This document shows, in pieces, positions 1 through 44,905 of a stretch of DNA of 44,905 bases; the first letter of the stretch is position 1, and each line of letters opens with the position of its first letter. The DNA lies in NCBI RefSeq assembly GCF_031178505.1, contig NZ_JAPSIW010000004.1, positions 1 to 44,905 of the forward strand. Reading direction: 5' to 3'. The position numbers and the translations under genes are program-made. The stretch comes from Streptomyces sp. (GTDB lineage: Bacteria > Actinomycetota > Actinomycetes > Streptomycetales > Streptomycetaceae). A model generated the notes under the pieces. It was not told the DNA's origin. It did not search any database and saw nothing but the letters and a program-made list of their open reading frames with translations.

Positions 1-108
1 GCCGCCAGCCGCCGCGAGCCTCGAGGCGATGCCGAGACCGATGCCGTCGCTGCCGCCGGTGACGACGACGCGCGTGCCGGTCAGATCGCGGACGGTGATG
101 TCGATGCC
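1..108 (-). CDS. SDR-family NAD(P)-binding domain, N-terminal part, runs off the window
   Basis: Read on the minus strand from 108 down to 1, the translation contains VVVTGGSDGIGLGIASRL. This is the TGxxxGIG dinucleotide-binding loop and first helix of a short-chain dehydrogenase/reductase. Only 36 codons lie in the window, so substrate and catalytic residues are not visible. I find no ATG, GTG or TTG in this frame upstream within the preceding flavin-reductase gene. The SDR frame is +1 relative to that gene, and the two would join exactly if one G were removed from the GGGG run at 107-110. Either this is the second domain of a reductase-SDR fusion split by a one-base frameshift (real or sequencing), or the start codon is non-standard. 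The domain call is firm; the gene structure is not. Confidence 0.6.
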
Positions 109-751
109 CCGCGCCGGACAGTGTGCGCTCCACCAGATCCATGAAAGGTGCCGGCCCGCACACGTAGAAGTCGGTGTCCTGCGGCTCGTCCCCCACCACG
201 GCGCGGATCTCGTCCTCGGTGACCAGGCCGTCCCGGTCGTCGAGGTGATGCCGTACGTCGAAGCGCCCGGTATGCCGGACGACGAGTGTGTCCAGGGCGG
301 TGGCGAAGATCGCGGACCGGTGGTTCTGATGCGCCGTCAGCAGACGGATCGGCCGGGTCGTGGTGGCCAGGGCGCTCTTGACGAGCGAGAACACGGGTGT
401 GATCCCGCTGCCGCCCGCGAAGGCGACGAGCGGACGCCCGCCCCTTCCCTCGCGCAGACAGAAGGAGCCGGCGGGCCGGGACACGTGCAGCGTGTCACCT
501 GCCCGGAGTTCCCGGTGCATCCACTGCGAGACGAGGCCGCCGGGCACGCGCTTGACGGTCACGCACACCTCGCCGTCGGTGTCGGGAGAGCTCGACATCG
601 AGTAGCTGCGCAGAGCCCCGCAGGCCCGGAACGTGAGGAACTGCCCGGCGCGGTAGGGGAAGGAGACGTCGAGGACGAAGGTGCGGACGTCCGGCGCCTC
701 TTCGATGACCCGGGTGATCCTCGCCGGATGGAAGCCGTGGTCGCGTGCCAT
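107..751 (-). CDS. Flavin reductase of the ferredoxin-NADP+ reductase type
   Basis: The protein passes electrons between NAD(P)H and an iron-sulfur or oxygenase partner. About 215 residues of family sequence are visible: a FAD-binding barrel with the LRSYSMSS motif (R48-S51), the NAD(P)-binding loop GGSGITP (113-119) and the late FNR motif YVCGPAPFM (196-204). The start ATG at 751 has an AAGG-type ribosome site about 9 bases upstream. KshB/Hmp-like relatives normally finish the FNR domain and then carry a plant-type [2Fe-2S] domain. Here the sequence loses similarity at residue 215 and becomes arginine-rich, while an SDR domain appears in the +1 frame. It is divergent from an acyl-CoA ligase with a shared palindrome between them, so it is probably co-regulated with the catabolic cluster and may serve its Rieske or P450 enzyme. 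Confidence 0.75.
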
Positions 752-777
752 GTATGGAACTTACCTTCTCGCCGTGG

Positions 778-792
778 GAGAGTGCAATTCTC
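778..792. promoter_or_regulatory. Operator-like palindrome, cluster consensus (copy 1)
   Basis: GAGAGTGCAATTCTC is a near-perfect 6-3-6 palindrome in the 76-bp gap between the divergent flavin reductase and acyl-CoA ligase. It matches the GAGAAT-N3-(A/G)TTCTC pattern found at four other promoter regions of the cluster, with one mismatch in the left arm. Confidence 0.65.
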
Positions 793-827
793 ATACGCCC
801 ATCACGCGTAAGAGAGGTGCCCGAGAC

Positions 828-2390
828 ATGTCGACGTTTTCTCCCGCCGCGCTGCGGACCGTCCCGGCCGAACTGGCCGCCCGCTACGAGGAGTCGGGCT
901 GGTGGACCCGTGAGACCCTCGGGGACCTGCTGGCGAGCGGCCTGGCCAGGTCGGGGGGTGTGGAGTTCCGCGTGCACTCGGACGTCCGGCCGTGGGCCGG
1001 GACGTTCGCCGACGTGGAGCTGGTCGCCCGCCGTCTGGCCGCGGGACTGTGGGAACGCGGAGTCGGGCCGGGTGACGTGGTGGTCATGCAGCTGCCCAAC
1101 TGGATGGAGGCCGCCGCCGTCTTCTGGGCCTCGGCCCTGCTCGGTGCCGTGGTGGTCCCCGTCGTGCACTTCTACGGGCCGAAGGAAGTCGCGTACATAC
1201 TCGAGGTCACCCGCCCGAAGGCGTTCTTCGCGGCCGAGTGCTTCGGTAGGCAGCGGTTCCGCCCGGACCTGTGCGCGTCGGTCCCGGTCGTCGGCGTGGT
1301 GGGCCACGACTTCGACGAGCTGCTGGCCGAGGAGCCGATGCCCGGCGTGGTCCCGGTGGACGCGGGCGCGCCCGCGCTGATCGCCTTCACCTCCGGCACC
1401 ACCCGCGATCCCAAGGGCGTCATCCACAGTCATCAGACCCTCGGTTACGAGACGCGGCAGCTGGCCGCCTCCTACCCGCCCGACCGGGGCCGGCAGTTCA
1501 CCGTCGCTCCGGTCGGCCACTTCATCGGCATGGTGAACGCCTTCCTCATCCCCGTTCTCGACGGCACCCCCGTCAACCTGGGCGACACCTGGAACCCCGG
1601 CCAGGCGCTCGCTCTGATCCGCGGCGAGGGGCTGGCCGTCGGGGGAGGGGCGGCGTACTACATGACGAGCCTCGTCGACCACCCCGACTGCACGCCGGCG
1701 CACATCGCCGGGCTCAAGTACGCGGGCCTCGGCGGCGCGGCCGTACCCTCGGCGGTGACGACCCGGCTGGAGAACCTCGGGATCACGGTGTTCCGCGCGT
1801 ACGGCTCGACCGAGCACCCGTCCGTCACCTGCACCCCGTACGACGGCCCGGCCGGCAAACGTCTGCACACCGACGGCGTGGCGTTGCCCGGTGTCGAACT
1901 GCGCCTGGCCGCGGACGGTGAGATCCTCACCCGCGGTCCCGACCTGTGTCTCGGTTACACCGATCCCGGGCTGACCCGTGCGGCGTTCGACGCGGAGGGC
2001 TGGTACCGCACCGGTGACATCGGTTCCCTCGACGAGGACGGCTGGCTCTCCGTCACCGACCGCAAGGCGGACATCATCATCCGGGGCGGGGAGAACATCA
2101 GCGCCCTCGAGGTCGAGGAGATACTGCTCGGCCTGCCCGGGGTGTCGGAAGCCGCCGTGGTCGGCGTGCCCGATCCGCGCCTCGGGGAACGCGCCGCCGC
2201 CGTACTGCGTATGCGGTCAGGGTGGCAGGCCCCCGGCCTGGCCGAACTGCGGCTGCACCTAGAACGGGCCGGCCTGGCGCGGCAGAAGTGGCCCGAGCAG
2301 ATCCATGACGTGGACGACTTCCCGCGCACGCCCAGCGGCAAGGTGAAGAAGTTCGTCCTTCGCAACCGCATTGCCACTCCCGCTGGATGA
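828..2390 (+). CDS. Acyl-CoA synthetase / AMP-dependent CoA ligase
   Basis: This cytoplasmic ANL-superfamily enzyme activates a carboxylic acid with ATP and CoA through an acyl-adenylate. The ATG at 828 (520 aa) was chosen because AGAGAGG lies about 11 bases upstream and the family N-terminus begins soon after; in-frame starts further upstream would read through the palindrome at 778-792. Visible motifs are the phosphate loop FTSGTTRDPKG (about 187-197), YGSTEHPS before the hinge, GWYRTGDIGSLDEDGW and RKADIIIRGGENIS in the C-terminal domain, and the catalytic lysine in RTPSGKVKKF near the C-terminus. It resembles medium-chain or cyclic-acid ligases, but the acyl substrate is not predictable. 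The stop codon overlaps the next operator at 2389-2403. Confidence 0.9.
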   Translation: MSTFSPAALRTVPAELAARYEESGWWTRETLGDLLASGLARSGGVEFRVHSDVRPWAGTFADVELVARRLAAGLWERGVGPGDVVVMQLPNWMEAAAVFWASALLGAVVVPVVHFYGPKEVAYILEVTRPKAFFAAECFGRQRFRPDLCASVPVVGVVGHDFDELLAEEPMPGVVPVDAGAPALIAFTSGTTRDPKGVIHSHQTLGYETRQLAASYPPDRGRQFTVAPVGHFIGMVNAFLIPVLDGTPVNLGDTWNPGQALALIRGEGLAVGGGAAYYMTSLVDHPDCTPAHIAGLKYAGLGGAAVPSAVTTRLENLGITVFRAYGSTEHPSVTCTPYDGPAGKRLHTDGVALPGVELRLAADGEILTRGPDLCLGYTDPGLTRAAFDAEGWYRTGDIGSLDEDGWLSVTDRKADIIIRGGENISALEVEEILLGLPGVSEAAVVGVPDPRLGERAAAVLRMRSGWQAPGLAELRLHLERAGLARQKWPEQIHDVDDFPRTPSGKVKKFVLRNRIATPAG

Positions 2391-2403
2391 GAATACGATT
2401 CTC
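2389..2403. promoter_or_regulatory. Operator-like palindrome, cluster consensus (copy 2, perfect)
   Basis: GAGAATACGATTCTC is a perfect 6-3-6 palindrome. It overlaps the last bases of the upstream ligase stop codon and lies 23 bp before the amidohydrolase start. This implies that the amidohydrolase-ligase-mutase operon has its own regulated promoter. Confidence 0.75.
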
Positions 2404-2425
2404 GCAATCGGTGAAGGAGGATCTC

Positions 2426-3604
2426 ATGCCGTCTCGCGAGCTCACGTATCCGCTCTTCGACGCGGACAACCACCTCTACGAGACCCAGGAGGCACTGACC
2501 AAGTACCTTCCGAAGGAGTACGACGGGGCCATCCAGTACGTGAACGTCCGCGGCCGCACCAAGATCGCGATACGCGGGCAGATCAGCGAGTACATCCCCA
2601 ACCCGACCTTCGACGTCGTGGCCCGCCCCGGTGCCATGGAGGAGTACTTCAAGGTCGGCAACCCCGACGGCAAGACCCGCCGGGAGATCTTCGGCGAGCC
2701 GATGCGCTCCGTCCCCGCGTTCCGCGAACCGGGACCGCGCCTGGAGCTGATGGACCAGCTCGGTGTGGACCGCAGCCTGATGTTCCCGACGCTGGCGAGC
2801 CTCATCGAGGAACGGATGAAGGACGACCCGGAGCTCATCCACGCGGTCATCCACTCCCTCAACCAGTGGCTGCACGAGACGTGGGGCTTCACCTACAAGG
2901 ACCGCATCTTCACCGTTCCCGTCATCACCCTCCCGGTCGTCGAGAAGGCCATCGAGGAGCTGAACTGGGTGGTGGAGCGGGGCGCCCGGGCCATCCTGAT
3001 CCGGCCCGCCCCCGTTCCCGGCTACGGCGGCACACGGTCCTTCGCCCTGCCGGAGTTCGACCCCTTCTGGAAGCGGGTCGTCGAGACCGGCGTCCTGGTC
3101 GCCCTGCACTCCTCCGACTCCGGTTACGCGAACTACGCCAACGACTGGGAGGGCCAGCGGCGTGAGTTCCTGCCGTTCAAGCCCAACGCCTTCCGCCAGG
3201 TCAACGAGTGGCGGCCCATCGAGGACGCGGTCACCTCCCTGATCTGCCACGGGGCGCTCTCCCGCTTCCCCGAGCTGAAGATCGCGGTGATCGAGAACGG
3301 TGCCTCGTGGGTGGAGCCGGTACTCAACCGGCTCGCCGACGTGCACAAGAAGATGCCGCACGAGTTCCAGGAGGACCCGGTCCAGGTCTTCCGGCGCAAC
3401 ATCCACATCAGCCCCTTCTGGGAGGAGGACATGGCCCAGCTCGGCGGACTCATCGGCATCGAGCGCGTCCTGTTCGGCTCCGACTACCCCCACCCGGAGG
3501 GCCTCGCCGACCCCGTCACCTATGTCGACCACCTCACCAAGCTCAGCGAGGAGGACAAGGCCAAGGTGATGGGCGGCAACCTGGCCCGGCTGATCGACGC
3601 ATGA
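2426..3604 (+). CDS. Amidohydrolase-family (ACMSD-like) TIM-barrel enzyme
   Basis: This 392-residue protein belongs to the metal-dependent hydrolase superfamily branch that includes ACMSD and gamma-resorcylate decarboxylase. The ATG at 2426 follows a strong GAAGGAGG site. The N-terminal metal motif is DADNHLYE, so the usual HxH is DxH here. Later signatures are LICHGALSRFPELKIAVIENG and the terminal metal/catalytic aspartate in VLFGSDYPHPEG. Members of this branch either hydrolyse C-C or C-N bonds or decarboxylate; sequence alone does not decide. It is the first gene of an operon and its stop overlaps the next ATG (ATGA at 3601-3604). A second member of the family lies at 22178-23479, so the pathway may need two such steps. 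Confidence 0.85.
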   Translation: MPSRELTYPLFDADNHLYETQEALTKYLPKEYDGAIQYVNVRGRTKIAIRGQISEYIPNPTFDVVARPGAMEEYFKVGNPDGKTRREIFGEPMRSVPAFREPGPRLELMDQLGVDRSLMFPTLASLIEERMKDDPELIHAVIHSLNQWLHETWGFTYKDRIFTVPVITLPVVEKAIEELNWVVERGARAILIRPAPVPGYGGTRSFALPEFDPFWKRVVETGVLVALHSSDSGYANYANDWEGQRREFLPFKPNAFRQVNEWRPIEDAVTSLICHGALSRFPELKIAVIENGASWVEPVLNRLADVHKKMPHEFQEDPVQVFRRNIHISPFWEEDMAQLGGLIGIERVLFGSDYPHPEGLADPVTYVDHLTKLSEEDKAKVMGGNLARLIDA

Positions 3605-5046
3605 CACCGACGACGGCGCGGTGGCGCAGCATCCCCGAGCTGGTACGGAGCGCGGCCGACCGCTTCGGGGACGCCGAAGCCGTGGTCGACGGCGAACAGC
3701 GCCTGACCTTCACGGAGCTGGCCGACCGGGTCCGGCGCACCGCGGGGGCGTTCGCCTCGGCGGGCGTCGGCCCGGGGGACCGGGTCGCCCTGTGGGCACC
3801 CAACTCGGCGGAGTGGATCGTCGCCGCCTTCGGGCTGCTGACCGCCGGCGGGGTACTCGTGCCGGTGAACACACGGTTCCTCGAGGACGAGGCGCACGAC
3901 ATCGTCGTACGCAGCGGTGCCAAGGCGCTGCTGATCCAGAACGGCTTCCTGGACCGGACGTTCACCGGCCCGCCCGGCGTGCCCGTCATCGACCTGAGGA
4001 ACGACGGCTTCCTCGCCTCCGGCCGGCCGCTGGAACGCGAGGTCGGCGAGGACGACCTGGCCGACATCGTCTACACCTCCGGCACGACGGGCCGCCCCAA
4101 AGGGGTGATGAGCACCCACGGGCAGACCCTGCGGCTCTACTCGGAGTGGTGCGACCTCGCACAGCTCCGCCAGGGCGACCGTTACCTGATGGTCAACCCG
4201 TTCTTCCACATCTTCGGCTACAAGGCGGGACTGGTCGCCTCCCTGATCCGGGGCGCGACCGCGCTGCCCCTCGCGGTCTTCGACGTCGGCCGCGTGCTGG
4301 AGCTGGTGGAGAAGGAACGGGTGACCGTCCTGCCCGGCCCGCCCACCCTCTACCACTCCCTCCTGGAGGCGGACGGCGGACGGGACCTGTCCTCACTGCG
4401 CGTGGCGGTCACCGGTTCCGCCGACATTCCCGTCGAACTGGTGCGCCGGATCACCACGGAGCTGCCCTTCAGCCACCTCATGACCGGCTACGGGCTCACC
4501 GAGGCCGGTACCGTCACCGCCTCCCGCCCGGGCGACCCGTACGAGGCCGTCGCGACGACCGTCGGCAAACCCTGCCGGGGCTTCGAGGTGCGCGTCGCCG
4601 AGGACAAGGAAGTCCTGGTCCGCGGCTACTCCGTGATGCGCGGCTATCTCGACGACCCGGAGGCCACCGCCGAGGCGATCGACGCGGACGGCTGGCTGCA
4701 CACCGGGGACCTGGGGGAACTGGACGAGGAGGGCCGGCTCAGAATCGTCGGCCGCAAGAAGGACATGTTCATCGTGGGGGGCTTCAACGCCTACCCGGCC
4801 GAGATCGAGGGCTTCCTGCTGGAGCACCCCGCCGTCGCCCAAGTCGCCGTCGTCGGCGTGCCCGACGCACGCATGGGACAGGTCGGCAAGGCGTTCGTGG
4901 TGCGGCGCGGCGAGGTGACCGAGCCCGAGCTGATCGCGTGGGCCAAGGAACGGATGGCCGGGTTCAAGGTGCCACGCCACGTCGAGTTCCGCACCTCGCT
5001 GCCGCTCACCGCCACCGGCAAGGTGCTCAAGGACCAACTGCGCTGA
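3601..5046 (+). CDS. Acyl-CoA synthetase, FadD3-like
   Basis: A 481-residue ANL-superfamily CoA ligase. It starts at the ATG that overlaps the stop of the amidohydrolase, which indicates translational coupling. Motifs are IVYTSGTTGRPKGVM (156-170), TGYGLTEAGT, GWLHTGDLGELDEEGR, RKKDMFIVGGFNAYPAEIE and the final LTATGKVLKDQLR with the adenylation lysine. The GGFNAYPAEIE form is typical of the FadD3/PimA group, which acts on dicarboxylic or cyclic acyl substrates such as the steroid-derived HIP acid. That is family knowledge, not proof of substrate. It sits between an amidohydrolase and a B12-dependent mutase, so it may feed the mutase with an acyl-CoA. Confidence 0.88.
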   Translation: MTPTTARWRSIPELVRSAADRFGDAEAVVDGEQRLTFTELADRVRRTAGAFASAGVGPGDRVALWAPNSAEWIVAAFGLLTAGGVLVPVNTRFLEDEAHDIVVRSGAKALLIQNGFLDRTFTGPPGVPVIDLRNDGFLASGRPLEREVGEDDLADIVYTSGTTGRPKGVMSTHGQTLRLYSEWCDLAQLRQGDRYLMVNPFFHIFGYKAGLVASLIRGATALPLAVFDVGRVLELVEKERVTVLPGPPTLYHSLLEADGGRDLSSLRVAVTGSADIPVELVRRITTELPFSHLMTGYGLTEAGTVTASRPGDPYEAVATTVGKPCRGFEVRVAEDKEVLVRGYSVMRGYLDDPEATAEAIDADGWLHTGDLGELDEEGRLRIVGRKKDMFIVGGFNAYPAEIEGFLLEHPAVAQVAVVGVPDARMGQVGKAFVVRRGEVTEPELIAWAKERMAGFKVPRHVEFRTSLPLTATGKVLKDQLR

Positions 5047-5097
5047 CCACGGGGAAGCCCGGGCACGCCCCACCTCACACAAGGACGACGCCCCGTC

Positions 5098-6675
5098 ATG
5101 ACCGACGACGCCCGCACCGCCTCCGGCATTCCGCTGAAACCCCTGTACGGCCCGGAGGACCGGCCCGCCGATCCTCCGCCCCCCGGTGCCTTCCCCTTCA
5201 CCCGAGGCAACTACCCCACGGGCTACCGGGGTCGCACCTGGACCCTGCGCCAGTACTCCGGCTTCGGCACCGCCGAGGAGTCCAACCGCCGCTACCGCTA
5301 CCTCCTGGACCAGGGAGGCACCGGACTGTCGGTCGCGCTCGACCTGCCCACGCAGTGCGGGTACGACTCCGACGACCCCGAGTACACGGACGAGGTCGGA
5401 CGCGTCGGCGTGGCCCTCGACACCCTCGCCGACGCCGAGATCCTCTTCGACTCCATCCCCCTGGACCGCATCAGCACCAGCTTCACCATCAACGGCACTG
5501 CCGCCGTCCTGCTCGCCTTCTACGTCGCCGCCGCCGAGAAGCGCGGCATCCCTCGCGAGAAGCTGACCGGCACCATCCAGAACGACGTGCTCAAGGAGTA
5601 CGCCTCCCGCGGCACCTGGATCTGGCCGCCCGAGCCGTCCCTGCGGCTCATCGCGGACACCATCGAGTTCTGCGCCGCCGAGGTGCCCCGCTTCAACGCC
5701 ATCTCGGTCGCCGGGGCGCACTTCCGGGACGCGGGCGCCAACGCCGTGCAGGAGATGGCGTTCACCCTCGCCGACGGAGTGACGTACTGCGAGACCGTCC
5801 TCGAACGCGGTCGCATGACCATCGACCAGTTCGCCCCGCAGATCTCCTTTTTCTTCTACACCCACGGCGACTTCTTCGAGGAGGTCGCCAAATACCGCGC
5901 TGGACGGCGGCGTTGGGCCACGCTGGTCCGGGAGCGGTTCGGGGCGAAGACCGACAAGGCGTGCATGTTCCGCTTCGGCTGCGTGGCCGGCGGCGCCTCG
6001 CTGTACGCGCCGCAGGCCCGCAACAACACCGTCCGCGTCGCCTACGAGGCGCTCGCCTCCGTCCTCGGCGGCGTCCAGTCGATGTTCACCGCCGCCTGGG
6101 ACGAACCGTTCGCCCTGCCCAGCGAGGAGTCGGCCACCCTCGCCCTGCGCACCCAGCAGATCCTGGCGCACGAGACGGGCGTGACGAGCGTCGCCGACCC
6201 GCTGGGCGGCTCGTACTTCGTTGAGGCACTGACCGACGTCACCGAGGAGCGCATCGAACGGATCATGGCCGACCTGGAGGCGCACGGCGGCATGGTGCGC
6301 TGCATCGAGGACGGCTATCTGCAGACCCTGATCGCCGACGAGGCGTGGCGGCTGCACCAGGAGGTCGACTCCGGCGCACGGCCGGTGGTTGGCGTCAACC
6401 GCTTCACCGCCGAGGAGCCCCCGCCCGACCTCGCCACCTACGAACTGGACGCCGAGGGCCGGGAGCGGCAGCTCAAACGGCTCGCGCGGGTCAAGGCGGA
6501 ACGCGGCAACGCCGACGTCCGCGCCCGCCTCGACGCCCTGAAACACGCCGCCGAAGGAGACACCAACCTGATGGGCCCCTTGATTGACTGCGCCAACGCC
6601 TACTGCACCGTGGGCGAGATGGCGGGCGCCCTGCGCGAGGTGTGGGGCGAGTTCCGGCAGCCGGTGGTGTTCTGA
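5098..6675 (+). CDS. B12-dependent acyl-CoA mutase, large (substrate-binding) subunit
   Basis: A 525-residue MutB-type TIM-barrel subunit that performs radical carbon-skeleton isomerisation of an acyl-CoA with adenosylcobalamin. Family signatures are [11 protein letters not shown] (33-43), [16 protein letters not shown] (48-63), GYDSDDPE (88-95), [11 protein letters not shown] (158-168) and [13 protein letters not shown]. The cobalamin domain is a separate gene immediately downstream, overlapping by one base. That is the isobutyryl/2-hydroxyisobutyryl-CoA mutase architecture. However, the two substrate-selecting positions read Tyr53 (in RQYSGF) and Arg171 (in YASRGTW). From memory of the family, this is the methylmalonyl-CoA-mutase pair (Tyr89/Arg207) rather than Phe/Gln (IcmA) or Ile/Gln (HcmA). 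I infer that the substrate acyl group carries a carboxylate. No MeaB-type chaperone gene is adjacent. Confidence 0.9.
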
Positions 6676-7097
6676 TGGCGCCGCCGGTACGCGTCCTCGT
6701 CGCCAAGCCCGGACTCGACGGGCACGACCGCGGTGCGAAACTCGTCGCCCGCGCGCTGCGGGACGCCGGGTTCGAGGTGGTGTTCACCGGCATCCGCCGC
6801 CGTGTCGACGACATCGCGGCCACCGCCGTACAGGAGGACGTGGCCCTGGTCGGCCTGTCCATCCTGTCCGGCGCCCACCTCGCGCTGACCCGCCGCACGC
6901 TGGAGGCCCTGCGCGCGGCCGGCGCGGACGACATCCCCGTCGTGGTCGGCGGCACCATCCCCAGTGGGGACGTGGACCGGCTGTACGAGGCCGGGGCCGC
7001 CGCCGTGTTTCCCACGGGAACGGCCCTGGACGTCCTCGTGGCCGAGATCCGCGCCCTGACCGCCGCATCCGAAGCCCTTTCGACCTCTGAGGAATGA
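6675..7097 (+). CDS. B12-binding small subunit of the acyl-CoA mutase
   Basis: A 140-residue cobalamin-binding domain protein that pairs with the large subunit encoded just upstream. The base-off/His-on motif DxHxxG is visible as [10 protein letters not shown]. The second and third motifs are [13 protein letters not shown] and VVVGGTIP. The ATG at 6675 overlaps the TGA of the large subunit, fitting fixed stoichiometric expression. Length matches IcmB/HcmB and the C-terminal domain of methylmalonyl-CoA mutase. Together the pair forms a complete mutase, and a cobalamin supply is implied. Confidence 0.92.
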
Positions 7098-7098
7098 C

Positions 7099-8055
7099 AT
7101 GCGAGTCGGAGTGATGAGCGGCCCCGAGCGGGGCGACGCCGCCCACAAGGCGGACCGTATGATCGACGACGCCCGCTCGGCCGAGGAGGCCGGATTCGAC
7201 ACGGTGTGGGTACCGCAGGTGCCCACCGACTTCGACGCGCTGACGGCCGTGACCCTGATGGGGCGCGTCACCTCCCGCATCGAACTGGGCACGGCGGTCG
7301 TGCCGGTGCACGCCCAGCACCCCGTCGCCCTGGCCCGACAGGCCCTGTCCGCGCACGCGGCGGCCGGTGGACGCCTGGCCCTCGGCGTAGGCGCCTCCCA
7401 CCACTGGATCGTCCGCGACATGCTCGGCCTCCCCTACGAGAAACCGGCCGCGTACACCCGCGCCTACCTGGAGGTCCTGAGCGCGGCGGTCGGCGGGGCG
7501 GCGTCCGTGGACGTCGAGAACGACGTCTTCCGCGTGCACAACCCCCTCACCGTGGGCCCGGTCTCCCCGCTGCCGGTCCTGGTGGCCGCGCTGGGCCCGG
7601 TGATGCTGCGGATCGCGGGAGCGCTCACCGACGGGACCGTGCTCTGGCTGGCGGACGAGCGGACGGTGGCCGACCACGTCGTCCCGGCGATCACCAAGGC
7701 GGCACAGGAAGCGGGACGCGCGGCACCCCGCGTCGTCGCCGGCATCCCGGTCTGCCTGTGCGCGCCGCACGAGGTCGACGCGGCCCGAGAGCGAGCGAAC
7801 CGCATCCTCGGTGAGGCCGAGGTGTCACCCAACTACCAGCGCCTGATGGAACACGGCGACGCCCGTGACGTCGGCGATCTGTGCGCGGCCGGCGACGAAG
7901 CCGCCATCAGGGCGCGATTCCGGCGGTTCGCGGACGCGGGCGTGACCGACCTGTCCGTACGCCTGCTGCCCATCGGCAGCGGACGCGAGGAGCTGGTCGC
8001 CTCCAAGCTCCGCACCCGGGACGCGGTGGCGGCGATCGCCGCGGACTTCCGGTGA
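7099..8055 (+). CDS. LLM-class flavin oxidoreductase, probably F420-dependent
   Basis: A 318-residue luciferase-like TIM-barrel protein that starts one base after the mutase small-subunit gene. The family core is seen in SAEEAGFDTVWVPQ, RIELGTAVVPVHAQHP and GRLALGVGASHHWIV. The short length and lack of an FMN-specific insertion favour the F420-dependent actinobacterial subfamily. Its role could be hydride transfer to or from a pathway intermediate, for example reduction of an enoyl or keto group. The exact reaction is unknown. Its position inside the mutase operon, with a CaiB-type gene overlapping its stop by four bases, argues that it acts in the same pathway. Confidence 0.85.
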   Translation: MRVGVMSGPERGDAAHKADRMIDDARSAEEAGFDTVWVPQVPTDFDALTAVTLMGRVTSRIELGTAVVPVHAQHPVALARQALSAHAAAGGRLALGVGASHHWIVRDMLGLPYEKPAAYTRAYLEVLSAAVGGAASVDVENDVFRVHNPLTVGPVSPLPVLVAALGPVMLRIAGALTDGTVLWLADERTVADHVVPAITKAAQEAGRAAPRVVAGIPVCLCAPHEVDAARERANRILGEAEVSPNYQRLMEHGDARDVGDLCAAGDEAAIRARFRRFADAGVTDLSVRLLPIGSGREELVASKLRTRDAVAAIAADFR

Positions 8056-9095
8056 GTGGTCCGGGGCCCCTGTCCGGGCTGCGCGTCCTGGAGGTCGGAC
8101 ACATCCTGGCCGGGCCGTACGCCACCATGCTGCTGGCTGACCTGGGCGCACAGGTCACCAAGGTCGAACCGCCCGGCGGAGACCTGTCCCGTCAGGTCTC
8201 CGACGCCTACTTCGCCAGCCTCAACCGGGGCAAACGCTCCGTCCGCCTGGACTTGGCCGCCCCGGAGGGGCAGGAGCGGCTGCACGAGCTGGTGAGGGGC
8301 GCCGACGCCCTCCTGGTCAACCTCAAGCCGTCGGCCGTCCACCGCTACGGCCTCACCTACGAGGCGCTGAAGCACTGGAACGAGAGGCTGGTGTGCGTCG
8401 CTCTCACCGGCTGGGGCATGGATGCCGGTGACCAGCCCGCGTTCGACTACGTCATCCAGGCCGCCGTCGGCATCGCGGCGCTCACCGGCGAGCCCGAGGG
8501 CCCGCCCCAGCTGCCCGGCTACTCCTCCGCGGACAACTCGGCGGGCCTCGCCGCCGCGCTCGGCCTACTGGCGCAGGTCGTCTCGGGGCGCGGCGGACAG
8601 GTCGACGTCTCCCTGCGCGACGTGATGCTCTCCCAGCTCAACTACCACGCGGCCGCCTGGCTCAACGACGGCGCAACCCCGCGCCGCCTCGGCGGTGCCC
8701 ACGCCTACTACGTCCCCGCACAGCTCTTCCCGACCGCGGACGGACACCTGGCGCTGTTCATCACCCACGACGCCTTTTGGCGCGTCTTCGCCACCGAGGC
8801 GGGCATCGACGGCTACACCACGATGGCTGAACGGGCGGCCCACCGTGAGGAGGTCGTCGCCGCCGTGACGGAGGCTCTCGCCACGGACACGGCGGCGGGC
8901 TGGGAGGCCCGGCTGCGCCCCCTGCACGTACCAGCTGCCGCCGTGCGGAGCCTGCCCGAGGCCCTCACCGAGGCAAGCGACACGATCGTGGAGGCGGGCG
9001 GTCACCGGTTGGTGGGAAGCCCGTTCCGCATAGCCGGCTACGGGCCTGTATACGGGGCGCCGCCGCGGCTGGGTGAACATGGGGATGCCGTCTGA
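8052..9095 (+). CDS. CaiB/BaiF-type CoA transferase
   Basis: A 347-residue type III CoA transferase that would move CoA between acids without ATP. The GTG start at 8052 overlaps the TGA of the upstream gene. The N-terminal signature GPLSGLRVLEVGHILAGPYA is standard, followed by KVEPPGGDLSRQ and FDYVIQAAVGIAALTG. The aspartate in YSSADNSAGLAAA is the likely catalytic residue, by analogy with formyl-CoA transferase. The protein is somewhat shorter than the usual 380-430 residues. It is the last gene of the operon, and decayed ISL3 sequence begins soon after its stop, so the original downstream gene may have been lost. Confidence 0.88.
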   Translation: MSGPGPLSGLRVLEVGHILAGPYATMLLADLGAQVTKVEPPGGDLSRQVSDAYFASLNRGKRSVRLDLAAPEGQERLHELVRGADALLVNLKPSAVHRYGLTYEALKHWNERLVCVALTGWGMDAGDQPAFDYVIQAAVGIAALTGEPEGPPQLPGYSSADNSAGLAAALGLLAQVVSGRGGQVDVSLRDVMLSQLNYHAAAWLNDGATPRRLGGAHAYYVPAQLFPTADGHLALFITHDAFWRVFATEAGIDGYTTMAERAAHREEVVAAVTEALATDTAAGWEARLRPLHVPAAAVRSLPEALTEASDTIVEAGGHRLVGSPFRIAGYGPVYGAPPRLGEHGDAV

Positions 9096-9220
9096 TCCGA
9101 GGTCTGTAGCGCACCCGGTGGCTTCCCGTTGGCGGTCTTCCCGCTATTTACGAGGTCACGTCCCATGATGTGGCTCGTTGTTGCGGTGTAAGCGTCTCCG
9201 ATGAGGTTCGCGGGAGCTTG

Positions 9221-9540
9221 ATCCTGGTGTTCACGTCCCTCGGTGAGTGCGTTGCTGTACGGGAGGGTGAGCGCGGCGATGAGAGCATTGCGGTCTCGCT
9301 CCAAGCCCAGGGTAAAGGTGCGCAGACGCGGCAGACCGGCTACGCGGACCTGGACGATCCAGAGGTCGAGCGTGTCGTCATCTCTCGGAGTGGGCTTCGG
9401 AGGCTGGGCGAACTTCCCGACACAGGCAGTTAGCTGAGCCGAATTGAAGCAGGCCGCGGTAAGCCGGGCCAGGAGGTTTCGATGCTCGGCCTTGAGGTTG
9501 GCGGGCCTGGTCATGAGCATCCGGAGATCGTCAGTCCTGT
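9221..9540 (-). pseudogene. Decayed C-terminal part of an ISL3-family transposase
   Basis: The minus-strand frame preserves scattered ISL3 transposase sequence: a segment around RPANLKAEHRNLLARL, a GLPRLRTFTLGLERDRNAL block, and ALTLPYSNALTEGRE, which corresponds to the conserved ALTLPWSNGPVEG end of the family. The remainder is unrelated, so this is a fragment, not an active element. No terminal inverted repeats are evident. It lies exactly where the catabolic operon stops and a foreign-looking segment begins, so it probably marks an old insertion junction. Confidence 0.65.
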
Positions 9541-10172
9541 GGCCGATCGACGACGGGCACGGCGGTGACGGGGTTATGGCCTGTGGCGACCAGCCGCATG
9601 ACGAAACCCGCCACCTCTTCAAGCTGCCGGGCGTGCTCCAGTCCACCTATCACGGCGGGCACGCCACCGAGGTCGCGGATCAGCTCGCCGGCGATGTCGA
9701 GTGCCGCTTTGTCATTGCCGCACATCGCCACGGTCCGCCTCGGTTGGTCCGGCGTCGGCGCCAGCCAACTCGTCCCTGCGAACAGGTGCAGCGCCTTGAC
9801 CACGCGGCTGCCTACGGCTTGCTTGGCGACGTGCTGTACTACCGACCCGGTGGGTGGCTTGAGCAGGCCGGAGGCGTAGTCGACCGCGTTGGTGCAGTCG
9901 ATCACGGCTTTGCCCGCCAATGATCCCTCGTCGGCCTCGGCGAGAGCGAGCGCCTGGTCGAGCCCCTCCCACGCCACTGCCAAGACCACGGCATCGCTTG
10001 CCCTGGCCACCTGCACGGGGTCGGCCGCCTCGACCGTGTCACCGAGCCGCTCGGCGATCGCCCGAGCCTTGTCCTGTGAACGGCCTCCGACGAGGACGTG
10101 GTGCCCACTTCGCATCCACGCCTCCGCCAGTGCCGAGGCCATCACGCCGGTGCCCAGAATTCCGATACGCAC
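9531..10172 (-). CDS. NAD(P)-binding Rossmann protein, NADPH:F420 reductase-like
   Basis: A 213-residue cytoplasmic protein with an N-terminal Rossmann motif GILGTGVMASALAEAW, a VVLAVAWEGL turn and the VIDCTNAVDY segment typical of the small NADPH-dependent F420 reductase-like family. Members either reduce F420 or act as stress-linked oxidoreductases. This one cannot be assigned a partner from sequence. It is divergent from an HxlR regulator with a perfect 10-4-10 palindrome between them, an arrangement usual for HxlR-controlled oxidoreductases. It overlaps the edge of the ISL3 remnant. Confidence 0.8.
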   Translation of the reverse strand: MRIGILGTGVMASALAEAWMRSGHHVLVGGRSQDKARAIAERLGDTVEAADPVQVARASDAVVLAVAWEGLDQALALAEADEGSLAGKAVIDCTNAVDYASGLLKPPTGSVVQHVAKQAVGSRVVKALHLFAGTSWLAPTPDQPRRTVAMCGNDKAALDIAGELIRDLGGVPAVIGGLEHARQLEEVAGFVMRLVATGHNPVTAVPVVDRPQD

Positions 10173-10221
10173 GTCACTCTCCCGTTCCTCGGAGCCTGAT
10201 GTCTCGCTACGGTAGGAACCT

Positions 10222-10245
10222 CGGGCCTACCAATCGGTAGGCCCG
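10222..10245. promoter_or_regulatory. Perfect palindrome, probable HxlR operator
   Basis: CGGGCCTACC and its exact complement GGTAGGCCCG are separated by AATC. Additional GGTAGG and AGTAGG half-sites flank it on both sides (near 10211 and 10251). It lies centrally between the divergent reductase and the HxlR gene, so it is the likely shared operator. Confidence 0.7.
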
Positions 10246-10265
10246 AATTCAGTAGGAAGAGACGT

Positions 10266-10649
10266 GTGAACGACTACTGCTCGCCCTTCGCCGCAGACTG
10301 TGCGGTGCGACTGGCCGCCGACCTGATCGCCCATACCTGGGACCCAGTGGTGCTGATGGCGCTGCGAACGGGCAGACGCCGCCGGATCGACCTTCTGAGC
10401 GGCATTGCCGGCGTCAGCGACAAGGTCCTGACCCAGACGCTTCGCCGTCTGCATGCCAACGGCTTGATCATACGGATCACCACGCCGGCCGACCGCTCCG
10501 TGGCGTATGAGCTGTCCGAATTGGGCCACAGCCTCGCTGACGGACCGCTGGCAAGCCTTGGCCAGTGGGCGATCGATCACGCCGATCAGGTCCTCGCCGC
10601 TCAAGAGCACCACAGCACTGGCATCCGCAACGGAGCAGCGGCCAGTTAA
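10266..10649 (+). CDS. HxlR-family winged-helix transcriptional regulator
   Basis: A 127-residue DNA-binding protein. It starts with a GTG at 10266 after AGGAAGAG. The family pattern is clear: an N-terminal cysteine (CSPF, a candidate redox or electrophile sensor), WDPVVLMAL, a helix-turn-helix with GVSDKVLTQTLRRLHANGLI, the wing, then YELSELGHSL. HxlR proteins often sense quinones, aldehydes or thiol-reactive species and control a divergent oxidoreductase, which fits the neighbour at 9531-10172. The C-terminal tail after about residue 105 is family-neutral. Confidence 0.85.
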   Translation: MNDYCSPFAADCAVRLAADLIAHTWDPVVLMALRTGRRRRIDLLSGIAGVSDKVLTQTLRRLHANGLIIRITTPADRSVAYELSELGHSLADGPLASLGQWAIDHADQVLAAQEHHSTGIRNGAAAS

Positions 10650-10703
10650 AAGGCCGGGCGGACCACAGGTCCTGACAGAGCTGTTGACCAAGCGACCGTC
10701 GAC

Positions 10704-11069
10704 TTGTCCGCATCAGCACCAGTGTGGCGCGCGCCCTTGACCGAAGGGCACACGGAACTGTACCGGGTGACTGGAACCAGTGGTGACAGCATTGCACAGG
10801 CTGCCTACGACCGTTGTGGGGCCGGCGCGTGCTTTTTCCAGCACTACCAGGGCGAAGGACTCTTCTGGGTCGTTCCTAGCTGCGGACGACACCATCTCCC
10901 CGATTACCTCGACGGTAAATCGACTTCCGCCTGGAACAGGACGCCGATCCCCATCATCCTCTACGACGGCACCTACACTGGGCGACTGGGAACCATGCCG
11001 GGGTGGTTCCAGGGCGACCTCAACCCCACCCATGACAACAGGTTGAGCTCCGTCGACGCGGCTTGCTGA
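10704..11069 (+). pseudogene. Fragment of a peptidase inhibitor family I36-like protein
   Basis: The reading frame holds GAGACFFQHYQGEGLFWVV, then STSAWNRT, then ILYDGTYTG and a final NRLSSVDAAC. This pattern of paired cysteines, aromatic-glycine turns and an N-x-(I/L)SSV end is typical of the secreted I36/crystallin-fold inhibitors of Streptomyces. The upstream in-frame sequence is open back to a stop at 10647 but offers only a TTG start and no signal peptide, so the N-terminus seems lost. The fragment follows the HxlR gene and is followed by two hairpin terminators. Confidence 0.45.
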
Positions 11070-11159
11070 GACGTCTTGCCGTCCCTGCGAGTGAGGCACT
11101 GGTCTGCTTCAGTCGATGAAACTCGCCGTGAAAAACCACAACGGCTTTGATGCAACCAA

Positions 11160-11190
11160 GGCGGCCACGGGCTTCTCCGCCGTGGCCGCC
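11160..11190. terminator. Strong hairpin downstream of the I36 fragment
   Basis: GGCGGCCACGG pairs perfectly with CCGTGGCCGCC across a nine-base loop, an 11-bp GC-rich stem. It sits after the last gene of the inserted segment. There is no U tract, as is usual in Streptomyces. Confidence 0.6.
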
Positions 11191-11212
11191 CCGTATTACC
11201 CTTCAGATGACT

Positions 11213-11233
11213 GTGGCTTGCGGCCACTTTTTT
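11213..11233 (+). terminator. Intrinsic terminator with a six-T tail
   Basis: GTGGC-TTGCG-GCCAC is followed by six T residues. The stem is short, but the U tract is a rare and clear feature for this GC-rich genome. It would stop plus-strand transcription before it runs antisense into the SDR gene ending at 11266. Confidence 0.6.
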
Positions 11234-11265
11234 CCGTCAGGTCTGCGACTAGTGATCCTTGGCAA

Positions 11266-12042
11266 CTATCTGGGTGGGAACCGCAACGCACCGTCCAGGC
11301 GTACCACTTCACCGTTGAGGTAATTGTTCTCGCATAGGTGCTGCACCAGCGCGGCGTACTCCTCGGGCCGACCCATTCGTCGAGGGTGCGGTACCTGGGG
11401 CCCCCAGTACTCCTCCAGTTTCTCGGCGGCTTTTCCGTATGCGGGCGTGAGGACGGTGCCGGGAGCGACGGTTGCCACGCGGATGCCGAGCGGTGACAAA
11501 TCACGGGCGGCGACCAGGGTCATCGCCGATACGCCGCCCTTCGCCGCCGCGTACGGCAGTTGGCCGATCTGTCCTTCGTACGCGGCGATGGACGAAGTGG
11601 TGACGATAACCCCGCGTCCGCCGTCCCCGTCGACGGGCTCGGTGCGGCCGATGGCCGCGGCGGCCAGTCGCAGCACGTTGAAGACTCCGGTCAGATAGAC
11701 GTCGACGGTCGTGCGGAATCCCTCGAGGGCCATCGGTGAGCCGTCCTTACCGATGAGCCGTCCGCCGCTTGCGGGCCCCCCGTGGCAGTCGACCGCGATC
11801 CGGAACGTGCCCGCCCGTTCGGCCTCGTCGACCGCGGCCCGGACCGAGTCCTCGTCGGTGGCGTCGGTACGGACGTAACGCACCCCCAGTTCCGCCTCCA
11901 GGGCCTTGCCTCTGTCGTCGGCGAGGTCGGCGACCACTACCCGGGAGCCCGCGGCACACAGCCGCCGGACCGTGGCCTCGCCCAGCCCTCCCGCTCCACC
12001 CACCACCAAGGCTGCGCAACCGTCGATGTGCATCGGATTCAC
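11266..12042 (-). CDS. SDR-family oxidoreductase, 3-hydroxyacyl-CoA dehydrogenase (HSD10-like)
   Basis: A 258-residue classical short-chain dehydrogenase. The cofactor loop is [16 protein letters not shown] (13-28), followed by VVVADLAD, where the Asp favours NAD. The catalytic triad is Ser151, Tyr164 and Lys168 (in YAAAK). The variant GGAGGLG loop, the [12 protein letters not shown] segment and the GTVLTP end are typical of type II 3-hydroxyacyl-CoA dehydrogenases. It would oxidise a 3-hydroxyacyl-CoA to the 3-ketoacyl-CoA for the thiolase encoded across the divergent promoter. The start at 12042 has AGAGGGG upstream; an alternative ATG lies three codons in. The palindrome at 12072-12086 controls both directions. 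Confidence 0.85.
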
Positions 12043-12071
12043 CCCTCTTGCGACTGTGGATCTGAGTGTAG

Positions 12072-12086
12072 GAGAATCACGTTCTC
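12072..12086. promoter_or_regulatory. Operator-like palindrome, cluster consensus (copy 3)
   Basis: GAGAATCACGTTCTC ends directly against the ATG of the ligase at 12087 and overlaps its AGGAG ribosome site (12070-12074). A protein bound here would block both transcription and translation start of the ligase, and it lies 30 bp from the divergent SDR start. Confidence 0.7.
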
Positions 12087-13529
12087 ATGAATATAGCCGT
12101 GATCCTGGAAATGGCCGCCTCGGCGGAGGATCGGCCAGCCGTCACCGAAGGCGGCCGCACGCTCTCCGCCGCCGAACTCCAGCGCCTGGCGCGCCACGCG
12201 GCCGACCGCTTCCGTGGCCGCACCGCAGTCCTCTACCTGGGGCCCAACCACCTCGCTTACCCGGTCGCCCTGTTCGGCGCCGCACTGGCGGGAATTCCCT
12301 TCGTCCCCCTCAACTACCGCCTCGGTGAGGAGCAACTGGGCGCGCTGATAGCCCGGCATCCCGGTGCCGAGGTGCTGAACCCGGCCGACCTCGACGCGCT
12401 GCTGGCCGCTTCCGGGGAGGCCGAGTGGCTGCCGGCTCCGCAGGACCAGGAAGCCGTCGCGGTCGTTCTCTACACCAGCGGCACCACGGCGGCCCCCAAG
12501 GCGGCCCTGCTCCGCCACCGCCACCTGCTCGCCTACGTCTTAAACACCCAGGACTTCGGATCGGCGGAACCGAGCGACGCCAGTCTGGTGGCGCTGCCGC
12601 CGTACCACGTCGCCGGCCTGATGAACCTGCTCACGAACCTGTACGCGGGACGCCGCGTCGTCTACCAAGGCGTCTTCCAGCCGGCCGACTGGCTGGCCAC
12701 GGTACGCCGCGAGGGCATCACCCACGCCATGGTGGTCCCGACCATGCTGGCCCGTCTGACCGTCGAACTGGGTGAAGCACGGGCCGAGACCCCGACCCTG
12801 CGCAATCTCGCCTACGGCGGCGCGCGTTGCCCGCGTCCCGTGGTCGAGCGGGCCCTGCGTCAGTTCCCGGACACCGGCTTCGTCAACGCCTACGGGCTGA
12901 CGGAGACCGCCTCATCGATCTGTGTGCTGGGTCCCGACGACCACTGGGGGGCGGTAGCGTCCGAGAACCCGGCGGTCCTCGCACGACTGGGCTCGGTGGG
13001 GCGGCCACTGCCCGGCGTCGAGGTCGAGATCCGTGACGAGGACGGTAAGACGCTGGAGCCGGGGGGCACCGGGCTCGTCTTCGTGCGCGGCGCCCAGATC
13101 TCCGGCGAGTACGCGGGCACGGATGACTCCGGTGACGGAGACGGATGGTTCGCCACCCGGGACCGCGGGCGGCTGGACGAGGACGGTTACCTGTTCCTCG
13201 AGGGCCGCGCGGACGACACGATCATCCGGGGTGGCGAGAACATCGCCCCCGCCGAGATCGAGGACGTCCTGCTTCAGCACCCGGGCATTGAGGAGGCCGC
13301 CGTGCTTGGCCTGCCGGATCCCGAGTGGGGGCAGCGGCTGGTCGCCGTCCTCGTCGGTGCGGGCGACCCGGATGAGATCCGGTCCTTCGCCAAGCGCCGC
13401 CTGCGTTCCTCGAAGACCCCGGACACCGTCGTCTTCCGCTCCGAACTGCCCCGCACCGCCACGGGCAAGCTGCTGCGCCGCACCCTCGTGGCCGAGCTCG
13501 CCGAACCGGAGGAGATCACCGATGCCTGA
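12087..13529 (+). CDS. Acyl-CoA synthetase / AMP-dependent CoA ligase with a TTA codon
   Basis: A 480-residue ANL-superfamily ligase. Motifs are VLYTSGTTAAPKAALLRH (A3 loop, with Ala in place of the usual Gly after PK), NAYGLTETASS, RADDTIIRGGENIAPAEIE and the C-terminal lysine in RTATGKLLRRTL. It is the third ligase of the cluster. An in-frame TTA leucine codon at 12540-12542 (codon 152) is notable. In Streptomyces such codons make translation depend on the bldA tRNA and link the gene to development or late growth. The stop overlaps the thiolase start by eight bases, so the two genes are coupled. Confidence 0.9.
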   Translation: MNIAVILEMAASAEDRPAVTEGGRTLSAAELQRLARHAADRFRGRTAVLYLGPNHLAYPVALFGAALAGIPFVPLNYRLGEEQLGALIARHPGAEVLNPADLDALLAASGEAEWLPAPQDQEAVAVVLYTSGTTAAPKAALLRHRHLLAYVLNTQDFGSAEPSDASLVALPPYHVAGLMNLLTNLYAGRRVVYQGVFQPADWLATVRREGITHAMVVPTMLARLTVELGEARAETPTLRNLAYGGARCPRPVVERALRQFPDTGFVNAYGLTETASSICVLGPDDHWGAVASENPAVLARLGSVGRPLPGVEVEIRDEDGKTLEPGGTGLVFVRGAQISGEYAGTDDSGDGDGWFATRDRGRLDEDGYLFLEGRADDTIIRGGENIAPAEIEDVLLQHPGIEEAAVLGLPDPEWGQRLVAVLVGAGDPDEIRSFAKRRLRSSKTPDTVVFRSELPRTATGKLLRRTLVAELAEPEEITDA

Positions 13530-14655
13530 CGCCGTGCTCGTCGCCGCCCTGCGCACCCCCATCGGCACCGCCTTCAAGGGCAGCCTGCGCGACACGACAG
13601 CCCACGAACTCGCCGACCGCATCGTCGCGACGGTGGCGGAGGGCCTCGATCCCGGTCTGGTGGACGACGTGGTCCTCGCCGAGTCGCATTACGGAGGCGG
13701 AGTCGTCGCCCGTCACGCCGCGCTGACCGCCGGACTGCCGCACGTACCCGGACTCGCCCTCAACCGGCACTGCGCGGCAGGGCTGGCGGCGGTGCAGACC
13801 GCCGCCGCCTCGGTACGGGCCGGCATGGACCGGCTGGTCCTCGCCGGCGGCGTCAACTCCGCGTCCACCGCCCCCAAGCTGTCCTTCCGCGGTGTCGAGG
13901 GCCCGTGGGTGCCGCCGTCCCACCCGGACCGGGCCGACGCGCCCAACCTCGACATGTCGATCACGGTGGGCTGGAACACCGCGGTGCGAGCCGGGATCAG
14001 CCGCGAGGAGATGGACGCGTGGGCGCTGCGCTCGCACCGCAATGCCGTGCGCGCCCTCGACGAAGGGCGCTTCAAGGACGAGACCGTGCCCGTCGACACC
14101 GCACACGGCCCCTTCGAGGCGGACGAACACCCGCGCCGCGACACCAGCGCGGAACGCCTCGCCGCCCTCAAACCGCTCCACCCCGAGATCGAGGGTTTCT
14201 CCATCACCGCCGGAAACGCCTGCGGCGCCAACGACGCGGCGGCCGCCGTAGCGGTGGCGGACGCGGGTCTCGGGCTGCCGGCCCTGGCCACCGTACGCGC
14301 CTGGGCCTCCGTCGCCCTCGACCCCGCAGAGACCGGCCTCACCCCCGTGCAGGCCATCCCGAAGGCACTGGGACGGGCGGGCCTCACCGTGTCCGACGTC
14401 GACCTCTTCGAGATCAACGAGGCTTTCGCGTCCGTGGCCGTCGCCGCCGTCCACCGCCTCGGCCTCGATCCGGACACCGTGAACGTCAACGGCAGCGGCT
14501 GCTCCCTCGGGCACCCTGTCGCGGCCACCGGCACCCGCATGATCGTCACCCTCGTCCACGAACTGCGCCGCAGGGGCGGGGGAGTGGGTGTCGCGGCCAT
14601 GTGCGCGGGCGGGGGGATGGGATCCGCGCTGGTCCTGGAGGTTCCCGCACCCTGA
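13522..14655 (+). CDS. Thiolase (acetyl-CoA acyltransferase family)
   Basis: A 377-residue thiolase that cleaves a 3-ketoacyl-CoA with CoA to release acetyl-CoA or propionyl-CoA. The ATG at 13522 follows GGAGGAG inside the end of the upstream ligase. Catalytic residues are all present: Cys84 in LNRHCAAGLAA, the NACGAND loop, the INEAF motif, the GHP histidine in GSGCSLGHPVAATG and the second cysteine in AAMCAGGGMGSA. It is somewhat shorter than the typical 390-400 residues. With the divergent SDR and the acyl-CoA dehydrogenase pair it completes a beta-oxidation cycle, apart from a hydratase, which I do not see in the window. Confidence 0.92.
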   Translation: MPDAVLVAALRTPIGTAFKGSLRDTTAHELADRIVATVAEGLDPGLVDDVVLAESHYGGGVVARHAALTAGLPHVPGLALNRHCAAGLAAVQTAAASVRAGMDRLVLAGGVNSASTAPKLSFRGVEGPWVPPSHPDRADAPNLDMSITVGWNTAVRAGISREEMDAWALRSHRNAVRALDEGRFKDETVPVDTAHGPFEADEHPRRDTSAERLAALKPLHPEIEGFSITAGNACGANDAAAAVAVADAGLGLPALATVRAWASVALDPAETGLTPVQAIPKALGRAGLTVSDVDLFEINEAFASVAVAAVHRLGLDPDTVNVNGSGCSLGHPVAATGTRMIVTLVHELRRRGGGVGVAAMCAGGGMGSALVLEVPAP

Positions 14656-14664
14656 AGGCGCGCA

Positions 14665-14700
14665 CGAGGGTGCCCGGACCCCGAGGTCCGGGCACCCTCG
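14665..14700. terminator. Bidirectional hairpin terminator
   Basis: A perfect 16-bp stem beginning CGAGGGTGCC with a CCGA loop lies between the convergent thiolase and thioesterase genes, so it can end transcripts from both sides. Confidence 0.85.
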
Positions 14701-14709
14701 CGGGCACGT

Positions 14710-15507
14710 TCAGACGAACCGCAACAGCGCCTCCTGGGCGAAGGAGGCGATCAGTGCTCCCTCCTCCGTCAGCACGTCCCCGCGTCCGAAACACCGCCCG
14801 TGTGCGGCCAGCGGACTGTGCTGGCGCAGTAGCAGCCACCGTCCCGTGTCGAACGGCCGGTGGAACCACACGGTGTGCGCCGTCACGGCCGAGACGAACG
14901 CCGTACCGGAGTCCGTCTGCGTCACGCCGGGCACCGGCCGCAGCGCGGTGCCGATCGGCGTGAGGTCGGTCGCGTACGCGAGGAGCGCGGGCGCGGCGAC
15001 CCTCGGTGCTCCCGGGACACGGGTCCACAGCTCGTGGACGGGTGGTTCGGCCTTTTCGGTGTCGAGGTCGGTCGCCGCTCGTGACTCCCAGGGCAGCAGG
15101 GCGAGGTCCACCCGGCGTTCCGGGCCGGGGAGTGCGGGGGGCGGGTCGGTCGTCTGGCGTTCCGGGCCCTCCTCCCACGCGTGGAGGGCGGCGTTCGCCA
15201 CCGCGATCACCCCGTGCCGCTGGCGTGCGACGAGCCGCACGGTCGCGAACGTGCGGCCCTGCTGCGGTACGTCGGTCTCGTAGCGCACCGGCTCGCCCGT
15301 ACGGCCCTCGCGCAGGAACTGGGTGTGCAGGGACTTGAGCTCCTTGCCGGTCACGGACCGGGCCGCCGCGCGGGCGAACTGAGCCAGCAGTTGTCCGCCG
15401 AACAGCCGGCGGTACTCCAGCCGCTGCGAGGGGCCCTCGTAGGTGTGCTCGTCCACGGCCGTCAGATCGAGGCAGCCGAGCAGGTCGTGCCAGAGGTCGG
15501 CGGGCAC
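14710..15507 (-). CDS. Acyl-CoA thioesterase II (TesB-like double hotdog)
   Basis: A 265-residue thioesterase that hydrolyses acyl-CoA to free acid and CoA. The N-terminal hotdog shows RLFGGQLLAQFARAA and SLHTQFLREG, and the C-terminal hotdog shows HTVWFHRPFDTGRWLL and RGDVLTEEGALIAS. These are typical of actinobacterial TesB proteins. The GTG start at 15507 follows GAGGAGAG and lies ten bases after the stop of the upstream dehydrogenase subunit. It is the last gene of the minus-strand operon. It may recycle CoA from dead-end intermediates rather than perform a main pathway step. Confidence 0.88.
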   Translation of the reverse strand: MPADLWHDLLGCLDLTAVDEHTYEGPSQRLEYRRLFGGQLLAQFARAAARSVTGKELKSLHTQFLREGRTGEPVRYETDVPQQGRTFATVRLVARQRHGVIAVANAALHAWEEGPERQTTDPPPALPGPERRVDLALLPWESRAATDLDTEKAEPPVHELWTRVPGAPRVAAPALLAYATDLTPIGTALRPVPGVTQTDSGTAFVSAVTAHTVWFHRPFDTGRWLLLRQHSPLAAHGRCFGRGDVLTEEGALIASFAQEALLRFV

Positions 15508-15517
15508 CTGGCTCTCC

Positions 15518-16306
15518 TCACAGTTCGACGAGGCGCGGGGTGCGGCCCTCGCGCAGCAGCAGCGTCCCCGCCTCGCGCGTGAGGTCGCGGGCGGAGCCCA
15601 GCAGCCCGTCCAGGACCAGAGCGCGTTTGACGTGGAGGTGCAGCTGGTGTTCGGCGGTGAAGCCGATTCCGCCGAGCGCCTGCTGGCAGTGGCGGGCGGC
15701 AGTGAGCGCGGCCCGGCCTGCCGCCGCCTTGGCGAGGAGGGCGGACGTGTCGTCGTCCCCGGCGGCCGTCAGGACCGCCTCGGCGCCCTCCAGGGCGACG
15801 TGTGTCTCGGCCAGACGGTGACGCAGCGCCTGGAACGAGGCGAGCGGGCGTCCGAACTGGTGCCGGTCCAGGACGTGGCGGCGGGCCAGCGCGAGCATCG
15901 TCCGCCCGGTCCCGAGCAGCCACCAGCCCAGCGCCCGGCGCCCGCCGGCCAGGGGAACGGGACCGCCCTCGGCGACGCGCCGCAGCGGCAGCCCGGGGTC
16001 CAGCGCGGTGTCGCCCGCGTCACCGTCCCGTACCCACTCCACCCACAGCCCGCCCGTGTACGGCAGCGCCGGTGTCCGGCCCGGCGGACCTCCCGTCTCA
16101 CGCAGGACCACATCGTTGAGGACGGAGGCGTGCGCACCGGTCTCGCCGAGCAGGCGGAAGACCAGGGCGACCGCCGTGTCCGGTTCCTCGGCGAGCATCT
16201 GGGTCCAGCCGAGGTCGGCGAGGGCGGTGTCGAGGCCGGTGCCCGAGGTGCCCGTCATCGTCTTGCGCAAGGTCTGCTCCAGCAGTTCGCGTTCGTCGGC
16301 GTCCAC
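15518..16306 (-). CDS. Acyl-CoA dehydrogenase, short subunit of a heteromeric pair
   Basis: A 262-residue protein that keeps the C-terminal helical half of an acyl-CoA dehydrogenase: the FAD/dimer arginine segment DRHQFGRPLASFQALRH and the QALGGIGFTAEHQLHLHVKR region. Most of the N-terminal and beta domains are missing or reduced. The GTG start at 16306 follows AAGGAG. It is six bases downstream of the full-length dehydrogenase gene. Such unequal pairs form alpha2-beta2 enzymes in actinobacterial steroid side-chain and ring breakdown (ChsE/IpdE type). They oxidise bulky cyclic acyl-CoAs. I infer the same arrangement here. Confidence 0.85.
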   Translation of the reverse strand: MDADERELLEQTLRKTMTGTSGTGLDTALADLGWTQMLAEEPDTAVALVFRLLGETGAHASVLNDVVLRETGGPPGRTPALPYTGGLWVEWVRDGDAGDTALDPGLPLRRVAEGGPVPLAGGRRALGWWLLGTGRTMLALARRHVLDRHQFGRPLASFQALRHRLAETHVALEGAEAVLTAAGDDDTSALLAKAAAGRAALTAARHCQQALGGIGFTAEHQLHLHVKRALVLDGLLGSARDLTREAGTLLLREGRTPRLVEL

Positions 16307-16312
16307 GAGCGG

Positions 16313-17407
16313 TCACTCCTTTCCGAGGCCCAGCAGGCGGCGGGCGACGATGTTGCGCTGGATCTCCGCGGTGCCGCCGTAGATGGTGGCTGCACGCGAG
16401 TAGAGGTACTCGGTGCGCCAAGTTCCCGCGTCCGTCAGCTCGACGGTGCCGGGCAGCAGGTCGCGCGCGGTGTCGAAGAGCCGCTGCTCGGCGGTGGCCA
16501 GGAGGATCTTGTCCACGGACGTCTCCGGCCCCAGCCTCCCCTCCTCGGCCAGTGCCCGCTGGGTGTGCGCCGAGCGGCAGCGTGCCGTGTGCAGGTCGAG
16601 CCAGACGGCGCCGAGGGAGTCGGCGTCCGGTTCGCAGCCGTCCGTCAGCAGCCGGTCCAGACGGCTGTGCAGATGAGCGATCCGGTGCCAGAAGCAGGTG
16701 GAGCGCTCGTGCGGCAGGAGGTCCATGGCCAGCTTCCAGCCGTCACCCGGCACGCCGAGCAGACGGTCGCCCGGGACGCGGACGTCGTCGAGGAAGACCT
16801 CGGCGAACTCGTCGACGCCGTGCATGGTGCGCAGCGGGCGGACGGTGATGCCGGGGGAGTCCATGTCGATGAGGAAGGCGCTGATGCCGTCGTGGCCTGG
16901 TCCGCCGGTGCGGGCCAGCAGGACGCAGCGGGCGGCGTACTGGGCGAGGCTCGTCCACACCTTCTGCCCGGACACCACCCAGCCGTCCGCGTCGCGCGTG
17001 GCCCGGGTGCTCAGCGAGGCCAGGTCGCTGCCCGAGCCCGGCTCGGAGAAGCCCTGGCACCACTGCTCCCGGCCGCTCAGCAGCCGGGGCACCATGTCGG
17101 CGGCCAGCGCCGGCGGCGCGTAGTCGATCAACGTGGGTACCAGGACCTCGACCATCGACCAGATGCCGGGTTCGGCCAGGTCGCGCGTGGCGATCTCCTC
17201 GCCGAGCACCGCCCGCAGGACACCGGGGCCGCCCAGCCCGCCGACCTCGCGGGGCCAGCCGTGGCGCATCCACCCCGCCTCCCACAGCGCCCGGCGGACC
17301 CGGGCGAGCTGGGCCACCTGGGCGTCGAGGCCGTGATCGTCGCCGGGGGCCAGATCGTGGCCGTCGAGCCAGGCCCGCAACTCCCGCCTGAAATCGGCGG
17401 TGTTCAT
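16313..17407 (-). CDS. Acyl-CoA dehydrogenase, long subunit
   Basis: A 364-residue FAD enzyme that introduces an alpha-beta double bond into acyl-CoA. Visible elements are WCQGFSEPGSGSDLASL, the GWVVSGQKVWTSLAQYA flavin segment, AEVFLDDVRVP, and the C-terminal TIYGGTAEIQRNIVARRLLG. The usual YEGT glutamate is GGT here, so the catalytic base must come from elsewhere, as in other heteromeric forms. The start at 17407 overlaps the stop of the SnoaL-like gene (ATGA); a longer in-frame reading starting at 17572 is arginine-rich and rejected. The pair with 15518-16306 is probably one enzyme. Confidence 0.88.
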   Translation of the reverse strand: MNTADFRRELRAWLDGHDLAPGDDHGLDAQVAQLARVRRALWEAGWMRHGWPREVGGLGGPGVLRAVLGEEIATRDLAEPGIWSMVEVLVPTLIDYAPPALAADMVPRLLSGREQWCQGFSEPGSGSDLASLSTRATRDADGWVVSGQKVWTSLAQYAARCVLLARTGGPGHDGISAFLIDMDSPGITVRPLRTMHGVDEFAEVFLDDVRVPGDRLLGVPGDGWKLAMDLLPHERSTCFWHRIAHLHSRLDRLLTDGCEPDADSLGAVWLDLHTARCRSAHTQRALAEEGRLGPETSVDKILLATAEQRLFDTARDLLPGTVELTDAGTWRTEYLYSRAATIYGGTAEIQRNIVARRLLGLGKE

Positions 17408-17820
17408 GAGCGCGTGCGCTCGAAGGCGTGCGGGCGGCCCGAGTCGTGGTCGCCGCTGCGCCGGATGAAGGTCATGGCACGGGTGCGCAACCGCCACCCC
17501 TCGGCCGTCCGCACATACGTGTCGTTGTAGTAGCCGATGCGCAGGGCGTGCTCCGAGTGCTCGACGAAGCACAGCGGCTGGGTGCCGGTGGCCGTGTCGC
17601 CGTCCAGCTCGATCGCCGGGGTCCCCACGAGGAACAGCCCCTTGGGGGCCGCGGCGATCAACGCGGGGAACTCGTCGAGCGGATAGGTGTCGCCGAACGC
17701 GCTGTAACTGCCGCCCGCGGTGAACACGCCGAGCACCCTGTCCACGTCACCGCGGGTCATGGCGACCGCGTAGCGGGCGAGGAGTTGTTCGATCTCCACC
17801 AGGTCGTCGGTAGGGCTCAC
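17404..17820 (-). CDS. SnoaL-like / NTF2-fold protein
   Basis: A 138-residue cone-shaped NTF2-fold protein with VEIEQLLARYAVAMTRGDVDRVLGVF at the start (given here as a region: residues 8-33) and WRLRTRAMTFIRR near the end. Members are isomerases, dehydratases or hydratase-like enzymes, or oxygenase partners. The catalytic type cannot be told here. In this operon, which otherwise lacks a hydratase, a dehydratase or hydratase role is possible but speculative. The GTG start follows AGAGAGG. It is the first gene of the minus-strand operon, and its promoter faces the ABC transporter across palindrome copy 4. Confidence 0.75.
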   Translation of the reverse strand: MSPTDDLVEIEQLLARYAVAMTRGDVDRVLGVFTAGGSYSAFGDTYPLDEFPALIAAAPKGLFLVGTPAIELDGDTATGTQPLCFVEHSEHALRIGYYNDTYVRTAEGWRLRTRAMTFIRRSGDHDSGRPHAFERTRS

Positions 17821-17851
17821 GGGGCCGCCTCTCTCGTCGTCCGCTCGGAAT

Positions 17852-17866
17852 GAGAATGGGATTCTC
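17852..17866. promoter_or_regulatory. Operator-like palindrome, cluster consensus (copy 4, perfect arms)
   Basis: GAGAATGGGATTCTC lies in the 107-bp gap between the SnoaL/ACAD operon and the divergent transporter operon, and probably controls both. Confidence 0.75.
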
Positions 17867-17895
17867 GCTGATGAGTATCATGTACGGATGGTTGA

Positions 17896-17912
17896 TTCTC
17901 CAATAGGGAGAA
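17896..17912. promoter_or_regulatory. Secondary inverted repeat before the transporter operon
   Basis: TTCTCC-N5-GGAGAA is a perfect inverted repeat 15 bp before the ATG at 17928. Its right arm includes the purine-rich ribosome site. Its arms resemble the half-sites of the cluster palindrome in everted order, so it could be a second, weaker site or a translational hairpin. Confidence 0.4.
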
Positions 17913-17927
17913 GCTAGTTTCCAAGCC

Positions 17928-20036
17928 ATGGATCAATTCCTGGCCTTCACGGTGGTGGGCCTGAGCACCGCCGCGATCTACGCCGTGATCGGCAGCGGCC
18001 TGGTACTCACCCACACCACGGCGGGCGTCTTCAACTTCGCCCACGGCGCGGCCGGCATGCTCGCGGCCTTCTCCTACTGGCAGCTCGCCGTCGGCTGGGG
18101 ATGGCCGGTGCCGCTCGCCCTCGCCACCGTGCTGCTCGTCCTCGCGCCGGCCTTCGGCCTCTTCGTCGAGCGGGTGCTGATGCGCCCGGTCCAGGCCCTC
18201 GGAGAGGCCGAACGCCTCGTCATGACGGTGGCCCTGCTCACCGGATGCATCGCGCTGGCCCGCTGGGTCTGGGACCCCAACACCGCCCGGCCTCTCGCCC
18301 CGTTCTTCGCCGACCGGTCCGCCATCCGGCTCGGCCCCGCCTCCATGACCTGGCACCAGGCCGTCACCATGGCCGTCGCGGTCGCCGTGGCCGCGGCACT
18401 GTGGTTCCTGCTGCACCGCACCCGGGCCGGCACGGAGATGCGCGCCTCGGTCGACGACCGCGCCCTGGCCGGCCTGACCGGCGCCGACCCGCTGCGGGCC
18501 GGCCGCCTCGCCTGGATACTCGGCATCCAGCTCGCCGCCGTCGGCGGAATCCTCATCGCGCCCACCGTCGCCCTCGACGCCCAGCAGCTCTCCCTGCTGA
18601 TCGTCAGCGCCTACACCGCCGCCGTCTTCGGCAGGCTGCGCAGCCTGCCGCTCACCTTCCTCGGCGCGGTCGTGGTCGGCCTGCTGGAGGCCTACCTCGC
18701 CGGCTACCTGCCGCGGAACGACTTCCTGCCCGGCCTGCGCCTGGCCGCCCCCGCCCTGCTTCTCCTCCTGGCGCTGCTCGCCTTCCCGCACCGCCGGCTG
18801 CGCGGCCGCGACCGCCGACTGGTCCGCGTACCGCTGCCCACCGCACGCGGCAGCCTCGTCTTCGCGGGCAGCGTCGTGCTCCTCGCGGTCGTCCTGGTCA
18901 CCGTCCTGACCGAGGACGCGATCATCTCCTACGGCACGGTCTTCTCCCTCGGCGTCATCGCCCTGTCCTTTGTGCCGCTGGCCGGCTTCACGGGACAGAT
19001 CTCGCTGTGCCAGCTGTCCATCGCGGGCATCGGCGCGGTGGTGTGGGGCCACCTCGGCGCGCACGGCGAGCTGTGGGCGCTGCCCGTCGCCGTGCTGATC
19101 GCGGCAGGCGTGGGAGCACTCGTCGCCCTTCCCGCGCTGCGTCTTTCCGGCGTCTATCTGGCGCTCGGCACCGCCGCCTTCGCCGTCATCCTCGACCGCT
19201 GGGTCTTCACCCTCCCCGCCTTCGACGTGTTCGGCGTGCGCATCGCCCTGTTCGACCAGGGCTCCGTGCCGGTCACCGGCCCCGACCTGTTCGGCTGGCA
19301 CCTCACCTCGCCCACCCAACTGCTGCTGCTGGCCGCCGTCCTCCTCGCGCTCGCCTCGCTCGCCGTGGCCGCGCTGCGCCGAGGCCGCTTCGGCCGTCGG
19401 CTGATCGCCCTGCGCGACAGCGAGGCCGCCTTCGCCACCCTCGGCGGGCGCCTGCTCGGCGCCAAGGTCGCCGTCTTCGCCCTGTCGGCCGGGCTCGCCG
19501 GCCTCGGCGGGGCCCTCTACGGCATGCAGTTGCAGACCGTCACCGCCGAGCAGTTCAACCTCGTCGCCGGCCTGCCGATCTTCCTCATCGCTGTCATCGG
19601 AGGGCTCGGAGCCGTGGGAACGGGCCTGTTCGCCGGGCTCGCCTTCGTCGTCCCCACGCAACTGTTCGCGGAACTCGGCAGCTGGGCACACGACCTCTCG
19701 ACGCTGCTCATCGCACTCGCCGGGATGGGCCTCGCGCACAGTCCGGCCGGAGTGGTCCCGCGGATGCACGCCGAGTGGGCGAAACTCGCCCGCGACCGGA
19801 CTCTGTTCCCCGTACTGCTCGGTGTGCTCGCCCTGTGCTGGCTGCTCGCCGCCACCGACTCGGTGAGCGGCGGCCTGGTCCTCGTGGCGGCCCTCGTGGC
19901 AGCTCTGTCGCTCAACGCCCGCGCGTCCGCGCGGCGACAACCGGCCCCGGACATCCCCGTGGAGTGGTGGGGCCTGCGCCGACCGTGGAAGCCCGAGGAC
20001 GGGGAGGTGCTGAGCCGTGCCACTGCTGCGAGCTGA
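17928..20036 (+). CDS. LIV-type ABC transporter permease, LivH-LivM fusion
   Basis: A 702-residue integral membrane protein with two permease halves in one chain. The N-terminal LivH-like half (about 1-290) begins with FTVVGLSTAAIYAVIGSGL and has the HTTAGVFNFAHGAAGM motif. After a charged RRLRGRDRR linker, the LivM-like half has FSLGVIALSFVPLAGFTGQISL and the EAA-like ALRDSEAAFATLG loop, then GGLGGALYG. Normally these are two proteins. It forms an importer of the branched-chain amino acid/amide class with the two ATPases downstream. The C-terminus adds further membrane segments and a charged cytoplasmic tail. No periplasmic binding protein gene is nearby. The role is probably uptake of the pathway substrate. 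Confidence 0.9.
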   Translation: MDQFLAFTVVGLSTAAIYAVIGSGLVLTHTTAGVFNFAHGAAGMLAAFSYWQLAVGWGWPVPLALATVLLVLAPAFGLFVERVLMRPVQALGEAERLVMTVALLTGCIALARWVWDPNTARPLAPFFADRSAIRLGPASMTWHQAVTMAVAVAVAAALWFLLHRTRAGTEMRASVDDRALAGLTGADPLRAGRLAWILGIQLAAVGGILIAPTVALDAQQLSLLIVSAYTAAVFGRLRSLPLTFLGAVVVGLLEAYLAGYLPRNDFLPGLRLAAPALLLLLALLAFPHRRLRGRDRRLVRVPLPTARGSLVFAGSVVLLAVVLVTVLTEDAIISYGTVFSLGVIALSFVPLAGFTGQISLCQLSIAGIGAVVWGHLGAHGELWALPVAVLIAAGVGALVALPALRLSGVYLALGTAAFAVILDRWVFTLPAFDVFGVRIALFDQGSVPVTGPDLFGWHLTSPTQLLLLAAVLLALASLAVAALRRGRFGRRLIALRDSEAAFATLGGRLLGAKVAVFALSAGLAGLGGALYGMQLQTVTAEQFNLVAGLPIFLIAVIGGLGAVGTGLFAGLAFVVPTQLFAELGSWAHDLSTLLIALAGMGLAHSPAGVVPRMHAEWAKLARDRTLFPVLLGVLALCWLLAATDSVSGGLVLVAALVAALSLNARASARRQPAPDIPVEWWGLRRPWKPEDGEVLSRATAAS

Positions 20037-20727
20037 GGAGGTGAGCGTCTCCTTCGGAGGGCGCCGCGCCCTGGACACGGTGACCGTGGCCGCGGAAGCG
20101 GGCCGCGTCACCGGGCTCATCGGACCCAACGGAGCCGGGAAGAGCACCCTGTTCGACGTCATCTCCGGACTGCGCCGGCCGCTCACCGGCCGGGTCCTGC
20201 TCGACGGACACGACATCACCCGGGAGGGCCCGGCCCGCCGAGCCCGACGCGGACTCTCCCGCACCTTCCAGCACCTGGAGCTGTTCGGACGCCTCACCGT
20301 CCGCGACAACCTCCTCGTCGCCGCCGAACTCGGCCCCGGCCGACGCCAGGCGGCCCGTACGGCGGACCGGGTACTGGACCGCCTGGGACTGACGGACCAG
20401 GCCGACGCGCCCGCAGACGCCCTGCCCACCGGCGTGGCCCGGCTCGTCGAGGTCGCCCGCGCGCTTGTCCTGGAACCGAAGGTCCTGCTCCTCGACGAAC
20501 CCGCCGCGGGCCAGGATACCGAGGAGACCGGCCGCTTCGCCGACCTGCTCCGCTCCCTCGCCGCCGAGGGCACCGCCGTACTCCTCGTCGAACACGACAT
20601 GAGCCTGGTGATGACCGTCTGCGACGAGGTCCACGTCCTCGACCTCGGCACCGTCGTCGCCAGCGGCCCGCCCGCGCGGATCCGGCACGACAAAACGGTA
20701 CTCGCGGCCTACCTGGGGGAGGAATGA
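20017..20727 (+). CDS. LIV-type ABC transporter ATPase, LivG-like
   Basis: A 236-residue ATPase. The GTG start overlaps the permease end by 20 bases. Walker A is GPNGAGKST (36-44), the Q-loop region is SRTFQHLELFGRLTVRDN, and Walker B is VLLLDEPAAG with the switch histidine in VEHDM. The signature position reads LPTGVARLVEVARAL instead of the consensus LSGGQ/LSYGQ, a variation sometimes seen in actinobacterial LivG proteins that could lower ATPase activity at one site. It pairs with the LivF-like protein, whose start overlaps its stop. Confidence 0.92.
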   Translation: MPLLRAEEVSVSFGGRRALDTVTVAAEAGRVTGLIGPNGAGKSTLFDVISGLRRPLTGRVLLDGHDITREGPARRARRGLSRTFQHLELFGRLTVRDNLLVAAELGPGRRQAARTADRVLDRLGLTDQADAPADALPTGVARLVEVARALVLEPKVLLLDEPAAGQDTEETGRFADLLRSLAAEGTAVLLVEHDMSLVMTVCDEVHVLDLGTVVASGPPARIRHDKTVLAAYLGEE

Positions 20728-21449
20728 CCATGGGCGCCGTCGGGGGGCCGCTCCTCGAACTGAGCGGTGTGCGCGCCGCGTACGACGGCATCACCGTCCT
20801 GCACGGCGTGGACCTCACGGTCGACGCCGGCCAGGTCGTGGCGCTGCTCGGCCCCAACGGGGCGGGCAAGACCACCACCCTGAACGTGGCCTCCGGAGTC
20901 CACCCGCCCAGCGGCGGCCGGCTGCTCCTCGGCGGCCGAGACGTCTCCGGGGCCCGCGCCGGGGACCTCGCCCGCGCCGGCGTCTGCCTCATCCCCGAGG
21001 GGCGCGGAGTCTTCCCCAATCTCTCGGTGCGGGACAACCTCTGGATGATGACCTTCACGGGCCGCGCCCGGGAAGAGATCGAGGACGCCGCCTACGCCCG
21101 CTTCCCCGTCCTCGGCGACCGCCGCACCCAGGCGGCCGGCACTCTGTCCGGCGGCGAGCAGCAGATGCTCGCCCTCGCCCGCGGACTCACCACCGACCCC
21201 GCCGTCCTCCTGCTCGATGAACTCTCCATGGGCCTGGCCCCGCTGGTCGTGGCGGACCTGTACGAACGGGTCGCGGACATCGCCCGGGAGGGTGTCGCGG
21301 TCCTGATCGTCGAACAGTTCGCCGCCGCCGTACTGAAGATCGCCGACCACGCCGCCGTCCTGGCCCGCGGCCGGATCCCGTGGCAGGGACCTCCCGACAG
21401 GTCCCTGCACGCCGAACTCTCCTCCTACTACCTGGGGAGCGCCCCATGA
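20724..21449 (+). CDS. LIV-type ABC transporter ATPase, LivF-like
   Basis: A 241-residue ATPase with Walker A GPNGAGKTT (43-51), the LivF-typical CLIPEGRGVFPNLSVRDN, a canonical signature TLSGGEQQMLALARGL, and Walker B VLLLDELSMGLAPLV followed by IVEQF. The start overlaps the LivG-like stop (ATGA) and its own stop overlaps the next small gene in the same way. This tight coupling makes the four- or five-gene block one transcript. Confidence 0.92.
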   Translation: MTMGAVGGPLLELSGVRAAYDGITVLHGVDLTVDAGQVVALLGPNGAGKTTTLNVASGVHPPSGGRLLLGGRDVSGARAGDLARAGVCLIPEGRGVFPNLSVRDNLWMMTFTGRAREEIEDAAYARFPVLGDRRTQAAGTLSGGEQQMLALARGLTTDPAVLLLDELSMGLAPLVVADLYERVADIAREGVAVLIVEQFAAAVLKIADHAAVLARGRIPWQGPPDRSLHAELSSYYLGSAP

Positions 21450-21865
21450 CGTCCAGCCCCGCACCGCGACCACGCGCGGAACGGTTCGCCCGCGAACTCG
21501 CCGAGCTGAAGATCCCGGACCCCGCCACCGCGCGCGCCGCCCTGTGGCTCCGCCTCGGCGGTCTGCTGATGGCCGTGGGGCTCGTGCTCGGCGCGGTCGC
21601 CTTCCCTCTCGCCCACGGCACGGACAACTCGCTCGCCCAGGGCGACGCCCTCGCCGTCGGCCTCGGCGGGATCGCCGCCGCGGTGGTGGGCGCGGCCCTC
21701 TTCCTGCGCTACTCGCTCACCGGTTTCCTGCGTTTCTGGCTGGCTCGCCAGTCCTACGACCTGGAGCTGCTGGGGGAGCGGCTCACCACGACACTCCCGA
21801 CCCACCCTCTCCCGGAAGGAGATCCACACCATGGCGTCCCCCGCACCGACCCCGCGCCCCGGTGA
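21446..21865 (+). CDS. Small membrane protein of unknown function in the transporter operon
   Basis: A 139-residue protein that I do not recognise. The start overlaps the LivF-like stop (ATGA). It has an amphipathic, charged N-terminus (about 1-30), two predicted membrane helices (about 35-58 and 69-92, the first around GGLLMAVGLVLGAVAFPL), then a short soluble tail with a proline-rich end. Its position suggests a small accessory subunit of the importer, perhaps replacing part of substrate capture. This is inference from position only. Confidence 0.65.
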   Translation: MTSSPAPRPRAERFARELAELKIPDPATARAALWLRLGGLLMAVGLVLGAVAFPLAHGTDNSLAQGDALAVGLGGIAAAVVGAALFLRYSLTGFLRFWLARQSYDLELLGERLTTTLPTHPLPEGDPHHGVPRTDPAPR

Positions 21866-22148
21866 CCAGCTCGCCTCGGCCACCGGCACCACACGGGTGA
21901 TCGTCATCCGGGCCCCGCAGCAGGCCGCCGGCCCCATCGAGTGCGGCGGCAGCCCGATGGTCCCCGCCGATCAGGCACCCGCCCCGGCCCCGGCCGGGGA
22001 GGCCACGGGCACCTTGATCGGCAAACGGTACGTGGACCCGGCCGACACCCTCGAACTCCTCTGTACCGCGTCGGGCCCCGGCCACCTCGCCTACGCAGGG
22101 GAACCGCTGACCATCAAAGCGCCCAAGGCGCTGCCCGCCTCCGACTGA
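21831..22148 (+). CDS. Small protein of unknown function with ECGG motif
   Basis: A 105-residue protein beginning at an ATG after GGAAGGA and overlapping the end of the previous gene by 35 bases in another frame. It has no signal peptide or membrane segment. Recognisable points are TTRVIVIRAP, IECGGSPMVP with a single cysteine, GTLIGKRYVDPADTLELLCT with a second cysteine, and LTIKAPKALPASD at the end. The two cysteines could bind a metal or ligand, but nothing proves it. Its place between the transporter genes and the second amidohydrolase suggests a pathway-linked role. Confidence 0.6.
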   Translation: MASPAPTPRPGDQLASATGTTRVIVIRAPQQAAGPIECGGSPMVPADQAPAPAPAGEATGTLIGKRYVDPADTLELLCTASGPGHLAYAGEPLTIKAPKALPASD

Positions 22149-22177
22149 ACCGAGACCGAGCCCCGAGGAGGGTCCTC

Positions 22178-23479
22178 ATGGACCGCGACGACATGATCCT
22201 GATCAGCGTCGACGACCACATCATCGAGCCGCCCGACATCTTCGCCAACCACCTGCCGGCCCGCTACAAGAAGGACGCCCCGCGCCTGGTCCACCGAGAC
22301 GACGGCACCGACGTCTGGCAGTTCCGGGACAACTCCGTCGGCAACGTCGCGCTCAACGCGGTCGCCGGGCGTCCCAAGGAGGAGTACGGCATGGAGCCGC
22401 AGGGCCTGGCCGAGATCAGGCCCGGCTGCTACGACGTCGACGAGCGGGTCGCCGACATGAACGCAGGCGGCGTCCTGGCCCAGATGAACTTCCCCTCCTT
22501 CCCCGGCTTCTCCGCCCGGATGTTCGCCACCGAGGATTCCGACTTCTCCCTCGCCCTGGTGCGCGCCTACAACGACTGGCACATCGACGAGTGGTGCGGC
22601 GCCCACCCCGGACGGTTCATCCCCATGGCGCTGCCGGCGATCTGGGACGCCGAGCTGTGCGCCCAGGAGATCCGGAGGGTCGCGGAGAAGGGCTGCCACG
22701 CGCTGACCTTCCCGGAGAACCCGGTCCCGCTCGGCTACCCGAGTTTCCACACCGAGTACTGGGACCCGGTGTGGCGGGCGCTGACCGACTGCGGCACGGT
22801 GATGAACCTGCACATCGGCTCCTCGGGGCGCCTCGCCATCACCGCTCCCGACGCCCCGCCGGACGTCATGATCACCCTCCAGCCGATCAACCTGGTCCAG
22901 GCGGCGGCCGACCTGATCTGGTCCCGCGTCCTGAAGGAGTACCCGAGCGTCAGGATCGCGCTGTCCGAGGGCGGCACCGGCTGGATCCCGTACTTCCTGG
23001 ACCGGATCGACCGCACCTTCGAGATGCACGCCACCTGGACCCTCCAGGACTTCGGCGGCAAGCTGCCGTCGGAGGTGTTTCGCGAGCACTTCCTGACCTG
23101 CTTCATCTCCGACCCCGTCGGTGTGAAGCTCCGGCACGACATCGGCGTCGACAACATCTGCTGGGAGGCGGACTACCCGCACAGCGACTCCATGTGGCCC
23201 AACGCCCCGGAAGAGCTGCACGAGGTGCTCACGGCGAACAACGTGCCGGACGACGAGATCAACAAGATGACCCACGAGAACGCGATGCGCTGGTACTCCT
23301 TCGACCCGTTCGCGCACGTGCCGCGCGAGCAGGCCACGGTGGGTGCCCTGCGCAAGGCCGCCGAGGGACACGACGTGTCCGTCCAGCCCCGCAGCAAGCA
23401 GGCGGCCGTCGCTCCGCTGGAGAAGCTGGCCAACTACCGCAGGAAGGCGGAGGCGGCCCTGGCGGCGGCGCGCGACTGA
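22178..23479 (+). CDS. Second amidohydrolase-family (ACMSD-like) enzyme
   Basis: A 433-residue TIM-barrel metalloenzyme. The ATG at 22178 follows GAGGAGG. The N-terminal metal motif is SVDDHIIEP, again DxH instead of HxH with a glutamate three residues later. Further motifs are FPSFPGFSARMF, MNLHIGSSG, IALSEGGTGWIPYFLDR and the aspartate in WEADYPHSDSMWP. It is a distant paralogue of the enzyme at 2426-3604. Family members cleave or decarboxylate aromatic or alicyclic intermediates. It ends the transporter operon and is followed by a hairpin. Confidence 0.87.
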   Translation: MDRDDMILISVDDHIIEPPDIFANHLPARYKKDAPRLVHRDDGTDVWQFRDNSVGNVALNAVAGRPKEEYGMEPQGLAEIRPGCYDVDERVADMNAGGVLAQMNFPSFPGFSARMFATEDSDFSLALVRAYNDWHIDEWCGAHPGRFIPMALPAIWDAELCAQEIRRVAEKGCHALTFPENPVPLGYPSFHTEYWDPVWRALTDCGTVMNLHIGSSGRLAITAPDAPPDVMITLQPINLVQAAADLIWSRVLKEYPSVRIALSEGGTGWIPYFLDRIDRTFEMHATWTLQDFGGKLPSEVFREHFLTCFISDPVGVKLRHDIGVDNICWEADYPHSDSMWPNAPEELHEVLTANNVPDDEINKMTHENAMRWYSFDPFAHVPREQATVGALRKAAEGHDVSVQPRSKQAAVAPLEKLANYRRKAEAALAAARD

Positions 23480-23495
23480 GTTCCGAGCCGAACGG

Positions 23496-23528
23496 ACCGG
23501 TCCGGTGCCCCGAGGGCGCCGGGCCGGT
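23496..23528. terminator. Hairpin terminator after the transporter-amidohydrolase operon
   Basis: ACCGGTCCGGTGCC can pair with GGCGCCGGGCCGGT (14 bp, two G-U pairs on the plus-strand RNA) around a five-base loop. It lies 17 bp after the amidohydrolase stop. Confidence 0.6.
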
Positions 23529-23582
23529 TTCGTGTGTGCTCGTAGCGGCGGGCCGTGCCGGCCCGGCGGCGCGCGGGGAGCC

Positions 23583-24059
23583 TCAGACCACCTTCTGCGG
23601 ACGGGGCCAGGGCATCCCGTGCAGCCGCTCGATGTCGGAGTTGAACCGCTGGAGGTAGTCGGCGAACGCCGCGATGTCCTCCTCCGGCCAGTCGGCCATG
23701 ATGCGGTTCAGACTGGCGACGACTCCCGTTCGTTCCTCGTCGAGGCGCCGTTCGCCCTCCTCGGTGATGCGGAACTTGCGGGCCATGCCTCCGTCGGGGT
23801 CGGGGATGCGCTCGACGAGGCCCGCGCGCATCGCTGCCGCGGTCTGCCGGTTGAGCGTGGAGACGTCCAGTCCGAAGGCGTCGCCGAGCTGCCCGATCGA
23901 CATCGGACCCTCCACGCGGATGCGGCTGAGCAGAATGTAGGCGCTGCGGTCCAGGACACCACCGGTACGGCGGCCCTTGCCCTTGTGCAGGTGCATGTAC
24001 CGGCCCAGCAGCATCTGCTCGAACTCGACTCGGTCCGTGGCCCCGCCTGCCGTGTCCAC
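23583..24059 (-). CDS. MarR-family transcriptional regulator
   Basis: A 158-residue winged-helix regulator. The GTG start at 24059 follows AAGGGAGA. The core shows RSAYILLSRIRVEGPMSIGQLG, the recognition helix in DVSTLNRQTAAAMRAGLVERI and the wing DPDGGMARKFRITEEG. It is divergent from an MFS exporter with a 43-bp imperfect palindrome between them, the usual layout for a MarR repressor of a drug exporter that responds to the exported compound. It may sense a toxic pathway substrate or intermediate. Confidence 0.88.
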   Translation of the reverse strand: MDTAGGATDRVEFEQMLLGRYMHLHKGKGRRTGGVLDRSAYILLSRIRVEGPMSIGQLGDAFGLDVSTLNRQTAAAMRAGLVERIPDPDGGMARKFRITEEGERRLDEERTGVVASLNRIMADWPEEDIAAFADYLQRFNSDIERLHGMPWPRPQKVV

Positions 24060-24123
24060 TGCCGTCTCCCTTCGTGCCGCGACTCCCGAGAGTTCGCTTC
24101 CCGTCCATCATATGCATCGCACA

Positions 24124-24166
24124 TGCAATATGGCGGATACACAAGATGTGTATGATGCATATTGCA
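24124..24166. promoter_or_regulatory. Nested 43-bp palindrome, probable MarR operator
   Basis: Outer arms TGCAATAT and ATATTGCA enclose a perfect inner repeat ATACACA-AGA-TGTGTAT (24137-24153). The site is AT-rich against a GC-rich background and lies between the divergent MarR and MFS genes. The two nested dyads suggest two dimers or overlapping promoters. Confidence 0.75.
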
Positions 24167-24212
24167 CCCGATGCGAGGTGCCCCCGTTGACGTTTCTCAG
24201 AGGAGCTCCACC

Positions 24213-25664
24213 ATGGACGGCCCTCAGCCGACCGCCCGCTCGAACGGCGTCGTCGCCACACTCGCCCTGGCGGGCACCGTCGCCGCGATCATGCAGACCT
24301 TGGTGACCCCGCTGATCGCGGATCTGCCACAGATACTGGACACGACGCCCTCCAACGCGGCGTGGGTGATCACGGTCACGCTCCTCGTCGCGGGCGTGTG
24401 CGTCCCGGTCTCCGGGCGCCTCGGTGATCTGATCGGCAAGCGGCGGATGCTGCTGGTCTGTGGCGTGCCCCTGGTCATCGGCTCGGTGGTCTGCGCGCTC
24501 TCCTCGACCGTCGTGCCGATGATCGTCGGACGTGGTCTGCAGGGCATGGGCATGGGTATGGTGCCGCTGGGAATCGCCCTCCTGCGCGATGTCGTCCCGC
24601 AGGAGAAGCTGAGCGGCTCCATCGCCCTGGTCAGCGCCTCCATGGGGATCGGCGGTGCCCTCGGCCTGCCCATCGCCGCCGCCGTCGCGCAGTACGCCAA
24701 CTGGCGTGTGCTGTTCTGGGGTTCGGCCGGGCTGGCCCTGCTGATCGGTGCGCTGATCTACTTCGTCGTCCCGGACGTGCCCGCCGCCGCCAAGGGCCAG
24801 CGTTTCGACGCCCCCGGAGCCATCGGTCTCGCCATCGGCCTGGTCTCCCTGCTCCTGGCGATCTCCAAGGGCGGCGACTGGGGCTGGACCTCGGGCACCA
24901 CGCTGGGCCTGTTCGCCCTGGCGGTCGTGGCCCTGCTCGTCTGGGGCTTCTACGAGCTGCGTACCCGTGACCCGCTGGTCGACCTGCGCACCACCGCCCG
25001 CCCGCGCGTGCTGCTCACCAACGGTGCCTCCATCCTGATCGGCGTCGGGATGTACGCCTTCATGCTGATCGCGCCGCAGCTGCTCCAGTTCCCCGAGGCC
25101 ACCGGCTACGGGCTGGGTGAGTCGATCCTGGCGACGGGTCTGTGGATGGCGCCCGGAGGCGTGATGATGATGATCGTCTCCCCGCTCGGCGGGAAGCTGA
25201 TCAACGCGCGCGGTCCGAAGGTCGCTCTGGTCCTCGGAGCGCTGGTGATGGCCGCCGGCTACGGGCTCGCGCTCGTGCTGATGGGGTCCGCCTGGGGCCT
25301 GATGGTCGTCGGTATCGTCATCAACAGCGGTGTCGGCCTCGCCTACGGCGCGATGCCCGCCCTGATCATGAGTGCCGTCCCGGTCTCCGAGACGGCGGCG
25401 GCCAACGGCTTCAACACCCTCATGCGTTCGCTCGGCACGACGATCGGCTCGGCGGTGATCGGTGTGGTCCTGGCGCAGATGACCATCACGATGGGGGGCC
25501 AGACGCTCGCCTCCGAGGACGGCTTCCGCACGGGTCTGCTGATCGGCTGCGGTGTGGCGCTCGTGTCGGCCGCCGTCGCGGTCATGATCCCCGCCGTCCG
25601 CGGCGAGGGAGGCCGTGCCGGTGAGGAGCCGGCCTCCGCGGAGCAGTCTCCGGCTCGCGTCTGA
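24213..25664 (+). CDS. MFS transporter, DHA2-type (14-helix) drug exporter
   Basis: A 483-residue proton-driven exporter. The ATG at 24213 follows AGAGGAGC; an upstream in-frame ATG at 24162 would lie in the operator. The family motif A is GRLGDLIGKRRM after helix 2, and about fourteen hydrophobic stretches are visible, with GGVMMMIVSPLGGKL mid-way and GFNTLMRSLGTTIGSAV in the C-terminal half. It probably exports a drug-like or aromatic compound under MarR control and protects the cell during catabolism. Confidence 0.9.
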   Translation: MDGPQPTARSNGVVATLALAGTVAAIMQTLVTPLIADLPQILDTTPSNAAWVITVTLLVAGVCVPVSGRLGDLIGKRRMLLVCGVPLVIGSVVCALSSTVVPMIVGRGLQGMGMGMVPLGIALLRDVVPQEKLSGSIALVSASMGIGGALGLPIAAAVAQYANWRVLFWGSAGLALLIGALIYFVVPDVPAAAKGQRFDAPGAIGLAIGLVSLLLAISKGGDWGWTSGTTLGLFALAVVALLVWGFYELRTRDPLVDLRTTARPRVLLTNGASILIGVGMYAFMLIAPQLLQFPEATGYGLGESILATGLWMAPGGVMMMIVSPLGGKLINARGPKVALVLGALVMAAGYGLALVLMGSAWGLMVVGIVINSGVGLAYGAMPALIMSAVPVSETAAANGFNTLMRSLGTTIGSAVIGVVLAQMTITMGGQTLASEDGFRTGLLIGCGVALVSAAVAVMIPAVRGEGGRAGEEPASAEQSPARV

Positions 25665-25671
25665 GCCGGTA

Positions 25672-25714
25672 CAGGGCCCGGTGCGCAGCGTCCGGCTGCG
25701 ATCACCCGGCCCTG
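25672..25714. terminator. Long hairpin between convergent genes
   Basis: CAGGGCCCGGTG and CACCCGGCCCTG form an outer stem with one mismatch, and CGCAGC-GTCCG-GCTGCG forms a perfect inner stem. It separates the MFS gene from the convergent DUF1330 gene. Confidence 0.7.
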
Positions 25715-25728
25715 ACGTGTACGGGGGG

Positions 25729-26034
25729 TCACTCGTGCCGCGGTGACAGGCCGGCGACGAGGACGGCGTTGGTGACGGCCGCGGCCTGGCGGAGCGGTAT
25801 TGCCTCCTGGTAACCGGCCGACTCGTACCAGGCTCGTGCCGCTTCCACCGAGTCGAACTCGACGATGACCGTTCGGTCGCCGTGCCACTCGCCCTCCAGG
25901 ACCTGGGGGCGGTGGTCGACGGCCCGGACTCGGGCGCCGGCACCGGTCATCGACGCTGCGGATGCCTTGCCGTAGGCGGCCATGCCCTCCTCGTCCCTGA
26001 TGGCTTCGGTCATGATGAGGTACGCCTTGGGCAT
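25729..26034 (-). CDS. DUF1330-family protein
   Basis: A 101-residue ferredoxin-fold (dimeric alpha-beta barrel) protein with KAYLIMTEAIRDEEGMAAY at the start and TVIVEFDSVEAARAWYES-AGYQEA in the middle, which is the DUF1330 signature. It starts after GAAGGAG. Function is unknown; related barrels act as small monooxygenases, lyases or intermediate-binding proteins. It is the last gene of the P450-ferredoxin operon, so it probably handles the oxidised product. Confidence 0.8.
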   Translation of the reverse strand: MPKAYLIMTEAIRDEEGMAAYGKASAASMTGAGARVRAVDHRPQVLEGEWHGDRTVIVEFDSVEAARAWYESAGYQEAIPLRQAAAVTNAVLVAGLSPRHE

Positions 26035-26056
26035 CGGATCTCCTTCGCCCGGGTCG

Positions 26057-26248
26057 TCAGCCCGTGGTCGTGATGGCGCGCTCGGGGCACAGGGCGGCGG
26101 CCCTGCGCACGGACTGCTCGTGCTCGGTGGGGACCTCGGACAGCAGGACCATGGAGTACCCGTCGTCGCTCAGGTCGAAGACCTCGGGACAGATGCCACA
26201 GCAAACCCCGTGCCCGCGGCAGCGGTCGTCGTCGACCGTGACCTTCAT
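26057..26248 (-). CDS. Small ferredoxin, P450-associated CxxHxxC type
   Basis: A 63-residue iron-sulfur protein with the C10-xx-H13-xx-C16 ... C54-P pattern typical of single-cluster ferredoxins that serve actinobacterial P450s. Cys17 and Cys20 are additional cysteines beside the cluster. The start overlaps the P450 stop (ATGA), so it is the dedicated electron donor of that enzyme. Its own reductase is not adjacent; the flavin reductase at the left end of the cluster is a candidate. Confidence 0.9.
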   Translation of the reverse strand: MKVTVDDDRCRGHGVCCGICPEVFDLSDDGYSMVLLSEVPTEHEQSVRRAAALCPERAITTTG

Positions 26249-27555
26249 CGCGCCTCGCTCCCGGTGCTGTCGGCGGTCTTGACGGTGTCGAACTCGAGGT
26301 GCAGTTGGGTCAGTCCGCGCAGGATGAACGTCGGGACGTAGCTGTAGCGGCGGTTGCTGGCCGGCCCGTGCGCCCGCTCGGAGATCCTGATGTCCGTCGT
26401 GCGGTCCAGCAGGCGTTCGATCGCCACCCGCGCCTCGGCCCGGGCCAGCGGCGCGCCCGGACAGCTGTGGATGCCGCGACCGAAGGCGATGTGCCGCCGG
26501 GCGTTGGCCCGCTCGAGGTCGAAGATTTCGGGATCGGTGAACTGGCGCGGATCGCGGTTCGCGGCGCTGTTGACGAGCATCACCGTGGTGCCGGCCGGGA
26601 GATCGACCCCGCCCACCGTCGTGGCTGTCCGCGCCAGTCGGAAGTCGCCTTTGACCGGGCTTTCCGTGCGCAGTGACTCCTCGATGAACGCGGGGACGCG
26701 CCGGCGTTCGGCCCGCAGCAGCCGTTGCAGCTCGGGACGCTCGGCGAGGGTCCGCAGCGCTGAGCCGAGCAGGCGGACGGTCGTCTCCTGGCCGGCCGCG
26801 AACAGGTTGGCGGCGACACGGACGACGTCGGCGACCTCGGGGATCGAGCCGTCGGGGAAGGTCGCGGTGGCCAGACCCGTCAGGACGTCCTCGCGTGGCT
26901 CGCGGCGGCGCTGCTCGATGTACGTCGTGAACCGCGCGTAGAGGAACTCCAAGGGTGACTGCTCCAGGACCTCTTCGCCGGTGCTGCCGATGCCGGCCCC
27001 GTGCGCCTCCGGGCGCTGGAGCCTGGCCCGGAACTCCGCGCGATCCTCCTCGGGCACGCCGAGCAGGTCGGCGATGACGAGCATGGTGAAGGGGCCCGCG
27101 AAGTCGCGGACGAGGTCCCCCTCACCCCGGGGCAGGTAGTCTTCCAGGACCCCGTCGGCGATGCGCCACATGGCGGCCTCGTTCTCCTTGAGGCGCTTGG
27201 GCGTGATCAGGCGCATCAGCAGGGCGCGATGGGCGGTGTGCACGGGCGGATCGAGGGTGGGCAGCTGGTCGCTCATGGGCAGCTCGTCGCGGTGCCGTGC
27301 GATCAGCTCACTGACGTCGTCCCCTTCCAGGGGGACTGGGAACCCGGGGAACGGGCCAGTGACCGACGTGCACGACGAGAACGTCTCGTGGTCGTTGTAG
27401 ATCTGCACCGCCTCTTCATAGCCCGTCACCATGACCACGTCGTGGTGCGGTTCGCGCTGCAGAGGGCATCGCGCCCGCAGGTGCTCGAAGTAGGGGTAGG
27501 GATCCGTGACGAGCGCGTCGTCCCGGAAGAAGTCGATCGCGTCATGGTCCGTCAT
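26245..27555 (-). CDS. Cytochrome P450
   Basis: A 436-residue soluble bacterial P450. The start ATG at 27555 has GAAGGAGG upstream; a longer frame from 27609 adds an arginine-rich stretch and is rejected. Features are the I-helix AAGQETT (253-259; the usual acidic-Thr pair is E-T), the K-helix ExxR (E293-R296) and the heme loop FGRGIHSCPGAPLAR with Cys365. It forms an operon with the ferredoxin and DUF1330 genes and is divergent from the Rieske oxygenase. It probably starts or continues oxidation of the pathway substrate. The CYP family number cannot be given without alignment. Confidence 0.93.
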   Translation of the reverse strand: MTDHDAIDFFRDDALVTDPYPYFEHLRARCPLQREPHHDVVMVTGYEEAVQIYNDHETFSSCTSVTGPFPGFPVPLEGDDVSELIARHRDELPMSDQLPTLDPPVHTAHRALLMRLITPKRLKENEAAMWRIADGVLEDYLPRGEGDLVRDFAGPFTMLVIADLLGVPEEDRAEFRARLQRPEAHGAGIGSTGEEVLEQSPLEFLYARFTTYIEQRRREPREDVLTGLATATFPDGSIPEVADVVRVAANLFAAGQETTVRLLGSALRTLAERPELQRLLRAERRRVPAFIEESLRTESPVKGDFRLARTATTVGGVDLPAGTTVMLVNSAANRDPRQFTDPEIFDLERANARRHIAFGRGIHSCPGAPLARAEARVAIERLLDRTTDIRISERAHGPASNRRYSYVPTFILRGLTQLHLEFDTVKTADSTGSEAR

Positions 27556-27686
27556 GGAGTGAGAACGCCTCCTTCGTCTTGCCCGTTGAACGGGGACGAT
27601 AGCTTGCATATCTGCTACGGAGAAGGGAGTTATCGAGGAAACCCTCCTTCGAGTCGACCTCGCGTCCTTGACGGTTACGCAAAAAG

Positions 27687-27701
27687 GAGAATACCGTTCT
27701 C
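27687..27701. promoter_or_regulatory. Operator-like palindrome, cluster consensus (copy 5)
   Basis: GAGAATACCGTTCTC lies in the 213-bp gap between the divergent P450 and Rieske genes, 67 bp before the Rieske start. One arm differs by A to G, as in copy 3. The gap holds no gene. Confidence 0.7.
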
Positions 27702-27768
27702 ACAGATCGAGATCACAGTTACCGAGCGAGCTGTACGAGCGGCGTCGTCAACTGGAGGACCCGACCCC

Positions 27769-29055
27769 ATGGCGCATTTCAAGAAGCCCGAAGAGGGTAG
27801 TTGGACCGAGCATCTCAAGGTCGACACCGAGCCGGTCTCCTACGCGGACTCGACCTCGCCCGAGCACTACGAACTGGAGCGGGAGGCGATCTTCAAGCGC
27901 ACCTGGCTCAACGTCGGACGCGTCGAGCAGCTCCCGCGCAAGGGCAGCTACTTCACCAAGGAGCTGGACGCCGCTCGGACCTCCGTCATCGTGGTGCGCG
28001 GCACCGACGGAGAGGTGCGCGCCTTCCACAACGTGTGCCGGCACCGCGGCAACAAGCTCGTCTGGAACGACTTCCCGCGGGAGGAGACCAGCGGCGTCTG
28101 CCGCCAGTTCACGTGCAAGTACCACGCCTGGCGCTACGACCTGGACGGCAAGCTCGCCTTCGTCCAGCAGGAGGGCGAGTTCTTCGATCTGGACAAGTCG
28201 GATTACGGTCTCAAGCAGGTCCGGGCCGAGGTGTGGGAAGGGTTCATCTTCGTCAACCTCGACACCGAGAACACCACGCCACTTCGGGAGTACCTGGGCG
28301 AGCTGGCCAAGGGCATCGAGGGGTACCCGTTCCACAAGCTGACCCAGGTGCACAAGTACCGCGCCGAGATCGGCAGCAACTGGAAGCTCTTCATCGACGC
28401 GTTCGCCGAGTTCTACCACGCGCCGATCCTGCACTCCGGCCAGTACACGCCCGACCAGGCCCGCCGGATCGCCAAGTACGGGTACGAAGGGCTCCACTAC
28501 GACATCGACGGCCCGCACAGCATGGTGTCGTCCTGGGGCGGCATCGCCCCGCCGCACGACCGCGAGATGGTCAAGCCCATCGAGGCGGCGCTGCGCAGTG
28601 GTCTGTTCGGCCCGTGGGACGCGCCGGACATCGGAATGACCACCGAGGAGCTGCCGCCGGCCATCAACCCCACACGCGACCCGCGCTGGGGCATGGACTC
28701 CTTCGTCTTCTTCCCCAACTTCATGCTGCTCGTCTGGCGGCCGAACTGGGTGCTCACGTACCACTACTGGCCGACCTCGTACAACACCCACATCTTCGAG
28801 GGGACGTGCTACTTCGTCCCGCCCAAGAACGCCTTCGAGCGGCTCCAGCAGGAACTGGCCGCCGTGTCGTTCAAGGAGTACGGCCTCCAGGACGGCAACA
28901 CGCTGGAAGCGACCCAGACCATGCTCGAGTCGGGCACGGTCGACCGTTTCCCGCTGAACGACCAGGAAGTACTCCTGCGGCACCTCCACCGCTCCGCCGA
29001 GGAGCACGTCCGCGAGCACCAGCGCCGTACGTCCGGCGCCCCGGCAGCGTCCTGA
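27769..29055 (+). CDS. Rieske non-heme iron oxygenase, alpha subunit
   Basis: A 428-residue terminal oxygenase. The Rieske [2Fe-2S] ligands are C90-x-H92 (VCRHRGNK) and C116-xx-H119 (CKYH), with a longer spacer than the classical 16-17 residues. The mononuclear iron site is seen in FAEFYHAPILH with His217 and His222. The start follows TGGAGGAC. It would hydroxylate or dihydroxylate a ring or activated carbon. No beta subunit, Rieske ferredoxin or matching reductase is adjacent; a 109-residue unknown protein follows. Electron supply may come from the flavin reductase at 107-751 or from elsewhere. Confidence 0.92.
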   Translation: MAHFKKPEEGSWTEHLKVDTEPVSYADSTSPEHYELEREAIFKRTWLNVGRVEQLPRKGSYFTKELDAARTSVIVVRGTDGEVRAFHNVCRHRGNKLVWNDFPREETSGVCRQFTCKYHAWRYDLDGKLAFVQQEGEFFDLDKSDYGLKQVRAEVWEGFIFVNLDTENTTPLREYLGELAKGIEGYPFHKLTQVHKYRAEIGSNWKLFIDAFAEFYHAPILHSGQYTPDQARRIAKYGYEGLHYDIDGPHSMVSSWGGIAPPHDREMVKPIEAALRSGLFGPWDAPDIGMTTEELPPAINPTRDPRWGMDSFVFFPNFMLLVWRPNWVLTYHYWPTSYNTHIFEGTCYFVPPKNAFERLQQELAAVSFKEYGLQDGNTLEATQTMLESGTVDRFPLNDQEVLLRHLHRSAEEHVREHQRRTSGAPAAS

Positions 29056-29074
29056 CCCCGAGGAGGACCCCACC

Positions 29075-29404
29075 ATGGCCAGTGCATTCCCCGAGGGCTT
29101 CGAGGCCCTGGACCCGTTCGTCGACTGGGCGATCCCGACGGAGAAGGCCCGCTACGCCAAGCGGATCTCCAGCACGATGGACGAGCTCGACGCGTTCTAC
29201 GACGTTGCCTTCCCGCTCCTGAAGTCCGGCACCGCCTACCTGGAGAAGACCCCGATGGAGGGCATCTCCGAGCCCGACAAGCGCCTGCTGTGGCTGTTCT
29301 GCTCGCTGGTGACCGTCGCCTTCTCCGTGGAAGCGTGGCGCCAGCCCAGGGTGCCCGACTCGGGCGCCTCCAGCATCGACGCGGTCCTCGAGCCGACGGT
29401 CTGA
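29075..29404 (+). CDS. Small helical protein of unknown function next to the Rieske oxygenase
   Basis: A 109-residue protein with a good GAGGAGG site, 19 bp after the Rieske stop, so in the same transcript. It appears mostly helical, with many aromatic and acidic residues early on (for example ALDPFVDWAIPTE) and a hydrophobic stretch LLWLFCSLVTVAFSVEAW around 70-88. There are no cysteine pairs or known catalytic motifs. It may be an oxygenase accessory or small subunit; I do not recognise the family with confidence. Confidence 0.7.
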   Translation: MASAFPEGFEALDPFVDWAIPTEKARYAKRISSTMDELDAFYDVAFPLLKSGTAYLEKTPMEGISEPDKRLLWLFCSLVTVAFSVEAWRQPRVPDSGASSIDAVLEPTV

Positions 29405-29483
29405 AGCACCGACAGACTCCGAGTTGACCGTTCGCCCGGCTTCAACGACGAGCTCACACCTGAGCGTGTCACTTGCCACAGTG

Positions 29484-29498
29484 CAGAGTGCTATTCTC
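29484..29498. promoter_or_regulatory. Degenerate copy of the cluster palindrome (copy 6)
   Basis: CAGAGTGCTATTCTC keeps the ATTCTC arm but has two mismatches in the left arm. It lies in the 292-bp gap after the Rieske partner gene and before the glycosidase. It may be a relic or an outlying weak site. I see no other gene in the gap. Confidence 0.35.
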
Positions 29499-29696
29499 GC
29501 AGTTTGCAATCAGCCTTCTCAAGGTGTATGGGGGCCCGTATGCTGACGGCTGAGCGGCCTCTGGTGCGCTCCAGGGGGGATGACATGAACGTGACATGGC
29601 TAGCGTGTCACCCGCGGCGTACTCGGCCATCACCGATCAGCCTTACCCACCTGCCTCAATGGTCCTTATGGCTCCCGGAAGTGAGGTTGCGTCCAG

Positions 29697-31259
29697 ATGC
29701 GGACAACCAGAAGGCGCCCCATCAGGCTGGGGTCGACAGCGACAGCGATCGCCGCACTCCTCGTCACTACGTCGGTTCAGTCCGTCGCGGCGCAGGCCGA
29801 TGAGCCGCACGCGTCCATCTCCTCAGCGAAGGTATCAGTCGATTTCGGCTCGCAGCAGGGCGAACTGCCGCGTCCAGAGCGGCTGAACAACTTCGGCAAC
29901 GTCACGGCATGGCCCAAGCAACGTGCCGGCGATGTGGAGTACCTGAACAAGCAGGGGTTGCACGGCGACGTCTATCGCGTGTGGGTCAGCAGTCCCAATG
30001 CCTCCGCCGCGGACAACGTCTTCAACCAGTGCGATCTCAAGACCCGGACCTGCGACTTCTCCAGGCTAGACGCCTATCTCACCGAGGCGAGCACGGTGTC
30101 CGACTCGCTGTTGATCAACCTGAACCCGACGGACTTCGTCGAGGGCAAGCGGCCGATGCAGGACCTGGAGGCGATGCTCAAACTGATCCTGCAGAGGATC
30201 AAGGAGAAGTACCCCCGCGTCAAGTACGTCGAGGCGTTCAACGAGCCGGACTGGCAGTTCCACGGACAGCAGCGCCAGCAGGGACGCCCGGCGGACCAAA
30301 CGACGTTGCAACCCGGCGATCTGTACCGCTTTTACGAGCCGTACTACGAGGCCGTCCATCAGGTCAACAGGCACCTCCGGCGTGCGGACCGGCTCCAGCT
30401 CGGCGGACCGGCGCTGATGTACATGGACCCGAAGTGGATGAAGCCCTTCCTCGACGACTTCGCAGCCGACAAGGACCCGCGCAAGCGTCTGGACTTCCTC
30501 TCGTACCACGCCTACCTCGCTTGGGACGACGACTACCAGGTACCGACGATGTACAACGGTGACCTGAGAGTGGTGGCGTCGCAGCGGGAGACCCTGCGCG
30601 GATGGCTGGAGGAGCGCCGCATCCGCCGGGACATCCCGAGCTATGTCACCGAGACGGGCATCTATCCCGGTCCGGCCTACGACGACACCGATCCCAAGAA
30701 GGACTACATTCGGCAGGCGGCCGGCATGGCCACTTACGGCTACCTGTTCGCGAACCAGCCGGACACCTACATGTTCAACTGGTGTGTCCGGCACCGTGTC
30801 GAGGAACGCAAGGACCAGTTGGTGACCCGCACGCCCTACGGACCGGCCACCGACACCTTCACTCCATATGGGAACATGCTGCTGATGCAGTCGAGGATGA
30901 AGGACACCCGGGTGTCCGCCGTCCCGAAGGACAGCCTCGAAGGGGACAACGGTGTCTACGCGCTGGCGTCGAAGGACCGGACCGGCGCGTCCCTCATGGT
31001 CTGGAACTGGCAGCACGTGAACGACCGTAGTTACCGGGCCACCATTGACATGTCCCGGATGCCGTCGGACCTCAGGCACGGTCCGGTCCGTCGGCTCATG
31101 TACCGGATCGACCAGTCGACGAGCAACTACTTCGCCGATCCGGTCAAGGCAGAGCTCCAGCTGGTCGACAAGAGGGTCATCAGACCCGGCAGGACCCACA
31201 CCGAGATCGTCGACTTGCCACCCAACGCGATCTATCTGATCGTCCTGGAGCGCGTGTAG
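29697..31259 (+). CDS. Secreted GH39-like glycoside hydrolase
   Basis: A 520-residue exported protein. The N-terminus has a twin-arginine-rich start, a hydrophobic core and an AAQA cleavage region near residue 33. The clan GH-A barrel shows the acid/base glutamate in VEAFNEPDW (E183) and the nucleophile in SYVTETGIYPG (E319). A C-terminal beta-sandwich follows (LMVWNWQHVNDRSYRATI). Relatives are beta-xylosidases, iduronidase-like or polysaccharide-active enzymes; the specificity is open. It does not appear linked to the upstream catabolic cluster, and no sugar transporter is adjacent. Confidence 0.75.
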   Translation: MRTTRRRPIRLGSTATAIAALLVTTSVQSVAAQADEPHASISSAKVSVDFGSQQGELPRPERLNNFGNVTAWPKQRAGDVEYLNKQGLHGDVYRVWVSSPNASAADNVFNQCDLKTRTCDFSRLDAYLTEASTVSDSLLINLNPTDFVEGKRPMQDLEAMLKLILQRIKEKYPRVKYVEAFNEPDWQFHGQQRQQGRPADQTTLQPGDLYRFYEPYYEAVHQVNRHLRRADRLQLGGPALMYMDPKWMKPFLDDFAADKDPRKRLDFLSYHAYLAWDDDYQVPTMYNGDLRVVASQRETLRGWLEERRIRRDIPSYVTETGIYPGPAYDDTDPKKDYIRQAAGMATYGYLFANQPDTYMFNWCVRHRVEERKDQLVTRTPYGPATDTFTPYGNMLLMQSRMKDTRVSAVPKDSLEGDNGVYALASKDRTGASLMVWNWQHVNDRSYRATIDMSRMPSDLRHGPVRRLMYRIDQSTSNYFADPVKAELQLVDKRVIRPGRTHTEIVDLPPNAIYLIVLERV

Positions 31260-31289
31260 ACAAACCGGCGGGCGGGACGGGCCGCTCAG

Positions 31290-31993
31290 CGTGGTGGAGG
31301 CGGGCGTATGCGCCGAGTTTGGCGGCGAGGCATTCGGGGCGCCCATGGCGGCCCGGTCGACTTCGACGAAGGCTCGCAGCATCGAACTGCCCCCACCACC
31401 GTCGTCGGCGCGGTGCCGGTAGTAGAGGAGGGCGTCGGGGATGACGGCCTCACCCCCTCCGAGGGGAGTGAACCTCGGGGATCCAGTCCAGGGGCTGGCT
31501 CGTCTCCCCGTTCCCGGGAGCCCTGGACGAACGCGAGCCCGGCACGGGCCACCGTCAGGGTATGTGCGACGCGCAGCCGGGCGGCGGTGCGGTCGGACAC
31601 TGTCCGCGATGGTCGCCAGCTGCCCAGTTCGGGCCATTCGGAGGCGATCTGCGTCCCGTACTGGCGAGGAACCGGCAGCGCATGCGACTGGCCTGGGGCA
31701 GCGTAACCCGGTCCACCACCCCTCCTCGCGGAGCTTGGCCAGGCGCCGCTGTGTCTGCTCGCTCCATACCCCTGGGGCGATCAGCAGATACATCTCTCGG
31801 GTCGTCGCCTTCAGCCACGGCGCAGTACGGCCAGCGCGAAGCGGTCCCCGCCGCCTACGTCCTCGTGCATCGAGCCTGAAAGCTCGATGGTCTGTGTCAG
31901 GCGCGCGGTGGACTTCTGCGCTCCGCCCTTGCCGCGCCAGCTCGTCCTGGCCTGAAGCAACCCCGGTGCCGCGGCCGGTGGAATCCGGCCCAT
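31290..31993 (-). pseudogene. Decayed replication-relaxation family gene (plasmid/ICE type)
   Basis: Minus-strand frames carry ordered pieces of the Streptomyces replication-relaxation family. An N-terminal piece begins at the ATG at 31993 and includes DRFALAVLRRG before a stop. Next comes the winged-helix region LKATTREMYLLIAPGV and RRLAKLREEGWW (31823 downward), then HTLTVARAGLAFVQGSRERGDE in another frame, and finally DALLYYRHRADDG and LRAFVEVDRAAMGAP back in the second frame (to about 31313). At least two frameshifts and one stop make it non-functional. Intact copies accompany integrated plasmids or conjugative elements, so this marks a relic of one. Confidence 0.65.
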
Positions 31994-32082
31994 TAGGCCT
32001 TTTCACCCCAGTGGTCATCCTCAGGTAGGAGAACCACGTCGTCGTTCTGCACGAGGATGGCCCGCGCCTGCTGCGTAGCCAC
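31993..32082 (-). CDS. Possible 29-residue ORF upstream of the replication-relaxation relic
   Basis: GTG at 32082 opens a short frame ending ...NDDVVLLPEDDHWGEKA, whose TAA overlaps the ATG of the replication-relaxation frame (TAATG). The translational overlap suggests that it was a real small gene in the element or the tail of a longer one. No family is recognised. Confidence 0.3.
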   Translation of the reverse strand: MATQQARAILVQNDDVVLLPEDDHWGEKA

Positions 32083-32178
32083 GAGGACCAGGTCACTGCA
32101 CTGACACGATGCCCCGGCAGCACTTGGAAGGAGAGCCTTGGTACCTACCTGAGAACAGACTTTGGAGAGACCCTTCTC

Positions 32179-34416
32179 GTGGCTACCTTCCTGTACAGAC
32201 TGGGCCGCACCGCCTTCAGGCGGCGTTGGCTGGTGACCTTGCTCTGGGCGGTGGTCCTCGGCGGTGTCGGTCTCGGCGCCGCCAAGGCCCCGGCCGCGGG
32301 CGATGACGGCACGTCGTTCATGCCCGGCATCGAGGCCCAGAAGGCGTTCGATCTGATTGGGGAGCGATTCCCCGGCTCGGACGCCAACGGCGCCAACGCC
32401 CGCATCGTCTTCATCGCCCCCGGCGGGGAGAAGGTGACCACCGAGGACAAACGCGCTGCCATCGAGGAGCTGGTGTCCACGGCGGCCGAGGGCTCTCAGG
32501 TGGACAGCGCCGTCGATCCCTTCAAGGCCGGCGCGGTCAGCAAGGACGCCTCGACCGCGTACGCAACGGTCAATTACAAGGTCAAGTCCGGCGACCTGAC
32601 CGACACCAGCAAGGACAGCCTCGAGAGGGTCATCGAGAAGGCTCGCGGCTCGGGGCTCACCGTGGAGGTGGGCGGCACGGCTCTTGCCTCACAGCCTGCC
32701 GCGGGAGGCTCTGCCGAGGCGATCGGCATCGCCCTCGCTGCCGTCGTCCTGTTGATCACCTTCGGCTCTCTGGCCGCGGCCGGGCTGCCGCTGCTCACCG
32801 CCGTCATCGGCGTCGGTGTCAGCATGTGCGCGATCCTCGCTCTCGGCAGCGCCCTTGGCCTGTCCATGACCACCGGCACGCTCGCCTCGATGCTCGGGCT
32901 TGCGGTCGGTATCGACTACGCCCTCTTCGTCGTTTCCCGCTACCGGGAGGAGCGCGCAAACGGACACGACCCGCGGGAAGCGGCGGGCCTCGCGGTCGGC
33001 ACGGCCGGTTCCGCCGTGGTCTTCGCCGGTCTGACCGTGATCATCGCGCTCGCCGGCCTGTCCGTGGTCGGCGTGCCAATGCTGACCAAGATGGGCCTGT
33101 GCGCCGCCGGAGCGGTCGCCATCGGCGTCCTGGTCGCCCTGACCCTTGTACCCGCGCTGCTCGGCATGTGGCCGAACGCCGTCCTTTCCCGGAAGGTCCG
33201 CAAGACAGGGAAGCGGGGCGGCGGCACCGGATCCCGTTTCGGGTCCGCTGTCAACGGCGGCACCCGTTGGGCTCGCTTTGTGATGAGGCGTCCCGTGGCG
33301 GTCCTTGTGCTGGGTGTAGCCGGTCTGGGAGTCTTGGCCCTGCCCGTCGCTCAGCTGGAGATGGGCATGCCCGGCGATGAGGCGAAGCCCACGTCGACGA
33401 CGGAGCGACGTGCCTACGACGCGCTGGCCGACGGCTTCGGTGCGGGCTTCAACGGACCGCTGACCATCGTCGCCGACGTCAGGGGAGCCACCGACCCACA
33501 GAGGGCCGCAACCGCGATGGCCGAGCAGATCAAGGGCACCGACGGCGTCGTGTCCGTCACGCCCCCGCGGTTCAACGAGACCGGGGACACCGCACTCTTC
33601 TCCGCTGTGCCCGCCACCGGACCGAACGAGGAGGCCACGAAGGACATCGTCCAGACCATCCGGGCGGAGCGTCCCGGTCTGGAGGGGGACACCGGTGCGA
33701 CCTTCGAGGTCACCGGCAGCACCGCGATGGACATCGACGTCGCCCAGGCCCTGCAGAACGCTCTCGTGCCCTACCTGGCCGTCATCGTGCTGTTGTCCCT
33801 GCTGCTGCTCCTGGTGGTCTTCCGGTCCATACTCGTGCCCGTCAAGGCGGCTCTCGGGTTCCTGCTGTCGGTACTCGCCTCGCTCGGCTCGGTCGTCGCG
33901 GTCTTTCAGTGGGGCTGGGGTGCCGAACTGTTGGGCGTGGAGCAGACCGGCCCGATCATGAGCCTCATGCCGATCTTCCTGGTGGGCATCGTGTTCGGCC
34001 TGGCCATGGACTACGAGGTCTTCCTCGTCTCCCGCATGCGCGAGGCGTACGTCCACGGTGAGCGCCCCGGCCAGGCCGTGGTGAGCGGCTTCAGGCACAG
34101 CGCCCGCGTGGTCGTCGCCGCGGCCGTGATCATGATGGCGGTGTTCTCCGGCTTCATCGGATCCGGAGAGTCCATGATCAAGACGATCGGGTTCGGCCTC
34201 GCTGTCGCGGTCTTCTTCGACGCCTTCGTCGTTCGCATGGCCCTGGTGCCCGCCGTACTCACCCTGCTGGGCGACAAGGCATGGTGGCTGCCCGGGTGGC
34301 TCGACAAGGCGCTCCCCCGGGTCGACGTCGAGGGCACCGGACTCACCTCACAGGCTCAGGCGCCGGCCCCGACGGGCCCTGAGGCTCACCCGCGGGAGTC
34401 GGCCCGCACGTTCTGA
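32179..34416 (+). CDS. MMPL-family (RND-type) membrane transporter
   Basis: A 745-residue protein with two tandem six-helix halves, each preceded by an extracytoplasmic loop domain. The repeats show GLAVGIDYALFVVSRYREE in the first half and GLAMDYEVFLVSRMREAY in the second, the MMPL proton-relay segments. A single TM helix starts at about residue 17. The GTG start follows GGAGAG. It would export a lipid, metabolite or drug. The two-component system directly downstream, in the same direction but after a hairpin, may control it. It is typical of Streptomyces secondary-metabolite or resistance loci. Confidence 0.9.
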   Translation: MATFLYRLGRTAFRRRWLVTLLWAVVLGGVGLGAAKAPAAGDDGTSFMPGIEAQKAFDLIGERFPGSDANGANARIVFIAPGGEKVTTEDKRAAIEELVSTAAEGSQVDSAVDPFKAGAVSKDASTAYATVNYKVKSGDLTDTSKDSLERVIEKARGSGLTVEVGGTALASQPAAGGSAEAIGIALAAVVLLITFGSLAAAGLPLLTAVIGVGVSMCAILALGSALGLSMTTGTLASMLGLAVGIDYALFVVSRYREERANGHDPREAAGLAVGTAGSAVVFAGLTVIIALAGLSVVGVPMLTKMGLCAAGAVAIGVLVALTLVPALLGMWPNAVLSRKVRKTGKRGGGTGSRFGSAVNGGTRWARFVMRRPVAVLVLGVAGLGVLALPVAQLEMGMPGDEAKPTSTTERRAYDALADGFGAGFNGPLTIVADVRGATDPQRAATAMAEQIKGTDGVVSVTPPRFNETGDTALFSAVPATGPNEEATKDIVQTIRAERPGLEGDTGATFEVTGSTAMDIDVAQALQNALVPYLAVIVLLSLLLLLVVFRSILVPVKAALGFLLSVLASLGSVVAVFQWGWGAELLGVEQTGPIMSLMPIFLVGIVFGLAMDYEVFLVSRMREAYVHGERPGQAVVSGFRHSARVVVAAAVIMMAVFSGFIGSGESMIKTIGFGLAVAVFFDAFVVRMALVPAVLTLLGDKAWWLPGWLDKALPRVDVEGTGLTSQAQAPAPTGPEAHPRESARTF

Positions 34417-34434
34417 GACGAATCAGGCGCAGAC

Positions 34435-34468
34435 GCGCCGCGGTGCCGATGCATCGGTGCCGCGGCGC
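34435..34468. terminator. Large hairpin terminator after the MMPL gene
   Basis: GCGCCGCGG and CCGCGGCGC form the outer stem, continuing through two wobble pairs into CCGATGCATCGG. It lies 18 bp after the MMPL stop and ends just before the two-component operon. Confidence 0.75.
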
Positions 34469-34505
34469 TTCTGTCACCCTGAACCGGCTGGTCTCACCTC
34501 GGAGT

Positions 34506-35696
34506 ATGACGATGAGTGCACGATGGAAAAGCCGCGCCGCTGACCGTCCCTACACGGTTCAAGTGGCGACTACGGGCTTGCTGCTCGCCTTCACCGTAGG
34601 CGGTGTCTTCCTCACCCGGGCGGTCGCGGCCGAGGAGCCGCTCGTCCTCTGGCCCGGCCTGATGCTGTCCGTCCTGGCCTGTGCGGCATTGCTGCGCCGC
34701 CGCAGCCACCCGCTTCTCGTACTTCTGGTGACCACGGTATGCATCATGACCGAGGGGTTCCTGGGGTACCTCATGACGCCGTTGCTCATGGGGCCGATGC
34801 TGCTCGCGCAGTACACCGTGAGTCTGCGTCCTGATCGTAGGACCACCTGGTACACCGCCCTGGCAGCCGCCGCCGGTATCGCGCTCGTCGGCTTCATTAC
34901 CACAGACTTTCCGCACGAGTGGATCATCGGCTTGGTCAATCCGGCGGCCTGGGTCCTGATGGTCGCCTCCTTCGGCAGCTACGTGCGCGTGCGCCGCGAG
35001 TACGCCGTCGCCCGCGCCGACCATGCCGCCCAGGAGCGGGACGAGGAGGCACGCCGGCGGGTGATTCAGGAGCGCATGCGCATCGCACGCGAACTGCACG
35101 ACGTGGTCGCCCACCACCTCGCGCTCGCCAATGCCCAGGCCGGCACCGCCGCCCATCTGGCCCGGACCCGTCCCGACCAGGCCATCGCCATGATCGAGAA
35201 GTTGCCGGAAGTGACCGCCGCGGCCCTCCGTGAGCTCAAGGCCACCGTCGGCCTGCTGCGTCAGGACACCGACTCCCAGGAGCTGGCTCCCGCACCGGGC
35301 CTCGACCAGCTGCCGCAGCTCGTCGAAACGTGCGCGTCAGCGGGCCTGGACGTATCCGTCAGCACCGAGGGCCAGCCACAAGCACTCACGCCCGGCCTGG
35401 ACCTCACGGCATACCGGATCGTCCAGGAAGCACTGACCAATGTCACCAAGCACGCCGCCACACCCTCCGCGCGGGTGCGGCTGGACTACACCGCTCACTA
35501 CCTGACACTCACCATCACCAACGAAGCCGGCTCACCTCCCTCGGCTGCTGCCGCCTCTCGTGGCTTCGGACTGCTCGGCATGCGCGAACGTGCCTTGTCG
35601 GCAGGGGGAACGTTCCACGCCGGCCCGCGGCCCGGAGGCGGTTTCGAAGTCGCCTGCGCGCTTCCCCTTCCCAGCTCCGAGGAGAGCACCTCATGA
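34506..35696 (+). CDS. Two-component sensor histidine kinase (NarL/DesK type)
   Basis: A 396-residue membrane kinase. The N-terminus has about five hydrophobic segments (residues 20-160), then a short coiled linker and a HisKA_3 dimerisation domain with the phospho-accepting H198 in ARELHDVVAHHL. The HATPase domain shows YRIVQEALTNVTKHA and GFGLLGMRERA. The ATG at 34506 was chosen over the one at 34443, which lies inside the terminator; 34512 is also possible. Its stop overlaps the response-regulator start. The lack of a large external domain suggests sensing within the membrane, for example envelope stress. Confidence 0.9.
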   Translation: MTMSARWKSRAADRPYTVQVATTGLLLAFTVGGVFLTRAVAAEEPLVLWPGLMLSVLACAALLRRRSHPLLVLLVTTVCIMTEGFLGYLMTPLLMGPMLLAQYTVSLRPDRRTTWYTALAAAAGIALVGFITTDFPHEWIIGLVNPAAWVLMVASFGSYVRVRREYAVARADHAAQERDEEARRRVIQERMRIARELHDVVAHHLALANAQAGTAAHLARTRPDQAIAMIEKLPEVTAAALRELKATVGLLRQDTDSQELAPAPGLDQLPQLVETCASAGLDVSVSTEGQPQALTPGLDLTAYRIVQEALTNVTKHAATPSARVRLDYTAHYLTLTITNEAGSPPSAAAASRGFGLLGMRERALSAGGTFHAGPRPGGGFEVACALPLPSSEESTS

Positions 35697-36370
35697 CCAT
35701 CCGCGTTCTGCTCGCCGACGATCAGGCGCTGCTCCGGGCCACCTTCCGCATCCTTATCGACTCCGACCCGGACATGACGGTCGTAGCAGAGGCAACTGAC
35801 GGGCAGCAGGCCGTGCAACTGACCCTCGAGCACCACCCCGACGTCGTCCTCATGGACATCCGCATGCCGGGCACCGACGGACTGGCCGCCACTGCGGACA
35901 TCTGCGCCCGGACCGAGCTGTCGAGCACCCGGGTCCTGATCCTCACCACCTTCGAGAACGACGAGAATGTCGCCCTCGCCCTGCGGTCCGGGGCGAGCGG
36001 ATTCCTCGGCAAGGACGTCGGCCCCGACGTCCTGTTGGCGGGCATCCGTACCGTGGCGGCGGGAGACTCCCTGCTCTCCCCTACGGCCACCCGGGCATTG
36101 ATCACCCGCTTCCTGGCCTCCCCGGCCGACCACGTGCCCCTCGCCGCGCCAGAGCGTCTCACCCTGCTCACCGAGCGTGAACGTGAGGTCATGGCACTGG
36201 CCGCGCTGGGCAAGTCGAACCATGAGATCGCCGACCAGCTGGTCCTCAGCCATCTGACGGTACGCACCCACATCTCCCGCGCGATGACCAAGCTCGACGC
36301 ACGCGACCGGGCTCAACTGGTCGTGATCGCCTACCAGAGCGGCCTTGTCCGACCGGACCTCGGCGGTTGA
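35693..36370 (+). CDS. LuxR/NarL-type response regulator
   Basis: A 225-residue regulator with a receiver domain (acidic DD at 9-10, phospho-Asp55 in VVLMDIRMPG, Lys106) and a C-terminal LuxR helix-turn-helix (LTEREREVMALAALGKSNHEIA). It is coupled to the kinase by an ATGA overlap. The adjacent MMPL transporter is a plausible target. No gene follows for about 980 bp. Confidence 0.93.
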   Translation: MTIRVLLADDQALLRATFRILIDSDPDMTVVAEATDGQQAVQLTLEHHPDVVLMDIRMPGTDGLAATADICARTELSSTRVLILTTFENDENVALALRSGASGFLGKDVGPDVLLAGIRTVAAGDSLLSPTATRALITRFLASPADHVPLAAPERLTLLTEREREVMALAALGKSNHEIADQLVLSHLTVRTHISRAMTKLDARDRAQLVVIAYQSGLVRPDLGG

Positions 36371-37350
36371 CCACCTCCCGAGCGTTGTTGCCCGGTCGCC
36401 CCGATGACACGGCCGTGCTGCGCTACATGGGCCGTACTGTCCCGCTCGCCCGGGCCTCGGCCGCCGCGTTCGCGGGGGTGCTGGTGCCAGCGGTGGGCGG
36501 GCATCCGTGGACGGGGTGCACGTGCACTGCCGGTGGGGTGCGCACAACGTTCTGGCCATCACCCTCGTTCACCCCGATCGGCGGGGTCACCGATGACGGT
36601 CCAGGTCTTTGTGGACCGTTCTGTTCCTGGAGTTCCCGCTGATGGTGTCGGTGGTGTTGGGCTTCGTGGGGCTGGTGAAGACCCGCTCGGTATATTTGCG
36701 CAGCACGGTCCAGACGCTGGCTTTGCCGGTGTACTCCTGTGCCTGCCTATCGGCGTTGATGCGGTAGAGGTGGCTGGCGGTTGGGACCACGATGCCGGCT
36801 CCACCGCCCCAGGGCTGTGCTACCTCGGGCTTGCTCGATGCGGGTGCGGTCGATGCCGGGGCAGGTGATGACCGCGGCGTGTGCCGGACTTCCACCCGAG
36901 CCATCGGACCGGTGTGCGGGGAACTCGGTCCCCCGGGTGCCGCGCTCTGCCGGACTTGCCCGCGGGGTCGCGGTCTCGGGCTGGTCGTTCGAGTTCTGGG
37001 GCCGGCTGGCGATGATGAGGACGGAGACCAGGGCCGCGAGGACCGCCCGTTGCGCAGGCGCCGGGAGTGGATCGCTCGAGGCCGGCGGGTTGTCCGCGAA
37101 CAAGCCCACTTCTTCGCCGTTGCTGTACGTAGGCTCCGGAGTTGAAGCAGGAGCCGGTCCTCACGCCTGGTCTCGATCGGCGCCGGGGCTGTCCTGGACG
37201 GACCGCGATGGTGACGCGGCACTCGGTGCTGGTGCTGGTGCGGTGGCAGGGGAGGGGGGCGCTGACCATGGCAGCAGCTTGGAGTCGGCGTGCCTCCTGG
37301 TGCTTCTGGTGCGGGCGCGATGCGGCGCCTTGCGGGAGTACCCTCTTCGC
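36371..37350. other. Gene-poor stretch with possible decayed coding sequence
   Basis: No reading frame here has a convincing family signature. On the minus strand, frames between about 37160 and 36587 show pieces with gene-like composition: an Ala/Pro/Ser-rich segment with a hydrophobic run (RAVLAALVSVLIIASRP) in one frame, and a segment with SHLYRINADRQAQEY and WTVLRKYTERVFTSP in another. They look like a frame-shifted relic of a small membrane or mobile-element protein, but I cannot name it. Weak codon bias also argues against an intact gene. Confidence 0.4.
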
Positions 37351-37941
37351 GTGACACGACCTCTGTCTGACGAACAGCCTTCCGGCAATCAGGGACGTAA
37401 GGTCGCCGCTCGCAACCGCGTTGCTCTCATCGCCGCCGCCCGGGAAATTTACGCGGAGCACGGTCTGGACGCACCGTTGTCCGCGATCGCGCGCCGTGCC
37501 GGCGTTGGTCAGGGAGTGCTGTACCGGCACTTCCCCGACCGGGCCGCCATAGGCACCGCGGTGCTGGAAGAGAATGTCAGGCAGATCGAGCAGGTTGCGG
37601 CGGCGGACGCCTCGGACATCGTGAGAATTCTGGGTGTGCTCACCTGGCATGTGACCGAGTCGACGGCCTTCCTGGGCATTCTCCACACGCATGGTGCATC
37701 CAGCCGCTCTAGTGCCCTCGCGTATGCCGCCGCGCTGTCGAAGCGTGTTGAACAGGCTGTGCGGGCACGCCTGCCGGGCGGTCACCGGCTTGCTGGCCAT
37801 CCTGATGACCTGATGATCGCCATCGCCATGGTATCCGGGGCTGCCACCGGCCCCACCCGCGAGCACCGGGAACGCCGGGCACAGGCGGCCTGGCGGTTGC
37901 TGGGCGTCGAGGTGGGGCCGGTGCGGCCTTACGAAGAGTGA
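37351..37941 (+). CDS. TetR-family transcriptional regulator
   Basis: A 196-residue regulator with a TetR helix-turn-helix (RVALIAAAREIYAEHGLD, then AIARRAGVGQGVLYRHFPDRAAI). The GTG start at 37351 follows GGGAG. The C-terminal ligand domain resembles the SbtR-like group (TWHVTESTAFLG and MVSGAATG). It converges on an SMP-30 lipoprotein gene with a six-base gap between stops. A candidate target is the palindrome at 39021-39038 in the promoter of its neighbours. Confidence 0.88.
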   Translation: MTRPLSDEQPSGNQGRKVAARNRVALIAAAREIYAEHGLDAPLSAIARRAGVGQGVLYRHFPDRAAIGTAVLEENVRQIEQVAAADASDIVRILGVLTWHVTESTAFLGILHTHGASSRSSALAYAAALSKRVEQAVRARLPGGHRLAGHPDDLMIAIAMVSGAATGPTREHRERRAQAAWRLLGVEVGPVRPYEE

Positions 37942-37947
37942 CCGACG

Positions 37948-38970
37948 TCAGCCGCCATTGGACTGCCGTACTCCCTCCGCGAGCGCGTCGAAGGCGTACA
38001 GGTAGCCCCCGTCCGGCCCGCTGACGGTCATGTAGGCCCGGGTCCCGCCGGGCGTGATGGCCACGTTGGTCGCCGACTCCAGCCCATCGGCGGCACGGCC
38101 CGGGACCTCCACGGTCGCCACGCGCTCACCGTTCTTACTGTAGACCGCCATCGCTGGCCGGCCGTGCAGTCCCTGGTAGAGGTTGCCGTCGGCGTCCACG
38201 GCGATGGAGTCGGTCTGCGCGATGCCGCCGTCGACCCGGATCGCGGTGTGCCGGGAGGCCACGGCACCCTCCTTGTCCAGGAGAAGGTAGGAGATGCGGT
38301 TCTGCGTCAGCTCGCTGAACCACAGCCCTCGGTAGTCCGCGTCGAAGGAGATGCCGTTCGGCGCGGCGAGGCCGTCTGCCAGGACTGTGGCGTCCTTCCC
38401 CGAGCGGTCGATGCGCACCACGCGTCCCTTCGCCTCGCCCTCCGACATGCCGCGCGAGTCACTGACGTACAGGTTTCCCTCCCGATCGAAGGCGAGGTCG
38501 TCGGGATTCATCGGCGCTCCGTCGACCCCGCCGGAGAAGAAGGTCCGCGGATCACCGCCGTCCGGGGCGAGACTGACGATGTCGCCGCTGGAGAAGTCGG
38601 TCAGGTAGATCCGTCCGTCGTACGGGCTGAACTGGGCCGAGGTGTAGTTTCCTCGGTCGTCGGTGTGGAACTGCTCGGACGTGTTCTTCCGGACATTCAC
38701 GCGCAGCACCTTCGGCGCGCCGGCCGGCGCGGTGACGTCGACGACGAGCAGCCTGCCGTCCTTGTCGAAGACCGGGCCCTCCAGCAGGGTCATCCCGGTC
38801 TGCTCGTGCACCTCGGTCAGGCGCATGACCTGCTGCGCGCGGAGGGTCCGGTCCCCTCCGATGGCGCCCGGGTCCGCCGTGGCGTCGGCCGTCTGCGTAC
38901 CGCATCCGGTGAGGGCCAGTACAGCGAGGCCGGCGAGCCCGGCGAGCGGGCGGATCGGGAGTCGTCGCAT
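37948..38970 (-). CDS. SMP-30/gluconolactonase-like lipoprotein
   Basis: A 340-residue exported beta-propeller. The ATG at 38970 gives a lipoprotein signal peptide: RR start, LAGLAGLAVLAL core and lipobox LTGC with Cys23. An in-frame start at 39084 would place this signal 38 residues in and is rejected. Repeats with DKDGRLLVVD, DREGNLYVSDSRG, LAAPNGISFD and DADGNLYQGL are typical of the six-bladed SMP-30 lactonase propeller, with the Asn of PNGI as a probable metal ligand. It could hydrolyse a lactone outside the membrane. It is divergent from a Baeyer-Villiger monooxygenase, an enzyme type that makes esters and lactones. Confidence 0.82.
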   Translation of the reverse strand: MRRLPIRPLAGLAGLAVLALTGCGTQTADATADPGAIGGDRTLRAQQVMRLTEVHEQTGMTLLEGPVFDKDGRLLVVDVTAPAGAPKVLRVNVRKNTSEQFHTDDRGNYTSAQFSPYDGRIYLTDFSSGDIVSLAPDGGDPRTFFSGGVDGAPMNPDDLAFDREGNLYVSDSRGMSEGEAKGRVVRIDRSGKDATVLADGLAAPNGISFDADYRGLWFSELTQNRISYLLLDKEGAVASRHTAIRVDGGIAQTDSIAVDADGNLYQGLHGRPAMAVYSKNGERVATVEVPGRAADGLESATNVAITPGGTRAYMTVSGPDGGYLYAFDALAEGVRQSNGG

Positions 38971-39020
38971 GCGAATCACTTTTCCTGTCCGAAAGTATGC
39001 GGAAGCAACCTGAGGGCCAA

Positions 39021-39038
39021 CCGGACAACACTGTCCGG
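39021..39038. promoter_or_regulatory. Perfect palindrome between lipoprotein and BVMO genes
   Basis: CCGGACAACACTGTCCGG has perfect 7-bp arms with a 4-base spacer. It lies in the divergent promoter region of the SMP-30 lipoprotein and the BVMO. A dyad of this size suits a TetR protein, probably the one at 37351. Confidence 0.65.
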
Positions 39039-39144
39039 TCCTTGTTACCGTAGTGCATGGCTGCTCAAGTCCTATGCCCTGCATCTCAGTTCATGGACGA
39101 GGTGGCTTCTTGCCAGCGAACCGGAAGGAACGAGGTCCCCCCAC

Positions 39145-40953
39145 ATGGCACGTTCACAGGAGCTGACTCCCGAGGTACTCGCTGAGCTCAGAGAGCGGTA
39201 CCGGGTCGAGCGGGAGCGGCGTGTGCGCCCCGACGGCACCCGGCAGTATCTCGGTGCCGACGCCGAGTTCGGCTACTACGCCGCCGACCCCTACACGGAA
39301 GAGCCGACCGAACGCGAACCGGTACGGGACCGGGTGGACGTCGCGGTCGTCGGCGGCGGCTTCGGCGGCATCCTCGCAGGGGCACGGTTGCGGCAGCGGG
39401 GCATCGGCAGCGTCCGCGTGATCGAGAAGGGTGGTGACTTCGGCGGCACCTGGTACTGGAACCGCTACCCGGGCATCCACTGCGACATCGAGTCACACGT
39501 GTACCTGCCGCTGCTCGACGAGACCGGTTACGTGCCGGAGTGGAAGTACGCGCCCGGCGAGGAGATCCGTCGGCACGCGGTGCGGATCGCGGAGAAGTTC
39601 GACCTCTACGCGGACACCCTGTTCTCCACGGCGGTCACGTCACTGACCTGGGACGACACGTCCGAGGCGTGGATCGTCACGACCGACCGGGGTGACAAGT
39701 TCCGGGCGACGTACGTCGTCACGGCCACCGGCACCCTGACCGAGCTGAAGCTGCCCGGCATCCCCAGCATCGAGAAGTTCGAGGGCCACACCTTCCACAC
39801 CTCGCGCTGGGACTACGCCTACACCGGCGGCACTCCGGACGGCGGCCTGACCGGCCTCACGGACAAGCGCGTGGGCATCGTGGGCACCGGCGCCACCGGC
39901 ATCCAGGTCGTCCCGAAACTGGCCGAGGACGCTCGGCACCTCTACGTATTTCAGCGCACTCCCTCCACGGTGGACGTGCGCGCCAACCGCCGCACAACCG
40001 CCCAGGACGTCGGCGCCGACCGACCCGGCTGGGCGACCGAGCGCCGTGACAACTTCCTGCGCATCGTCTCGGGCGAGAGCGCGGAGGAGGATCTGGTGGC
40101 GGACCGGTGGACCCGGTCGGCCGGTCTCCTGGAGAAGCTCCTGCCGAGTTTCCGCCGTCCTGGCGACCGGGCAGCCTTCGAAGCGGCCTACGAGGTCGCG
40201 GACGCCGCCAAGATGAACGAGATCCGTGCCCGTGTCGAGGAGATCGTCGCCGATGCGGAGACCGCGGACAGGCTCAAGCCCTGGTACCGGTACGCGTGCA
40301 AGCGCCCCACCTTCTCCGACCTGTACCTCCAGGCGTTCAACCGGGACAACGTCACCCTCGTCGACACCGCCGACACCCACGGCATCGAGCGGATGACCGA
40401 GCGCGGCGTCGTGGTCGGCGGAAGCGAGTACGAACTGGACTGCCTGATCTTCGCCACCGGCTTCTCCGTCGGCGTCTCCGGCATCCACTCGGGCCGGCTG
40501 CCCGTGCGCGGCCGGGACGGCACCCGGTTGCGGGACGCGTGGGCCGCGCGAGGACCGCGCACGCTGCACGGTTTCACCAGCAACGGCTTCCCGAACCTGA
40601 TCCAGCTGGGAGGGACGCAGAGCGCGGCAAGCGTCAACTTCACGCATGTCCTGGACGAGCACGCTGTCCACGCCGCGGCACTCGTCGCGGCCGCCGAGGC
40701 GAAGGGCGCCCTCATCGAACCCTCCCGCGAGGCCGAGGACGCCTGGCTCGCCACCCTGGCCGAGGACGCCCCCGACCACGCGTGGTTCCACGCCGAGTGC
40801 ACCCCCGGCTACTACAACGGCGAGGGACGCGGCCGGCCGAACGGCCCCACCGCCTACCCCCACGGAGCCTTCGCCTTCCACGCGCTCCTGAAGCAGTGGC
40901 GTGCACAGTCCATGGGCGAAGCGCTGCAGACCAGGAGGACTGTCCAGCTGTAG
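39145..40953 (+). CDS. Type I Baeyer-Villiger monooxygenase
   Basis: A 602-residue NADPH/FAD enzyme that inserts oxygen next to a ketone to give an ester or lactone. The start follows a GAGG site. The N-terminal extension of about 60 residues is seen in the PAMO/cyclopentadecanone/steroid monooxygenase subgroup. The FAD loop is VVGGGFGGILAG (68-79), followed by GGTWYWNRYPG, the BVMO fingerprint FEGHTFHTSRWD (212-223), the NADPH loop GIVGTGATGIQ (244-254) and the ATG linker in TATGT. The substrate may be a large or cyclic ketone. It stands alone with a terminator at 40987. Confidence 0.95.
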   Translation: MARSQELTPEVLAELRERYRVERERRVRPDGTRQYLGADAEFGYYAADPYTEEPTEREPVRDRVDVAVVGGGFGGILAGARLRQRGIGSVRVIEKGGDFGGTWYWNRYPGIHCDIESHVYLPLLDETGYVPEWKYAPGEEIRRHAVRIAEKFDLYADTLFSTAVTSLTWDDTSEAWIVTTDRGDKFRATYVVTATGTLTELKLPGIPSIEKFEGHTFHTSRWDYAYTGGTPDGGLTGLTDKRVGIVGTGATGIQVVPKLAEDARHLYVFQRTPSTVDVRANRRTTAQDVGADRPGWATERRDNFLRIVSGESAEEDLVADRWTRSAGLLEKLLPSFRRPGDRAAFEAAYEVADAAKMNEIRARVEEIVADAETADRLKPWYRYACKRPTFSDLYLQAFNRDNVTLVDTADTHGIERMTERGVVVGGSEYELDCLIFATGFSVGVSGIHSGRLPVRGRDGTRLRDAWAARGPRTLHGFTSNGFPNLIQLGGTQSAASVNFTHVLDEHAVHAAALVAAAEAKGALIEPSREAEDAWLATLAEDAPDHAWFHAECTPGYYNGEGRGRPNGPTAYPHGAFAFHALLKQWRAQSMGEALQTRRTVQL

Positions 40954-40986
40954 GGAAGGTCTTCGGACCACCGTCCGTCTAGGTGC

Positions 40987-41014
40987 GCCGCTCACCGGGC
41001 TGCCGGTGAGCGGC
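40987..41014. terminator. Hairpin terminator after the BVMO gene
   Basis: GCCGCTCACCGG-GCTG-CCGGTGAGCGGC is a perfect 12-bp stem with a four-base loop, 33 bp after the stop. Confidence 0.85.
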
Positions 41015-41250
41015 ACGGGGTGACGCCGAAGGTAAGGAGCAGGATCGCTGCGACCAGCTCCTCCGGTTGTGACACACGGTCGAGGGTGGCGAACCGGTCC
41101 ACCGCCGCGGTTAGCGGGCTGCACCACCGAACTGAGGCGACCCCAGCCACCCCAGTGACACAACAGGCAATGTGGGGGCGGAACCAGCACCCACACCGAG
41201 GACGGTCCTTGGAGCGCGAACGAATCGGTCATCCTCGCAGGGGGGCGGCG

Positions 41251-41435
41251 TCATTCGGCTGTCTCCTCTTCCTGCTGGACGCCGGATGATGGTGCGAGTA
41301 TCCGCGTGAATGTCTCGGCGATGGCGACGATGTCTACGGTGGGTTCGTGCATTCACCGAAGCTGTAGGCCGTCCAGGAGCGCCAACATCGCCCTGGCCAG
41401 ATGGTCGGCCGGTTCGTCAGCCCGGATGACGCCAG
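41251..41435 (-). pseudogene. C-terminal fragment of a TetR-type regulator with an internal stop
   Basis: The minus strand reads ADEPADHLARAMLALLDGLQLR, then a TGA, then directly in the same frame MHEPTVDIVAIAETF and TRILAP. TetR tails typically continue GLQLQW..., so the TGA sits where a Trp (TGG) is expected. The DNA-binding half is absent and unrelated AT-richer sequence begins at about 41440. The remaining gap sequence from 41015 to 41250 contains only short decayed pieces in several frames, with no intact gene. Confidence 0.5.
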
Positions 41436-41578
41436 CCACCGTGGGCCTTCGTGGAGCCACGCACGCCGCAGGGTTTGGAGACGTCAACGTGATGCCGACT
41501 GCATGCTTCGTCCCTAGCCAATGTCACTGCCGGTATCAGCAACGACAGTCACGCTCGGGTTTGTAGAGCAGGCGCTTA

Positions 41579-42436
41579 GAGGCCGTTTCTGATGGCGTGA
41601 TCATTCGTTGAGCAGTGCATGACGGATCTGGTTGAGCGGTTGGTGCCGGACGAGTTGTGGACGCTGTTCCGGCGGGTGGTCCCGCCGACGGAGGTCATAC
41701 GTCCGCAGGGCGGCGGCAAACGGAGGGCCGGTGACCGCGAATGCCTGGCAGCGATCATCTTCGTGGCCACCTCGGGCTGCACCTGGCGGCAGCTGCCGCC
41801 GGTGTTCGGGCCGGCCTGGCCCACCGTCTACCGGCGCTTCGCCCAGTGGAGCCAGGCCAGGGTGTGGGCCAGGCTCCACCGGGTCGTCCTCGACGAACTC
41901 GGTGCGCGGGGCGAGCTGGACTGGTCGCGGTGCGCGATCGATTCGGTCAGCGTCCGGGCGGCAAAAGGGGGCCTCTGACCGGACCGAATCCGACCGACCG
42001 TGGCAAGAGCGGATCGAAAATCCACCTCATCACCGACCGGAACGGCGTGCCGCTGTCGCTGGGCATCTCCGGCGCGAACATGCACGACAGCCTCGGCCTG
42101 CAGCCGCTCGTGCGCGGGATCCCGCCCATCCGATCCCGCCGCGGACCGCGCCGCCGGCGTCCTGCCAAGCTCCACGCCGACAAGGGCTACGACTACAACC
42201 GCCTGCGGAAATGGCTTCGCGAGCGTCGCATCCGCCACCGCATCGCCCGCAAGGGCATCGAGTCTTCCACCCGGCTGGGCCGACACCGCTGGGTCGTCGA
42301 GAGAACGGTCTCCTGGCTGGCCGGCTGCCGCCGCCTGCACCGCCGCTACGAACGCAAGGCCGAACACTTCCTCGCCTTCGTCGGCATAGCCGCAGCCCTC
42401 ATCGCCCACCGTCGACTCGCCAAGTGAAACGACGTC
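41579..42436 (+). mobile_element. IS5-family insertion sequence A (IS427-like), complete
   Basis: An 858-bp element. Terminal inverted repeats are GAGGCCGTTTC (41579-41589) and GAAACGACGTC (42426-42436), matching at 9 of 11 positions. Both ends are flanked by TTA (41576-41578 and 42437-42439), a 3-bp target duplication. The size and two-frame transposase fit the IS427 group. Confidence 0.85.
41619..42427 (+). CDS. IS5-family DDE transposase made by -1 frameshifting
   Basis: The first frame (41619-41978, 119 residues) has the N-terminal DNA-binding region and the first catalytic Asp in WSRCAIDSVSVRAAKGG. It stops just after an A4G5 run (near 41964). The -1 frame continues with GSKIHLITDRNGVPLSL, the second Asp in LHADKGYDYNRL, and the catalytic Glu in RHRWVVERTVSWLAG, ending at 42427 inside the right terminal repeat. 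A -1 slip on the AAA/GGG codons of this run would give one full transposase of about 270 residues, as known for many IS427-group elements. All catalytic residues are present, so the element may be active. Confidence 0.85.
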
Positions 42437-42439
42437 TTA

Positions 42440-43533
42440 AAGAGCGTTTTGTCCCGGCAAGGTTGTTTGGTTCGAGGTTCAGGTATCGCGCCAGTTCGGG
42501 GTCGATTCGCGGGTGAGTCGTCGGCTTATGAGGTCGATCATCGCGATGTGAATCATGGCTTCGGACCGGTGGGCGTGGGTTTCGTAGTCGCGGGCCAGTC
42601 GGCGGTGGTGCATGAGCCAGCCGAAGGTCCGCTCGACCACCCATCGCCGGGGAATCACCTTGAAGCCTTTGGTTCCAGGGTTGCGCTGGACGACTTCGAC
42701 GTCGATGCCGAGGCGGGCGCCGTGGTCGATCACCTTCGTGCGGTATCCGGTGTCGGCCCATGCCTTGGTCACGTGGGGGCTTGTGCCGGCGATCTGGGAG
42801 AGCAGGTGGATGCCGCCGGCATTGTCGGAGACGCTGGCCGCGCTCACCCAGACGGCCAGGAGCAGCCCGAGGGCGTCGACCCCGAGGTGACGCTTACGAC
42901 CTGCAATCTTCTTGCCTGCGTCAATGCCCTGGCCGGCTGCGGGCACGTTGGCGGAGGTCTTGATGCTCTGCGCGTCCAGCACACAGGCACTTGGTTCGGC
43001 GTCCCGCCCCTCGGCCTGACGGACCAGGCGCCGCAGCAGGCCGTTGAGCCGGTCGAAGACACCTTCCTTCTGCCATGCGGCGAAGTAGCCGTAGACGGTT
43101 TCCCAGGGGGCGAAGTCGTGCGGCAGGTACCGCCATGGGATGCCGGTGCGGTCGACGTAGAGGATGGCGTCCATGATGCGGCGCAGGTCGTGCTCGGATG
43201 GACGGCCAATGTCCAGGCCCTTGCCCCTGCGCTCGGCCCGCCAGGCGGTGAGCGTGGGTCCGATCAGTTCCCAGCGGGCGTCGGACAGGTCGCTGGGATA
43301 CGGGCGCTGTCGCGTCATGTTTCGGTAGTAGCGTCAGGAGCGGCACCGGCCCAGGGCGCAAACGGCGTCAACCAGGGGCGTGTTGGGATCAGACAGGAGC
43401 GAGTACATCGAAACGGGCCGAGGTCTCGCCTCTGTAGTCACACAGCCTTCGCAGGACCCTAGCGTCTCAACGACCCCACGGCGGTCCGCGACCTAAGGGC
43501 CACCAAACAACCTTGCCGGGACAAAACGCTCTT
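42440..43533 (-). mobile_element. IS5-family insertion sequence B, complete
   Basis: A 1094-bp element with 32-bp perfect terminal inverted repeats (42440-42471 and 43502-43533, beginning AAGAGCGTTTTGTCCC). Flanking copies of TTA at 42437-42439 and 43534-43536 form its target duplication. The perfect repeats and intact transposase suggest recent insertion. Confidence 0.92.
42479..43318 (-). CDS. IS5-family transposase (element B)
   Basis: A single-frame 279-residue DDE transposase. The N-terminus RPYPSDLSDARWELI is characteristic. Catalytic residues are seen in CVLDAQSIKTSANV (Asp), KAWADTGYRTKV (Asp) and PRRWVVERTFGWL (Glu), followed by HHRRLARDYETHAHRSEAM. Between the right end of the gene and the right terminal repeat there is about 180 bp without a gene. 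It is clearly related to the transposase of element C but not identical. Confidence 0.93.
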   Translation of the reverse strand: MTRQRPYPSDLSDARWELIGPTLTAWRAERRGKGLDIGRPSEHDLRRIMDAILYVDRTGIPWRYLPHDFAPWETVYGYFAAWQKEGVFDRLNGLLRRLVRQAEGRDAEPSACVLDAQSIKTSANVPAAGQGIDAGKKIAGRKRHLGVDALGLLLAVWVSAASVSDNAGGIHLLSQIAGTSPHVTKAWADTGYRTKVIDHGARLGIDVEVVQRNPGTKGFKVIPRRWVVERTFGWLMHHRRLARDYETHAHRSEAMIHIAMIDLISRRLTRESTPNWRDT

Positions 43534-43536
43534 TTA

Positions 43537-44652
43537 GTGAGCGTTTGATTCTGATATTGGATGTTTCAGGGGGAATTCCAGGAGCCGTTTGAGAGCTCAG
43601 CGAAGCGATTCGCCGGAAACACGGCTTATGCAGCAATCAGCGAAGCAGTAATGCGCCGGTTTCCTTCCAAGAGCTCTTGTCTCATTCAGAAACCTACCGG
43701 TTCACGCCGAGTTGAGAGCGCACGCCCCCCGCAACCAGCACCCCCGCACACGCCCTGCCCAAGCCAGCCGCCGCCACGTACGCAGACCTTATGCAGCCCT
43801 CACGGCCCTACCCCAGCGACCTGTCCGACGCCCGCTGGGAACTCATCCGCCCCACCCTCGAAGCCTGGCGCCAGGCCCGCAACGGCATCCGCAAACCCAC
43901 CCACGACCTGCGCGCCCTCATGAACGCCATCCTCTACGTCGACCGCACCGGCATTCCCTGGCGCTACCTGCCCCACGACTTCCCACCCCACCAGACCGTC
44001 TACGGCTACTTCGCCCGCTGGGAAGCCGACGGCATCTTCGACCAGCTCACCGGCCTGCTCCGCGGCAAAGTCCGCCAGGTCGAAGGCCGCACCAGCGAAC
44101 CCAGCGCCTGCCTGATCGACAGCCAGAGCATCAAAACCTCCGCCACCGTCCCCCTGACCAGCCAAGGCGTCGACCCAGCCAAAAAGATCATCGGACGCAA
44201 ACGGCACATCGTCACCGACACCCTCGGCCTCCTCCTGGCCGTCACCGTCACCGCCGCCAGCGTCCACGACTCCGCGGCCGGCACTCAGCTCCTGACCAAG
44301 GTCGCCGCACTCCACCCGACCGTCACCAAAGCCTGGGCCGACAACGGCTACAAGACCAAAGCCGTCGAACACGCCGCCCACCTCGGAATCGACCTCGAGA
44401 TCGTCCAACGCGACCCCACCACCCGCGGCTTCCACGTCCAACCCCGCCGCTGGGTCGTCGAACGCACCCTCGGCTGGCTCATGCACCACCGCCGCCTGGC
44501 CCGCGACTACGAAACCCACCCCCACCGATCCGCAGCCATGATCCAACTCGCCGCCATCAACCTCATGACCCGCCGCCTCACCCACGAAACCACCCACAAC
44601 TGGCGCGACAGCTAAACCAAATGAAACAGACAACCGAGAACCAAACGCTCAC
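43537..44652 (+). mobile_element. IS5-family insertion sequence C, complete
   Basis: A 1116-bp element. Terminal inverted repeats are GTGAGCGTTTGATTCT at 43537 and AGAACCAAACGCTCAC ending at 44652, with one mismatch. TTA flanks both ends (43534-43536 and 44653-44655). The first 254 bp before the transposase are AT-richer than the rest and hold no recognisable gene. Confidence 0.9.
43791..44615 (+). CDS. IS5-family transposase (element C)
   Basis: A 274-residue single-frame DDE transposase, similar throughout to that of element B. Signatures are RPYPSDLSDARWELIRP, the first Asp in CLIDSQSIKTSATV, the second in KAWADNGYKTKA, and the Glu in PRRWVVERTLGWLMHHRR. No frameshift or stop is seen, so it may be functional. 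Confidence 0.93.
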   Translation: MQPSRPYPSDLSDARWELIRPTLEAWRQARNGIRKPTHDLRALMNAILYVDRTGIPWRYLPHDFPPHQTVYGYFARWEADGIFDQLTGLLRGKVRQVEGRTSEPSACLIDSQSIKTSATVPLTSQGVDPAKKIIGRKRHIVTDTLGLLLAVTVTAASVHDSAAGTQLLTKVAALHPTVTKAWADNGYKTKAVEHAAHLGIDLEIVQRDPTTRGFHVQPRRWVVERTLGWLMHHRRLARDYETHPHRSAAMIQLAAINLMTRRLTHETTHNWRDS

Positions 44653-44830
44653 TTAGTCCTGCAGGGGCAGTATCGGCCTTGCGACCGCGAAGGTCACGCG
44701 AGGCGACGTCCGGAGAGGCGGGGAAGCACCGACCTGGCAGATGCGGCCGAGCCTCGGAACTGTCGTACGCCGGGCCGCGCCCCGAGAGGCTGTCACCGTC
44801 CCGGGTGCGGTGTCCCGTCGGTCGCTGAGG

Positions 44831-44905
44831 TCATGCCTCCCGCTGCGCGTCGATCTCGGCGACGAGGGCCTCGATGCGGGTCCGGATCTCGTCGCGGATG
44901 GGGCG
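44831..44905 (-). CDS. C-terminus of an unidentified protein, runs off the window
   Basis: The last 24 codons on the minus strand read RPIRDEIRTRIEALVAEI and a short tail before TGA (44831-44833). The R-x-IRDEI-x-x-R pattern recalls the C-terminal helix of low-molecular-weight phosphatase-like arsenate reductases (ArsC), but the piece is too short to be sure. The 175 bp between it and element C show no gene. Confidence 0.4.
   Translation of the reverse strand, partial: RPIRDEIRTRIEALVAEIDAQREA

Follow-up and report, generated by a model that had tools for sequence, protein, structure and literature searches.

How three different insertion sequences came to lie end to end, separated by single TTA triplets, is the question raised by the right-hand part of the stretch of Streptomyces DNA analyzed here (44,905 bp; the window). 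The order read from the window sequence is TTA, IS A, TTA, IS B, TTA, IS C, TTA. The first-pass annotation had described three complete IS5-type elements with one TTA common to each neighboring pair, and both points were confirmed, the first from sequence, terminal repeats and matches to the NF033580 profile, the second at positions 42437-42439 and 43534-43536. Such junctions recur in genomes of one to three contigs (G140, G013, G307, G015), and we therefore regard this type of structure as real rather than as an assembly artefact. The array and its flanks comprise the following features.

41300..41575, +, left flank, 100% identical to the sister genome G195
41576..41578, +, outer left TTA; the same TTA is present in the sister genome, without IS
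41579..42436, +, IS A, 858 bp, A-type (IS1237/IS427-like), ends GAGGCCGTTT / GACGTCGTTT
41619..41978, +, first reading frame of the IS A transposase (DUF4096)
41741..42427, +, open frame with the DDE part of IS A; only its 3′ part is transposase
42437..42439, +, TTA common to A (3′ end) and B (3′ end)
42440..43533, -, IS B, 1094 bp, 32-bp perfect inverted repeats starting with AAGAGCGTTTTGTCCCGGC
42479..43318, -, IS B transposase, 279 aa
43534..43536, +, TTA common to B (5′ end) and C (5′ end)
43537..44652, +, IS C, 1116 bp, GTGAGCGTTTG at both ends
43791..44615, +, IS C transposase, 274 aa
44653..44655, +, outer right TTA
44656..44905, +, right flank; its first 85-137 bp are conserved in eight relatives with different upstream sequence

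Transposases and family membership of the three elements

The transposases of IS B and IS C scored 205.9 and 215.2 bits with the NF033580 profile (cut-off 110 bits) and contain both PF13340 and PF01609. In IS A these domains are divided between two frames and the profile matched in two pieces, the first with 100.5 bits, which is below the cut-off, and the second with 140.6 bits. According to the profile scores, the DDE domain with an N-terminal DUF4096 and the terminal inverted repeats, the elements belong to the IS5 family. The B and C transposases share 68% protein identity, whereas the second frame of A and the C protein share 31% over 147 aa, which agrees with the initial view that B and C are related and that A is of another group with a frameshift transposase. 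The best homolog of IS A shows 98% identity over ~856 bp (genome G133).

The DDE frame of IS A is entered from the first frame by a -1 step at GCAAAAGGGGGCC. The same TGA closes the first frame in 14 of 15 A copies, including that of the window, AAAAGG is located upstream of this TGA in 13 of the 15, and the -1 frame is open for 154 codons in 12. Since these features recur across the 15 copies, the frame change looks programmed rather than like a lesion. A alone has the overlapping pair of reading frames and the frameshift site typical of the IS427 group, and a fused protein is predicted. In size and frame layout, IS A resembles the IS427-group elements of Paracoccus, which are IS5 elements of ~830-865 bp with two overlapping ORFs and a frameshift motif (PMC3281130). 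The duplications reported for the latter have 2 bp (4 bp in one case), in contrast to the 3-bp TNA found here, and edge targeting is not mentioned in the accessible text of that study. IS1237 and ISLxx6 of Leifsonia xyli are likewise IS5 elements, assigned to the IS427 group and with IS1031-like residues; they have the ends GAGGTGGTTTC / GAGATGGTTTC and a TTA (TAA) duplication, IS1237 with a -1 frame change and ISLxx6 with a single ORF, and a further IS5 group was proposed by the authors (PMC2516522). Four IS1237 copies sit inside other IS elements, but they lie in the interior of members of the IS21 and IS481 families, whereas the elements described here meet at their edges; end-to-end arrays and polarity, both present here, are not mentioned for IS1237 or ISLxx6 in the accessible text (PMC2516522).

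Target sites and frequency of edge insertion

A CTTAG-like target had been proposed for the array. When the flanks of related copies were inspected, 31 of the 32 left flanks and equally many of the right ones had TNA, with identical left and right triplets in 21 of 32 copies; it was preceded by C in 25 of 32 and followed by G in 23 of 31 cases. The proposal was thus borne out in the form C-TNA-G with a 3-bp TNA duplication, which is seen in the homologous copies and which the outer flanks of the window do not prove. This 3-bp TNA target we take to be IS1237-like/IS1031-like, a label based in part on PMC2516522. As to the context of IS edges, isolated edges are CTNAG-like, with an outward G in 68% of 106, and the edges of A and C read CTTAG because both elements start with G and end with C. 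Depletion of non-G/non-G junctions as proof of CTNAG regeneration was dropped: neither the absence of B-B junctions (p = 0.15) nor the rarity of non-G/non-G junctions (p = 0.07) was significant.

The first annotation had inferred from the array that elements insert at the edge triplet of one already in place, and this reading was supported and is general. When 392 genomes of the genus were searched, the pattern AAACG-N5-TNA-N5-CGTTT occurred at 60 loci, distributed over 48 genomes, compared to ~14-15 chance loci for a palindromic pattern, as calculated from a control with +1-bp spacing (29 strand-specific matches in 27 of 392 genomes), and 7 loci with the backwards pattern. We judged 45 loci in 35 genomes to be IS-like and the remaining 15 to be background, with the IS-like list and the element classes defined after the data had been seen. 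A transposase flanked the IS-like junctions on both sides in 27 cases, on one side in 13 and on neither in 5, and none was found beside the 10 background loci that were fetched (of 15). In 108 loci homologous to the array, the gap between facing ends was exactly 3 bp 19 times, and each other value from -5 to 40 occurred 0-3 times; these loci, obtained with the array as query and at most two scored candidates per genome, may be enriched for arrays. Judged from such natural junctions, insertion appears to take place directly beside the resident inverted repeat.

Tandems might also stem from transposed circles or dimers, that is, represent head-to-tail copies instead of edge insertions. In G140 and G307, two C copies follow each other head to tail with one TNA between them, which fits this idea, and such an origin is possible for same-element pairs. 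However, a one-element dimer cannot yield A-B-C, most of the 45 IS-like junctions unite ends that differ in sequence, and partner polarity is random. We therefore consider this origin excluded for heterologous arrays and highly improbable overall.

In a junction-blind count, 11 of 35 validated B ends adjoined an IS-type end. These ends come from a listing that covered 150 of 268 end matches (a total summed by hand) and in which 46 rows were of the B type; the backwards control of this search gave ~37 matches. For C, 6 of 33 ends abutted, a weaker figure kept out of the main evidence: its basis was rows with available sequence, about half of the ~70 GTGAG rows listed, of which the newly fetched ones had mostly TTA/TAA and the others came from array-homologous loci, and 33 of 35 passed a lenient validation. 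The tallies include the window's own ends (two B matches, one C match). For comparison, none of 186 CTNAG sites in the loci L179-L196 abutted an edge. With 929 NF033580 matches in 34 genomes, or ~27 in each, and 1.64 CTNAG sites per kb, only ~0.4% of insertions would be expected at an edge. A further figure, 31 of 138 edges abutting another IS, was discarded as a rate; its sampling may favor arrays, and the search motif already demands TNA.

These rates bear on the simplest explanation, a plain site preference in which edges are ordinary CTNAG sites, hit as often as any other, and IS-on-IS insertions survive as harmless. The CTTAG edges of A and C and the CTNAG-like isolated edges are in line with it, and selection for harmless sites is to be expected, but the excess of observed over expected edge insertions makes this explanation unlikely.

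Polarity of the junctions and likely order of insertion

Polarity was analyzed in 54 two-ended elements of the ~1.1-kb single-ORF classes B, C, D and E, including B and C of the window. Only the 5′ end abutted in 36 of them, only the 3′ end in 2 and both in 5; the other 11 abut nothing recognizable, and the edge preference is thus not absolute. The 36:2 ratio corresponds to p = 5e-9 with elements treated as independent, although copies from the same genome may be non-independent. Among the B and C elements, which were not selected by junction, the 5′:3′ ratio was 17:2 of 32 (p = 7e-4). For D and E it was 18:0 of 20; these were largely picked by the junction pattern, so that their polarity alone is informative, and one end is doubtful in L011, which is of class E. 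In these classes it is mostly the 5′, i.e., transposase-upstream, end that abuts.

The partner contributed its 3′ end 16 times and its 5′ end 15 times. Neutral-site selection leaves this combination of a polar newcomer and a non-polar partner unexplained. The 27 junctions with transposase on both sides comprised 16 of the 5′-3′ type, nine 5′-5′ and two 3′-3′. The 3′-3′ junctions are A|B of the window and that of L166; for the B-type copy of L166 no second end was detected, and it is therefore not among the 54. Of 41 partner sides, 31 have an IS5 transposase within 1.4 kb, compared to 4 of 47 for 3′ sides that lack an IS end; several of the 31 detections are weak, and none was made in the other 10 partners. 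Genome G226 contains three C copies that meet three different A-like ends, each with its 5′ end, and A-type elements look like the residents.

We consider it likely that the array arose by insertion into C-TNA-G and that the B/C group prefers the TNA bordering an IS5-type element already in place, with its own 5′ end placed against this resident. A newcomer would insert at the resident's edge within C-TNA-G with a 3-bp duplication and reuse the resident's TNA, which would leave a single TNA between the neighbors. By analogy to IS30 and IS911, the transposase complex may read the IR-like end of the resident (G-N4-CGTTT-like) as part of the target. In the window, A would have been resident, C would have landed on its right edge with the 5′ end first, and B would then have entered the TTA between A and C, its 5′ end towards C. 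The late arrival of B is favored by the insertion polarity and the CTNAG rule, and the order A, C, B is likely.

Related systems and the outer flanks

Polarized edge insertion as found here is similar to the IR-targeting known from IS30 and from IS911, a member of the IS3 family, in being orientation-specific, but it occurs in the IS5 family and is directed at different elements. IS30 chooses between hot spots and sites beside its own inverted repeats, with pronounced orientation specificity, and dual specificity in target selection is documented for IS911 (Loot 2002, as cited in PMC9333248). By this analogy, edge targeting would work like the IS30 reaction and yet differ from it: IS30 inserts beside ends of its own kind, which yields IRL-IRR junctions, with 2-bp duplications at hot spots (PMC9333248), whereas here the ends are heterologous IS5 ends, the newcomer's 5′ end is found on either partner end rather than exclusively in IRL-IRR junctions, and the target is a 3-bp TNA. 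Edge targeting by IS5 elements was not found described in the open-licence literature, and the upstream-end-first preference of one IS5 group for other IS edges, which the data suggest, appears to be new. Clustering of IS elements is usually ascribed to selection or hot spots; a polarized preference for exact IS edges would supply a molecular reason. It would also account for arrays in which neighbors have one target copy in common, and insertions could be dated relative to each other by their orientation. Chances are about even that the ~1.1-kb IS5 clade evolved a dedicated polarized targeting of other IS5 ends, in which in-register nesting would spare host genes and IR-IR junctions would fuel rearrangement.

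The single empty site GCGCTTAGTCC postulated in the first-pass annotation was not supported, as relatives have the sequences of the left and right outer flanks at different loci. G195 is identical to the left flank through the TTA and then continues with a tRNA-Arg-like 5′ half, recognized as such against the intact tRNA-Arg(tct) of G000; at this junction Rfam yielded nothing at E ≤ 1 and ARAGORN no tRNA, consistent with truncation. The right-flank block is preceded by AGA in four of the eight relatives and by CGG, TGA, GGA and AGG in one each, thus by TTA in none of them. With the joined flanks as query in 392 genomes (1-2 candidates scored each), no listed match crossed the joint beyond a few bases. 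Because the left and right flanks continue differently in relatives, the outer TTAs are not shown to be one target duplication. The array is probably located on a rearrangement breakpoint.

Rearrangement might even have created the array: B-C would have been made at the right locus and A at the left one, after which the 3′ end of B attacked the edge of A, by a one-ended or IR-targeted deletion or inversion, or two B copies recombined. We regard this as possible but somewhat doubtful. It is suggested by the different loci of the outer flanks, by the 3′-3′ type of the A|B junction and by IS30, whose IR-IR junctions promote rearrangements (PMC9333248). Moreover, of the sister's 1.5 kb past the left flank, only the tRNA-Arg match and three short weak matches were found in the window's genome, but this is a draft (1072 contigs, 84.6% complete) and absent pieces may be gaps. 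Such a route is compatible with edge insertion and may be its final step. With polarized edge insertion as the preferred reading, an IS-mediated rearrangement would have joined two separate loci through the array later, or the array would have formed during the joining, which would tie IS arrays to rearrangement breakpoints such as that of the window.

The IS array and its transposases

The first-pass annotation had described three different IS5-family elements in tandem at positions 41576-44655, and direct reading of the sequence confirmed the order TTA, IS A, TTA, IS B, TTA, IS C, TTA.

Elements of the array, by direct reading of the sequence
IS A, 858 bp, within the TTA-separated array
IS B, 1094 bp, minus strand
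IS C, 1116 bp, within the TTA-separated array

The IS5 membership of all three was likewise verified, their transposases falling into NF033580 and PF13340/PF01609, as was the kinship of B and C, which share 68% of their residues; A is distant, and its reading frame is broken by a -1 shift. Of 15 A copies including that of the window, 14 end the first frame at the same TGA, 13 have AAAAGG ahead of this TGA, and 12 keep the -1 frame open over 154 codons, which suggests that the -1 shift is probably programmed. IS1237 and ISLxx6 of Leifsonia xyli have the same kind of end sequence and a TTA/TAA duplication, and IS1237 also a -1 frame (PMC2516522).

The window, 44,905 bases long, makes up contig C303 in a draft genome of 7.27 Mb (1072 contigs) with 15 NF033580 matches in total, in which the only other copies were a partial B on contig C347 and short matches. 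Since this genome was little informative, related genomes were used for comparison. Of 392 genomes in the genus, 361 gave matches to the array used as query, at most two candidates being scored per genome. Three A-type elements were longer (1.37-1.54 kb), with GACGTCGTTT-like ends and an extra small ORF between them, which differed by copy and matched DUF1877 (L080), DUF4240 (L087) or DUF3885 (L096) in Pfam; three further such stretches of long A-type elements had no Pfam match. As these families include immunity-type proteins, the long A-type elements may be cargo-carrying IS. Four B-type elements (L163, L164, L050, L042) of about 1.54 kb were about 450 bp longer; they keep the same ends and contain a long frame for the transposase.

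Target site and recurrence of the shared-TNA arrangement

The target was deduced from 32 full-length copies from outside the window, with ends set by alignment alone. On either side the flanking triplet was TNA in 31 of 32 copies, and the left and right triplets were identical in 21 of the 32; C stood ahead of TNA in 25 of 32 and G behind it in 23 of 31. The target deduced in this way is C-TNA-G with a 3-bp duplication. A and C begin with G and end with C, so that the TNA at their edges recreates CTNAG; B begins with AAG and ends with CTT, and its edges do not.

The arrangement expected from insertion at the edge TNA of a resident IS, as proposed for the window, proved to be recurrent: the pattern AAACG-N5-TNA-N5-CGTTT, two facing IS ends around a single TNA, was found at 60 loci, distributed over 48 of the 392 genomes. 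A control with one extra spacer base gave 29 strand-specific matches in 27 of the 392 genomes, corresponding to a chance expectation of about half, i.e., 14-15, because the true pattern is palindromic, and the pattern read backwards gave 7 loci (counted by hand). The extra-base control also returned a recurring AAACGACAAGCTGAGAGGTCGTTT, three times in G297 (C1, C2, C3) and in closely similar form in G173 and G321; it may be a variant end of a different element.

From the end sequences, and after the list had been seen, 45 of the 60 loci (35 genomes) were rated IS-like and 15 background. A transposase was present on both sides of 27 IS-like junctions, on one side of 13 and on neither of 5, and beside none of the 10 background loci retrieved of the 15, which agrees with the sorting. 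Among 108 loci from the array-query search, the gap between facing ends was exactly 3 bp in 19 cases, with at most three cases at every other value from -5 to 40. Further arrays of at least three were found in G179, where B is the central element, and in G140, where two other ends enclose two C copies. In an array of G125 (L084, contig C29), an A-type copy has the same 30 bp outward on both sides (GACCGTGTCCTACGTGG...) and, judged from these, is enclosed by two copies, mutually inverted, of another end-like sequence.

To estimate frequency, 46 B-type sites among the 150 listed of 268 matches (158 of 387 genomes) were taken regardless of their neighbours. Of the 46, 35 were validated as B ends, and 11 of these 35 abut another IS-type end. 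For C the figure was 6 of 33, a less clean sample comprising only rows with sequence at hand. As a control, none of 186 CTNAG sites in L179-L196 had such an end directly behind it. Given 929 NF033580 matches in 34 genomes (about 27 per genome) and a density of 1.64 CTNAG per kb, about 0.4% of insertions would be expected at an edge if all CTNAG sites were used equally. Nominally the excess is more than fifty-fold, a rough value since partial genes are counted among the 27 and the CTNAG density was taken from loci rich in IS elements. At L052, L054, L059 and L212, B-type ends also adjoin sequences similar to GTGCCTGTTTCTGAACCCC that recur and look like ends, perhaps those of a different IS or of a MITE.

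The edge insertion proposed here resembles the targeting of IS30, which chooses hot spots or sites next to its own inverted repeats and is strongly orientation-specific (PMC9333248), but differs in the family (IS5), in using the ends of other elements and in its polarity. According to the same paper, dual specificity besides IS30 is documented for IS911 only, and IR-IR junctions of IS30 drive rearrangements (PMC9333248). We recognised no description of edge targeting by IS5 elements in the open-licence literature searched; the available part of the Leifsonia xyli paper notes insertions inside other IS elements and none at edges (PMC2516522).

Polarity of abutment and likely order of arrival

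Polarity was analyzed in 54 distinct elements with two ends from the ~1.1-kb classes B, C, D (CTGAG ends) and E (1.09-1.135 kb; other, mostly GAG, ends), including the window's B and C and some B elements of about 1.54 kb; class borders were drawn after the data were seen. Another IS end abutted only the 5' (transposase-upstream) end of 36 elements, only the 3' end of 2, both ends of 5 and neither end of 11 (p = 5e-9 if the elements are independent). The bias was present in B and C elements selected without the junction pattern (17 versus 2 among 32, p = 7e-4) and in D and E, mostly picked by the polarity-blind pattern (18 versus 0 among 20). An IS5 transposase lay within 1.4 kb past the abutting 5' end in 31 of 41 cases, some matches being weak, and past 4 of 47 3' ends lacking an IS end. 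The partner offered its 3' end in 16 cases and its 5' end in 15; the newcomer's end is thus nearly fixed and the partner's free. By hand count, the 27 junctions with transposase on both sides comprised 16 of 5'-3', 9 of 5'-5' and 2 of 3'-3' type, the last being the window's A/B junction and L166. In G226, the 5' end of each of three C copies lies on a different A-like end. Of 38 A-type elements, 4 abut an IS end on the 5' side and 8 on the 3' side, for the most part one of B or E type.

In the window, the 5' ends of B and C face each other and the 3' end of B faces A. Under the polarity rule, B would have recognised C. The CTNAG rule favours B as the latest element to arrive, into A-CTTAG-C, because its own edges are poorer targets. 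A was probably there first, since elements of its class are residents in most cases. We lean, with some reserve, towards the order A, C, B.

Flanks of the array

The empty site GCGCTTAGTCC proposed in the first-pass annotation was not recovered among the matches listed when the joined flanks were tested in 392 genomes, with one or two candidates scored per genome, and each flank sits in another context in relatives. The sister genome G195 is collinear with positions 22,875-41,586 of the window in blocks of 95-99% identity with gaps between. Its left flank is 100% identical as far as GCGCTTAGA and then continues with GAAGGCACGTGC..., the complement of a tRNA-Arg(tct)-like 5' half that breaks off behind the anticodon loop. 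Megablast did not detect the window's right flank in the following ~19.6 kb of G195; a copy elsewhere in that genome may be missed as few candidates were scored. The 1.5 kb of G195 past the junction is missing from the window's draft genome, save for a tRNA match and three short weak matches.

At the start of the right flank (44656-44790), a block of 85-137 bp is kept in eight relatives (L187-L194) with different sequence ahead; it begins close to the IS C junction. CGACA lies upstream in five of the eight, and the preceding triplet is AGA in four and CGG, TGA, GGA and AGG in one each, TGA alone being compatible with a TNA target. Given these contexts, the two sides of the array seem to derive from two places, which leaves the outer TTAs unsupported as one duplication. 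In the simplest reading, the two loci would have been joined by a deletion or inversion mediated by IS elements, perhaps those of the array.

In G195 (C75 near 157,588; L174, L179, L180), the truncated tRNA-Arg(tct)-like half ends after CTTCTAAGC and is joined directly to the left flank. It may have been left behind as a scar by an integrative element or by a rearrangement involving an IS; an intact tRNA-Arg(tct) is present on G000:C888.
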